From contig NC_088295.1 of assembly GCF_032854445.1 (NCBI RefSeq), forward strand, positions 6,572,501-6,636,500: a stretch of DNA of 64,000 nt, written 5' to 3'. The notes under the pieces were generated by a model. It saw only the letters and a list, made by a program, of their open reading frames with translations. It searched no databases and was not told the DNA's origin. Source of the stretch: Liolophura sinensis (Eukaryota > Mollusca > Polyplacophora > Chitonida > Chitonidae). The translations under genes were made by a program, and so were the position numbers. Shown here in pieces: positions 1-64,000 of this stretch (positions within the stretch are counted from its first letter, which is position 1; each line of letters begins with the position of its first letter).

Positions 1-44
1 TTGGCCGTTTAGTAGACATGACTGACCCGTCCATTACCACATGT

Positions 45-2335
45 TGTGTATTGAGAGATGGGGTGATTGGATGAAGGTTACCTATGTTATTGAGGGATGG
101 GGTGATGGTTTCCTGTGTGTATACAGAGATGTGTGCTTTTTGGGAGGGCTATGTATTGAGGAATATGTGATCATATGATGATTACCTCTGTGCATGAAGG
201 GATGGGTGATGATTACCTCTGTGCATGAAGGGATGGGGTGATGATTACCTCTGTGCATTGAGGGTTGGGGTGATGATTACCTCTGTGCATGGAGGGATGG
301 GGTGATGATTACCTCTGTGCATGAAGGGATGGGGTGATGATTACCTCTGTGCATGGAGTGATGGGGTGATGCTTACCTCTGTGCACTGCAGGGTAGGTGA
401 TCATTACTTCTGTGCATGAAGGGATGGGGTGATGATTACTTCTGTGCATGGAGATGGGGTGATGATTACCTCTGTGCATTGAGAGATGGGGTGATGATTA
501 CCTCTGTGCACTGCAGGGTAGGTGATCATTACCTCTGTGCATGGAGGGATGGGGTGATGATTACAACCGTGCATGGAGATGGGGTGATGATTACCTCTGT
601 GCATTGAGGGATGGGGTGATGATTACCTCTGTGCATTGAGAGATGGGGAGACGATTACCTCTGTGCATTGAGAGATGGGGTAATGATTACCTCTGTGCAT
701 TGAGAGATGGGGTGGTGATTACCTCTCTGCATTGAGGGATGGGGTGATGATTACCTCTGTGCATTGAGAGATGGGGTGATGATTACCTCTGTGCATGGAG
801 GGATGGGGTGATGATTACCTCTCTGCATTGAGGGATGGGGTGATGATTACCTCTGTGCACTGCAGGGTAGGTGATCATTACCTCTGTGCATGGAGGGATG
901 GGGTGATGATTACAACCGTGCATGGAGATGGGGTGATGATTACCTCTGTGCATTGAGGGATGGGGTGATGATTACCTCTGTGCATGAAGGGATGGGTGAT
1001 GATTACCTCTGTGCATTGAGGGATGGGGTGGTGATTACCTCTGTGTATTGAGAGATGGGGTGGTGATTACCTCTCTGCACTGAGGGATGGGGTGATGATT
1101 ACCTCTGTGCATTGAGGGATGGGTGATGATAACCTCTCTGCATTGGGGGATGGGCAATGATTACCTCTGTGCATTGAGGGATGTGGTGATGATTACCTCT
1201 GTGCATTGAGAGATGGGGTGATGATTACCTCTGTGCATGGAGGGATGTGGTGATGATTACCTCTGTGCATTGAGAGATGGGGTAATGATTACCTCTGTGC
1301 ATGGAGGGATGGGGTGATGATTACCTCTGTGCATTGAGGGATGGGGTGATGATTACCTCTGTGCATTGAGAGATGGGATGATGATTTCCTCTCTGCATTG
1401 AGGGATGGGGTGATGATTACCTCTGTGCATTGGGGGATGGGTGATGATAACCTCTCTGCATTGGGGGATGGGGTGATGATTACCTCTGTGCATGGAGGGA
1501 TGGGGTGATGATTACCTCTGTGCATTGAGGGATGGGGTGATGATTACCTCTGTGCATTGAGAGATAGGGTGATGATTACCTCTGTGCGTTGAGGGATGGG
1601 GTGATCATTACCTCTCTGCACTGCAGGGTGGGTGATGATTACCTCTGTGCATTGATGGATGGGGTGGTGATTACCTCTGTGCATTGAGAGATGGGGTGAT
1701 GGTTACCTCTGTGCATTGAGGGTTGGGGTGATGATTACCTCTGTGCATGGAGGGATGGGGTGATGATTACTTCTGTGCATTGAGAGATGGGGTGATGATT
1801 ACCTCTGTGCATTGAGGGTTGGGGTGATGATTACCTCTGTGCATTGAGAGATGGGGTGATGATTACCTCTGTGCATTGAGAGATGGGGTGATGATTACCT
1901 CTGTGCATTGCATGGTGGGTGATCATTACCTCTGTGCATGGAGGGATGGGGTAATGATTACCTCTGTGCATTGAGGGATGTGGTGATGATTACCTCTGTG
2001 CATTGAAAGATGGGGTGATGATCACCTCTGTGCACTGAGGGATGGGAGATCATTATCTCTGTTCGTTGAGGGATGGGTGATGATTACATCTGTGCATTGG
2101 GAGATGGGGCGATGATTACCTCTGTGCACTGAGAGATGGGGTAATGATTACCTGCCATCATGTTAATCACACCTGTGTGTATTGAGAGATGAGGTGACGG
2201 TTACCTGTGTGTACTGAGAGATGGGGTGATGCTTAGCTGTGCACACTGAGAGATGGGGTGACGGTTACCTGTGTGTATTGAGGGATGAGGTGATGGTTAC
2301 TTGTGTAAATTGAGAGATGAGGTGATGGTTACCTG
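45..2335. repeat. 32-bp minisatellite array
   Basis: About 70 head-to-tail copies of a unit containing GATGATTACCTCTGTGCAT followed by TGAGGGATGGGGT. Copies of CTCTGTGCAT at 249 and 281 show the 32-bp spacing. Variants carry a CTGCAGGGTAGG segment, repeated at several places (near 387, 511 and 860), which suggests higher-order duplication of unit blocks. The last units (from about 2160) drift to a GTGTGTATTGAGAGATG form. Open frames inside are repeat artefacts. Confidence 0.95.
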
Positions 2336-3535
2336 TGAAAACCTGTACCAGTGAAAACGCGAGAAGCTAGCACTTGTTGTCGGAACATAGATATAAACCT
2401 GATGTAAGTGATCAAGAAGGTTGGTTGTATCGTCACGTACAACCCCAGAACCACTCGCTCTCCGTGTCTTGGCTGTGATCAAAATTACAGCAACAGCAAG
2501 ATGTTTCCATTGCGGTACATATTAAACAACTATTTGAGCATCAACGCTTCCCTGGCGACATTCATGTACAACTCAATTTGATGTACACACTTCCATAGTT
2601 TGCCCACATCCCGGCTTGTCCTATTTCTACAGTCACTCAGTTGATTGGTCAAATTTCTACACACAACATACTTTCTAATCTGTCATATGATACAGCTGGT
2701 TTAATTTCTGACCCGACATTACTGAGCATAGCATCTATCTGGTGAAAATTGTAAGGGATAGTATTTTCCAGTCTGTCATATTTATAGAGAACTTTGCCTC
2801 AGTTTCTGGCCCAACATAATAGCGCTTTGTCTGATCATGATTACAGTTCTATAACTCTTTTTAATCCATGATATATACAGGACAGCGAAAAAGCAGCAAC
2901 TGCATTTTTTTTCTTTTTTCTTTTTTTTTCAAGGCTTTTCTCAAGGCCTAATTGCATTTCCACGTGAATCGGATCTATTTCTATACAGGCAATATCAATG
3001 TCTTCAGAATATCCGTACAGAGATTCAATCGCTGTATTTGACACTGACAAGCAGGCGAAGATTTGAGTTGATAACAGGTGATGAAAACCCTCAGCAGGCG
3101 TGGGTTGTCTGCCGACTGAGGGATGCCGCTATCGACGTGGCATCCAACAGGGTAATGGTTACTAAATAATGTGTCTGAACTGTAGCCCTCATGGTCATCG
3201 GGCCACTCTTCACTGCCGGCTGCTAAGCGGACCTGAACTGCACGAGACAAGTTATTGTGACGTCATGGTTGCCGGCAGACCCGGCACGAGCCATTATAAG
3301 CTGTTGTTTATACCCTCCTTACTCTAGTAAAACACGCTTATGACCAGCAGTTAGACAGAAAATAGTGGTTACCATAGCTTCAGTCCTGATTACCGTGTAC
3401 ACTATTCTTAAAGTATTCTTATTCTATTCTATTCTTATTTATTTAGCCTGTGATGAATAGAAATTGTCTGAATATTACTCTAGTGCACCCGTACACCGGG
3501 TGCAATTACATCGACGGACCGGTATGTGGATAACC
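2336..3535. other. Unique non-coding stretch
   Basis: No convincing coding exon, RNA gene or repeat family is seen. There is a T-rich run near 2906-2930 and a CRE-like TGACGTCA near 3258. Short open frames on the minus strand overlap each other and look random. Confidence 0.6.
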
Positions 3536-4050
3536 AGAAGCCTCAGCCTTCTCAGTTGGCAGTCCCAACCTCCCCATCGCAGGATCATATACACCCGAGT
3601 CTCAACCTCCCCATAACAGGACCGTTACACCCGCGAGTCTCAACCTCCCCATCACAGGGCCGCTACACCCGCGATTCCCAACCTCCCCATAACAGGACCG
3701 TTACATCCGCGGGTCTCAACCTCCCCATCACAGGACCATTTCACCCGCGAGTCTCAACCTCCCCGTAACAGGACTGCTACACCCGCGAGTCTCGACCTCT
3801 CCATAACAGGACCATATACACCCGCGAGTCTCAACCTTCCCATAACAGGAACGTTACATCCGCGAGTCCCAACCTCCCCATCACAGGACCGCTACACCCG
3901 CGAGTCCCAACCTCCCCATCACAGGACCGTTACCCCCGCGAGTCTCAACCTCCCCATCACAGGACCGTTACACCCGCGAGTCTCAACCTCCCCATAACAG
4001 TAACGTTACACCCGCGAGTCCCAACCTCCCCATCACAGGACCGCTACACC
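3536..4050. repeat. 38-bp minisatellite array
   Basis: About 13 copies of a C-rich unit containing CAACCTCCCCATCACAGGAC and CGTTACACCCGCGAGTCT. It abuts the 3' part of a SINE-A copy, so the array may have grown inside or next to that element. Confidence 0.93.
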
Positions 4051-4160
4051 TCGTGTTCTGCCCGATTTCCACCCACCATGCTGGTCGCCATCGTATAAGT
4101 GAAATATTCTTGAGTACGGCGTAAAACACCGATCAAAATAAACAAATAAATAAATCAAAT
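4051..4160 (+). mobile_element. SINE family A, 3' fragment
   Basis: Contains the family-A 3' domain (TCTGCCCGATTTCCACCCACC, then CGTATAAGTGAAATATTC and GAGTACGGCGTAAAACACC) and an AAAT-type tail. The tRNA-like head is missing, probably lost to the flanking array. Confidence 0.8.
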
Positions 4161-4164
4161 ATAA

Positions 4165-4530
4165 GATTGCCTGCCTTGTACATTTTTAACTTGCCGGCCT
4201 ACTACATTCTCGACGTGCCTGCCTACTACATTCTCAGCTTGCCTGCCTACTACATTCTCAGCTTGCCAATACTTGCTGCATTCTCAGCTTGCCAATACTT
4301 GCTACATTTTCAGCTTGCCTGCCTGCTACATTCTCAGCTTGCCTGCCTTGATATTCTCGACTTGCCTATGCATACTACATTCTCAGGTTGCCTGCCTTGT
4401 ACATTCTCGACTTGCCTATACCTACTCCATTCTCAGGTTGCCCTTACCTACTACATTCTCAGCTCACCTGCCTGCTACATTCTCAGCTTGCCTTTACCTA
4501 CGACATTCTACCTGCCAATCTACGGCTCTA
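4165..4530. repeat. 24-bp minisatellite array
   Basis: About 15 copies of a unit with CTTGCCTGCCTACTACATTC followed by TCAG. The period is a multiple of three, so several frames stay open; the translations are low-complexity and not taken as genes. Confidence 0.92.
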
Positions 4531-7500
4531 TCTTCAGCCCTCCATGCAGACACTTGTCCGCTCGACTGGTGCTCAACTGTAGCTTACAGTACACAGACAG
4601 CTATTAGCCTGCTACTGCCCCAGGGCCACAATTAATATCCTCCTGCTTCGAACATGATTTTACATTTGTATGTCCCAGATAACAACCAGGCTAAAACATT
4701 CATTAATATAGTGTTTGTTATACTACGAAAAATGTGGGCCGACTTTCCTTTCGGTCCGATGTGGATATGAATGATGCAGTACTATAGGCTTTCGTTGGCG
4801 AACAACCCCGATATCACAGTTAAGGACAATTCTGAGGGACGTTCAGTGAGGCAACCCTAAAAACTGTATCAAAATCTAAGACGAATCGCGCCGATACATG
4901 CATCTAGGACTATACGGTTCAATTCCATCTTAAAGCCCTAAAGAGCTAATACTGATACAATCCCCCAAAGTCAAATCGCACACAGATACGTATATATTAG
5001 GACTACGATCTAGATAAACCTTCCACTGACTAGGACAAACGTTATGTACAAAAGGGGTTCTGTCTTAGAAATGATGGAATACGTCGTTACATATACTTAC
5101 ATATACACAGTGCAACGGTGTGTGAATAGTTCATGAAACAGCTAGCAGTGCTATCTCAACTGTATAATTCCCGTCTGACTAAGCCGTCAGATGTCGGCTC
5201 GTCGACCCACATGTATCAGACTGGATTAGTGAAGATATGCCGAAGATTAGGCAGTGCAATTCTTATTAACGGGACATTTCGGCATCGTATTGGCCCCTTC
5301 TCATAAACAGCGAGGACACAACTGGCTAGATTTGTCGCCGAGCTCCGCCATGTACAATACCGGTAACATATGCAAGTATCTAGAATTGACACCCCAGTGG
5401 CTTTTTCATCTCAGCCCTCATATTTGTACACGACAAGTTCCTGACGACGATTCATTAAGAACAGACGAATTCTTGTGATTGCTAACAGTATTAAATATAT
5501 GTAAATATTTGAGAACGGTTTAGAGCGCCGTGGGTGCTGACATTTGGGCTTACCTGCTGTAGCTGTGAGGGCAGCACGACCAACCGCTCGCCGCGACCCG
5601 TTATTCCGCTGCCAACTGAACAGCTGACTGCCTGGGTCTCAGCCTACAGACTAATGCTTCGCGTGTGTCCCGTGCCGACTCTACACTGAGACTCCCCCGT
5701 CTCCTCGATCTCGTAAAAAGCCCTTGTCGGAAGTGTGGGCCATCTAATACATAGTAAATAGGCAGTTTTAATAATTAACAGCTTCTACAGCCCTTCGACC
5801 AATGGGAGACCGGGTCTGGTTTGACGTCACGTGTGCTGGGCTTTCCTTGCCTTATCAAACGGAGAAATGCCATTTGTAATTTGTAAAATGTAATTTCCAG
5901 ATTCCTTATCAGTCACAGAGAATGACCATGTTTTTCCGCTTTGCAGGTATTTTGTGCTCTATTTGACGGGCCTGTCGGTGGTGATATCGAGACAGGGGAC
6001 GTTGTAAACAGGCAATCTATACACCACGAGGCTCCCTTCCATTCATACATAATATATTGCGTACGAGGAAATAAGGTCTGACCGATTCATAACGCTGTTC
6101 AGATTTATCTGGGATTTTTTTCTTAGACGTACAAGAACCAACGACTGGATGTACAGTGGGATTCCCAATTCCAGTCTAGATTATATCTGACTCTGAGAAG
6201 GATGCGAGCTCCAGAAGATATCTTTCAGTAATCCAATATATCGACGTTAGCCAACGACCTCGTGTCAAAACTGAAGCTCAAATTACCTCTAAACGGCCGT
6301 TTTCACTATCTGTTTACACTCTGTTATTCCAGGAGATATGTGTATGAAAGAAAAGTAGTTTGGAAAACAGCTGTTGGTTTTCCGCTGCTGTATTCACGTA
6401 GATCCGGGCAAAAAGCCGATTTAGTTCGGCCTCTTCGGAGTTTCCTATCACCCTCAGCATTATGACGTAAATTGAACAGGAGCAAGTGAAATAATGACGA
6501 GAATAAACACTGTAGGCCGGGGTTACAATGACTGGAGCGTTACCATGGATACACTGGTCTCTCTGGAGAGGACAGACGTTTTATCAACGAAGGAAGCGGT
6601 TAGTTTTGAGACGGTTATCGTCGCTGAGAGCCGCCGCCCACGGGCAATATAGGCTACGGTCCAGCCCGTCACCGTCCGTTAGGGATGTCCTCTCTAGCTG
6701 AGCGTCAGCTAGTATAAACAGCTATTTTTAGTGTTGTTTGAAGTGACATTATTTATCTTACTTCTGCGTGGGCCCGATATAACTAAGTTTAACCTTCATT
6801 AGGTAATTATCAGCTTCATCTCCAGGAACATATTGCAAAAACAAAAACTTTCCCTCTAAATAGGCCTACAGCCGCATGAGGTTTTGTTGCTCGCCTTCAA
6901 GATGTCAAAGCAGGGCAAATAGTCACAGTTATTAACTGCAAAATGCACATGATTTTGAAGGTCATCGGTTGCTGTAAAATATCAAAACAGAGGCGGTATA
7001 GTTATCAGCGGGCAATTTTTACCGTATCTCCCTGGATGAAGCAGCCTGGCCTATAATTATACATGGACTCCCGCATAACAATTTGACGTGGAGGCTGTCT
7101 TTTCTACTGGCCGTACGATCTTGTCTCTGACGTAGTATACAGGCAGCCGTGGTAATTAATTGTAACTTTGGGTTGTAGTCACTAATTTCTCCCTGACAAA
7201 TACAAGGTACCCCCACTGGTCCGTTGGCTCCGATGTCAGCAGATAATCACGGTGGCTTATCCTCTGTATTACTTCATACTGAGTTAAGCAAGCGTGGAGG
7301 CATAAGAAAAAATTATCTGCCATGGGCACAAAACATAGGCTTACATAACGAATTTCGCCGACTGTGTGTCTGTGTATGGCTGAGCTAATAGCGGAATGTA
7401 GGCCCGTATATAGTCAGATATACAGTTATAAGGCTATAGGCTTACATCGATTACCGGTTCTCTACCCATCCTATATGTGGAATAAAAACAAACCACTTAA

Positions 7501-8108
7501 TTGAGAAAGAAAGGTTCTAATTATGCAGGTGTTTGAATTTTAAAAGGGATTCTTACCCAAAGTATGCCGGACGCCTGTCAATGTAGGATTTCAATTACCA
7601 GCAGGTCATATATTATGTGAACAAGGAATATTTTTCAACCGATTACGTGTATACCGACGGAAAGAGAGATTTTAATAAGGGAAGCTGCGAATCCAGTGGG
7701 TGGATATGCAGGGATTTTCAGCCTGACTGTGACCGAGTTTCTGATATTGATCCTTGAACAATTAAACTGCTAAGGGCTCGGCATTAATGGGCCAGCTGAA
7801 CACAGGTCACGTGACAGATCGATTGAGTTAAAGACAAGGGAGACAACACCGTCAACAGCACAGGCTATTTGCTTTTTTAAGAGTAACTCCCCCTTATCGT
7901 ATAATATGACAATATGACATTACGATACAGTACGGTTCCGAGAGACGAAATGTATTCTCACTTATTTTAGATATCGACATGAATTCAGCCGTACATGTAT
8001 TACATAAGAATGGGACAATAAATATGTCTTGATAAGCTGAGGAGTGTCTCGTTCTACGCATGGCCAAGTTAATCAGGGCTAAATGTGATAGAGGTCTACC
8101 GAGAACAA
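4531..8108. other. Unique non-coding stretch with a possible minus-strand promoter
   Basis: No recognisable coding exon was found. Short open frames (for example 5254-5478, 6262-6465 and the minus strand at 7019-7216) have no family resemblance I can name. The only structured signal is the promoter-like segment at 5548-5835, listed separately. Confidence 0.55.
5548..5835 (-). promoter_or_regulatory. Possible minus-strand promoter and non-coding first exon
   Basis: On the minus strand, an E-box CACGTG (5828-5833), a CRE TGACGTCA (5822-5829) and a CCAAT box (5797-5806) lie upstream of a comparatively GC-rich segment. That segment ends in a perfect donor, CAG|GTAAGC, at the 5554/5553 boundary. 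This order (promoter boxes, short GC-rich exon, donor) is what a 5' non-coding exon would look like. No downstream coding exon was recognised to the left, so this is inference only. Confidence 0.3.
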
Positions 8109-8610
8109 AGGTGAGCAAATACATACATGCTTATGTTGTGGCCAAATACATATATTAAAGATTGCGAGCAGATAGATTGTACATATATCTACATGAGCAG
8201 ATATGGACATATACAGAGATTTGGATGAGGATAGCAAATACAGACATTTGGATGAGGTGGGCAAATATAACCATTTGTATGGGGTGAGCAAATACAGATA
8301 TTTGGATGAGGTTGACAAATAAACACATGTATACATAAGGTGGGAAAATAAAGACATGCATACATGAGGTGGGTAAATACAGACATGATGTGGGCAAATA
8401 CAGATGTATACATTAGGTGTGCATATACAGATATATACATGAGGTGAGCAAATACAGATATATACACTAGGTGAGCAAATACAGATATATACATGCGGTA
8501 AGCAAGTACAGAGATATACACTAAGTGAGCAAGTACAGAGATATACATGAGGTGAGCATGTACAGATATATACATGAGGTAAGCAAATGCAGACATGTTT
8601 ATGATACAGG
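8109..8610. repeat. 27-bp minisatellite array
   Basis: About 18 copies of a unit with GAGGTGAGCAAATACAGATA and TATACAT. The proximal half carries a CATTTGGAT variant and the distal half a TATATACAT variant, so two subfamilies sit side by side. Confidence 0.92.
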
Positions 8611-8619
8611 GTTTTACGT

Positions 8620-8757
8620 AAGACGGCTCCTGGCGAGTTGCAGTGGGTTTTACCTTACCTTACCTTATATTCCCCATCCATATGAATCCTGCTTGCCTAC
8701 ATTTACATGAAATATTTTAAATAAGACGTGAACAGCACTAAAATAAACAAATAAATG
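8620..8757 (+). mobile_element. Degenerate SINE-like 3' remnant
   Basis: A diverged tail (ATGAAATATTTT, then AAGACGTGAACAGCACT and AAATAAACAAATAAATG) resembles the 3' end of SINE family A. The upstream part is not recognisable. Confidence 0.35.
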
Positions 8758-8962
8758 CCCATTCCCTATAGTAAGACGTGTAACAACTGTTATTGATGTA
8801 TTCTATATATTCAGACCAAAATGTCAGACGATAAGATACACGTTTGCTGTGTCAGTTATCTGAGCAATGTTCCGTTATGGTTAAACGCCAATTCATTTAC
8901 ATCAACAAACAAACGAAATTTAGTGACTTATCTTGCATTTTAAATGAAGTATTTTCTAGTAC

Positions 8963-9215
8963 ACAGCCTTCTTGGTCGAGTAGTTAGCGTGTAGCGCAGC
9001 ACCATAACTCATGAGCCTCTCACTAATGCGATCGCTGTGAGTTCAATTCCAGCTCATGCTGGTCTCCTCTACAGCTTTACATGGGAAGGTCTGCCAACAA
9101 TCTGCAGATGCTCGAGGGTTTTCCCTGGGCTGTCCTCTGTGTAATCCCACCTCCATCGTATAAGTGAAATATTCTTGAGTACGATGTAGGCCTATAGTAA
9201 GAATGAAATAAATGA
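8963..9215 (+). mobile_element. SINE family A, diverged near full-length copy
   Basis: Follows the family-A order: degenerate tRNA-like head (GGTCGAGTAGTTAGCGTGTA), CTCACTAATGCGATCGCTGT, GTGAGTTCAATTCCAGCTCA (B-box-like), CGTATAAGTGAAATATTC and an A-rich tail. Many substitutions and a small internal deletion suggest an old insertion. Confidence 0.85.
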
Positions 9216-11084
9216 ATAATTATTAACTTGCCGGGTACACAATTAATATCTCTGGTACATTCACTTGTGTGTCATTTCTGTGACGTTAAGTGTGTAAAAC
9301 TTTCTGGTACACTATATGTGTATTTATTTATCTGTGTACCCAAACTGCTCCATTTGGTGTACAAAAATAAGTTTACTTTTGACAAATTCTGCATCTCTTA
9401 AAAGCATGTGTTTAGGATATCTCTCTAGGTTACGGTGTGCTTCGCCTTAACATTCTTCACTTGTTTTACACGTCTGATTTTCTTTCTGTCGATCAGTCAG
9501 CTCAGCATTACCATTTCATCCAGAGTCAAAAAAGACTAAAGGATAGCAAACCAGTTTATTGACATACCTTTTGCCAGAAGAAAAGCTCTGAATGAACATA
9601 CACGTTTGGAAAACACTACTGTTGCCGAATGGTCTATTTAGACCAGGGATTAGAATGATAAGCAGTCTCACATAAAAGCGTTTACCAATCAAGTTGAGCG
9701 ATTAGACTGTCATTTGGATACTCAGTACGTACAGGAATTAGTGTGTCATTGGGTGTCTGACACACACAAAAATCATTTACCAACTCACTTCAGCAATATG
9801 ACTGTCACTGACAGGCTCACACTGAGAGCATTTGCCTTTCCTGTCGCGAAATTAGACGGCTATAGCCACTCACACTAAAGTGCGTTTGTCTATCCCGACC
9901 ACAAATAAGACCGTCACTGGGATAATAGCATTTAAAAATGTGAAGACCAGAAATCAGACGGCAACCGTAGACCATGAAAAGCAAAGTATAGCAACTTGTA
10001 ACTATGTCATGTTATCGCTACGTGAAATGTGACAGCCCTACTACTGATAGTCGTCATGCACTATCGGGAGCACGTGACCGCAACTGTAGCTAATGTTTGT
10101 GACGTCACTGAATGTCACGCACTCAAAGAAACGCGAGTGTTTGAATCAGGTTTAGAGACATAAAAACTTCAAATCGTGAGCCCCTAAGCAGATCATTACC
10201 TGTAGATTGCACGACGATGCTGTCAGGTACATGGCCTACATGTAGACAGCTTGAGGGTATTGATAATGCTGAATTATTTCGCAATCATTTCCAGAAATTG
10301 ATGTTAGTTACCGCAAACACAGAAAAGCATGTCAAGTTTTAGATCCACCTTTTCATGGAATACGGATACAGCAATTTTATTTAGCCAACAACTGCACAAG
10401 AGAATAATAAAAAAATGCTGGCCCTAAAAGCGTTCCTTAGGGTATCCGTGGTCATGCGAACAGACAACACGACAGCCAGTCACGACAGACGTACGACTCA
10501 GATTCAGCCAATAAGGTTGCTCCTCCGCGTCAACAAACCACAAAAACACATTCGATATGCCGGAACTAGCTTTCACTGCGAGCTGAACGTGTTTGCGCGG
10601 ATGCTTCCCTGGCCCGTACATTCTGACCCACATACCACGCTTCACACACATGTGCTGAATTCACTCTAACGAATACATGTTAAAAATGATGGTACCTAAA
10701 TTACGGATGATATGAGTACAGCTCCAGAGTTAGCCGCGCTTACCCCTGTTCATAGGGCTATGTGACGAGAAGCAAAAAGTACACTATGAAAGCGACAATC
10801 AATATAATTATTTATCTGATCGACCTTTGGCAAGTTTATGTCCAAGTTTCCCAGGTGACAAGCAGTACAGACGCTTATAGGGACGTCATCGACCCCTTAT
10901 TGTCACCAACGCCCCATGAACAGTGAAAACCGTGAACAAATCCCATGCGCAGGCGTGAATTAAACTCATACCTTCTTTGTCCAGCTGGCGATTGAAAGAC
11001 AAACCAATTCACCCTCTCCGTGACGACCAGTGTCATATGCGTAAACGATATCATCACTGTCAATCTATGTATTACGCACGGGGC
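9216..11084. other. Unique non-coding stretch
   Basis: Nothing coding is recognised. A CRE-like TGACGTCA lies near 10099. Overlapping open frames on both strands at 10415-10669 have no family resemblance and are not called. Confidence 0.55.
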
Positions 11085-11220
11085 GCTTCTGACCTGTTGA
11101 GGGTTCGAGTCCAACTGCGGCCTGTTCGGCTGCGGGTTTAAATGTGCTTTGTTCTGTATCTGGAGAAGTAAAAAATTCTCGACTACGGAGTCAAACGCAC
11201 TGCAATCAAATAAATAAATA
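11085..11220 (+). mobile_element. SINE-like fragment with B box
   Basis: GGTTCGAGTCC at about 11102 is a perfect Pol III B-box core. It is followed by a short body and a family-A-like end (GGAGAAGT, TCTCGACTACGGAGTC, then AATCAAATAAATAAATA). The middle domain of family A is missing, so this is either an internally deleted copy or a related family. Confidence 0.5.
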
Positions 11221-11742
11221 CAGTTTTTTCAGGAATTCACAGAATGCAATACTTTTTATTCTTGAACAGTACGAATTTTGTAATGATGCTTTATTAGACT
11301 TTTGGCTAATGCTTCCAAATTATATGTCTGATAACTATGATTTTTTTTAGAGAAAACAAAAAAGACGCTTAACAAAGATATTCGTGTGGGAAAGATGAAT
11401 ACGATTTCCTAATGATCCTGGATTTCAGATTGCGGTCATCAGAGTTCATATTCTTACAATGACAGGAATATGAAGAATCATTTAGGCCCTCAAAAAACAT
11501 TCCTTTTAATCTGTTGCCTGAGTAGTGATGGATTTAATTTTTGTCGATCCAACGGATTAATCTGCTCCTGATTACGGATTAATCCCTCATTCGGAAGAGA
11601 TTAATCACTCAGGGAGCTGATTTAACGGTAGATTTTTTGTGAGGGTGCAACACTTCAACTAGGCTCACTTCGCGGATTCGAACATTCGTAAAGGGCCTAC
11701 TTTTAGGTCATTTTCATGAAGAACCTCTGATAATGTGAAAAC
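11221..11742. other. Unique non-coding stretch
   Basis: AT-rich spacer between two SINE-like elements. No gene or repeat is seen apart from a short palindrome-rich patch of ATTAATC motifs near 11565-11610. Confidence 0.5.
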
Positions 11743-11969
11743 ATCCGTCGGTTAGCGCGCTAGCGCAGCGTAATGACCCAGGAGTCTCTCACCAATGCGG
11801 TCGCTGTGAGTTCAAGTTCAGCTAATGCTGGCTTCCTCTCCGGCCGTACGTGGGAAAGTCTGTCAGCAACCTGTGGAGTTTCTCCCGGGCTCTGCCCGGT
11901 TTCCTCCCACCATAATGCTGGCTGCCGTCGTATAAGTGAAATATTCTTGAGTACGGCGTAAAGCACCAA

Positions 11970-12001
<32 letters not shown>

Positions 12002-12003
12002 AT
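11743..12003 (+). mobile_element. SINE family A copy with deleted head
   Basis: Body and tail match the family closely: AATGCGGTCGCTGTGAGTTC, GGCCGTACGTGGGAAAGTC, CGTATAAGTGAAATATTC and an (AAAT)n tail of about eight units. The A-box region is shortened to CCGTCGGTTAG, so about eight bases of the tRNA head are lost. Confidence 0.9.
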
Positions 12004-12194
12004 GAAAACCTCCCGGGTTGATCAGCTGCTAACTCATGAATAAATAAACTTCATTTTGTTTATACATTGTTATACATTAGCATAGATGTGATTATTACGG
12101 CGTCAAGGACAAAATCTGGTACGTCTGTCAGGCTATCAGCGCTCCTACAACAGTCCACTCATTGTCTCTAATATAGAGTTTTTTTTAATCAAAC

Positions 12195-15100
12195 AGACAG
12201 TTAGGATACAGATATACTGATTTGTTGTGTATGTGTCCATTACATTCAAAGTTAGGACACAGATATACTGATTTGTTGTGTATGTGTCCATTACATTCAA
12301 AGTTAGGACACAGATATACTGATTTGTTGTTTATGTGCCCATTGCATTCAAAGTTGGGACAAAGATATACTGATTTGTTGTGTATGTGTCCATTACATTC
12401 AAAGTTACGACACAGATATACTGAGTTGTTGTGTATGTGTCTATTACATTCAAAGTTAGGACACAGATATACTGACTTGTTGTGTATGTGTCCATTACAT
12501 TCAAAGTTAGGACACAGATATACTGATTTGTTGTGTATGTGTCCATTACATTCAAAGTTAGGGCACAGATATACTGATTTGTTGTATATGTGCCCATTAC
12601 ATTCAAAGTTGGGACACAGATATACTGATTTGTTGTGTATGTGTCCATTACATTCAAAGTTAGGACACAGATATACTGATTTGTTGTGTATGTGTCTATT
12701 ACATTCAAAGTTAGGACACAGATATACTGATTTGTTGTTTATGTGCCCATTACATTCAAAGTTGGGACACAGATATACTGATTTGTTGTGTTATGTGTCC
12801 ATTACATTCAAAGTTAGGACACAGATATACTGATTTGTTGTGTATGTGTCTATTACATTCAAAGTTAGGAAACAGATATACTGATTTGTTGTGTATGTGC
12901 CCATTACATTCAAAGTTAGGACACAGATATACTGATTTGCTGTGTATGTGTCCATTACATTCAAAGTTAGGACACAGATACACTGATTTGTTGTGTATGT
13001 GTCCATTACATTCAAAGTTAGGACACAGATATACTGATTTGTTGTGTATGTGTCCATTACATTCAAAGTTAGGACACAGATATACTGATTTGTTGTGTAT
13101 GTGTCCATTTCGTTCAAAGTTGGGACACAGATATACTGATTTGTTGTGTATGTACCCATTAAAATTCAAAGTTAGAACACAGATATACTGATTTGTTGTG
13201 TATGTCCCCATTACATTCAAAGTTAGGACACAGATATACTGGTTTGTTGTGTATGTGTCCATTACATTCAAAGTTAGGACACAGAAACACTGATTTGTTG
13301 TGTATGTGTCCATTACATTCAAAGTTAGGACACAGATATACTGATTTGTTGTGTATGTGTCCATTACATTCAAAGTTAGGACACAGATATACTGGTTTGT
13401 TGTGTATGTGTTCCTTACATTTAAAGTTAGGACACAGATATACTGATTTGATGTGTATGTGTTCATTACATTCAAAGTTGGGACACAGATATACTGATTT
13501 GTTGTGTATGTGCCTATTACATTCAAAGTTAGGACACAGATATACTGGTTTGTTGTGTATGTGCCCATTACATTCAAAGTTAGGACACAGATATACTGAT
13601 TTGTTGTGTATGTGTTCCTAACATTCAAAGTTGGGACACAGATATACTGGTTTGTTGTGTATGTGTCCATTACATTCAAAGTTAGAAAACAGATATACTG
13701 ATTTGTTGTGTATGTGCCCATTACATTCAAAGTTAGGACACAGATATACTGGTTTGTTGTGTATGTGTCCATTACATTCAAAGTTAGGACACAGATATAC
13801 TGATCTGTTGTGTATGTGCCCATTACATTCAAAGTTAGGACACAGATATACTGATTTGTTGTGTATGTGCCCATTACATTCAAAGTTAGGACACAGATAT
13901 ACTGATTTGTTGTGTATGTGTCCATTACATTCAAAGTTAGGACACAGATATACTGATTTGTTGTGTATGTGTCCATTACATTCAAAATTAGGACACAGAT
14001 ATACTGGTTTGTTGTGTATGTGTCCATTACATTCAAAGTTAGGACACAGATACACTGATTTGTTGTATATGTGTTCATTACATTCAAAGTTGGGACACAG
14101 ATATACTGATTTGTTGTGTATGTGCCTTTTACATTCAAAGTTAGCACACAGATATACTGATTTGTTGTGTATGTGTCCATTACATTCAAAGTTGGGACAC
14201 AGATATACTGATTTGTTGTGTATGTGCCCATTACATTCAAAGTTAGGACACAGATATACTGATTTGTTGTGTATGTGTCCATTTCATTCAAAGTTAGGAC
14301 ACAGATATACTGATTTGTTGTGTATGTACCCATTACATTCAAAGTTAGAACACAGATATACTGATTTGTTGTGTATGTGCCCATTACATTCAAAGTTAGG
14401 ACACAGATATACTGGTTTGTTGTGTATGTGTCCATTACATTCAAAGTTAGGACACAGATACACTGATTTGTTGTGTATGTGTCCATTACATTCAAAGTTA
14501 GGACACAGATATACTGATTTGTTGTGTATGTGTCCATTACATTCAAAGTTAGGACACAGATATACTGGTTTGTTGTGTATGTGTTCCTTACATTTAAAGT
14601 TAGGACACAGATATACTGATTTGATGTGTATGTGTTCATTACATTCAAAGTTGGGACACAGATATACTGATTTGTAGTGTATGTGCCCCTTACATTCAAA
14701 GTTAGGACACAGATATACTGATCTGTTGTGTATCTGCCTATTACATTCAAAGTTAGGACACAGATATACTGATTTGTTGTGTATGTGCCCATTACATTCA
14801 AAGTTAGGACACAGATATACTGATTTGTTGTGTATGTGTTCCTAACATTCAAAGTTGGGACACAGATATACTGGTTTGTTGTGTATGTGTCCATTACATT
14901 CAAAGTTAGGACACAGATATACTGATTTGCTGTGTATGTGTCCATTACATTCAAAGTTAGAAAACAGATATACTGATTTGTTGTGTATGTGCCCATTACA
15001 TTCAAAGTTAGGACACAGATATACTGGTTTGTTGTGTATGTGTCCATTACATTCAAAGTTAGGACACAGATATACTGATTTGTTGTGTATGTGCCCATTA

Positions 15101-18100
15101 CATTCAAAGTTAGGACACAGATATACTGATTTGTTGTGTATGTGCCCATTACATTCAAAGTTAGGACACAGATATACTGATTTGTTGTGTATGTGTCCAT
15201 TACATTCAAAGTTAGGACACAGATATACTGATTTGCTGTGTATGTGTCCATTACATTCAAAATTAGGACACAGATATACTGGTTTGCTGTGTATGTGTCC
15301 ATTACATTCAAAGTTAGGACACAGATACACTGATTTGTTGTATATGTGTTCATTACATTCAAAGTTGGGACACAGATATACTGATTTGTTGTGTATGTGC
15401 CTTTTACATTCAAAGTTAGCACACAGATATACTGATTTGTTGTGTATGTGTCCATTACATTCAAAGTTGGGACACAGATATACTGATTTGTTGTGTATGT
15501 GCCCATTACATTCAAAGTTAGGACACAGATACACTGATTTGTTGTGTATGTGTCCATTACATTCAAAGTTAGGACACAGATATACTGATTTGTTGTGTAT
15601 GTGTCCATTTCATTCAAAGTTAGGACACAGATATACTGATTTGTTGTGTATGTGCCCATTACATTCAAAGTTAGAACACAGATATACTGATTTGTTGTGT
15701 ATGTGTCCATTACATTCAAAGTTAGGACACAGATATACTGGTTTGTTGTGTATGTGTCCATTACATTCAAAGTTATGACACAGATATACTGATTTGTTGT
15801 GTATGTGTTCCTAACATTCAAAGTTAGGACACAGATATACTGATTTGTTGTGTATGTGTCCATTACATTCAAAGTTAGGACACAGATATACTGGTTTGTT
15901 GTGTATGTGTTCCTTACATTTAAAGTTAGTACACAGATATACTGATTTGTTATGTATGTGCCCATTACATTCAAAGTTAGAACACAGATATACTGATTTG
16001 TTGTGTATGTGCCCATTACATTCAAAGTTAGGACACAGATATACTGGTTTGTTGTGTATGTGTCCATTACATTCAAAGTTAGGACACAGATATACTGATT
16101 TGTTGTGTATGTGTCCATTACATTCAAAGTTAGGACACAGATATACTGATTTGTTGTGTATGTGTTCCTTACATTCAAAGTTAGGACACAGATATACTGA
16201 TTTGTTGTGTATGTGCCCATTAGATTCAAAGTTAGGACACAGATATACTGGTTTGTTGTGTACGTGTCTATTACATTCAAAGTTAGGACACAGATATACT
16301 GATTTGTTGTGTATGTGTCCATTGCATTCAAAGTTAGGACACAGATATACTGATTTGTTGTGTATGTGTTCCTTACATTCAAAGTTGGGACACAGATATA
16401 CTGATTTGTTGTGTATGTGTCCATTACATTCAAAGTTAGGACACAGATACACTGATTTGCTGTGTATGTGTCCATTACATTCAAAGTTATGACACAGATA
16501 CACTAATTTGTTGTGCATGTGTCCATTACATTCAAAGTTAGGACACAGATATACTGGTTTGTTGTGTATGTGTCCATTACATTCAAAGTTAGGACACAGA
16601 TATACTGATTTGTTGTGTATGTGTCCATTACATTCAAAGTTAGGACACAGATACATTGATTTGTTGTGTATGTGTCCATTACATTCAAAGTTAGGACACA
16701 GATATACTGATTTGTTGTGTATGTGTCCATTACATTCAAAGTTAGGACACAGATATACTGATTTGTTGTGTATGTGCCCGTTACATTCAAAGTTGGGACA
16801 CAGATATACTGATTTGTTGTGTATGTGTTCCTTACATATAAAAGTGGAACACAGAAATACTGATTTGTTGTGTATGTGTCCATTACATTCAAAGTTAGGA
16901 CACAGATATACTGATTTGTTGTGTATGTGTCCATTACATTCAAAGTTGGGACACAGATATACTGATTTGTTGTGTATGTGTCCATTATATTTAAAGTTAG
17001 GACACAGATATACTGATTTGTTGTGTATGTGCCCATTACATTCAAAGTTAGAACACAGATATACTGATTTGTTGTGTATGTGCCCATTACATTCAAAGTT
17101 AGGACACAGATATACTGGTTTGTTGTGTTTGTGCCCATTACATTCAAAGTTGGGACACAGATATACTGATTTGTTGTGTATGTGCCCATTACATTCAAAG
17201 TAAAGACACGGATATACTGGTTTGTTGTGTATGTGTTCCTTACATTCAAAGTTAGGACACAGATATACTGATTTGTTGTGTATGTGTTCCTTACATTCAA
17301 AAGTGGAACACAGATATACTGGTTTGCTGTGTATGTTTTTATTACATTCAAAGTTAGGACACAGATATACTGATTTGTTGTGTATGTGTTCCTTACATTC
17401 AAAAGTGGAACACAGATATACTGATTTGTTGTGTATGTGTTCATTACATTCAAAGTTAGGACACAGATATACTGATTTGTTGTGTATGTGCCCATTACAT
17501 TCAAAGTTAGGACACAGATATACTGGTTTGTTGTGTATGTGTCCATTACATTCAAAGTTAGGACACAGATATACTGATTTGTTGTGTATGTGTTCCTTAC
17601 ATTCAAAAGTGGAACACAGATATACTGGTTTGCTGTGTATGTGTCCATTACATTCAAAGTTAGGACACAGATATACTGATTTGCTGTGTATGTGTTCATT
17701 ACATTCAAAGTTAGGACACAGATATACTGATTTGTTGTGTATGTGTCCATTACATTCAAAGTTAGGACACAGATATACTGGTTTGTTGTGTATGTGTCCA
17801 TTACATTCAAAGTTAGGACACAGATATACTGATTTGTTGTGTATGTGTTCCTTACATTCAAAAGTGGAACACAGATATACTGGTTTGCTGTGTATGTGTC
17901 CATTACATTCAAAGTTAGGACACAGATATACTGGTTTGTTGTGTATGTGTTCCTTACATTTAAAGTTAGGACACAGATATACTGGTTTGCTGTGTATGTG
18001 TCCATTACATTCAAAGTTAGGACACAGATATACTGATTTGTTGTGTATGTGTCCATTACATTCAAAGTTAGGACACATATACACTGATTTATTGTGTATG

Positions 18101-18113
18101 TGCCCATTACTTC
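12195..18113. repeat. Giant 51-bp minisatellite (about 116 copies)
   Basis: The unit contains GGACACAGATATACTGATTT, GTTGTGTATGTGTCC and ATTACATTCAAAGTTA. The period is 17 codons and the unit lacks stops in several frames, so both strands show long spurious frames (over 1,200 codons on the minus strand). Marker variants recur at multiples of 51: CCTAACATTC at 13617, 14841 and 15810; TTAGCACACA at 14141 and 15416; GTTAGAACAC at 13171, 14344 and 15670. This indicates block duplications of roughly 1.0-1.3 kb inside the array. Confidence 0.97.
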
Positions 18114-19325
18114 ATCATAGGGACCACCTAGCTGTGCCTGTCTGTGTTGTGTTTGTATATAGTACCGGAATGCAGACGGTAAATGACAATATCACGTGAC
18201 CATGACTGCCCGGATGGTAGCTAAATCTCTGCCACAGGTCACGCCGCCCTGACTTTCTCAGCAGACTGAAACTGCCTCGACTCTCGCATGTAACTTGACT
18301 GGGCACTAATGTTTACCCACCTGCTCTGTGATTGTGTGCCAGAGGGATTATCACAAACACGGCTGACTCCAATAGGTTGTGACGTCACAGCGCCTCGATA
18401 CCTCAACAGAGGCGTCAGTGCGACCCAGTACCTCAGGTATACTGACGGCAAGTGGAGGTTTTCCCAGGTATCTATGTATGGAGACTCGGACTTCGGAATG
18501 GGAATAAAAACAACCCTGTCCATCAATGAACACATGAGATTGTGTGATAGAAGGCTTACATGTCTGCGTCACTCGTGTTTTGCATGTGGAAAACACTTGA
18601 CTATTGAGACAAATAACGTCTTTTAACAGCATGATTGACATCAGTCATGTTCTGTTGTACAATCCAGCACCAGCATCAGCTCTGAAGTCCAAATCAGTGT
18701 TTAGCTAAGAGCAGGAAACGATTCTAAACCGTGCCATTACAAATGCGAGATCTCTTTTCAAAACTTTATCACAATGCACGTTATGCTTAATAATGAATGG
18801 CAATTGACACGTTTGCCTAGCTGTACTCAAATAAAAAGCTTTCGCACAACCAATTCATGTAAAAAAAAAAACGGACAGCTAAGTCCGGGTCAGCGAGTCT
18901 TGTGACATTCCCAACGACTGTCGACTATTCTTCCAACGCATGTGAATAAACAACTGCCTGCCAGAATTGAATTTGTTTCCTCTTTAGGTCAAAATCAAAT
19001 TTTGCTTTATGAAAGGGTGTGTGTATGATATTTACGCATCTGCACTTACTTCTCCATACTACAGTCAATCAGACCCACATGCATCGCTGCGCACGGTCAA
19101 ACCACCTCCCGTACAGGTGTAGAACACAAGCAGTTGGCTTTGGACTCCGTGAACTGTGCAAACCACCCCAGATCTTTATCACATGCAGCTCAACATGTAC
19201 TATGACATTAACAATATTTACTAGAACTCCCTCCAGACATACTATAATATGGTGGCTACAATATACAGGAAACTTTTCTACAGTAACTGTCCATAACTGT
19301 AGTTAACTACTCTATGTATGGCACA
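18114..19325. other. Unique non-coding stretch
   Basis: No recognisable exon. Overlapping frames on both strands at 18309-18641 show no family features. A CCAAT and a CRE-like TGACGTCA lie close together near 18369-18387 and could be regulatory, but no transcript structure supports this. Confidence 0.5.
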
Positions 19326-20365
19326 TCTACATGCCCGACATGATCAGCCCATCACTGATGTAACTAGATACATGTGCGATATGATATAACTAAATACATG
19401 TGCGATATGGTCAGTCCATCACTGATGTAACTAAATACATGTGCGATATGATCGGTCCATCACTGATGTAACTAAATACATGTGCGATATGATCGGTCCA
19501 TCACTGATGTAACTAAATACATATGCGATAGGGTCAGTCCATCACTGATGTATCTAGATACATGTGCGATATGATCAGTCCATCAATGATGTATCTAGAT
19601 ACATGTGCAATATGATATAACTAAATACATGTGCGATATGGTCGGTCCATCACTGATGTAACTAGATACATGTGCAATATGATATAACTAAATACATGTG
19701 CGATATGGTCGGTCCATCACTGATGTAACTACATGTAACTAAATACATGTGCGATAGGGTTAGTCCATCACTGATATAACTAAATACATGTGTGATAGGG
19801 TTAGTGCACCACTGATGTAACTAAATACATGTGTGATAGGGTTAGTCCATCACTGATATAACTAAATACATGTGCGATATGATCAGTCCATCAATGATGT
19901 AACTAAATACATGTGTGATAGGGTCAGTCCATCACTGATATAACTAAATACATGTGCGATAGGGTTAGTCCATCACTGATGTAACTACATGTAAATATAT
20001 GTGCGATATGATCAGTCCATGACTAATGTAACAACCTATGTGTGCGATATGATCAGCCTATCACTGATGTAACTGCCTACATTGCCGATACGGTCATTAC
20101 ATCACTGATGTCATTGTCTACGTGCGCAATATGGTCATTACATCACTGATGTCATTGTCTACGTGTGCAATATGATCATTACATCACTGATGTCATTGTC
20201 TACGTGCGCAATATGATCATTACATCACTGATGTCATTGTCTACATGTGCAATATGGTCATTACATCACTGATGTCACTGCCTACATTGCCGATATGGTC
20301 ATTACATCACTGATGTCATTGCCTACATTTGCGATATGATCAGTTAATCACTGATGTAACTATTG
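19326..20365. repeat. 41-bp minisatellite with two subfamilies
   Basis: About 25 copies. The left part has TGTGCGATATGATCAGTCC, ATCACTGATGTAAC and TAAATACA. From about 20085 the unit switches to ATATGGTCATTACATCAC and TGATGTCATTGTCTACG while keeping the 41-bp period, so two homogenised subfamilies are adjacent. Confidence 0.94.
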
Positions 20366-20389
20366 TTGCTGCCTCGCAAAGCACCAGGT

Positions 20390-20470
20390 ATGTATGTATG
20401 TATGTATGGGCGAATGTATGAATGAATGAAGGAATCTATAAATGAATGAATGAATGAATGAATGAAGGGG
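20390..20470. repeat. TATG/GAAT simple repeats
   Basis: Runs of TATG followed by GAATGAATGAATGAATGAAT. They may mark the junction at which the next SINE-like element inserted. Confidence 0.85.
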
Positions 20471-20483
20471 GTTTTACAATCTA

Positions 20484-20712
20484 CCTAAGAATTTTTTCGT
20501 CATATGACGACGAGGGTGTCAGTATAATGTGACTAGGTGAGGTGTCATGTCTGGTGTCTTCGGCATGATACTTTAGTGGCGGCAGCACTTGGCAACTTGG
20601 ACTCTCCCTGCCACGAAAAGACAAAGCTTATGTACGGTACACACACCTAATGACTCCTCATCTTCATATGACTGAAAAATTGTTAAGTTCGACGTAAGAC
20701 CCCAAGTAAGTA
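20484..20712 (+). mobile_element. SINE family B, 5'-truncated copy with inverted fragment
   Basis: 20507-20712 matches the 3' two-thirds of family B: GTGTCAGTATAATGTGACT, GGTGTCATGTCTGGTGTCTT, CTCATCTTCATATGACTG and AAAAATTGTTAAGTTCGACG. The first 25 bases (20486-20510) are the reverse complement of the same 3' end, which makes the element look as if it had terminal inverted repeats. Two abutting, oppositely oriented fragments explain it better. Confidence 0.7.
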
Positions 20713-21338
20713 TACATACGGATGTAACTACCTAGCTGTGCGAAATAGTTACACCTATAGTCAGATATTCGTTGTAGAAACGTAGCCATGCGGTGTGAAG
20801 CGATGGAAAGGTATGAGCGTCGAGCGAGTTAGTTATGGAATGATGGAAAGAGGTTGAGGAAAATCGTATTCAAGTCATTTCTTCTTAACAAAATATCGGT
20901 TTCTATATATCCATCAATACTCAGAGCTGGGTAATTATTAAGCCCAGTATCGAAGTGTACATTCAGACGAGCAAGTAACCGTACAATGCGTAATTTCGGG
21001 CGAGACACTAAACGAAGTGTAACTTTACGTAAACCAATAACCTAAACTTAATTTCTTGCGAGTCAGTAACCTGTGCTTAAATTCAAATTAGGGAGTAATC
21101 AATAGAAAGCGTGGCTTCAGGTGAGTCAAAAACCAAAGTGTAAATTCATGCGAATTCTACTACATGGATATAAGTGTTCCCGAAATGAGACTTCCAATCC
21201 CTAGTACTGACACAGGAATATGGCCGAGCTTAATACTGTACGGCTGACCGTATCACCAAATTTGTGTTCCGTTGAGGGGATGCTGCAAGGCTGCAAACGG
21301 TGTTGAAATAATTCTGCGACCTTAATGCTTGTTCCCAC
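20713..21338. other. Unique non-coding stretch
   Basis: No gene, RNA or repeat family was recognised. Confidence 0.5.
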
Positions 21339-21486
21339 CGTCACCTACTGTATAATAAAGTTGGTCTCCCTAATGGGGTCACCGTATAATAAAGTTGGCC
21401 TCCCTAATGGGGTCACTGTAAAATAAATTTGGTCACCCTAATTGGGTCACTGTATAATAAAGTTGGTCTCCCTAATGGGGTCACTG
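21339..21486. repeat. 34-bp short tandem array
   Basis: About 4.4 copies with GTATAATAAAGTTGGTCTCC and CTAATGGGGTCACT. Confidence 0.93.
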
Positions 21487-21576
21487 AATTATTTCTTCAC
21501 TGATTTCATCCCAATAACATCAAAGTGAAGCGTATATGTAATGGAAACGATCAAGATTAGAAAGTAAGAAAACTCC

Positions 21577-21610
21577 AATCAAATAAATAAATGAATAAAT
21601 AAATAAAAAG
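21577..21610. repeat. AAAT-rich tail-like repeat
   Basis: CCAATCAAATAAATAAATG and following AAAT units look like an orphan SINE-A tail. The preceding sequence is too diverged to assign. Confidence 0.45.
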
Positions 21611-21977
21611 ACAATGTAATTAGTCAATACGCCAGTATTCGCCAATACTCAAATTTTTTAATGAAGTGAATGGGCTAAATGTAATCCTCCTGGTGCATAT
21701 ACAGGTGACGTTTATACAGACTGTTTATGCAGTTGTAAGACCAAACTGAGCCTTGATTCAAATTTGATGGTGTGTCAAGGATGTCTAACACTACGTTTCC
21801 TCCCTACTTCGTGGAATTATTTTGTGTACACTTCGTTATGTACATACCCAGCACCGATTTTTCCATTCCAGGAAGAGTCAGATAGGAATAGCAATTTCAA
21901 GAACAACCTAAAGCACGATGTAGCAATGCCTCTTGCATTTGGTTTTAGGTTCTAATACATGCAGTTTAGTTTCAATA

Positions 21978-22130
21978 GTACGTGAGAAGGTCTGACAGTA
22001 ACCTGCGGACGGTCACGAGTCTCCCTCGGGCTTACCCGGTATCATCCCACCATAATGCTGGCCACCGTCGTATGAGTGAAATATTCTTTGAGTACGGGGC
22101 GTAAAACACCAATCAAATAAATAAACAGTT
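21978..22130 (+). mobile_element. SINE family A, 3' half
   Basis: Starts within the middle domain (TACGTGAGAAGGTCTGACAG) and continues through CCACCATAATGCTGGCCACC, CGTATGAGTGAAATATTC and a short AAAT tail. The tRNA-like head is absent. Confidence 0.85.
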
Positions 22131-24086
22131 TCAATAATCTCCCAAATTGGGGTTACAAGAGTCAGCTAGGTGTTAGTAATTCAATTCGAACGGTCTCCTA
22201 AACGGATGAAGGCTCAGCATTGTTTAATTAATCGTTACTGGGATTCATTAAATCCATTCATTAAATCCCGCAAAAACTGTGTTTATTAGCTCTCTTATTA
22301 CTTTTATTTCCATATAAATCGTCCAAGACAGATCTCATAGTGTGATGAACTTTCACATTTCTGTATTTCGTTCACCTCCTACTGACTGAAAATTCCTTAT
22401 TTTCGCTTTCCTTGACTTAGACTTACCTTCACCTTTATGTGGCGATTTCCCGCTCAACTGATGGTTTCCCCAAATAGTGCCGGTCTCCCTGCCCAGTGGA
22501 CCACTCCGTCCAGTACGGGCCTCCCCACACTGGTACACTTGTATACTGATGTCTCGGTTGGCCTACAGTGTCCGTTTCACCATACAGTAGCCTATCGGCC
22601 TGGTTATACAGTGCCCCTGTCCCTGAACAATGTCGCCCTACTCAACCCTGTTTTGGTTCCTGCGGCTGATATTCCGTTCGGTTGTTACGGTAACCCTGTC
22701 GTCTAAGCACTCAGTCCTCTTTTAATGGACAGCTACCCCTGTTCAGTTCTCGGCTCACCGTGCAGCCCGCTGTTTACCTACCTCATGTGACCCGGACCGC
22801 TGTATTCTCACTACCCCCAGCATCTTCGTGTGCTTTTCTCATTACCACCAGGACGATCTCCGCTAGTGTTTTCTGATGTCAACCCCTCTCGGTGTATTCT
22901 ATCGAGCACACCACTTACTTGTCTCTCCGCTCAACAAAGAATCAAGGCGAATGACAATCCGAAAATAATTAGTTTTAATTGAACACCTTAGTGGCTCGCC
23001 TACCTAGTCAACAGAGTGCTCCCTGAGCTTCGATGAGAAGCTCACAGCCCTGGAAATTGAACACCAAACACACTTGTCTCTACACCTGGCCACCTGTAAA
23101 TTAAGATGATTAAAAGATTCCCACATAGGCTTGTTGTAAGCGTGTTGGTAAAGCAGGGAGAAGACAAGCGTGCACGGTCCAGACATCCCTCCCATCTCCA
23201 GGTGTACCGACATGAGCCGTATATGGTGACAACACACTTGCAAACCTCTCTCTGTTGTGACTGGAATGTGACGTGCAAACCCAACAGGTGGGCAAAACTT
23301 CGTAATGGGACTTCAGTTAAATGTTTCATATTGTGAACAAAGTTTCAGTTGAATGTTGGTACCGTTGAAAAGATATCCATCCGCTTAAGAGATCTTATAT
23401 AAACCATTGTATATCAACATGGTAGTTCGAACTGATCAAGCAGCTATATACTGCGTTACCCAATACAACTAAAAGTAAACGAATCTAATTTCCAACAATT
23501 GTTAACGAAGATTAAACTAATTAATTATATTGTCGGTAAGCAACAGATCATGTTCTCAATAGTCAAATGTTCACGGCAAACCTGTAGGTTGAAGCAATAT
23601 CTCCATACCTAGGATAACACTTGGGGTGGGGTTGTTGTTGTAATCAGACCATTGGAACTCAAGTGAGTTCTGATTATTAGTCTATGTGTTTCTATTATTT
23701 TGTTATCAACGCCGTGATTTCGCTGCAAACTGGAATAACTGCATAACAGGGAGATTTAAAAATGAAAATTTTGCGATATTCAACAATTCCAGCAAAATCG
23801 GTTATGAACATGCATGCAATAGGCCTATGGAAGTTGATCACTGCGACACTCTGTCTTTTGTGACAGTCTATGAATTCTTCCTGTCATATTATTCTATGTT
23901 ATGACAAATCAGCATTTTCAGTAATTCTAGACCAATGACGCCTAAAATATTGCAGTTAACAACCACGCATTTTTTTTTACCTAAAGCTGCATAAACCATG
24001 GTGCTTTTGGGGCCTGCAATTTGCCACTAATTAAACATTTACATGAACAGTTAGAATAAATCCTACAGTGAGGTAAGTTGAGAAGA
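22131..24086. other. Unique non-coding stretch
   Basis: No supported exon. Open frames at 22437-22706 and 23004-23336 overlap frames on the opposite strand and lack recognisable motifs. Confidence 0.5.
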
Positions 24087-25073
24087 GGCCGGATTTCACC
24101 TGCTATACTCGTGATCGTTTGCCAGCCAACACAGTGTTGTCGCTGTTCTGGTTTTACTCTCTATGTTGTAGCCGTATTTCACTGGCTGTACTCGTGACCA
24201 TTTGCCCGCTATCACCGTGTTGTCGTTGCTCTGGTTTTACTCTCCATGTTGTAGCCATATTTCACCGGCTATACGCGTGACCATTTGCGATATATCACCA
24301 TGTTGTCGCTGCTCTAGTTTTACTCTGTATGTTGTAGCCGTATTTCACCCGCTATACGTGTGAACATTTGCCACCTATCACTGTGTTTTTGCTGCTCTGG
24401 TTTTACTCTCTATGCTGTAGCGGGATTTCACTGGCTATACGTGTGATCATTTGCCGACTATCACCGTGTTGTCGCTTCTCTGGTTTTACTCTCTATGCTG
24501 TAGCCGGATTTCACTGGATATACGTGTGATCATTTGCCGGCTATCCCCGTGTTGTTGCCTCTCTGGTTTTACTCTCTATGTTGTAGCCGTATTTCACCGG
24601 CTATACGTGTGATCATTTGCCAGCTATCCCCGTATTGTCGTTGCTCTGGTTTTACTCTCTATGCTGTAGCCGGATTTCACCGGCTATACGCGTGACCATT
24701 TGCCGTCTATCGCCGTATTGTCGCCTCTCTGGTTTTACTCTCTATGCTGTAGGCGGATTTCACCGGCTATACGTGTGATCATTTGCCGTCTATCACCGTA
24801 TTGTCGCCTCTCTGGTTTTACTCTCTATGCTGTAGCCGGATTTCACCGGCTATACGTGTGATCATTTGCCGACTATCCCCGCATTGTCGTTGCTCTGGTT
24901 TTACTCTCTATGCTGTAGTCGGATTTTACGGGCTATACACATGACCATTTGCCGGCTATCCCCGTGTTGTTGCCTCTGGTTTTATTCTCTACGCTGTAGC
25001 CGGATTTCACCGGCTATACGTGTGACCATTTGCCAGCTATCACCGTGTTGTCGCTGCTCTGGTTTTACTCCCT
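24087..25073. repeat. 83-bp minisatellite (about 12 copies)
   Basis: The unit contains GCCGGATTTCACCGGCTATA, CGTGTGATCATTTGCC, ATCACCGTGTTGTCGCTGCT and CTGGTTTTACTCTCTATGCT. GCCGG...CCGGC within the unit is a small dyad. Confidence 0.94.
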
Positions 25074-25257
25074 ATCCATATTTCATTTTCGTTTAAACCA
25101 AGATTCTGCTGATGGGCTAATCACCCCCAAGACATGTTGCCTTGGCATTGTTTACAATTTGAGTGAGTGTTTGGGGTTTAACGTGTTGAGCAAGACTATA
25201 CTCATAACTAGAATTCTAGTTATGACTAATATATTACAATTCAAACTCTGAGTTAAC

Positions 25258-26160
25258 CTGACTATTTCTATCGCTATCACTCACTTTCAATGCCTATCGC
25301 TGTATGGTGGCAGTGAATGTTTACCATCGTTACTGTCTACATATATCACTGTGACGTTTTGTCATTATGACAGTCTATCACTGTGACTTTTTATCATTGT
25401 GACTGTATGTCACTGTGACCTTTTGGCATTGTGCCTGTCTATCACTGTGAGTTTTTGTCATTATGACTATCTATCGCTGTGACTATTTTATCAAGAGCCT
25501 CCGTGGCTCAGTTGGTTAGCGCGCTAGCGCAGCTCAATAACCCAGCAGTCTCTCACCAATGCGGTCGCTGTGAGTTCAGCTCATGCTGGCTTCCTCTCCG
25601 GCCGTACGTGGGAGGGTCTTCCAGCAACCTGCGGATGGTCGTGGGCTTCCCCCGGGCTCTGCCCGGTTTCCACCCACCATAATGCTGACCGCCGTCGTAT
25701 AAGTGAAATATTCTTGAGTACGGCGTAAAACACCAATCAAACAAAATAAATAAATAAAGACTATTTTATCATTGTGACTGTCCATCAGTGTGACTTTTTT
25801 TTATCATCGGGACCGTCTATCACTGTTAGTTTTTCATCATTATGACTGTTTATCACTGTGACTTTTTTGTCATTATGACAATCTGTCACTCTGACTTTTT
25901 ATCATTGTAACTGTCTGTCACTGTGACATTTTTATCATTGGGACAGTCTATCACTGTGATTTTTGGTAATTATGAGAGTATATCACTGTAACTTTTTATA
26001 ATTCCTGCTCTCTGTCACTGGGACTTTTTATCATTGTGACAAATATCATTGTGACTTCTTGTCATTATGACAGTCTATCAAAGTCATCGTGTCTGTCTAT
26101 CACTGTGATTTTTATCATTGTGACAGATTATCATTGTGACTGTGAATAATTGTGTTAGAC
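25258..26160. repeat. Degenerate ~32-bp minisatellite interrupted by a SINE
   Basis: Alternating TCTATCACTGTGAC, TTTTTATCATTGTGAC and CATTATGAC blocks with variable spacing. The array is split by the SINE at 25494-25758 and resumes immediately after it. Confidence 0.85.
25494..25758 (+). mobile_element. SINE family A, full length, with 13-bp target-site duplication
   Basis: Head GCCTCCGTGGCTCAGTTGG contains a perfect Pol III A box (TGGCTCAGTTGG); a B-box-like GAGTTCA region follows. The body (GGCCGTACGTGGGAGGGTC, CGTATAAGTGAAATATTC) and AAAT tail are complete. GACTATTTTATCA flanks both ends (25481-25493 and 25759-25771), the mark of LINE-mediated retroposition. The target was the tandem array itself. 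Confidence 0.95.
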
Positions 26161-28745
26161 TTTGACAATGACAGTCCACAATTATTATAGTCTAGGGTTG
26201 GATTTGTTTGTCAACATGTGACTGTCTTTGATTGTCGTGTTCTGTGACTGTCCTCCGCCCACTGCCAGAGAAACAATTTTCTGATTTTTCTGTCAAATAT
26301 TATAACACAAATGTATAATTTATTTTGAGTTTATTGTTTACGTTACAGAAAACTACTAAACCTATTTTATCTTTCATAACACACAAAATTTTCGGGCGAA
26401 GATTTTACGATATTTATGTTGCTTTCTGGGTGATGAATAGATCTTTCCGAACTGTCAATTAAAAATTCAGATATAGTCAATCACAGTCAATATTGTTCCA
26501 AGTAGGTCAGCCACATGTCCCAGACATAGGTTACAAATGATCCACCCACTGAGATGTAGCTATACATAAACCTATTGTCAAGATGTTCAACTAAAGGGAG
26601 ATAGCTCTTTCCCTCCATTCGGTCTTAATCTTGTGCGTACGGCGTTTTACAGTAGTTCTGATACAACATCGTCCTGTCAAACGCATAATGTAATTCTATT
26701 AAGAAGTGAAGGAACTCGTATTCAAGCTACAAGTAACGAAAAAGTATTTGTGTAATTACGTGTAATACAATATTTGATATGCCAGCTGCTCACGGAATTC
26801 TGTGGTTCCCTGACGTCTTCTGTGCACTTTGGATGTGACTGAAGCTATTAGAGTCATCTGGGGCCCGTTCTACAAAGTAATCGGAAATTCCGAACGTGCG
26901 CCAATCGGCAGCATAAGAAAAATAAATACGTCTGTTCTAAAAAGAACATTTGCCAAGACTTCAAGCAAATTTGTGACTGCTTGTAGCACTGCGTTTTTAC
27001 GCTAAGGGATGTTGTCTTTTGGAATCTAGAGACATTCATGGAGAATGCAAAACGTACTCATCGCAGAATGTCTCATCAGAAACCGCAGCAATTTGCGATA
27101 AATGTGGCATTACATTTCCTTCAATACCGGAAGAAATCTTGAATATCAAAACTGAGTTTTGCAAGGTTTCGAGTTTTTCAGGATAGTGCACATCCCTTAT
27201 ATATGTGAACCATGAACAGATGAAGCAACATATGTGTTCTGGAAATGCTTTCGTGCCATAAATGTCCAGGCTGATTCTAAACTGAGGCTTACTGTATACA
27301 CAGGCGCCACACGAAGCAATTCTACACATATAAAATTCACCAACCTATTTTACTTTTAAATAATAACGCTATTTCGTATATTTTATACAACAAACTGCTA
27401 TTTTCATTTACGACTGTGTAAGTAATTAGCAGAAAAAAAGATAGCAAACGCAACTTACAAAGCCAAAATTCGTAAATTATGTTGTGGCATACAGAAGATA
27501 TTTGCTTCAACAAGAAAAAAGAAAATTTCAGTTGAATGATACGAAACCAAAAAAAGCTTATTCAGACTTAAACGCGAAAGGACAGCAAGGAGATGAGAAG
27601 CGGTCCAAAACGAAGAAAATCTAAACGTCAAAAGACACGACACGGCCAGGAAATAAAGCGGCTGGAAAGAAAGAACGAATCAAAACTGAAAAGGCGCAAA
27701 CGCGAAACGACTGGGGCTGAGCCCAGTCTCCCCAACTACACACCTGTGTTTTTCAATATGCATGTCAACATTCTGTTAGCCTGAATGAATTTTTCCATTC
27801 ATTAATAAGGTAGGTGGCGATAGCTTTACTTTGACTGTGGCCTGTGAATGTGTACTCTATATAATGAAGGGTCACTATTACCAACACTACATGTACGTCC
27901 TGGATTTCGTTTTCAGATTAGTTTTTATGATACCGATTGAATGCTACCAATTCTTTGAACCGCTGACTGAAAAAATATAACAGCTGAATACACATACAAA
28001 GAATGCTTACATTCTATTGAAAAATGATGAAGCAATTGTGCGTGAACTTATCAAAATATGTGTTTTGATGAGGCTTTTGTAGTTTGAGCTTTGACTCATT
28101 TCCTCATTAGTCAGGACCTCCACAACACATTGTTTTCAGGGTGGTTGCTGTTCTAAGATCCGCTCAATACTGGGCCAGCCAAATAACTTTATTACCTGGA
28201 CAGGTTTTAGAACGTACTGTATTATCCGCGACAATTTATGAATTTCACCTATGTAACATACATTTTCTACCTGTATTCAAGAGATTATAGCTAAGAATGG
28301 GGTATTGCAAACCTTCTAGAGTGTATGTGCCCTCATATGTATTATTGCCATTAGAGTATTATACTGATGAAAGAAATGGAATAAAAACAAAGAAATCAGT
28401 GGCGTGACCTAAATATCAACAGTGACAGGCATGACGTTCACTCTAAACAAGAAATTCTCATTAAGAAAAGAAAGAAACGTTTTCAAAAATCATTTAGATT
28501 TTTAAGTGCGATGTGGGCTGTAGATAATAGCTGAAGTTCTAAGGTAAAATACTACAATTGTAACAATTTAACGCCATTTTATGCCGTGAACATTTGCAGA
28601 AATGGTTGTTATAGAGAATTTACACCTATATAACAATCTGAACACTACATCGTTTTTAACAGTAGCAATACTTAGCTTAATGTGGCCTTATTTATACTGA
28701 CAGCGGGACAGGTCGATCACACTCACAATCCCAGCAGTTCCTACC
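26161..28745. other. Unique region upstream of P4HA
   Basis: No coding exon is recognised. A GGGGCCCGTTCTACAAAGT motif near 26867 resembles an end of a dispersed invertebrate repeat. The K/R-rich frame at 27593-27784 is composition-driven. The last 150 bases should hold the P4HA core promoter and 5' UTR: there is a TATA-like CTATATAAC near 28625 and ACCATGG at the start codon. Confidence 0.5.
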
Positions 28746-28927
28746 ATGGCCACACGTTCTCTCTCGCTGCTCCTCGGGCTGCAATTTTACTGCACTGTCG
28801 CCGTATACGGAGAGATCTTCTCCTCTATTGCCAGGCTCCAAAGCTTATACGCCTCTTCCAGCAGTATCCTACAACAACTGGACGACTACATCGGGAAGGA
28901 GGAGGAACGCCTGCAGGTTTTAAGAAG
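28746..28927 (+). CDS. P4HA: P4HA exon 1: signal peptide and N-terminal region
   Basis: Encodes residues 1-60 plus two bases of codon 61. The start ACCATGG has a good Kozak context and gives a hydrophobic leader (LSLLLGLQFYCTVAV) ending near YG|EIF. The rest (EIFSSIARLQSLY, then LDDYIGKEEERL) is the family's N-terminal coiled-coil dimerisation segment. Donor AAG|GTGGGT, phase 2. An upstream in-frame ATG is not seen; the frame opening at 28682 is in another phase. Confidence 0.93.
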
Positions 28928-31900
28928 GTGGGTGTATCTGCAGAGCGACCAGTTAGCTGTGCGGCAATGTTCGTAATCTCCGTCCTCCAGGTCTTATCTA
29001 ACATAGATATTGACAGAGTCAGTCTTGACGGAAACTGAATGTATCAAAAGATACATTTTATGTGGATGTTTTTTGTTAACAATGGTGCAGTAATATTCTT
29101 TTTACATCCAGCCTTTGCGTTGTCCATGCTTAACATATGGACCATCTTTATAGTTGTACGTCGAGAATTCTTTCATAAAACTTGAAAAGTAGATATCAAC
29201 TTACTGAATATTTATTTATGTGTCTGTTTTTAAAGACCAAACTCAAGAATTTCTCACTTATACGATGAGTGTCAGATTGATGGGTGTATTAGCCCACCTG
29301 ATAAGGTGTCAGATGTTAGATTGTTATGTGACAGGCTTTACTTCAGGTGTGAAATTGTCCTGGTGTATGTACATCTATATACATAAAAGCGATAAATAAT
29401 TAATTACACAAGTTTCCGTTAATTATCCCCTGTAAAGTTTACAGCACATATCTCATGTTCCTTAGTTTGTGTGTAGTGTGACTCAGTATGTAATCTGTAT
29501 GGACCAGTCTGTATAGCGACAGATGTGGCCTGTTTTGTACTGTGCGGACTGTAGTCACCAAGTCTTACTGCTGAGATCTTAAAGTGTGAGAAGTCGCTTC
29601 AAACATCTTCCACAGGCATGTGAATCCCCAAAAGGTATTCTCTGTGGAGGAAGTCACAAACTCTCGGAAGGGCTCTTTCACGGCAAACGCCATTAACATG
29701 ATAATATCATTTAATATGTATAAGTATTTCTGACCGAATATGTAAGCAGCGGCGATAATGCTGTGATTGTACAGAATATATTGGGAGTGTCAGGTATGCG
29801 CCACCGACAACTGCATGTATGCTATTTTACATTTCAAGCCCTCTCCTCTGGAAAACAGCCTGTTCAAATTGATTCCTTAAAGGGAAAGAAAGTATGAAAA
29901 CGAAGTGAGCATCAGTATAAAAACATTTAAAACTGTATATGAAAATATCTTAACTCACTTTCAATTTTTTTTCACAAAGGTAAATGCAAGCATATGTTTT
30001 GATAATGTGTTACATGTGGACTTTATGGACTGTATCTAAAATCCACGTCAACACCGACGTCACAGCGACCTTTCTCTGGCCCTAAAACAGGTAATGAATG
30101 TCACACTTGTTTTTTATACACAGAGAGTACAGTTCAAAAGAATTGTATTGAGAACTTAACACAAAGGTGTGGACAAGGTTGTGTTACATACTTCAACACG
30201 GTCGATAAAGCCCTCTATACAATCAAAACATTCAATTTCATTTAAATCTGTGAAAAAAGAATCTGAAAAAATAAGGTATTTACACTGAGTCTTCAATGAT
30301 CTTTTTACTTTATATACTTAATTATAATTTAATTTTTTTTTAAATTCTTTTTAAAGCGTACTCGTACAGTAAGTAAGTGAGCATTTTAACCGTTCTATAG
30401 ATCGATAAAATCTGACAGCTCGTCTTCACTTGTCTTCACTCGTCGTCTTCACTTGTCTTCACTCGTCGTCTTCACTTGTCTTTACTCGTCGTCTTCACTT
30501 GTCTTTACTCGCCTTCACTTGTCTTCACTCGTCGTCCTCACTTGTCTTCACTCGTCTTCACTTTTCTTCACTCGTCTTCACTTGCCATCGTATGAAAATT
30601 CTTGAGTAGTACATTATTAGAAAATTCCAAGATGCAGCTAAAAATTTTTTTCGCCATGACTTCTTCGAAGTGCTATAGAAAAGTCCATAAGGTGGTTAAA
30701 AATATGTGAAAAGTCGGAAGAGGCCATTTACTGCATTGGTTAAATACAACCACAAGAGCGTCAGTTATAACTTAAACCAAATGATAACCCATTTATCAGC
30801 GCAAAGGCACTGGCGATTTGTAACGCCTCCGATGGGAAGCTACTAACTGAGTATTCCCGCGCCGCTCCTGTACATCCCCCCCCCCCCCCCCCCACCACCA
30901 CCTTCATACCCCCCACCCACCCACCCACCGCCCAGCCTCCCTCGTCAACCATCCCCATCCTGACCTGTTGCCCTCTTATGAGGCGTCATTGCACTTACCC
31001 GGAAGTACGGCATTAAATTGGCGCGGATTGATTTATATGTAGATACTCTGCTGCATAATGAACGGGTCAGTATTTGCGCTCGTGGCATTCAGACGGCTCT
31101 TCCTCATAGTATCACAGTCACGTAGGCAAACTCCATCACGAGGTTCTGTAATTAGGGCGCACACAGACACGCATGCGCTTGCAGCTATATTTTCCGACAC
31201 GGTATCAGAAGACGTGTTGAAATCTAACCGTAACGCAGCAAACTGTGTTCTTTTCATTCAACACAGAAATGTGTTACTCCAACACAAACATGTGTAAAAT
31301 AAATGTGAAGTACACATGCTTGTGTTACAAAATAATGAAACACTAACTTGTGAGGTAATTTCTGCAAATACAACATACACTGGTGTATTTTGTATAACAT
31401 CCAATACATCTTGTATTCAATTCTTTCGACACAAGACCTGGTGATAATTCAACACAAAATAGATTTGTTCAAATATGACACAAGACTTTTGTTGCCAAGA
31501 ACACCAGTTTGTTTTCAAACAACGCAAGTGTGTAAGCATATAAGGGTTAGCAAACCAAGCTTATCATCTTTCACCTAATGAAATTAAGTTATTTTTGTCA
31601 TAGATGCGTAAGCCGGATTTCTGCAGCATTTAGCCATTAAACATCAAATATAAACAATTATATAACAACAATATAAACAGCCAAACGGAAATAAGATTGT
31701 CCACATTCTCATCTGTCTGGGGAATTTTACTTTGAAATCCAAGAAGAAAAGTTCATATCCTGGTTAAGTCGTCGCTTCGAGAAATGTTGACTACCAGAGG
31801 CCATCCTGTACAAGAGGCCCCTCAGTCATGTATTTCGTTTATCGAACAGTGAATAGTTCGTATCCTGGTCAAGCCGTCATTCCGAGAAATGTGGACCGCC

Positions 31901-34900
31901 GGAGGCCAACTTATTCAAGAAGCTCGTCGGGTAATGCAAATGAATGGTGCAGACCTACACCAACCCATTGTGCCAGCATCAGTTCACTTATGTGGACAAC
32001 CACCGATGTATTCGACCCTCTCATCATTTACGTTTAGGTCTGTATCATAAGAGAGCAGGATATCGGAACCGTTACATCTGTACAATGTCTAACTAGGAAA
32101 GACGGACGCGGCCACTTATACGTGAACATCCGTGTAAGGATGTGTTTTGACCGTGGGAGGAGCAGAGGTGATTGATTTTAGATTTGGTCAGCATACGAAC
32201 TCAAACAGTTTAAATAATGCATAGGCCGCAGGATTAGCCATTTTTCAGAGCTTTTGATTTAAATAGTCTTGCCTTCTAGAAGACGACATGTTGTATGTTT
32301 TGTGGAATGCAGCATCAGCGTTCATAATAATTTCAATAATAATTCCGAAGGTAAATGAGGGAAATGAAAGGGTCTTTTGGGCAAATGTTTTCACCTGTTT
32401 TGATACTACTAATCCAAAGTTGTGTTCAGACTGAAATCAACTCGAAATAGAATTCCTAAAGACGCCCTGTGTACTCAGTCCATTTTGGGGTACCCAGTTA
32501 CACAATTTCAAAGCGATTCCAGTGCGCTTTCAAAAAGTTTCCGGTTGTTCATTCCCAAAGCGATTTAGATCCCAGTTGGGCTTAATTAGGATTACACTAT
32601 TACCCATACATCGACCAGTGCAAGCTGCATGCGGCTATGCTCCTGATGTCATGAAATGAGAAGCTGCATGCGGCTATGCTCCTGATGTCATGAAATGAGA
32701 AGCTGCATGCGGCTATGCTCCTGATGTCATGAAATGAGAAGCTGCATGCGGTTATGCTCCTGATGTCATGAAATGAGAAGCTGCATGCGGCTATGCTCCT
32801 GATGTCATGAAATGAGAAGCTGCATGCGGCTATGCTCCTGATGTCATGAAATGAGAAGCTGCATGCGGCTATGCTCCTGATGTCATGAAATGAGAAGCTG
32901 CATGCGGTTATGCTCCTGATGTCATGAAATGAGAAGCTGCATGCGGCTATGCTCCTGATGTCATGAAATGAGAAGCTGCATGCGGCTATGCTCCTGATGT
33001 CATGAAATGAGAAGCTGCATGCGGCTATGCTCCTGATGTCATGAAATGAGAAGCTGCATGCGGCTATGCTCCTGATGTCATGAAATGAGAAGCTGCATGC
33101 GGCTATGCTCCTGATGTCATGAAATGAGAAGCTGCATGCGGCTATGCTCCTGATGTCATGAAATGAGAAGCTGCATGCGGCTATGCTCCTGATGTCATGA
33201 AATGAGAAGCTGCATGCGGCTATGCTCCTGATGTCATGAAATGAGAAGCTGCATGCGGCTGTGCTCCTGATGTCATGAAATGAGAAGCTGCATGCGGCTA
33301 TGCTCCTGATGTCATGAAATGAGGATTGATCATAAACTTCCGTCAGTATTTGTGTTACATGTACATACGTTGCTGAGTCACAAAATCAATCTGTCAGGGC
33401 GGCGTTGTTGCATATGAAGTCTAGTTTTGGAAGTAGTTGGTTCCTTCACTATTCTAACAAACTGGCTTACACAAGAGCTTAACAACCTTTAGTTAGAAGT
33501 TACAAGTTGTAACTTGCAACTTCAAACTACAATTATTTTACCTATTCTAGTCTGAAGTTATAAGTTACAAGTTGAACTCATAACTCTTAACGTTTCCATT
33601 AAGGGCAGATATCTTTCCATGTAAGATGACAAGGCGACTGAGAAATGTTGATATTATGCCTCAGTTTGTGATAGTATTCCTAATAGGTGTATCTCGGTGA
33701 CAAGCTAAACATGGAGTTTAACGGTATGATCCTCACAGTGAAATAATACTGCGACTGCAACGATGTGCTGAATGGTAAATCTGGATTCGGAGTCATCAAA
33801 ACGTGCATGTGGTGCGTAATATAAACAGTGGACAAGCGTTACGATGATAGCACGGGACAGGCATTACGATCATCGCACAGGCCAGGCATTACGATCATCT
33901 CGATGTCACACGTAATATAAACACGGGCTAGGCATTACGATTCTCGCACAGGCTAGGCACTACGATCCTCGTACGAGCCAGTCATTTCGATCATCGCAAG
34001 GGCCAGGCATTACGATCATCGCACGGGCCAGGGCATTACGATCATCGCGATGTCACACGTAATATAAAACACGTGCTAGGCATTACGATCCTCGCACGGC
34101 CAAGCATTTCGATCATCGCGATGTCGCACGTAATATAAACACGGACAGACATTACAATCATCGCGATCAACTGAATTCTCATTTGAATGAACGTGGAAAA
34201 CATGTAATATTATGCATTATCACTTACATATCGGGTGATACAGAATCTAAGTCAGATCCCATTTTAAAATGTGACGAATCGATCCGTGATGTATCGAATG
34301 CTGCTGCTCTTATCACTTGCTCTTATCGCTGACATTTTCCCGTTTGTAGGTACTTAATCAGGGGAAGGCATGTGGACACGTGATAAATCTGTGCCTGAAG
34401 CGTAGACGAAACTCCATAATCAGCGAGGGTTGCAAGACCCCAGCCAATCAGCAGTTTTGTCAGTTCAATAACATGGGACTACAGATCGTCCACCTTAACG
34501 CCCATTGCCTGTCAAATAACTTGGCGAAACATATCGGTGGTTGGCAATGTTAAACAAAAACTGTCTATATGTGGACTTAAACTTAGATAAGTAACAAGTT
34601 TTTTTGCAACAGTTTTATTTTGCCACATGTTTATTGTCTTTCTATTTGGAGATCTAAAGTCAAGGTTGCAAGTGCTCCAAAACGAGTCAGATGCGTACTA
34701 CATATGTTACATGTTATCAGATCGATGAGATCTAATGATTTTTATAAAACAGTTGCTGTAACAATATATTCTAATGACCTGCGCGTTGAAACAATTAGCT
34801 ATTCTATCTGTGTTTAAACCTGTTAACGAGCTCGTTCATTTTCAATCAACGAAATGTACGATTGTCGAGTCCTTATTTTATAAGTACCCTTTCTCCAACT

Positions 34901-37900
34901 GAATTGTACACTCACTCTTTTAAAATTAGGATTGCGCGTCTTTTACAGAAAGATTTAAATGAGTAATTCTACATATACTTTTTACTTGTTTAATGTGTAC
35001 AAACATGATTTTTATTGTTTATATGTACATCGCACAGATTATGGCGTATATAAATCGCATTGCACATCGCACAGAATATCGCGTATATAAATCGCATGCA
35101 AATCGCACAGAATATCGTGTATATATAATGTGACCTCCGGTTCCGGCGAAGCCTTTGACGGGGTCAAAGGTCACCTGAGCTAAGACGGAGCTAAGACAAA
35201 GCTTTTTTGCCAATGCGATTTGAGAGTTCACACCCAAATTGCGATGCGATTCAAAAATGCATTTCAAGTGAAGCTCTTCCAAATTGCTTTAAAAACAATA
35301 TACCGTGTAAATTGCTGGACCCCTTTATATCTCAATAAAGCGACTTTGTCCAAAACAGTTCGGCCATCTAGCGATGACTTTTACTCTTCGATATTCCTGT
35401 AGTCTGTTTCTTTTGGAGAGTTGCCTATATTTAGCTGTCTGTAAAATCAGAGACGTAACAACCCAAGCTTTACACACTAAACATGTTGAACGTCCATGTT
35501 ATTACAAAGAAAATGCAGTTAGAACACTTTTTCTAATTCATAATGTTAAATTACATAAACTTAGTTTCAGCTAATGGGCAATGGGCGTGGAGAGTAATTT
35601 GTTTTACAATGGCTGCACCAACAAACTCCACGCAGTAAAAGCTTCCACTTCTATCTCTGCGAACAAACTACATGGCTTTAATTTCCCAACATCCATCTCT
35701 AAATCAGCCCCGCCGTGAGATCATATACTATGAGACATAAAATAAAATTCGTTTATTACGGTTATATCATACTAGAACATGTAAACCTTTTCAAATATGA
35801 CAGCGTCACTACAAAACAGGCATTACAGTTAAGTCCATAGCAGTCTAGGTATAAAATCTCAAAATCCACCATGCAACTGGTTTTTGAATAATTATGCCGT
35901 CACCCGAAGCAGTGGCTTCTTGCCGTCGAAATCGAGTTTATGGGCTTTAACATTATGAATTAGAAAAAGTGTTGTACCTTAATTTTCCTTTCAATGATAT
36001 GGACTTCTAACATATCTGTGTGTAGAGCTTGTGTTGTGACGTATCACTGACCAAAGGCAAATTTGGTTGTGAGTATGACTGATTTTACAGACAGCTGAAT
36101 ATAGGCGACTCTCTAAAAGAAATAGACTACAACACAGGCATTGCAAGGCAGCTTGTGATGTGTTTTAGTCAACTGTAAATTTCCATTTTCCCGAAACATA
36201 TACCGTTGTGAGAATATTGCAGTTCTTCAAGATTGCAGACTGGCTGTTACTTTTTGTGTACATCAGCAGGCATGCAGTGTAACAGACTCGGACTTGTTGA
36301 CTGTTACAGATTGACTATATATATTTGCTATGGGTTTTTGTCATTTTCAGCATTATTGTGGAACATTATGTTAGCATATATTTGTGAACGGCTTCAGATA
36401 TTGATTATGTGTATGTTTAACATATATTTGTGAACGGCTTCAGATATTGATTATGTGCATGTTTAACATATATTTGTGAACGGCTTCAGATATTGATTAT
36501 GTGTATGCTTAACATATCTTTGTGAACAGCTTCAGATATTGACTATGTGTATGTTTAGCATATATTTGTGAACAGCTTCAGATATTATGTGTATGTTTAG
36601 CATACATTTGTGAACAGCTTCAGATATTGATTATGTCTATGTTTAGCATATATTTGTGAAGAGCTTCAGATACTGATTATGTGTATGTTTAACATATATT
36701 TGTGAACAGCTTCAGATGTTGATTACGTGTATGTTTAGATTATATTTGTGAACAGCTTCAGATATTGATTATGTGTATGTTTAGCATATATCTGTGAACA
36801 GCTTTAGATATTGACTATGTGTATGTTTAGCATATATTTGTAAACAGCTTCCGATATTGATTATGTGTATGTTTAGCATATATTTGTGAACAGTTTCAGA
36901 TACTGATTACGTGTATGTTTAGCATATATTTGTGAACAGCTTCAGATATTGATTATGTGTATGTTTAGCATATATTTGTGAACAGCTTCCGATATTGATT
37001 ATTTGTACGTTTAGCATATATTTGTGAACAGCTTCAGATATAGATTATGTGTATGTTTAGCATATATTTGTGAACAGCTTCAGATATTCATTATTTGTAT
37101 GTTTAGCATATATTTGTGAACAGCTTCAGATACTGACTATATGTATGTTTATGTTTGTTTGCAGTATTCGCGAAGAGGTGTCTGCTCTGCAGGACATCGC
37201 TCCGGACACCGGTCTGACCGTTCCGGAACATCCGATTGGAGCTTACCATATGATCAAAGCTTTATCTCACCTCAACCAGACCATATCCACAGCAACGGTC
37301 AGCACAAACGGTTAGTATTCTTCAAATGTTTTGTAACACACGAGAACTTTTTTCGTAGGTATAGCAAAATAGTTCAGTTTTAAGCTACAATCGAAGCCTT
37401 GAGCTATTTTTCATGTATGATGAGCGGAAAGCCAAAGAGGGTAGGAAATTTTAAAGTCATCCACGAGAGGCGATATATTGAGACGTATGTTTGATATGAT
37501 TCAGAAAGTATGGGATGTTAGAAAACTTAACCGCATGCCGGCAAAGAACTTCTTAGGTTAGAGCGAGGGGACGTTACTCTTGTATCCATTGTGGAAAACT
37601 CCGTGATGAAACTAAATGGTGGCTAAAGTAAAGACAGAAATTCCTCACTCTGGATCGTGTACTATTTTTATGATTTTCAACCCCAGAGTCAAACACAGAT
37701 AACCATTGCTTGAAATTTTCTTTAGATAAGGAAGACTAAAACATAACTAGTGAATTCTGTTCTACATGTTAATTTTGTTGTCTTTGGCTAAAATATTGCC
37801 GAGGATAAGTTAGGACATTCAATCAGTCAAACATTCATGTAATTGATTCTGTTTTCAGTCTTTCAGTCTTACCTACAAGCCCTCAGCCAACCATTACCCA

Positions 37901-40900
37901 GTGAGTCAGATTTCCGCGGTGCCATCAGTGCCATACTCAGACTGCAAGCCATTTACCGGCTTCCCACACACGATCTTATGGAGGGCATGGTCAGAGGTAA
38001 CACGGCAAAAAGATTGAATCCCAGCGACGCTGTTGCCATTGCTAAAATCGCCAGGAAAAGTACCAATTACCGTCACTTGACAGTAGAATGGTTGAAGGAA
38101 GCTTATGAGGCGTACGTAACAAGACGAGAGCAGTCAGGGTTAGATCTAAAGGTTCATCTCCTTAACATCACCAAAGAATACATACAGGTAAAGTGAAAAC
38201 ACAATACACACAGGTAAACTGAAAACACACAGGTAAAGTGGCAACACAATACACACAGGTAAAGTGACAAAACGACACACACAGGTAAAGTGACACCACA
38301 ATACATACAGGTAAAGCGGCAACACAATACACACAGGTAAAGTGACAACACGACACACACAGGTAAAGTAACAACACAATACACACAGGTAAAGCGGCAA
38401 CACAATACACACAGGTAAAGTGACAACACGACACACACAGGTAAAGTAACAACACAATACACAAAGGAAAAGTGACAACACAATACACACAGGTAAAGTG
38501 ACAACACAATACACACAGGAAAAGTGACAACACAATACACATAGGTAAAGTGACAACACAATACACACAGGTAAAGTGAGAACACGACACACACAGGTGA
38601 AGTAACAACACAAAATACACAGGTAAAGTGACAACACAATGCATACTGGTAAAGTGACAACACGGCACACACAGGTAAAGTAACAACACAATACACACAG
38701 GAAAAGTGACAACACAATACACACAGGTAAAGTGACAACACAATACACACAGGTAAAGTGACAACACGACACACACAGGTAAAGTAACAACACAATACAC
38801 ACAGGTAAAGTGAGAACACGACACACACAGGTGAAGTAACAACACAAAATACACAGGTAAAGTGACAACACAGTGCATACTGGTAAAGTGACAACACAGT
38901 GCACACAGGTAACGTGACAACACAATATATACAGGTAAAGTGACAACACAATACATACAGGTAAAGTGACAACACAATACATACAGGTAAAGTGACACCA
39001 CAATACATACAGGTAAAATGACAACACGACACACACAGGTAAAGTGACAACAAAACACATATAGGTAAAGTGACAATAAGATACATACAGGTAAAGTGAC
39101 AACACGACACATACAGGTAAGTGACAACACAATACATACAGGTAAAGTGACAACAAAACACATACAGGTAAAGTGACAGCAAAACACATACAGGTAGAGT
39201 GACAACAAAACACATACAGATAAAGTGACAACAAAACACATACAGGTAAAGTGACAACAAGACACATACGGGTAAAGTGAAAACAAAACACATACAGGTA
39301 AAGTGAAAACAAAACACATACAGGTAAAGTGACAATAAAATACATACAGGTAAAATGACAACAAAACACATAAGGTAAAGTGACAATAAAATACATACAG
39401 GTAAAGTGATAACAAAATACATACAGGTAAAGTGACAATATTATACCTGCTGCAATTAAACTAAGAACAAGTTGTATGTAGGTAAACAGAAAATAAAATA
39501 CGCACACGTAAATTCACTCAAACTACCTACCAGTAATACCACCAAAGACATTTAGGTGAAATGACACAAAAACACACACAGGTAATCGCCAACAAAATGT
39601 ACATGGTAGTAAAGAGATAACAAAATGCATCAAACATCATAAAATAAGTGTTAAAATAATGTGAAATAGTAGCTAGCTAAAACGACATTAAAATACCTAC
39701 TGATAAAACATAAATAAAGGAAATTTGGCGGCAAAATATATTCTAACCACATAATGTAGACAGTAAAGCTAATAACGGAACATACAGATGAAACGACAAC
39801 AAAGATGCAAAGGGGTAAACTGACCATAGAGAAATGAAAACAGTGAAGACATGAACATATGCATGTATCAACAGACATACAGATAATAGTGTAAACAACA
39901 ATACAAACTGGACATGTTTGTTATGGTTTTTATTAAGATGCATATTTGTTGTCTCATTTCAGTATTCGGACTGGATGAATGCATGGTTGTATGTCAACAA
40001 AGCCAAGGAGACATGTAAGTGTTAGTGTAATGCCCATCATGACATCGGAGGTGAGCGCTTGTTATCGAGGCTCACCCCTATCATCTGAGTGTAAAGCTCA
40101 GTCATAGGCTCCTCCCATACCATACCATCATAGCTTAGAGCTCTGCCATAGATCCCTCCCACATCATGTTATCATAGCTTAGAGCTCTGCCATAGGTCCA
40201 TCCCACATCATGTTATTATAGCTTAGAGCTCTGTCATAGGTCCCTCCCACATCATGTTATCATAGCTTATAGCTCTGCCATAGGTCCCTCCCACATCATG
40301 TCATCATAGCTTAGAGCTCTGCCATAGATCCCTCCCACATGATGTCATCATAGCTTAGAGCTCTGTCATAGGTCCCTCCCACATCATGTCATCATAGCTT
40401 AGAGCTCTGCCATAAGTCCATCCCACATCATGTTATTATAGCTTAGAGCTCTGCAATAGGTCCCTCCCACATCATGTTATCATAGCTTATAGCTCTGCCA
40501 TAGGTCCCTCCCACATCATGTCATCATAGCTTAGAGCTCTGCCATAGGTCCCTCCCACATCATGTCATCATAGCTTAGAGCTCTGCCATAGGTCCCTCCC
40601 ACATCATGTCATCATAGCTTAGAGCTCTGCCATAGGTCCCTCCCACATCATGTCATCATAGCTTAGAACTCTGCCATAGGTCCCTCCCACATCATGTCAT
40701 TATAGCTTAGAGCTCTGCCTTAGATCCCTCCCACATCATGTCATCATAGCTTAGAGCTCTGCCATAGGTCCCTCCCACATCATGTCATCATAGCTTAGAA
40801 CTCTGCCATAGGTCCCTCCCACATCATGTCATTATAGCTTAGAGCTCTGCCTTAGATCCCTCCCACAGCATGTCATCATAGCTTAGAGCTCTGCAATAGG

Positions 40901-42856
40901 TCCCTCCCACATCATGTTATCATAGCTTAGAGCTCTGCCATAGGTCCCTCCCACATCATGTCATCATAGCTTAGAGCTCTGCCATAGGTCCCTCCCACAT
41001 CATGTCCTGAGCTTAGAATTCCGCCATAGGTCCCTCCCAAATCAACTTATCTGGATTTATAGCTATGTCATACATCCCTCCCACATCATGTCACCATAGC
41101 TTAGAGCTCTGCCATGGGTCCCTCCCACATCATGTTATCATAGCTTAGAGCTCTGCCATAGGTCCCTCCCAGATCATGCCATCATAGCTTAGAGCTCTGC
41201 CATAGATCCCTCCCACATGATGTCACCATAGCTTAGAGCTCTGCCGTAGGTCCCTCCCACATCATGTCATCATAGCTTAGAGGCCTGCCTTAGGTCCCTC
41301 ACACATCATGTCATCATAGCTTAGAGCTCTGCCATAGGTCCCTCCCACATCATGTTATCATAGCTTAGAGCTCTGCCATAGGTCCCTCCCACATCATGTC
41401 ATCATAGCTTAGAGCTCTGCCATACGTTCCTTCCATATCATACCATCATTGCTTCGTCCACATTATGCGATCTGAGCTTAAGCTGTCATATGCCAAGCCC
41501 ACATCATGTCCTGAGCTTAGAATTCCGCCATAGGTCCCTCCCACATCATCTTATCTGGATTTAGAGCTATGTCATACATCCCTCCCACATCATGTTGTCT
41601 AATGTCTGTACTCAAAGATACTGCTGTAGGATTCGTACAGCCACTTGATGTTTGTGTTCCCCTTGTGGTCCCGCATTATGAGGAAATGGCGTTTGTACTC
41701 AAGGACATATATACATGTAGATTTTGTACATTCACGTAATGTCTGTTTGCCTTGTAGACCCACATTATGGGGAAGTGGCGTCTGTACTCAGGGATATGTC
41801 TGTAGATTTTGTACACTCACGTAATGTCTGTTCCACTTATAGACCCACACGATGACGAGGTGATGTTGGTATACAGAGACATTGAGGGCACAATAAAGCA
41901 CGCGACGACGGTTGGTCTGAGCCTCCACAGCTTCCACGGAGCTCCAGGATATAGCGAAGACGGCTGGTGGAAAAACTATAGCTCACTGTGTCGTGGGGAC
42001 CAGGACGCAGTACGTATATCTGTTACATGTACCTCCACGACGGCGCTGTGTCGTGGGGACCAGAACGCAGTATGTATATCTGTTACATGTACCTCCACGA
42101 CGGCACTGTGTCGTGGTGACCAGGAAGCAGTTCGTATATCAGTTTCATGTACCTCCACGACGGCGCTGTGTCGTGGGGAACAGGACGCAGTACGTATATC
42201 TGTTACATGTACCTCCGCCACGGTACTGTGTCGTGGGGACCAGGACAGTACGTATATCTGCTACTGTCTCTGTTACCTCCTCCACGGTGCTATGTCGTCG
42301 GGACCAGGGCAGAGAATCTGCATCCGTTATCAAGGGGTTGATGATATAAACGGCGTTTCTTCGTGTGCGTGCCTAAAATATTAGAGTAACAATCTGGTGT
42401 CCCAGATTTCAAACGACTGATAAGTTAATATGGTCTTTGCCTCCCTCAGATAACGTCGAATTGGAAAAGCTCATTCTGTAGCCTGACTCCCACATCTATC
42501 CCGTTTTCGCCGGTAAAGACAGAAGTCCTGAGCACTCGACCATTCATCGCAATATTCCACGATGTTCTGAGCAACTCCGAGGCGATTAAATTTAAATCTG
42601 AAGCCTTCAACATGGTAAGCATGAGCAGTGGGGAGTAGGGGTATATTAACGATTGATCATTCTATATATATGTTGAAAACGTACAACAGAAGAGAGGACA
42701 CTGAACACCGGTTTTTGTTCACGGCAAATTTGTCCATGATGTGACGGTCGTTGGTTTACTCCAGGCACTCCGGTGACTCCGGCATATAAGTGAAAACTTC
42801 CTGGCCCTGGTGGTAAACACAAATCATATAAATAAATAAATAAATAAATCAATCAA

Positions 42857-42891
<35 letters not shown>

Positions 42892-45800
42892 AAAATAAAT
42901 AAATAAATGAATATGTAGATATATCTAGGACGTGACACATTTCATGTGTCTTCAAGACGACAGGCAGCCAATGTGGATCGTGACAAACTGTTTTCACAGA
43001 AAACTTCTACTTGCGCATCAGTCAAAGTTTCTGATCACTGTAATCGCCACGATGTGGTCGAAAATATTGCCTACGTGGCGTTAAGCCACTCTCATTCATT
43101 CACCCTTTACTGCAAATTATTCCAAAGGACATCGCCATTAGCTAAATTGATTGATCAGTCATAAGGGAGGACTCCCTTTAAACTATCTCATCTAATCATT
43201 TGCCGTACTCAGCTCCTCCGTGCCAATGTGGGGGACCCTGGTAAAGGGTTTGTATCGGAGGCTCGAGTCGGCCAGCTGTAAGTTATGTCGTTATGGCTTA
43301 ATGGAACGGTAGCGTCTGGTCTGCGATTCCTTCCTTTGTAGTTTGTCGGTGATTGGATGGATAGTAACGTTACATAGTCCACAAAACATAGCTTTTGTAG
43401 ATCGTGGTAAACTGGATTTGTTTGTAGGAGACGGTGATGGTTGACTCGTTCGTTATCAGAGAAATATCACTGACTGATGTGGCTGGGCATCGGGGCACAT
43501 GGCAGAGAGTCAGTTGGTCTGTTAGGGAAATGTAGAAAGTACTTGTTTGCTGCATATGTAACTTTCATTGCCATTAGCTAAACTGATTGATCAGTCATAA
43601 GGGAGGACTCCCTTTAAACTATCTCATCTAATCATTTGCCGTACTCAGCTCCTCCGTGCCAATGTGGGGGACCCTGGTAAAGGGTTTGTATCGGAGGCCC
43701 GAGTCGGCCAGCTGTAAGTTATGTCGTTATGGCTTAATGGAACGGTAGCGTCTGGTCTGCGATTCCTTCCTTTGTAGTTTGTCGGTGATTGGATGGATTG
43801 TAACGTTACATAGTCCACAAAACATAGCTTTTGTAGATCGTGGTAAACTGGATTTGTTTGTAGGAGACGGTGGTGGTTGACTCGGCGTTATCAGAGAAAT
43901 ATCACTGACTGATGTGGCTGGGCATCCGGCACATGGCAGAGAGTCAGTTGGTCTGTTAGGGAAATGTAGAAATTACTTGTTTGCCGCATATGTAACTTTC
44001 ATTCTGTACGTCGTCAATAGCAACGTGCATGTTGCACGTCAACATTAGCATCGTGACGTTACCATGACACCGCGAATTTTCTTTCTGTAGATTCTGTGCC
44101 GTTATAACAAAGCTACTATCTTAAACTATTGTGTCAGATTTTTACTTTTGGCCCCGAAGTTTGCTTCCTATAATTGAACAGATGGTTGAATTCACCAGCT
44201 CGTTCACGCTTCGAAACGGCGCCACGTAACAAACCACACATCATTCCCTATTCATTCAATATCACTGATAATTCGATTAAAACTTTTAATTTGATGACAG
44301 TATCATTTTCGCTGATGGTTCCGCTCGTAATAACACACTGTTGAAGAATATTAGCAAAGCTATAGTGTGTGTTTTCCGTAATGTCTTATTCCATTCATTT
44401 GTAGTAAGTACAACTTAATGTGCATGACATAATTTAAGATGTTTTCTATTGTACAGTACCTGGCTTTACGATACAAATCCAAATGTTCATAAGATATCTC
44501 AACGGGTGATGGACATAACGGGACTGGACGTAACCATAAGAAATAACTTATCCAGCTCAGAGCCATTTCAGGTGCGTGAAACCTTCTACGCCAACAACAG
44601 GCGTATGTAGGTCTAGTTTATATGTTTTTATTTCCTAATATTAAAAGAATTAAGGGGCCTCCGTGGCTCAGTTGGTTAGCGCGCTAGTGAAGCGTAATGA
44701 CCCAGAAGGCTCTCACCAATGCGGTCGCCGTGAGTTCAAGTCCAGCTCATGATGGCTTCCTATCCGGCCGTACGTGGGAAGGTCATTCAGCAACCTGCGG
44801 ATGGTCGTGGGTTTTCCCCAGGCTCTGCCCGGTTTCCTCCCACCATAATGCTGGCCGCCGTCGTATAAGTGAAATATTCCTGGAGTACGGCCTTAAACAC
44901 CAATCAAATAAATAAATAAATAAATAATAGAATTAATATTTTATAACGACTCCGTTTTTTCGTTTTGAATTTGAAAAATATGTTAGCACTATATTTGGAA
45001 AAATGATACCGAGTTTTCGTCTTTCAGGTTGTTAATTACGGAATCGGTGGACAATATGAACCACATTTTGACGTCTACGCTGTAAGTAGTGGCTTATGCT
45101 TGTCTCTGTGTCTAGGCTAATTTCGGGTTTGGTTGGGGGAGGAGGTGGGGTCATAACCGAATTTCCAAACATCGAATCCGGGAAGCATGAGTGAGTGAGT
45201 GAGTGCATGGGCTTTAACGTCGTACTTAACAATTGTTCAGTCATGACGACGAAGGAATCCTTAGAGTGCATGTAATGTGCCTCCTTGTTGCAGGACAGAT
45301 TTCCACCGCTCTTTTATCTAGTGCTGCTTCACTGAGACGCCTTACCGAAGGCAAGTAAGCTGCCCCGCCCGAGACATTATACTGATACGGGTCAACCGTT
45401 GCACTATCCCCTTCATGCTGAACACCAAACGAGGAAGTTACAACTTCCTCTTTTAAGGTCTTAGGTGCGACTCGGCTCGGGATTGACCCTGGAACTACCA
45501 GGGGATTTTAGGGATTTAGCTAGCAGGATTTCTCCTGGACGCCGCATTTTAAGTTTGTTAAAATGTGTGTTGCGCCCTGTATATTTCGAGTCTATTAAGT
45601 GACGTGTACATATAGATTGTGACATGGTGTCTGGATGTACTTGTAGCTATAGAATGCTTATATACTGTTAATCAACGCTGGGTGCGTATAACTTTAAGTT
45701 TTTTCCAGTGTGTCTTTAAGACTTTTTGATGTAGACAGTAGGCTACATAATGTTGTGGAAGAAATCGTGAGTTATGCCCCCTTTTCTTCGCAGGACAGAT

Positions 45801-47179
45801 CTGCCTTGTTGGATCTTCCCTCGTTTCTGAAAGGCAGTGGAGAGCGGCTTGCTACTTTTCTCTTCTATGTAAGTAGACTACTTGAAGCTAATGTTATTGA
45901 TCATGCATTTTTTGTCTCCAGTACGTTTTTCACGACCACTGCTTACCATGGATTTGGTGTGTCTACCGGTGTCCAGGGTTTCGGGACAACGTAATATCTC
46001 CTGTGTAGAGCCTGTCCAGAGATTTGAGAGTACTTCTTGTCGTATGGGAATTTGTCAGGTTAATACCTCGCGCACTAGAACACGTGTAAGTGATCTCTGA
46101 ATGCTTTCTCCCTTTCAGCTCAATGATGTTACCGAAGGGGGCGCCACTGTATTTCCCACGGCAGGAGTGAGAGTTCCGGCTATCAAGGTTTGATAATTCC
46201 TGACACTTACCGTATTCTGTCTTTGATAAGGCGTATACATTCGTGTGAACACAGAGAGAAGCATTAGTAACTCTTACTCATCCAAAACCGGGTACCAGTT
46301 TTAGTGGATTTGTTTGGGTTAGAATCTCAGACTGATGATAAAGAAATGGTAAATATTTTCTGTTTAATCAGAATAGCGCCGCGTTTTGGTACAACCTATG
46401 GCGGTCCGGTGAGAATGATCCGATGACACTTCACGCCGGATGCCCTGTCTTGCTTGGCCAGAAGTGGGGTAAGTTGACATGGCTCCTCCTTACAGATAGA
46501 GCTCCTCCCCGCAGACAGGGCTCCACCAAGCCAGATCCTCTTTCCAGACAGGGCTCCTTCATTTTTTATAAGGTTCCTCATTCCAGACAGGTTTACCCTT
46601 TCCATACAGAGCGCCTCTTCGCAGCTAGAGTCCCTCTTTCCTTGCGAGGGCTCTGGTTGTGTAAGCCTGTCAATGCTTTCTTTCAAGGTCCACAAGCAAT
46701 TGACCAATTAGGTTCCTGGTTCGGATCCAGTTTCCGTTGTTTCCTGCTGTGGTTTTACGTCCACAGGTTTATCAGGTATAACCAACGAAGTGTGGTGCTT
46801 CTCCGGTCGGGGTCTGTGTCGGGTTCCCTCCCCTCGTGTCCTTGGCCACCATGGTCGTAATTAAAATGTACATTCTATTTAACAGCACTATACATGACAC
46901 ACTGCATCATGGAGAGATAATTCTGCAGATAAAAACAATACTTTGTCCAGCACTACAGTAAATCGCACTGATATTGAGTAGATCATAGTGTGGTTAGTAG
47001 ATGGTTTCAGAACGTTTCCTTTTTTAAACATACAGTATCTGTTGTCTTCTTTGTTTTCGCTAGTTGCTAACAAATGGATACGAGAGCACGGTCAGGAATT
47101 CCGCCATAGCTGCGGTTCTCACCCAGACTCGGTACATCATGAGTTCCCTGAACACCGCTGGGTCATGAATAGGGCTTGA
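28746..47179 (+). CDS. P4HA: Collagen prolyl 4-hydroxylase subunit alpha, complete gene of 13 coding exons
   Basis: Catalytic subunit that hydroxylates X-Pro-Gly prolines of procollagen in the ER lumen with Fe(II), 2-oxoglutarate, O2 and ascorbate, paired with protein disulfide isomerase. Joining exons 28746-28927, 37165-37310, 37859-38187, 39963-40014, 41843-42009, 42450-42614, 43213-43277, 44457-44571, 45028-45081, 45794-45868, 46119-46187, 46372-46468 and 47064-47179 gives 1,632 nt and 543 residues with all phases matching; vertebrate subunits are about 530. Signal peptide is about residues 1-22, the peptide-substrate domain about 110-236 and the dioxygenase domain about 340-530. Iron ligands are His420, Asp422 and His494; Lys504 should bind the 2-oxoglutarate carboxylate. 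Probable disulfides are Cys286-Cys302 and Cys497-Cys522; N-glycosylation sites Asn98, Asn212 and Asn281. There is no KDEL, as expected because the partner retains it. Exon 7 has a second copy at 43649-43713. Introns are rich in minisatellites seeded from splice junctions. Confidence 0.95.
28928..30410. other. P4HA intron 1, first part
   Basis: Non-coding; AT-rich unique sequence with no recognised elements. Confidence 0.6.
30418..30590. repeat. CTTCACTCGT/CTTCACTTGT short repeat
   Basis: About 17 copies of a 10-bp unit alternating CTTCACTCGT and CTTCACTTGT, with some CGTC insertions, inside P4HA intron 1. Confidence 0.9.
30878..30935. repeat. Poly-C and CCA/CCAC low-complexity tract
   Basis: A run of about 15 C followed by CCACCACC and CCCACCCACCCACC. 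Runs of C on this strand make the other strand G-rich, with potential to form G-quadruplex structure. Length is prone to sequencing error. Confidence 0.9.
30936..32620. other. P4HA intron 1, middle part
   Basis: Non-coding. 31240-31520 has many alternating ACACA and TGTGT words in inverted pairs. 31750-31935 shows a diverged direct duplication (CATATCCTGGTTAAGTCGTC and GTATCCTGGTCAAGCCGTC), about 105 bp apart. Confidence 0.55.
32622..33323. repeat. 39-bp near-perfect minisatellite (18 copies)
   Basis: The unit contains AAGCTGCATGCGGCTATGCT and CCTGATGTCATGAAATGAG. Only a few substitutions occur (GGTTATG at two places, GGCTGTG at one). This near identity marks a recent expansion inside P4HA intron 1. 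Confidence 0.97.
33324..33809. other. P4HA intron 1, spacer with small inverted repeats
   Basis: Non-coding. 33490-33590 has repeated and inverted AGTTACAAGTT / AACTTGCAACTT words with potential to form hairpins. Confidence 0.5.
33810..34165. repeat. ~25-bp degenerate tandem repeat
   Basis: Units with GCCAGGCATTACGATCATCG and CAC, interspersed with CACGTAATATAAACAC spacers that recur at about 33829, 33908, 34055 and 34127. This suggests a compound repeat. Confidence 0.85.
34166..35027. other. P4HA intron 1, unique stretch
   Basis: No features recognised. Confidence 0.5.
35028..35130. repeat. Short tandem repeat, about 3 copies
   Basis: ATCGCACAGAATATCGCGTA and TATAAATCGCAT occur three times with small differences. 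Confidence 0.85.
35393..36142. mobile_element. Foldback-type inverted-repeat element
   Basis: Two inverted arms of about 185-225 bp, at 35393-35580 and about 35915-36142, flank a loop of about 340 bp. For example GAGAGTTGCCTATATTTAGC on the left pairs with GCTGAATATAGGCGACTCTC on the right, and TTTTTCTAATTCATAATGTT pairs with AACATTATGAATTAGAAAAA. Arms are diverged but collinear. No transposase frame is present. It lies in P4HA intron 1. A non-autonomous DNA transposon is the likeliest explanation. Confidence 0.75.
36370..37160. repeat. 46-bp minisatellite abutting the exon 2 acceptor (about 17 copies)
   Basis: The unit contains GCATATATTTGTGAACAGCT, TCAGATATTGATTATG and TGTATGTTTA. It runs right up to the exon 2 splice acceptor. 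The unit phrase TATTTGTGAACAG resembles the exon 2 start TATTCGCGAAGAG (10 of 13 identical), each preceded by a GTTT..AG-type end. Confidence 0.95.
37165..37310 (+). CDS. P4HA: P4HA exon 2
   Basis: Encodes residues 61-109. Acceptor GTTTGTTTGCAG|TATTCG, donor AACG|GTTAGT, phase 2 in and phase 1 out. Contains VPEHPIGAYHMIKALSHLN, equivalent to the family's conserved GHPVNAFKLMKRL-type segment, and a glycosylation sequon at Asn98. Confidence 0.93.
37311..37858. other. P4HA intron 2
   Basis: 548 bp of unique sequence ending in GATTCTGTTTTCAG. No elements seen. Confidence 0.85.
37859..38187 (+). CDS. P4HA: P4HA exon 3: peptide-substrate-binding domain
   Basis: Encodes residues 110-219. AISAILRLQAIYRLPTHDL matches the family's ALLRLQDTYNLDT-type helix at the start of the TPR-like proline-rich peptide-binding domain. 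A second helical pair (AIAKIARKSTNYRHLTVEWL) corresponds to the family's tyrosine-rich groove. Donor ATACAG|GTAAAG, phase 0. If this donor is skipped, the intron reads GTA AAG TGA, an immediate stop. Confidence 0.95.
38176..39440. repeat. 26-bp minisatellite built from the exon 3 splice donor (about 48 copies)
   Basis: Each unit is AATACACACAG followed by GTAAAGTGACAACAC, that is, the last 11 bases of exon 3 joined to the first 15 of intron 3. The first unit is the functional junction (boundary 38187/38188). Most units keep CAGGTAAAG; some have GAAAAG, GTGAAG or GTAACG. Long minus-strand open frames here are repeat artefacts. Confidence 0.96.
39963..40014 (+). CDS. P4HA: P4HA exon 4
   Basis: Encodes residues 220-236 (YSDWMNAWLYVNKAKET) plus one base. 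Acceptor CTCATTTCAG, donor ACAT|GTAAGT, phase 0 in and phase 1 out. It continues the helical substrate-binding region. Confidence 0.85.
40105..41600. repeat. 44-bp minisatellite in P4HA intron 4 (about 33 copies)
   Basis: The unit contains ATCATAGCTTAGAGCTCTGC, CATAGGTCCCTCCCACATC and ATGTC. Blocks of several units recur (for example the CTCTGCCTTAGATCCCTCC variant near 40713 and 40845), showing block duplication. The last units, after about 41440, are degenerate. Confidence 0.95.
41625..41880. repeat. 85-bp triplication of the exon 5 acceptor region
   Basis: Three successive 85-bp units each contain the acceptor context and the beginning of exon 5. Unit 2 (CTTGTAG|ACCCACATTATG) and unit 3, the real one (CTTATAG|ACCCACACGATG), keep AG. 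Unit 1 has CTTGTGG instead. GTAGATTTTGTACA recurs at 41717 and 41802. Confidence 0.85.
41843..42009 (+). CDS. P4HA: P4HA exon 5
   Basis: Encodes residues 237-292 and ends ..YSSLCRGDQDA, equivalent to the family's YEMLCRGE motif whose Cys (286 here) forms the first conserved disulfide. Phase 1 in, phase 0 out. The donor is GACGCA|GTACGT, and it is repeated downstream in frame. I chose the first donor because it matches the family length; see the 60-bp array for alternatives. Confidence 0.88.
41986..42325. repeat. 60-bp repeat of the exon 5 end plus its splice donor (about 6 copies)
   Basis: Units begin CTGTGTCGTGGGGACCAG at 41986, 42046, 42106, 42166 and 42226, with a sixth degenerate one near 42289. 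Donors follow at 42010 (GTACGT), 42070 (GTATGT), 42130 (GTTCGT), 42190 (GTACGT) and 42248 (GTACGT, shifted by a 3-bp deletion). 60 bp is 20 codons and no stop interrupts the frame. Confidence 0.95.
42450..42614 (+). CDS. P4HA: P4HA exon 6
   Basis: Encodes residues 293-347, phase 0 at both ends, acceptor CTCCCTCAG, donor CATG|GTAAGC. ITSNWKSSFCSLTP supplies the second Cys of the first disulfide (Cys302). RPFIAIFHDVLSNSEAIKF is the family's PRIIRFHDIISDAEI-type lead-in to the dioxygenase fold. Confidence 0.92.
42735..42912 (+). mobile_element. SINE-A-like diverged 3' end with long AAAT tail
   Basis: CCGGCATATAAGTGAAAAC, a TGGTAAACACAAATCAT end and more than 20 AAAT units. It lies in intron 6. 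The body upstream is too diverged to assign confidently. Confidence 0.6.
43213..43277 (+). CDS. P4HA: P4HA exon 7 (copy a)
   Basis: 65 nt encoding LLRANVGDPGKGFVSEARVG.. (residues 348-368 plus two bases), equivalent to the family's RLSRATVHDPETGKLTTAQYR segment. Acceptor CCGTACTCAG, donor CAGCT|GTAAGT; phase 0 in, phase 2 out. Confidence 0.88.
43649..43713 (+). CDS. P4HA: P4HA exon 7 (copy b), alternative duplicated exon
   Basis: Identical to copy a except for one synonymous change (GCT to GCC), with the same acceptor and donor. Because 65 is not a multiple of three, using both copies would shift the frame; only one can be used per functional mRNA. It is either a mutually exclusive partner or a silent duplicate. 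Confidence 0.85.
44457..44571 (+). CDS. P4HA: P4HA exon 8
   Basis: Encodes the split codon 369 and residues to 407 (TWLYDTNPNVHKISQRVMDI, then TGLDVTIRNN). It matches the family's AWLSGYENPVVSRINMRIQDLTGLD segment. Acceptor TATTGTACAG, donor TTTCAG|GTGCGT; phase 2 in, phase 0 out. Confidence 0.95.
44654..44928 (+). mobile_element. SINE family A, full length, in P4HA intron 8
   Basis: Complete head (TGGCTCAGTTGG A box, GAGTTCAAGTCC B-box-like), body and AAAT tail. AGAATTAA at 44646-44653 and 44929-44936 is a probable 8-bp target-site duplication. It is in the sense orientation relative to the gene. Confidence 0.93.
45028..45081 (+). CDS. P4HA: P4HA exon 9: HxD iron-binding motif
   Basis: 54 nt, residues 408-425, VVNYGIGGQYEPHFDVYA. 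His420 and Asp422 are the first two Fe(II) ligands; the family's YGxGGxYxPHxD signature is intact. Acceptor TCTTTCAG, donor GCT|GTAAGT, phase 0. Confidence 0.97.
45187..45505 (-). mobile_element. SINE family B, near full-length, in P4HA intron 9
   Basis: On the minus strand: tRNA-like remnant with GGGTCAATCCCGAGCC, ACCTAAGACCTTAAAAGAGG, TTGACCCGTATCAGTATAAT, then GACTGAACAATTGTTAAGTA and CGACGTTAAAGCCC, ending in an (ACTC)n tail. Antisense to the gene. Confidence 0.85.
45794..45868 (+). CDS. P4HA: P4HA exon 10
   Basis: 75 nt, residues 426-450, ending GSGERLATFLFY, the family's GNRIATWLFY beta strand. Acceptor TCTTCGCAG, donor TAT|GTAAGT, phase 0. Confidence 0.96.
46119..46187 (+). CDS. P4HA: P4HA exon 11
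   Basis: 69 nt, residues 451-473, LNDVTEGGATVFPTAGVRV.., the family's MSDVSAGGATVFPEVGASV strand pair. Acceptor CCCTTTCAG, donor AAG|GTTTGA (weaker than its neighbours), phase 0. Confidence 0.96.
46372..46468 (+). CDS. P4HA: P4HA exon 12: distal His and 2-oxoglutarate Lys
   Basis: 97 nt, residues 474-505. FWYNLWRSGENDPMTLHAGC and PVLLGQKW hold His494 (third iron ligand), Cys497 and Lys504 (2-oxoglutarate C5 carboxylate). The ten-residue His-Lys spacing is that of the family. Acceptor TTTAATCAG, donor TGGG|GTAAGT, phase 1 out. Confidence 0.97.
47064..47179 (+). CDS. P4HA: P4HA exon 13 and stop codon
   Basis: Residues 506-543. VANKWIREHGQEFRHSC is the conserved C-terminal helix with Cys522, the partner of Cys497. 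The tail after it (about 20 residues, His-rich) is longer than in vertebrate subunits and not conserved. TGA at 47177-47179. Confidence 0.95.
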
Positions 47180-47269
47180 ACAGGTTCACGGGGCCGAACA
47201 TCAAACCAGGATCAGTTTTACCAGCGGTGACACTGACCACAGTTTTATCAACTGTTGAAGGTGGTTTTA

Positions 47270-47565
47270 TAATCGCTCGACCATGGATACGGTTTTATTA
47301 ATGCTTCACCATGAACACGGTTTTGGCCATGAACACGGTTTTATCACGGGTTTGGCCGTCAGCACGGTTTTATAAAGGGTTTGGCCGTGAACAACGTTTT
47401 ATCACGGATTTGGCCGTGAACACGGCTTTGTAAGGGGTGTGGCGTGAACACAGTTTTATCAACGTTTAACCGTAAACACGGTTTTATCACGGTTTTGGCC
47501 GTGAACACGGTTTTATCAACGTTTAACCATGAACACGATTTATTAATGCTTGAACATGAACTCGG
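47270..47565. repeat. ~28-bp tandem repeat just past the P4HA stop
   Basis: About 10 degenerate copies of GTGAACACGGTTTTATCA and CGGGTTTGGCC. It starts less than 100 bp after the stop codon, so it probably lies in the 3' UTR. Confidence 0.85.
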
Positions 47566-48051
47566 TTTTTATCAAACCCTTAGTTTTGGAGGACTCGGTA
47601 CATATACCACTTTGATGTCAGTTCCTCTCTTCGTCTCTGTGCATGTCTCTGTCTTTCCCCCAGTCAGAAATGATTTTGTAGATGAACTGACAGCATAATG
47701 GCTCAAGATGGGGGTGACAGTATATGATATAAATTGTAATTTAGTATTTTAACACGATCATGCATTGACTTCAATTTATAAGGAATAGTTATTGGAATGG
47801 TAGGTATGTTGAACATAAAATCTAGCTATATCTTCCTTTATTTATTACTCACCTTGACTGAACTTTTTGAGTAAGACATTGTCTTTCTTTTGCCTCTCTA
47901 TTTGAGAGTGTGTCTAATTAACTGATTACGTTAGACTGCTAAAATATCATACGCACTGTATTACCACCATTACAATGATCTGATTAGACTTTGAATGATA
48001 TTACTCTACATTGTTTTGTTGAGTATCAGCTTATGAGCATGGTTCCTCAAC

Positions 48052-48057
48052 AATAAA
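48052..48057 (+). terminator. Possible P4HA polyadenylation signal
   Basis: AATAAA followed by a T/G-richer stretch (GAGATTGTGTTCAACTTT). This is the first clean AATAAA I noticed after the stop; it would give a 3' UTR of about 900 bases. Not verified. Confidence 0.3.
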
Positions 48058-48219
48058 TAACTTACAGCCTTGAGATTGTGTTCAACTTTCTCCCCACAGT
48101 AATCATGACCAGCTTGGACTTTCAATAACCAATGATGTTAATTATTTGAATTTATCTACATATTGCAAACTTTGGACTTTTGGATGTTTCATGTGTTTTT
48201 TGGTGGCAGTACTTTTATG

Positions 48220-48820
48220 ATGTCAAAAACTAATTAAATCAGACTGTTGAAATTTGGTATACATGCTCACTCCGTAATTCATATGATGAGATTTGCCACA
48301 ATGTTGCTTGATTTTCCCCCCACTTTTATCCCCCGGCATAAATTGAGGGGAGGCGATCGCCGCAGCACATCTCCCTGTCGGTCTGCACATCTGTAGGCCT
48401 GTCTCTCGGTCCGTTTTTTTCTGATCAACACAACTACTCCTAAAGTTGAACAAAAAATCTAGACGAATAAAATAAGAGCTTACCAATAATTTAATACAGT
48501 TTTCACTTGATTTTCTTGTTGATTATAATATGTTGATCTGAATGAGCATATTTGGTTTAATTCAGAGAATTAAGTTTTAAGTTATCACCATTTGAAGATG
48601 GAATTTGGATGAGAGATTATCAACGCAACTCCTGTAGTTCTCAATCAATATTCTTGAGGCATTGGTGGTGTGTTGGGGGAAATAAAGAATATGGATATGT
48701 GTGGTTTCATTCTGTGAATTATTTTCCAAGTTATGACTGTCTCGAGGTAAAATCTGGATTTTATAAATAACAACTTGTCAACGCAACTCCTCCTGAAGTT
48801 TTCCACGCATTTCAGGAGGC
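48220..48820. repeat. Dispersed-repeat-like region with repeated CAACGCAACTCCT words
   Basis: ATCAACACAACTACTCCTAA (48422), TATCAACGCAACTCCTGTAG (48619) and TGTCAACGCAACTCCTCCTG (48777) are three related words about 160-200 bp apart, with nearby GTCTGTCTC-type and ATGCTCACTCCG segments. It resembles diverged dispersed repeats of marine invertebrates; family unknown. Confidence 0.4.
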
Positions 48821-48989
48821 AGATCCACACCTCTCACTTAACACCCCACCCCATTTGTGTACGCCATATCACGAATTTAATGAATTTACTTGTAATTAAA
48901 CGACAATCCAGTGGACAAAACATCACCATGAACATAATTTAGTAAAAACACAGTGAGAAGAATTGTCCAGCAATTCATAAACACATAGG

Positions 48990-51238
48990 TTAACATGCAG
49001 TGTGTCATGAAGCACTACATGATGTAGTGTGTCATGAAGCACTACATGATGCAGTGTGTCATGAAGCGCTACATGATGCAGTGTGTCATGAAGCGCTACA
49101 TGATGCAGTGTGTCATGAAGCACTACATGATGCAGTGTGTCATGAAGCACTACATGATGCAGTGTGTCATGAAGCACTACATGATGCAGTGTGTCATGAA
49201 GCACTACATGATGCAGTGTGTCATGAAGCACATGATGCAGTGTGTCATGAAGCACTACATGATGCAGTGTGTCATGAAATACTACATGATGCAGTGTGTC
49301 ATGAAGCGCTACATGATGTAGTGTGTCATGAAGCGCTACATGATGCAGTGTGTCATGAAGCGCTACATGATGCAGTTTGTCATGAAATACTACATGATGC
49401 AGTGTGTCATGAAGCACTACATGATGCAGTGTGTCATGAAGCACTACATGATGCAGTGTGTTTTGAAGCACTACATGATGCAGTGTGTCATGAAATACTA
49501 CATGATGCAGTGTGTAATGAAATACTACATGATGCAGTGTGTCATGAAGCACTACATGATGCAGTGTGTCATGAAGCACTACATGATGCAGTGTGTCATG
49601 AAATACTACATGATGCAGTGTGTCATGAACCACTACACGATGCAGTGTGTCATGAAATACTACATGATGTAGTGTGTCATGAAATACTACATGATGTAGT
49701 GTGTCATGAAGCACTACATGATGCAGTGTGTCATGAAGCACTACATGATGCAGTGTGTCATGAAATACTACATGATGCAGTGTGTCATGAAGCACTACAT
49801 GATGCAGTGTGTCATGAAGCACTACATGATGCAGTGTGTCATGAAATACTACATGATGCAGTGTGTCATGAAATACTACATGATGCAGTGTGTCATGAAG
49901 CACTACATGATGCAGTGTGTCATGAAGCACTACATGATGCAGTGTGTCATGAAGCACTACATGATGCAGTGTGTCATGAAGCACTACATGATGCAGTGTG
50001 TCATGAAATACTACATGATGCAGTGTGTCATGAAGCACTACATGATGCAGTGTGTCATGAAGCACTACATGATGCAGTGTGTCATGAAGCACATGATGCA
50101 GTGTGTCATGAAGCACTACATGATGCAGTGTGTCATGAAATACTACATGATGCAGTGTGTCATGAAGCGCTACATGATGTAGTGTGTCATGAAGCGCTAC
50201 ATGATGCAGTGTGTCATGAAGCGCTACATGATGCAGTTTGTCATGAAATACTACATGATGCAGTGTGTCATGAAGCACTACATGATGCAGTGTGTCATGA
50301 AGCACTACATGATGCAGTGTGTCATGAAGCACTACATGATGCAGTGTGTCATGAAATACTACATGATGCAGTGTGTCATGAAATACTACATGATGCAGTG
50401 TGTCATGAAGCACTACATGATGCAGTGTGTCATGAAGCACTACATGATGCAGTGTGTCATGAAATACTACATGATGCAGTGTGTCATGAACCACTACACG
50501 ATGCAGTGTGTCATGAAATACTACATGATGTAGTGTGTCATGAAATACTACATGATGTAGTGTGTCATGAAGCACTACATGATGCAGTGTGTCATGAAGC
50601 ACTACATGATGCAGTGTGTCATGAAATACTACATGATGCAGTGTGTCATGAAGCACTACATGATGCAGTGTGTCATGAAGCACTACATGATGCAGTGTGT
50701 CATGAAATACTACATGATGCAGTGTGTCATGAAATACTACATGATGCAGTGTGTCATGAAGCACTACATGATGCAGTGTGTCATGAAGCACTACATGATG
50801 CAGTGTGTCATGAAGCACTACATGATGCAGTGTGTCATGAAGCACTACATGATGCAGTGTGTCATGAAGCACTACATGATGCAGTGTGTCATGAAGCACT
50901 ACATGATGCAGTGTGTCATGAAATACTACATGATGCAGTGTGTCATGAAGCACTACATGATGCAGTGTGTCATGAAATACTACATGATGCAGTGTGTCAT
51001 GAAGCACTACATGATGCAGTGTGTCATGAAGCACTACATGATGCAGAGTGTGTCATGAAGCACTACATGATGCAGTGTGTCATGAAGCACTACATGATGC
51101 AGTGTGTCATGAAGCGCTACATGATGCAGTGTGTCATGAAATACTACATGATGCAGTGTGTCATGAAGCACTACATGATGCTGTGTGTCATGAAGCACTA
51201 CATGATGCAGTGTGCCATGCAGAACTACATGAAGAACG
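48990..51238. repeat. 27-bp near-palindromic minisatellite (about 83 copies)
   Basis: The unit contains GTCATGAAGCACTACATGAT and GCAGTGT; variants carry AAATACTAC, AAGCGCTAC or GATGTAGTG. CACTACATGATGTAGTG is a perfect odd palindrome. Rare marks recur exactly 861 bp apart: the 3-base deletion at 49231 and 50092, GTTTGT at 49375 and 50236, CACGATG at 49636 and 50497. This reveals a recent block duplication. The nine-codon period leaves both strands open over 700 codons, which I treat as an artefact. Confidence 0.97.
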
Positions 51239-51257
51239 CTTATAACAGTTACGGGGA

Positions 51258-51460
51258 CCGGCCCGGATAGCATAGTTGGTAGAGCGTCCGCTTCTGGAGC
51301 GGTAGATCCAGGGTTATTCCTGGGTCGAGTCACACCTAAGACTTTAAAAGAGTTGTTCAGCATGAAGGGGGGATAGTGCCACGACTGGTTGACCCGTATC
51401 AGTATAATGGCTCGGGCAGGGCGGCATACTTGCCTTCGGCTTCATCAGCAACAATCCCTA
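51258..51460 (+). mobile_element. SINE family B, 5' part
   Basis: tRNA-like head with a perfect A box (TAGCATAGTTGG) and a B-box-like GGGTCGAGTCAC, then CACCTAAGACTTTAAAAGAG, TTGACCCGTATCAGTATAAT and GCATACTTGCCTTCGGC. The 3' domain and ACTC tail are missing. It inserted at the end of the 27-bp array. Confidence 0.85.
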
Positions 51461-51831
51461 ACATTTCCCAGAAGATTGGAGACAAGGATTACAGACTGCA
51501 TTTAGGGTGCTTTGTGACTGAAGATTACTTTAAGATAAAGCAGGAGTATACACTGATTGTTTCCCAAATCTCAGCAGTTCTCTTTCTAAAGATATCCAAA
51601 CAGCACACTGGCCTGCCGAATACTGGCCACGATCAACACTTTTTCACTCACATATGCTTAAGACAGTCGCTTTGGTTTGTTGCTTTTGTACATTATCCTT
51701 CCACTTCGTCTTTACTGAAAGTATTACACGCAAAATTTATTAAATTTGTAATAAAGCTTTTAGTTTCTTACTTTTTATATGTAGAAGGAGAAAAACCGTA
51801 CGCGGAGAAATATGGCCAGAATTCATGACTG

Positions 51832-51935
51832 TGTTTTTTTTTTTTGGTTTTTTTTTTTTTTTTTTTGGTTTTTTGTTGTTTTTTTTTTTTGGGGGGGGGG
51901 GGTGTTTTTTGTTTTTTGTTTTGTACATCACATGT
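51832..51935. repeat. Poly-T / poly-G low-complexity tract
   Basis: Long T runs broken by GG, then about 12 G, then TTTTTTG units. The length is probably unreliable in any assembly. Confidence 0.9.
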
Positions 51936-53144
51936 GGGGAAAGTTCATCACATGTAGGAAAGTTCATACAGGGACAGTCATTACCATATAATACTCTCTG
52001 AAGCCACAGTGTACGAGTTCTATGCAGGAGTGTGACAAAAAATGTTCATTCATAGGTGTACACAAATTGTGTCATTTTTGTACACTGACGCCACAACTTG
52101 ATACCAATGATATACATGTCGTAGCGGATGTGCAGATTTGTACATAGTCGTGTTTAAACTTCATTTGGTGCAAAGTGAGGCGTTGAACGCCAATCATTCT
52201 AATCCAAATGTCTGACAAACTTATGTATATTCAAAGCCACAAAATAAAAGACAACTAAGTGCAGAGAGACGTCCCAGTGAGTTAAGAACTACCAACATGT
52301 TGATGTTTGTCCTCTCAACCAGCGAGGGCTCCCTGTCTCTCTACATACTATGGACATTTTCTAATTGTGCTGAGACAGAAGCAAAAGGGGAGAGAAATAC
52401 ATACATCAAGACAAGTATTTAGACAAGACTGACACAAAAGTTGATCTGAAATGTTCCCTGATAAACGTACAATAACACATGCAAATGTAGCAGACTGGTT
52501 ATTATAAAAACATACGTCTGCACCTCAACGTATTGATCGCTCAATTAGATCACCTACATTATTTACATTATTATAGGTCTCCGACCGATTTTCAGTTTGA
52601 TTACTTCGCATGCTGGTTTCGTTGAGTACATCAGCATGTATGCGTACATAATGATCTAACAAATAAATAAATAAAGACGTAAATAAATATATAAAAACAT
52701 TTTAAGACAACAGTGATTTGGAGGCATTGCCCTGATATTTCTGATTTTAATTCTAGGTCTATCAGATCGTTAAAAGTATTATTTTAGCACATGTTCATCG
52801 ATCGTATAAGCTTACATTTAGGCACAAAGGAGTGGCTGGCCTTAACTTATCTTACACCAGCTTAAATTGACAGTTGTTGCACGTTAGAAACATTGAATAA
52901 TTAACATGTTACCGAGCAACTATATTATGCCTGCCTCTCGTTGTTTAGTTTTTTAAGAAAAGCCGTTTTACATTTGTTGTAAAGAAGGAACAGCAGGCCT
53001 TCTTTGTTAGTTTAAGGGCATTTATCCATACTTTGGTATGCTAATATTTACCGTCAACGCGGATATGGAGAAACAGATGCGCACCTGATGATCACAACAC
53101 CTCTTACTAATGATGTAATACGTCGAGACAGATTGCTCAGACAC

Positions 53145-53225
53145 CGTGGTTCCTCCCACCATAATGCAGACTGCTGTCAAAGAAATAATTTTGAGTATGG
53201 TATAGCACACTAATCAAATAATTAT
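53145..53225 (+). mobile_element. SINE family A, diverged 3' fragment
   Basis: GGTTCCTCCCACCATAATGC, then GAAATAATTTTGAGTATGG and ACTAATCAAATAA follow the family-A end with substitutions and a small deletion. Confidence 0.65.
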
Positions 53226-54699
53226 ATTGACTTCTATCTATCGTGTAGATGGTTGACAGTCATTCTGTGCTGATAGCCCTTGTGAGGACTTGTCATGATC
53301 TGGCAGATAAGTTGCAATATAGTTTCGCGAGAGTATAGAATTAGTTACAGATAATCAATTATCAATAATGTCATGGAAATATACGTTTTACGTCATCGCG
53401 TATATGTTCTCAATTATTTTGTAGAACAAAGCTCACTTACAGTTCCCACAGAAACGTCAAAGACTAAATTCTTACTGTGACAAAATTATCTTTTAAGATT
53501 GATGAGTGTTTTTCCAAATTGTATCTTTCTTTTGTCGGAGTATTATACAAATTTAAATGCCGGGAATTTTGGTAGGCATAACAAGGCCTATATTTAATTG
53601 CAATGCAAAATACTTTGTTCACTGGATTCCGTTTATGTCAATTATATACAATAAGTGTTACGAATACGGAGATTTTCGTGTACTGATAACTTCTCACGTT
53701 GATATATGTTAAAATCTTTACTTGTATTTCACTTAACACCGATATGTATTTGTCCTCGGTACAGATTTAATACCTTTATTATCACTGCAATTATTCATTA
53801 TATGCTGCTTTGAATAAATTCAGTAAATAAAAAATAAACAAATAAATAAAAACGTACAAGCGGAAGTAGTTCTGTAGGCTATAGATGTAATACATGTAAT
53901 TATCCAGCTGTTCAGTTGTAGTGCCTAACTATAGGAACTGTGACGTGGTGAAGTTCATTTAAGTCCCGTTTATCTGCACACACATCTGGTTTATTCATTT
54001 TAGAAGCTGAAGATGTTTTGAAACGTGAGTAAGATGGCAGAATGGTAGAGCTCAGTAGCACTGCGCTTAGTCCAGTCGTAGTTAGCCTTTTGAATACTTG
54101 TGTTACATACACAAACAGGTCTTGAAAGTATAGTTCTAGAAAAAAAAACCTAATAGGCCATGCTATACCCACCCTAACCATACACATGAATGGTTTTACC
54201 TTTGTTTTTTACCTGTCAGCATAAAGCTCACCTCTTCCTCTAATTAGATGGGTATCAGCGCGGTGTATACTGCGTCCCGTCTTCTCTGAGTCGTGTGTTT
54301 ATACGCAGTCATTCGTGCTCAGTGGAGCAGGTACGGGGGTAGAGACATGTACCTCACGGCTGGACAGACGGGGACAACGTCACTGCCTGAGGAGTGACAA
54401 TTTGATTGGTGCAGAGAAGTAACATCAGGTACACACCTCTAGCAGGGAACATCCACACTTAAGATCTGTACATCTCAGTGCACAGGCAGATCGGGTCTAC
54501 CAGAATAACATTGTGTTTACGTCAGGACTACGCGAAGAATAACAATTTAGCCAAGGCTACCTGAGGTTTTAAAGGTTGCACTTAATCCAACCGAGGAACG
54601 TACCTGATTAACATTTGATTAGCCAGAAAGTCACAAGGTGATGGTCGCTTGCTGTCGATGATCGCTGTCCAAACGCCGTTCCTGTAGATTCTTGCGTCT

Positions 54700-55165
54700 T
54701 GACAGTTGTCTGCACTGCCCCTGAGTCTGGTTCTCTAACTGTTGACAGCATTGCCTGAATGTTGACTCCATAGCCTGTGTGTTGGCTCTAGAGCCTGGCT
54801 ATAAACTGCATTTAGGCTGTTGACTGTTCTCTGACTGATGACTCTATCTGCGTGTTGACCCTATACTTTGCAAGTTAACTCTGTACTCTGGCTGTTGACA
54901 ACATACTCTGTCTGTTGACTGCACATTGGCTGTTGACTGTACTCTGAATGTTAACTCTGTTCTCTGGCTATTGACTGTACTCGTCATGTTAACTCTATAC
55001 TCTGGCTGTTGACTGTACTCTGCATGTTAACTCTGCTCTCTGGCTATTGACTGTACAAGCATTTTAACTATGTACTCTGGCTATTGACAATACTCTGAAT
55101 GTACCCTCGCTGTCAGCTCTGTACTCTCGCTGTTAACTTTATACTCCGGCTGTCAACTCTTAACT
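54700..55165. repeat. Degenerate CTGTTGACT/TACTCTGG repeat
   Basis: Irregular tandem units of about 18-37 bp with GACTGTACTCTG, CATGTTAACTCTG and CTCTGGCTGTTGAC. Diverged and old-looking. Confidence 0.75.
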
Positions 55166-55226
55166 CCATTTCTCGCCTCCGTACTCCCGTATAAGGGCTG
55201 TATTAATTAACCACGTTCACGGTGCC

Positions 55227-55400
55227 ATGGTGTCGTTACCGATCTTTGTGGTGCTGACGGGCCTGGTGGGCCGGCTACACGCGGAGTTGTTTTCTTCCAC
55301 CGCCCGCTTGGAAACGCTGTTCGATTCCCACAATGAAGATTGAACAGATCCTGGATATTTATGTCCAGCAGGAGGAGTCCAGGTTGGCTTCAATCAGGAG
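55227..55400 (+). CDS. P4HA: First exon of a second P4HA paralogue, with a 1-base frameshift
   Basis: ATG at 55227 sits in GCCATGG and opens a signal peptide (MVSLPIFVVLTGLVGRLHA) followed by ELFSSTARLETLFDSHN, clearly like the N terminus of the complete P4HA 26 kb upstream (EIFSSIARLQSLY). The frame then stops (TGA at 55341), but the family continuation (IEQILDIYVQQEESRLASIR) is present one base out of frame and ends at a donor, AG|GTATGT, in the same phase 2 as the first gene. Alignment of the two exons places one surplus base in GAAG at about 55335-55339. Either an assembly error or a disabled paralogue. No exon 2 was found in the remaining 8.6 kb; the first gene's intron 1 is 8.2 kb, so it may lie beyond the window. 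Confidence 0.85.
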
Positions 55401-55859
55401 GTATGTGTAAAGCTTACGCGTTACGAGCTGGCCCAGAATCTGGTCCTATCGGCTAATACTGTGTTCAGCACATTCAGTTTTCTAACTTAACCTTAAATTG
55501 TTAATTAGCTTCGGCCAAAACAACCAGTCGAACTTCTCAGCGATCCTTATAATATATAATGTCAATGTGCAACTGCCAACTAATGAAATGCTGGGTATTA
55601 AAGCACGGACATGTGTTTGATACCGCTTTACTGGAGTATGCTGGATTGGACACACGTTTCGTGCATTGCGTCATGGAAGGCTGTGCATTAGCTTCGTGCA
55701 TTAGATCATCATTTGTTTTGAATTACGTGATATATACCAGTCTGAAGCTACACCATTGTCTGTGTTTATTTGGCATAGTGAATTTAAACCTCCGCGTTGA
55801 TTAAATGAAAACTGCAGAGGTTGTGTGATCGATATTGTGTCAGATAAGGATGTAATTTC
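55401..55859. other. Start of presumed intron 1 of the second P4HA
   Basis: Unique sequence. An open frame at 55559-55804 shows no recognised family. Confidence 0.5.
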
Positions 55860-56875
55860 TTGCGTTTGCGGCAGGCGTCTTGTGGTAGGTCAGTACAATA
55901 GTGGGTCCTGTGTCAGGTACATGTATCTGTGCCATTTCTAGTGTTTGTGGTATGTCTTAAGATAGGCCTGTACATTGACCCTGTATCAGGTAGGTTTCTC
56001 ATCTCTTGCGTTTGCGGCAATCTAATGAGACAGGTCTGTACAATGACCCTGTATCAGGTAGGGGCCTTATTTCTAGTGTTTGCGGTATGTGTCCTAAGAT
56101 AGACCTGTACATTGACCCTGTATCAGGTAGGTGTCTCATTTCTTGCGTTTGCGACATGTGTCCTAAGATAGACCTGTACATTGATCCTGTATCAGGTAGG
56201 TGTCTCATTTCTAGTGTTTGCGGCATGTGTCTTAAGATAGACTTGTACATTGATCCTGTATCAGATAGGTCTCATCTCTTGCGTTTTCGGCATGTGTCCT
56301 AAGACAGACGTGTACATTGATACTGTGTCAGGTAGGTGTCTCATTTCTAGTGTTTGCGGCATGTGTCTTAAGATAGACCTGTACATTGATCCTGTATCAG
56401 ATAGGTGTCTCATTTCTTGCCTTTGCGACATGTGTCCTAAGATAGACTTGTACATTGATCCTGTATCAGGTAGGGATCTCATTTCTAGGGTTTGCGGCAT
56501 GTGTCTCAAGATAGGCCTGTACATTGATCCTGTATCAGGTAGGTGTCTCATTTCTTGCGTTTGCGACATAGTCCCAAGATCCTGTATCAAGCAGGGCTCT
56601 CATTTCTAGTGTTTGCGGCATGTGTCCTAAGATAGTCCTGTACATTGATCCTGTATCTGGTAGGGGTTTCATTTCTAGTGTTTGCAGCATGTGTCCTAAG
56701 ATAGTCCTGTACATTGATCCTGTATCAGGTAGAGGTCTCATTTCTAGTGTTTGCGGCATGTGTCCTAAGATAGGCCTGTACATTGATCCTGTATCATATA
56801 GGTGTCTCATTTCTAGTGTTTGCGACATGTGTCATGAGACCGGCCTGTACACTCATCCTGTATCATGCTGAGTTG
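55860..56875. repeat. 69-bp minisatellite with a donor-like motif (about 14 copies)
   Basis: The unit contains TGTACATTGATCCTGTATCA, GGTAGGTGTCTCATTTCT and TGCGGCATGTGTCCTAAGAT. TATCAGG recurs at 56121 and 56190. Most units carry ATCAG|GTAGGTG, a strong 5' splice-site consensus. Confidence 0.94.
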
Positions 56876-57261
56876 TCGATTATGGTGCCTTGACATTCGG
56901 CAAACGTCATGAGGCAGATCTATACATGAATTGATCCTCTGTCAGATATAGGTATCATTTTTCGCAAGCTTTGTGGGACTGTCTGTACAATTAATGATTC
57001 AGTGTTAAGTCAGGCTGTGATTTCTGGTTGCTGCGGTATGCCTCATCAGGCAGGTCTGTACAAATGTCCCCATGAATAACTCCTAAACTATTCTTAGATC
57101 ATAGTTCAAATGTTGCACAGTGTGTCATATTCTGTTCTATTTCGTGGGGTGTTTTTTACAGTATAATATTCGGCATAATCTAATAAGTGCCATTAATTTC
57201 CAGCTTAGCTTAATAATACATTACTGTAAAAATCGGCGTAGAATCATCCCCGAGTTAAAAA
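56876..57261. other. Spacer between arrays
   Basis: Degenerate traces of the preceding array (GGCAGGTCTGTACAA near 57050), otherwise unique. Confidence 0.5.
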
Positions 57262-58560
57262 AATCTCTCTAGACTGATATGTGAGTGTCATATTCTCAAC
57301 GGGCTGATACGTGAGTGTCATATTCTCAATGGACTGATATGTGAGTGTCATGTTCTCAATGGACTGATACGTGTGTGTCATATTCTCAGTGGGCTGATAT
57401 GTGAGTGTCATATTCTCAATGGACTGATACGTGAGTGTCATATTCTCAGTGGGCTGATATGTGAGTGTCATATTCTCAGTGGACTGATATGTGAGTGTCA
57501 TATTCTCAATGGACTGATACGTGAGTGTCATGTTCTCAATGGACTGATACGTGAGTGTCATATTCTCAATGGGAGGATACGTGAGTGTCATATTCTCAAT
57601 GGACTGATATGTGAGTGTCATATTCTCAGTGGGCTGATATGTCTGTGTCATATTCTCAATGGACTGATACGTGTGTGTCATATTCTCAGTGGGCTGATAT
57701 GTGAGTGTCATATTCTCAATGGGCTGATACGTGAGTGTCATATTCTCAATGGGCTGATACGTGAGTGTCATATTCTCAATGGACTGATACGTGAGTGTCA
57801 TGTTCTCAATGGACTGATACGTGTGTGTCATATTATCAATGGGAAGATACGTGAGTGTCATATTCTCAATGGACTGATACGTGAGTGTCATGTTCTCAAT
57901 GGACTGATACGTGAGTGTCATATTCTCAATGGGCTGATACGTGAGTGTCATATTCTCAATGGACTGATATGTGTGTGTTATATTCGCCAAAGGTTGATAC
58001 ATGTATGTGAATGTAGTATTCTCTATAGGCTAATATATGAGTGTAATATTCCCCATAGGCTGATCAGTGAGTGTAATATTTCCCATAGGCTAATAAGTGA
58101 GTGTAATATTCCCCATAGGCTGATATGTAAGTGTAATATTCCCCATAGGCTGATATGTGAGTGTAATATACCCCATAGGCTGATAAGTGAGTGTAATATT
58201 CCCCATAGGCTGATATGTGAGTGTAATATTCCCCATAGGCTGATAAATAAGTGTAATATTCCCCATAGGCTGATATGTGAGTGTAATATTCCCCATAGGC
58301 TGATATGTGAGTGTAATATTCCCCATAGGCTGATAAGTGAGTGTAATATTCCCCATAGGCTGATATGTGAGTGTAATATTCCCCATAGGCTGATAAGTGA
58401 GTGTAATATTCCCCATAGGCTGATATGTGACGGCAATATTTCCCATAGGTTAATATGTAACCCCACTATCCGTCATCGGCTTATAAGTGTAATATTCCCC
58501 ATAGGTTGATATATGAGTGTAATATAATGCCTAGTCTGATATCCGGGTATAAAATCTCCC
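57262..58560. repeat. 30-bp minisatellite with two subfamilies (about 43 copies)
   Basis: 57262-57990 has TGATACGTGAGTGTCATATT and CTCAATGGAC. 58010-58540 has TGATATGTGAGTGTAATATT and CCCCATAGGC. The shared core and equal period show one ancestral array split into two homogenised halves. Open frames on both strands are artefacts. Confidence 0.95.
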
Positions 58561-61317
58561 CTACAGAGGCTGATTTGGGCTTGTGTAGCATCCCAAATAC
58601 TACACAGTGTATCAGTGTAGCATGTTAGACAGCCATAGGCAGGCTGAGACGCCTTTTTCAGGACAGTATGAGGACGCGGGGACTGTTTGCACATTTGGTT
58701 GAGCTGGAACTTACCTGTATGTGTAAATAGTTTAACCGGCACTCCTTTATGTTTGGCATGAATGAACATGGGTCCCCTCAGTTTGCACCCCTCAGTTTGC
58801 ACCACAGTATAGTGGCATGTTTCTGCGGCATGTAGTCCGTGTCATGGAAACGACACTTACGCCAAATGGCCCGAATATGTACCGTATGGGTCAGAGTGAC
58901 TGCAGTGGTTTGATTAAGAGTCTTACATTTTTACCTTTGTGAAAGTAAATGTATGTCAAACATTGGCTCTTGTCATACCGTAGGTAACCGTCATAAATAG
59001 GCTGCAGGGGCAGAGCATGTAGAAATATGTGTTGTGCAAAGGAGAGATTTGCTTCCAGCACGCACTGGTTAGTCTGTCTGCACACCTAGATTAGATCACC
59101 AACATAAAAATAACCAGATATGTTACTTAATTTAACCAGTATATTATTTTATGCAGGTATGATATAAGAGGTTAGGCATCTGCTGGCCTTATACTGTAAA
59201 ACGTTTCAGTGGAGACGGTCCTAATGAGAACATGCAGGTGTAACTATAACGATGATATTCTGTAAATGTCATTTTCACAGGTGAGGAGTACGGTGTATGA
59301 CTAGCTTACCGCATACCGCGTGTTTTCTGCTCCATGACTGCACATATATGTAAGATGATAATTACTGTACAAATGACACCTGGATATTTCAGGTATATCC
59401 AGCCGAATGCGAACATACAGAGTAAGTCTACACGTGGATAGGTTGTACGAGTCAGCGGGTATTACATGGCTATTCAGGGTGGAGAGAGAGCTTGTTAGCA
59501 GGTATCACTCCACGTACTTGACATACCACGCACCACAACCCCCGACTTCCGGGTACCGTAGGCCTACACTTTATTCCCGCCCATAGACCTATAGAAGAAT
59601 GATAAGGCTCTGACTTAGCCCAACGTAGCTCTGCCTCTACCACTTGGAGTGACTGGGCTCTCAAATCTTCACTTCCACAATGGTCACTCCAGAACCTGTA
59701 TGTTTCAGGTCACATCAGTTAAACAGTGCCATATCGGGGCAACAGATCTAATCTTCCAACCTGATACCATCTATATAGTTCTGAAAGCTGTATGTATGTT
59801 AAGTAGATTGCAGTTTTTGTATACATATATAGTTGATTCGTTCATCCCTGATTCTAGAATAAAATTTTCTCAACTGTCACAATTATATCTCAGTTCTCAA
59901 AATTCTCTCAACTCTCAAAATTATGTCTCTACTCTGAAAAGTTTAACCAAGATCAGCAACATAAATGTTCACGTCATATACTGTGTGGACGAATGGGAAC
60001 GTTACATCGATAACAGTCTTCATATATGCTTGAATAACTCCACACATTTGTATCGCTAGCAGCAAGCTGTTAAGAACACGTTGATCTAAGAATTGTTTGT
60101 TTCTATATGTTACACACTTATTATATTAGAGAACTAACCGAATACATGTTTTCTCTGGCCATTTGTTGTCCGGCTGCTATATGATAAGAGCGAGCGTGGA
60201 GCTTGAGCACAGTGTTGTCATCCAGCTCTTTTTGCCCCTCAGGAAATAGATCCGCAAGACAGATTATCTCTTTTTTAAGGTCTTAAATGCCTACTGTGCG
60301 ATGTAGGTAAACTTTTCTCCAAAGAAAAAAACGCCCTGACGTTTCATTTCACGGATTGTGATTTTCTGTTCCGTTATATCCAGCTCGTCACTAGCATTTC
60401 ACGCAGGTGTACAATTGTTAATTTTGAAACATTGTTTACTGAGGACAGAAAAAACAAGTTTGCTGTTCAGCAATAAATTTTTTGTTCATCTGTACCGCGC
60501 ACATATGAGAACGCGAATAACTTGAGCTAATTAATTATGTCTGGCGTGCGTGTTTAGGAAGTCATCGGAAGAGGGGTAATCCTGTACAGAAGGCCTGTCT
60601 GTGTCAACCTCTCTACCCTTGGGCACAAATCTGACCTCTGTTGTAGATGTCATCCCGCGGACAGGTGAGGCCTGTAAGCGGTAGTGGTAAACCCCACACA
60701 GCACGGTGCTCCTTTACTGGTTTCCTCCAGATCAGCTGTATAACTTCCATATCAGAAAAATCCCTTGAATCTTCAGAAACAATATGCTTTACATTACGGG
60801 CTTTAGAGAGACGCAATTAATCGTGATGAGAACCTCGCGTGTGGAACGTAATTAAAGCCACGTGGTACTGCTTGACCAATCCAAAAGCGGGGTGTAGGAG
60901 AGAAAGTTGGTCGAGGAAGGGAGAGAGCGAGGGAGGGAGAGACAGAGTTCGACATCCGCCTACTGCCTATAGTTCGGCATTATAGTAACACGGATAATTT
61001 GCTGTAATCGTGTCTTATAATTCGATTTTCCTTCTACACTTATTTAGTCCATCAGCGTTTCATATGCAAATCCTATGAGTGCATGGCGTCTTCAGAATTT
61101 TTATGAAGGTCTGATGATTTTGGCGTCCTCTCTGTAGACGACCGCTAAGAAACTAAGTAAAAGTAATTAAGATCAACAACAGTGCCTAAGTAAAAAATAT
61201 TCCCTTTCATATTAAGCGAGATATACTCGTTTCCCAAACAATGGTCGTAATTTTTGAACCAGGTTGATCGAGTCGATTACAATGCTAAATTGATTACACA
61301 TATGCATGTATGCTTGG
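58561..61317. other. Unique non-coding stretch
   Basis: No supported exon. The frame at 59649-60059 (136 codons) is Ser/Asn/Leu-rich and unrecognised. A purine-rich GGGAGAGAGCGAGGGAGG tract lies near 60919. Confidence 0.5.
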
Positions 61318-61610
61318 GGTATATCGTCGTACTTGATTTTTCTGCCATATGAAGACGAGAAATTATTAGGTGTGTATACATATACTGCGTCTTCTGGTGG
61401 CAAGGCGATTCCTAGCCACTAAAGTGCTTCCACCACTCAACCATCACGGCAAAAACACCAGATATGACACCTCTCCCAGTCACATTATACTGACACCGGG
61501 TCAACCAGTCCCATTTCGTTGTTCTAATCTCTCAGTGCTGAGCGCCAAGCGAGACAGCAACAAGTACCATTTTTAAAGTCTTTCGGGTTTGATCCCGGGC
61601 CTCCCGACTT
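61318..61610 (-). mobile_element. SINE family B, diverged copy
   Basis: On the minus strand: GGGATCAAACCC (B-box-like), GAAAGACTTTAAAAATGG, TTGACCCGGTGTCAGTATAA, GGTGTCATATCTGGTGTTT and GTCTTCATATGGCAG followed by AAAAATCAAGTACGACG. This copy ties the 20.5-kb fragment and the 45.2-kb and 51.3-kb copies into one family. Confidence 0.8.
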
Positions 61611-61684
61611 CGGATTACACAGCGGTCACACACATTCAACCGGCTAAATTGAAATGGTAAAACCATGCGAGTGAACTGAATTGA

Positions 61685-62510
61685 ATAAACTACACTTTAT
61701 CTGAATACATGTTCCATTGTTTATTACTACATTAACTCCACTTTATCTGAATACATGTTCCATTGTTTATGACCACATAAACTACACTTTATCTGAATAC
61801 ATGTTCCATTGTTTATGACCAAATAAACTCCACTTTATCTGAATACATGTTCAGTTGTTTATGACCACATAAACTACACTTTATCTGAATACATGTTCCG
61901 TTGTTTTTTTATGACCACATAAACTACACTTCATCTGAATACATGTTCCGTTGTTTGTGATCAGATCAGACAAACTCCACTTTATCTGAATACATGTTCC
62001 GTTGTTTTTTTATGACCACATAAACTACACTTCATCTGAATACATGTTCCATTGTTTATGACCAAATAAACTTCACTTCATCTGAATACATGTTCCGTTG
62101 TTTGTGATCAGATCAGACAAACTCCACTTTATCTGAATACATGTTCCGTTGTTTATGACCACATAAACTACACTTTATCTGAATACATGTTCCATTGTTT
62201 ATGACCACATAAACTACACTTTATCTGAATACATGTTCCGTTGTTTATGACCAAATAAACTCCACTTTATCTGAGTACATGTTCCATTGTTTATGACCAA
62301 ATAAACTACACTTTACCTGAATACATGTTCCATTGTTTATGACCAGATAAACTACACTTCATCTGAATACATGTTCCGTTGTTTATGACCAGAAAAACTA
62401 CACTTTATCTGAATACATGTTCCATTGTTTATGACCAAATAAACTACACTTTATCTGAATACATGTTCCGTTGTTTGTGATCAGATAAACTACACTTTAT
62501 TTTCATGCAT
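61685..62510. repeat. 46-bp minisatellite (about 18 copies)
   Basis: The unit contains AAACTACACTTTATCTGAAT, ACATGTTCCATTGTTTATG and ACCACAT. A longer variant with GTTTGTGATCAGATCAGAC appears twice (61955 and 62100), again showing block duplication. It trails into degenerate units to about 62700. Confidence 0.94.
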
Positions 62511-63119
62511 TTTTCGCTGTATATGTACAGATAAACTACACTTTATCTTCATGCATTATCCTCGTCGTATTTATGCATGTATGTCGGCTACACTTCATTC
62601 CGATGCATGCCTCGTTAACGGCATGTGAACATATAACCTACACGTCATATTGATGTTTAGGAGTCTATGAAAAGAAAAAACTACACTTTGTCGTGATGCA
62701 TGTGCCAGTGCTAGGGGTAATGTTTACTGTTTACTCTGGTATAAACCAACTATAGCATTAACATAATTTAAACACGTGACGAATTTCGATATGCATCGGT
62801 TCGCTTCTAAATTCCCCATTACACCGAGTCGTGTTTATTAATTCATGTTTGATTAATGACAGCGATTCAGGCTGTCTAACCACGGCACATACATAATTAT
62901 TTCGATATGCATCATATACATTAGAGTGAAGCGTTCTAACAGATCAGCGAGCGGGTTTCTTCTACCTAATTTTGTATTATTGTGAGATGTGTGACCCTAC
63001 GTTGGCGTAGCAGGATCATGGTGTCTACGTTCCCTTTGCCTTTTCCCTATATCTTGATGGCATGTACGCGAAGTGGTCTCTAGTATTTGTGGTATTTTAT
63101 GTGGATGACTTGTCTTTTA
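62511..63119. other. Degenerate end of array and unique spacer
   Basis: To about 62700, diverged CTACACTT..ATGCATG units; beyond that, unique AT-rich sequence with nothing recognised. Confidence 0.5.
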
Positions 63120-63595
63120 TGTGAACGCTTGTGACTTTTGTGGACGCTGGTCTCAAATGTGGACAATGGCCTCTTATGTGGATAGTTGTATTTTATGTCG
63201 ACTCTTGTCTTATGTGAGCTGTTTTGTTATCTGAAGAACAGTTTGGACAGTGGTCTCGTATGTGGTGGTCTCTTATGTGGTGGTCTCTTATGTGGTGGTC
63301 TCCTATGTGGTGGTCTCTTATGTCTACAGAGGTCTGCTATGTGGACAGAGATCTGTTAATGTGAACAGTAATCTATTATGTGGACTGAGATCTGCTATGT
63401 GGACAAAGATCTGCTATGTGGACAGAGATCTGCTATGTGGACAGAAATCTGCTGTATGGACAGATTTTTTTATGTGGACAGAGATCTGCCGTGTGAACAG
63501 AGGTCTGTTAAGTGAACAAAGGTCTGCTATGTGGACAGAGATCTGCCATGTGGACAGAGGCCTGCTATGTGGACAGAGATTTGCTATGACTCACT
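63120..63595. repeat. 15-bp and 19-bp GTGG/GTGGACAG tandem repeats
   Basis: TCTTATGTGGTGGTC units (about five) pass into TCTGCTATGTGGACAGAGA units (about 12). Diverged GTGGAC units precede them from 63120. Confidence 0.9.
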
Positions 63596-63760
63596 TTAAA
63601 TGTATTTAATTTAAACTCATATTTATGAGTTATTTGCGAGTAACAAAGGCCAGTTAACAGAAAGCAGAGCTCAGAATTTGTGTGTAGTATCGGTATGTAG
63701 TTAGAATGACTTTGGCTGTTTTTTCACACGAAAACTGTACATGTGACTACCACAATAAAC

Positions 63761-64000
63761 GGGGCCTCCGTGGCTCAGTTGGTTAGCGCGCTAGCGCAGC
63801 GTAATGACCCAGGAGTCTTTCACCAATGCTCGCTGTGAGTTCAAATCCAGTTCATGCTGGCTTCCTCTCCGGCCGTACGTGGGAAGGTCTGCCAGCAACC
63901 TGCGGATGGTCGTGGGTTTCCCCCGGGCTGTGCCCGGTTTCCACCCGCCATAATGCTGGCCGTCGTCGTATAAGTGAAATATTCTTGAGTACGGCGTAAA
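63761..64000 (+). mobile_element. SINE family A, cut by the window end
   Basis: Intact head (GGCCTCCGTGGCTCAGTTGG) and body up to GAGTACGGCGTAAA, where the window stops before the AAAT tail. Low divergence from the 25.5-kb and 44.7-kb copies suggests a recent insertion. Confidence 0.93.

What the first reader, a model, noticed from the sequence alone, without database searches (positions are those of the whole stretch)
28746..47179. Splice-junction-seeded minisatellites as a general mode in this gene
At least three, perhaps four, independent arrays in one gene (exon 2 acceptor, exon 3 donor, exon 5 acceptor and donor), plus a whole-exon duplication, have units that include an exon-intron boundary. 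One case could be chance; several suggest a shared mechanism, for example template switching or R-loop-linked breakage at splice sites, or selection for redundant splice signals. I know of no named class for this. It is my main candidate for something undescribed.
Basis: inference. Interest (0 to 1): 0.85.

Follow-up and report, generated by a model that had tools for sequence, protein, structure and literature searches.

The report
Minisatellites that copy splice junctions
In a chiton collagen-modifying enzyme gene, three repeat arrays are built from units that include an exon-intron border; the same thing occurs at other genes of this genome and has a name from amphioxus ("mirages"), so it is a known kind of repeat seen in another animal group, most simply a by-product of random tandem duplication.

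Summary
The gene is a collagen prolyl 4-hydroxylase alpha subunit (543 aa) in an assembly whose statistics match the chiton Liolophura sinensis. Three of the four claimed arrays span a splice junction: exon 3 donor (26-bp unit, ~48 copies), exon 5 acceptor (85 bp) and exon 5 donor (60 bp). The exon 2 acceptor array stops 13 bp short and shows no exon similarity: rejected. The ~440-bp exon 7 duplication is real. The class is already named: "mirages" in amphioxus. I tested generality on 226 exons from four protein families: 15 of 452 exon edges carry a straddling array by the mechanical rule, 11 after reading, against 4.1-5.7 expected if founding units land at random. So it is general here, with a weak, model-dependent excess. 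The junction sits anywhere in the unit, array ends show no clear peak at it, and genome-wide donor-word arrays give no consistent excess. The neighbouring paralog has an array whose unit spans the stop codon, where there is no splice junction. Best reading: ordinary tandem duplication in a minisatellite-rich genome; units overlapping an exon edge survive because one copy stays functional and the rest become intron or UTR. A splice-specific mechanism, or selection for spare splice sites, is not excluded.

The parts
28746..47179 (+). Collagen prolyl 4-hydroxylase alpha subunit gene (13 exons + duplicate exon 7), coding span
   Evidence: GT-AG exon model with clean 543-aa frame; Pfam PF08336 and PF13640
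38177..39438 (+). Minisatellite, 26-bp unit, ~48 copies, straddling exon 3 donor (exon 3 ends 38187); 35 GT sites, the real donor counted in, score at least as well as the real donor
41604..41849 (+). Minisatellite, 85-bp unit, ~2.8 copies, straddling exon 5 acceptor (exon 5 starts 41843); copies carry a degenerate start of exon 5
41984..42264 (+). Minisatellite, 60-bp unit, 4.7 copies, straddling exon 5 donor (exon 5 ends 42009); open in frame with exon 5 throughout
36367..37151 (+). 46-bp minisatellite in intron 1, stops 13 bp before exon 2 acceptor; NOT junction-spanning
43130..44003 (+). Two tandem copies of a ~440-bp block holding exon 7 (43213-43277 and 43649-43713, 65 nt each); including both breaks the frame
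30420..35125 (+). Four intron-1 arrays that touch no junction (30420-30584, 32622-33323, 33815-34164, 35023-35125)
40095..41454 (+). 44-bp minisatellite inside intron 4, not junction-spanning

Best explanation
These are mirage-type minisatellites made by ordinary tandem duplication. In this genome short segments (about 25-140 bp in the cases seen) are duplicated and then expanded at a high background rate. Founding segments fall more or less anywhere. Those wholly inside exons are removed by selection; those in introns are tolerated; those that overlap an exon edge are also tolerated, because the copy next to the exon keeps the working splice site and all further copies are read as intron. The result is an array anchored at the junction and growing into the intron, with many spare splice sites. 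Shown: the arrays, their registers, their occurrence in other genes, the spread of junction positions in the unit, and one stop-codon case without splicing. Inferred: the duplication process, the purging inside exons, and that the exon-proximal site is the one used.
For: All three P4HA arrays extend into the intron from the exon edge. The introns are most simply older than the arrays: read by eye, the tandem paralog has the same exon 3 donor, exon 5 acceptor and exon 5 donor positions without arrays across them. Window array coverage is 37.4% against 10.7% and 6.9% in the samples, so several hits in this gene are less surprising. Array ends, both sets pooled: 0.62/kb in the last 25 exonic bases, 0.44/kb in the first 25 intronic, 0.27-0.66/kb further into introns (loci with several exon hits are counted once per hit). 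Exonic share of the unit runs 0.22-0.93 over 14 arrays (values entered by hand) and does not differ from uniform (KS P = 0.45). Paralog B: a 77-bp unit spans the end of the coding sequence and the stop codon; 46-bp ungapped match, 0 of 500 shuffles.
Against: Observed straddlers exceed the uniform-seeding expectation: 11 of 452 kept (15 by rule) against 4.1-5.7; P for 11 is 0.003-0.03. In the first set the last 25 exonic bases have the highest density of array ends of all bins (0.93/kb, 6 ends). Splice dinucleotides are better kept in the units than other positions: 6 of 274 mismatched against 359 of 5558 (permutation P = 0.036; Wilcoxon P = 0.005 over 13 arrays) and against 49 of 880 for the same dinucleotide elsewhere in the units (Fisher P = 0.022). 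P4HA itself is above the sample (3 of 26 against 11 of 452, P = 0.035). Only one stop-codon case was found, and such edges were not searched for systematically.
Confidence: 0.7

Rival explanations
1. Selection keeps or favours junction-spanning arrays because extra copies of a splice site back up the real one or allow alternative exon ends.
For: GT/AG in the units are less often mutated than other positions (6 of 274 against 359 of 5558). The exon 5 donor array is open in frame, so longer exon 5 forms would be translatable. Weak excess of straddlers.
Against: The conservation signal rests on few mismatches and is marginal in the permutation (P 0.036-0.039 with all arrays, 0.053 without the exon 3 array). 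Use of a later exon 3 donor meets a stop at the third added codon. No RNA data.
Confidence: 0.13
2. A splice- or transcription-linked mutational process (template switching, R-loop breakage at junctions) seeds duplications at splice sites.
For: About 2- to 3-fold excess over random seeding. 9-base donor word: 238 spaced triples for 9807 single occurrences against 85 for 4854 for the backward word.
Against: No clear pile-up of array ends at the junction in the pooled sets. Junction position in the unit is spread evenly. 7-base donor word triples are fewer than the backward control, 1361 against 1799. A stop-codon-spanning array in paralog B.
Confidence: 0.1
3. Arrays are new introns in the making (intron gain by tandem duplication of AGGT segments).
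For: This route is proposed for amphioxus globins (PMC3087553, passages) and described for a potato gene (PMC4974935, abstract).
Against: The introns concerned exist at the same places in the paralog, which lacks arrays across these junctions.
Confidence: 0.03
4. Isolated coincidence in one gene.
For: P of 3 straddled boundaries in this gene is only 0.014-0.050 and the gene was picked after seeing it.
Against: Straddling arrays found in myosin, p450, ABC and SNF transporter genes chosen without regard to repeats.
Confidence: 0.02

Closest known systems
Mirages in amphioxus (Adh3, globins BflGb6/BflGb9, troponin C, PGBD5)
   Same: Minisatellite-like tandem duplications whose unit spans an exon-intron boundary, at donors and acceptors, many (not all) units keeping AG/GT (PMC3087553, passages; PMC3902484, passage). 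The original Adh3 paper (2002) is not held and was not read.
   Different: Here a mollusc; up to ~48 copies; three junctions in one gene; sampled at 226 exons. No splicing or haplotype data.
Internal tandem repeats at exon-intron boundaries of human segmental-duplication genes
   Same: Minisatellites at exon-intron boundaries altering exon or intron length (PMC2812944, passages).
   Different: Recent primate paralogs, with transcript support; the passages do not say that the unit itself spans the boundary.
[quoted passage not shown]
   Same: Duplication crossing an intron-exon boundary (PMC4974935, abstract).
   Different: There a new intron results; here the introns appear older than the arrays.
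CeRep25B minisatellite near alternative splicing regions in C. elegans
   Same: Minisatellite associated with splicing (PMC4039745, abstract).
   Different: A named repeat over-represented near alternative splicing regions; not described in the abstract as copied from local junctions.

Membership tests
Mirage minisatellites | Tandem unit spans an exon-intron boundary | tested here: met
   Three junctions in P4HA and 11 kept cases in sampled exons
Mirage minisatellites | Both donor and acceptor boundaries affected | tested here: met
   P4HA 2 donors and 1 acceptor; kept sample cases 7 donors and 4 acceptors
Mirage minisatellites | Unit length like the published cases (10-72 bp Adh3, 150-160 bp globins; a description, not a limit) | tested here: met
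   26 and 60 bp in P4HA and 31-66 bp in the sample lie in the Adh3 range; 85 bp in P4HA and 91-140 bp in the sample lie between the two published ranges
Mirage minisatellites | Many units keep AG/GT | tested here: met
   6 of 274 dinucleotide bases mismatched in 14 arrays
Mirage minisatellites | Normal splicing preserved | not testable with these tools
   No RNA data
Mirage minisatellites | Length instability between haplotypes or in soma | not testable with these tools
   One assembly only
Intron gain by tandem duplication | Intron is younger than the duplication | tested here: not met
   Same intron positions in paralog B, read by eye, without arrays across them
Dispersed satellite family | Unit present at other loci | tested here: not met
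   Exon 3 array, two joined units: 20 of 20 matches lie in this array; the other units were not searched

The most novel reading that the evidence does not exclude
In chitons junction-spanning minisatellites are a pervasive genome feature (a few percent of exon edges) that is over-represented 2- to 3-fold beyond random duplication, with splice dinucleotides kept by selection in the spare copies, so that many introns carry tandem reserves of working splice sites.
Probability: 0.15. Interest if true: 0.75.

Novelty: new member of a known kind. Interest (0 to 1): 0.42.

Why it matters
In the papers seen, mirages are described from amphioxus genes. Seeing such arrays at roughly 2-3% of sampled exon edges in a mollusc (11 to 15 of 452) suggests they are a general outcome of minisatellite-rich genomes, and gives many natural cases in which several near-equal splice sites compete, useful for asking how the exon-proximal site wins. 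It also warns gene predictors: such arrays hold many plausible exon ends.

Tried and rejected
Exon 2 acceptor array as a fourth case: rejected. My first hand-drawn exon borders broke the frame and were corrected. Random placement of whole arrays as the null was rejected by reasoning, because arrays grow by insertion; I used founding units, with the smallest and the largest period and collapsed intron length. Genome-wide donor-word test: the 9-base word favours donors (238 triples for 9807 singles against 85 for 4854), the 7-base word does not (1361 against 1799 triples; singles of the 7-base word not counted), so inconclusive. Of 15 arrays that met the mechanical rule (score >=100, >=6 bp on both sides; recounted) I set aside four after reading them: L062 and L072 (two copies, exon end unsure), L119 and L175 (true donor unsure). 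L022 (5 bp) failed the rule; L051 scored under 100. The first sample kept hits with stop codons inside (28 of 129; three of the 11 kept arrays, L016, L067 and L091, are of this kind); the second used stop-free hits only. P values were computed for 11 and 14 cases, not for 15. Literature: searches for mirage or boundary-spanning repeats listed amphioxus, human and plant work on the subject; 'minisatellite, splice sites, intron, mollusc, tandem repeats' (12 of 55 listed) and 'chiton, minisatellite' (8 of 8 listed, all on Theileria parva) listed no molluscan mirage by title and abstract start; open-access library only. PMC3862624 (conotoxin gene structure, passages) speaks of intronic microsatellites, not of this.

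Full report
What it is. The span is one gene. Its 13 exons plus a duplicated exon 7 splice at GT-AG into a clean 543-aa frame ending at 47179, with the P4Ha_N and 2OG-Fe(II) oxygenase domains of collagen prolyl 4-hydroxylase alpha. The assembly (609,464,459 bases, 632 contigs; contigs of 96,433,062 and 37,343,639 bases) fits the table for the chiton published as Liolophura japonica (609,495,693 bases, 632 scaffolds, longest 96,433,062, N50 37,343,639; PMC11068029, passages), since corrected to L. sinensis (PMC12441733, whole text).

The arrays. Three arrays straddle a junction. At the exon 3 donor a 26-bp unit repeats ~48 times; its first copy holds the last 11 exonic bases and the donor, and 35 GT sites, the real one counted in, score at least as well as the real donor. 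Two joined units occur nowhere else at up to 3 mismatches (20 of 20 matches in this array), so it was most likely seeded locally. At the exon 5 acceptor an 85-bp unit carries the acceptor and a degenerate start of exon 5: 44 of 65 bases match in register against a mean of 16.4 (sd 4.5) over the registers tried. At the exon 5 donor a 60-bp unit contains 26 identical exonic bases, and the frame stays open through the array. The fourth claim fails: the intron 1 array ends 13 bp before exon 2 and the exon start does not resemble its unit. Exon 7 lies in a tandem duplication of about 440 bp, 97.5% identical; including both copies breaks the frame.

Chance in this gene. With 9 arrays of score >=100 and 26 boundaries, random founding units would straddle 0.50-0.82 boundaries; 3 are seen (P 0.014-0.050). 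The gene was chosen because of the pattern, so this alone is weak. The window is also rich in arrays: 37.4% of bases.

Generality. I took the 81 Myosin_head exon hits and 48 p450 hits drawn at random (five near-full-length single-frame hits of the 99 were left out first), then a second set of 37 stop-free ABC_membrane hits (of 49) and 60 of 73 stop-free SNF hits (of 109). Each was fetched with 480-550 bp on either side. By the rule (array score >=100, >=6 bp on each side of the refined splice site) 15 of 452 edges are straddled: 10 of 258 in the first set and 5 of 194 in the second. The rule was written down before the second set was fetched, after the first had been seen. After reading, 11 are kept, 8 and 3: L050, L055, L016, L067, L091, L049, L007, L026; L178, L123, L110. 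Random founding units predict 4.1 (smallest period) to 5.7 (largest period); P for 11 is 0.003-0.03 and for 14 it is 0.0001-0.002. The first set alone gives P 0.006-0.053 for its 8 kept cases; the second, with its 3 kept cases, is not significant (P 0.17-0.23), with all 5 it is 0.015-0.027.

Mechanism tests. In the pooled sets array ends number 0.62/kb in the last 25 exonic bases, 0.44/kb in the first 25 intronic and 0.27-0.66/kb further in. The sets differ: the last-25 bin is the highest of all in the first set (0.93/kb, 6 ends) and ordinary in the second (0.21/kb, 1 end); counts are small, and loci with several hits are counted more than once. The exonic share of the unit ranges 0.22-0.93 in 14 arrays, consistent with uniform (P 0.45). 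Together this speaks against breakage aimed at splice sites, without excluding it. Splice dinucleotides in the units carry fewer changes than other positions (6 of 274 against 359 of 5558; permutation P 0.036; 0.053 without the exon 3 array; Wilcoxon P 0.005 over 13 arrays). That is a hint of selection, or of recency and homogenisation; it is marginal. Genome-wide, triples of CAGGTAAGT number 238 against 85 for the word read backwards, while singles are 9807 against 4854; for GGTAAGT triples are 1361 against 1799. Matches are clumped by array, so these counts are not independent events, and the result is inconclusive.

The paralog. A second P4HA gene follows in tandem, with exon 1 near 55275 in the window and most of the rest beyond it. 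Read by eye, its exon 3 donor and exon 5 junctions lie at the same protein positions without arrays across them, so these introns are most simply older than the arrays. Its last exon runs into an array with a 77-bp unit that includes the end of the coding sequence and the stop codon (46-bp ungapped match, 0 of 500 shuffles). This has the same anatomy with no splice site involved, as expected if any edge between constrained and free sequence can anchor an array. It is a single case.

Known or new. [quoted passage not shown] Tandem repeats at human exon-intron boundaries are also described (PMC2812944, passages). I found no molluscan report in the searches named under Tried and rejected. I therefore file this as a mirage in another animal group. 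Splicing behaviour and length instability could not be tested.

Verdict. Real, general in this genome as far as sampled, and already of a named kind. The simplest account is random tandem duplication filtered by selection on exons. A 2- to 3-fold excess and the well-kept GT/AG leave some room for a junction effect.

Noticed in passing
L002:4761-5506 (C1:6647661-6648406), paralog B last exon: Minisatellite (77-bp unit) whose unit spans the end of the coding sequence and the stop codon: same anatomy as a mirage but at a coding/UTR edge.
   Followed up: partly
43130-44003: Tandem copy of exon 7 (65 nt, frame-breaking if both are used). Human P4HA1 has mutually exclusive exons 9a/9b (PMC11868403, passages); that they are the matching exon is my recollection, not tested.
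   Followed up: partly
55275-55398 and on into L001/L002: Tandem P4HA paralog B with its own intron arrays, including a different minisatellite in intron 3.
   Followed up: partly
1-64000: 41 array clusters cover 37.4% of the window, against 10.7% and 6.9% of the sampled exon neighbourhoods; the longest single array is 12199-18114 (51-bp unit, 116 copies).
   Followed up: no
41984-42264: The exon 5 donor array is open in frame with exon 5 and would encode repeated LCRGDQ-type segments if retained.
   Followed up: no
44650-44920: Segment that looks like a tRNA-derived SINE followed by an ATAA tail (by eye, label from recall; not searched).
   Followed up: no
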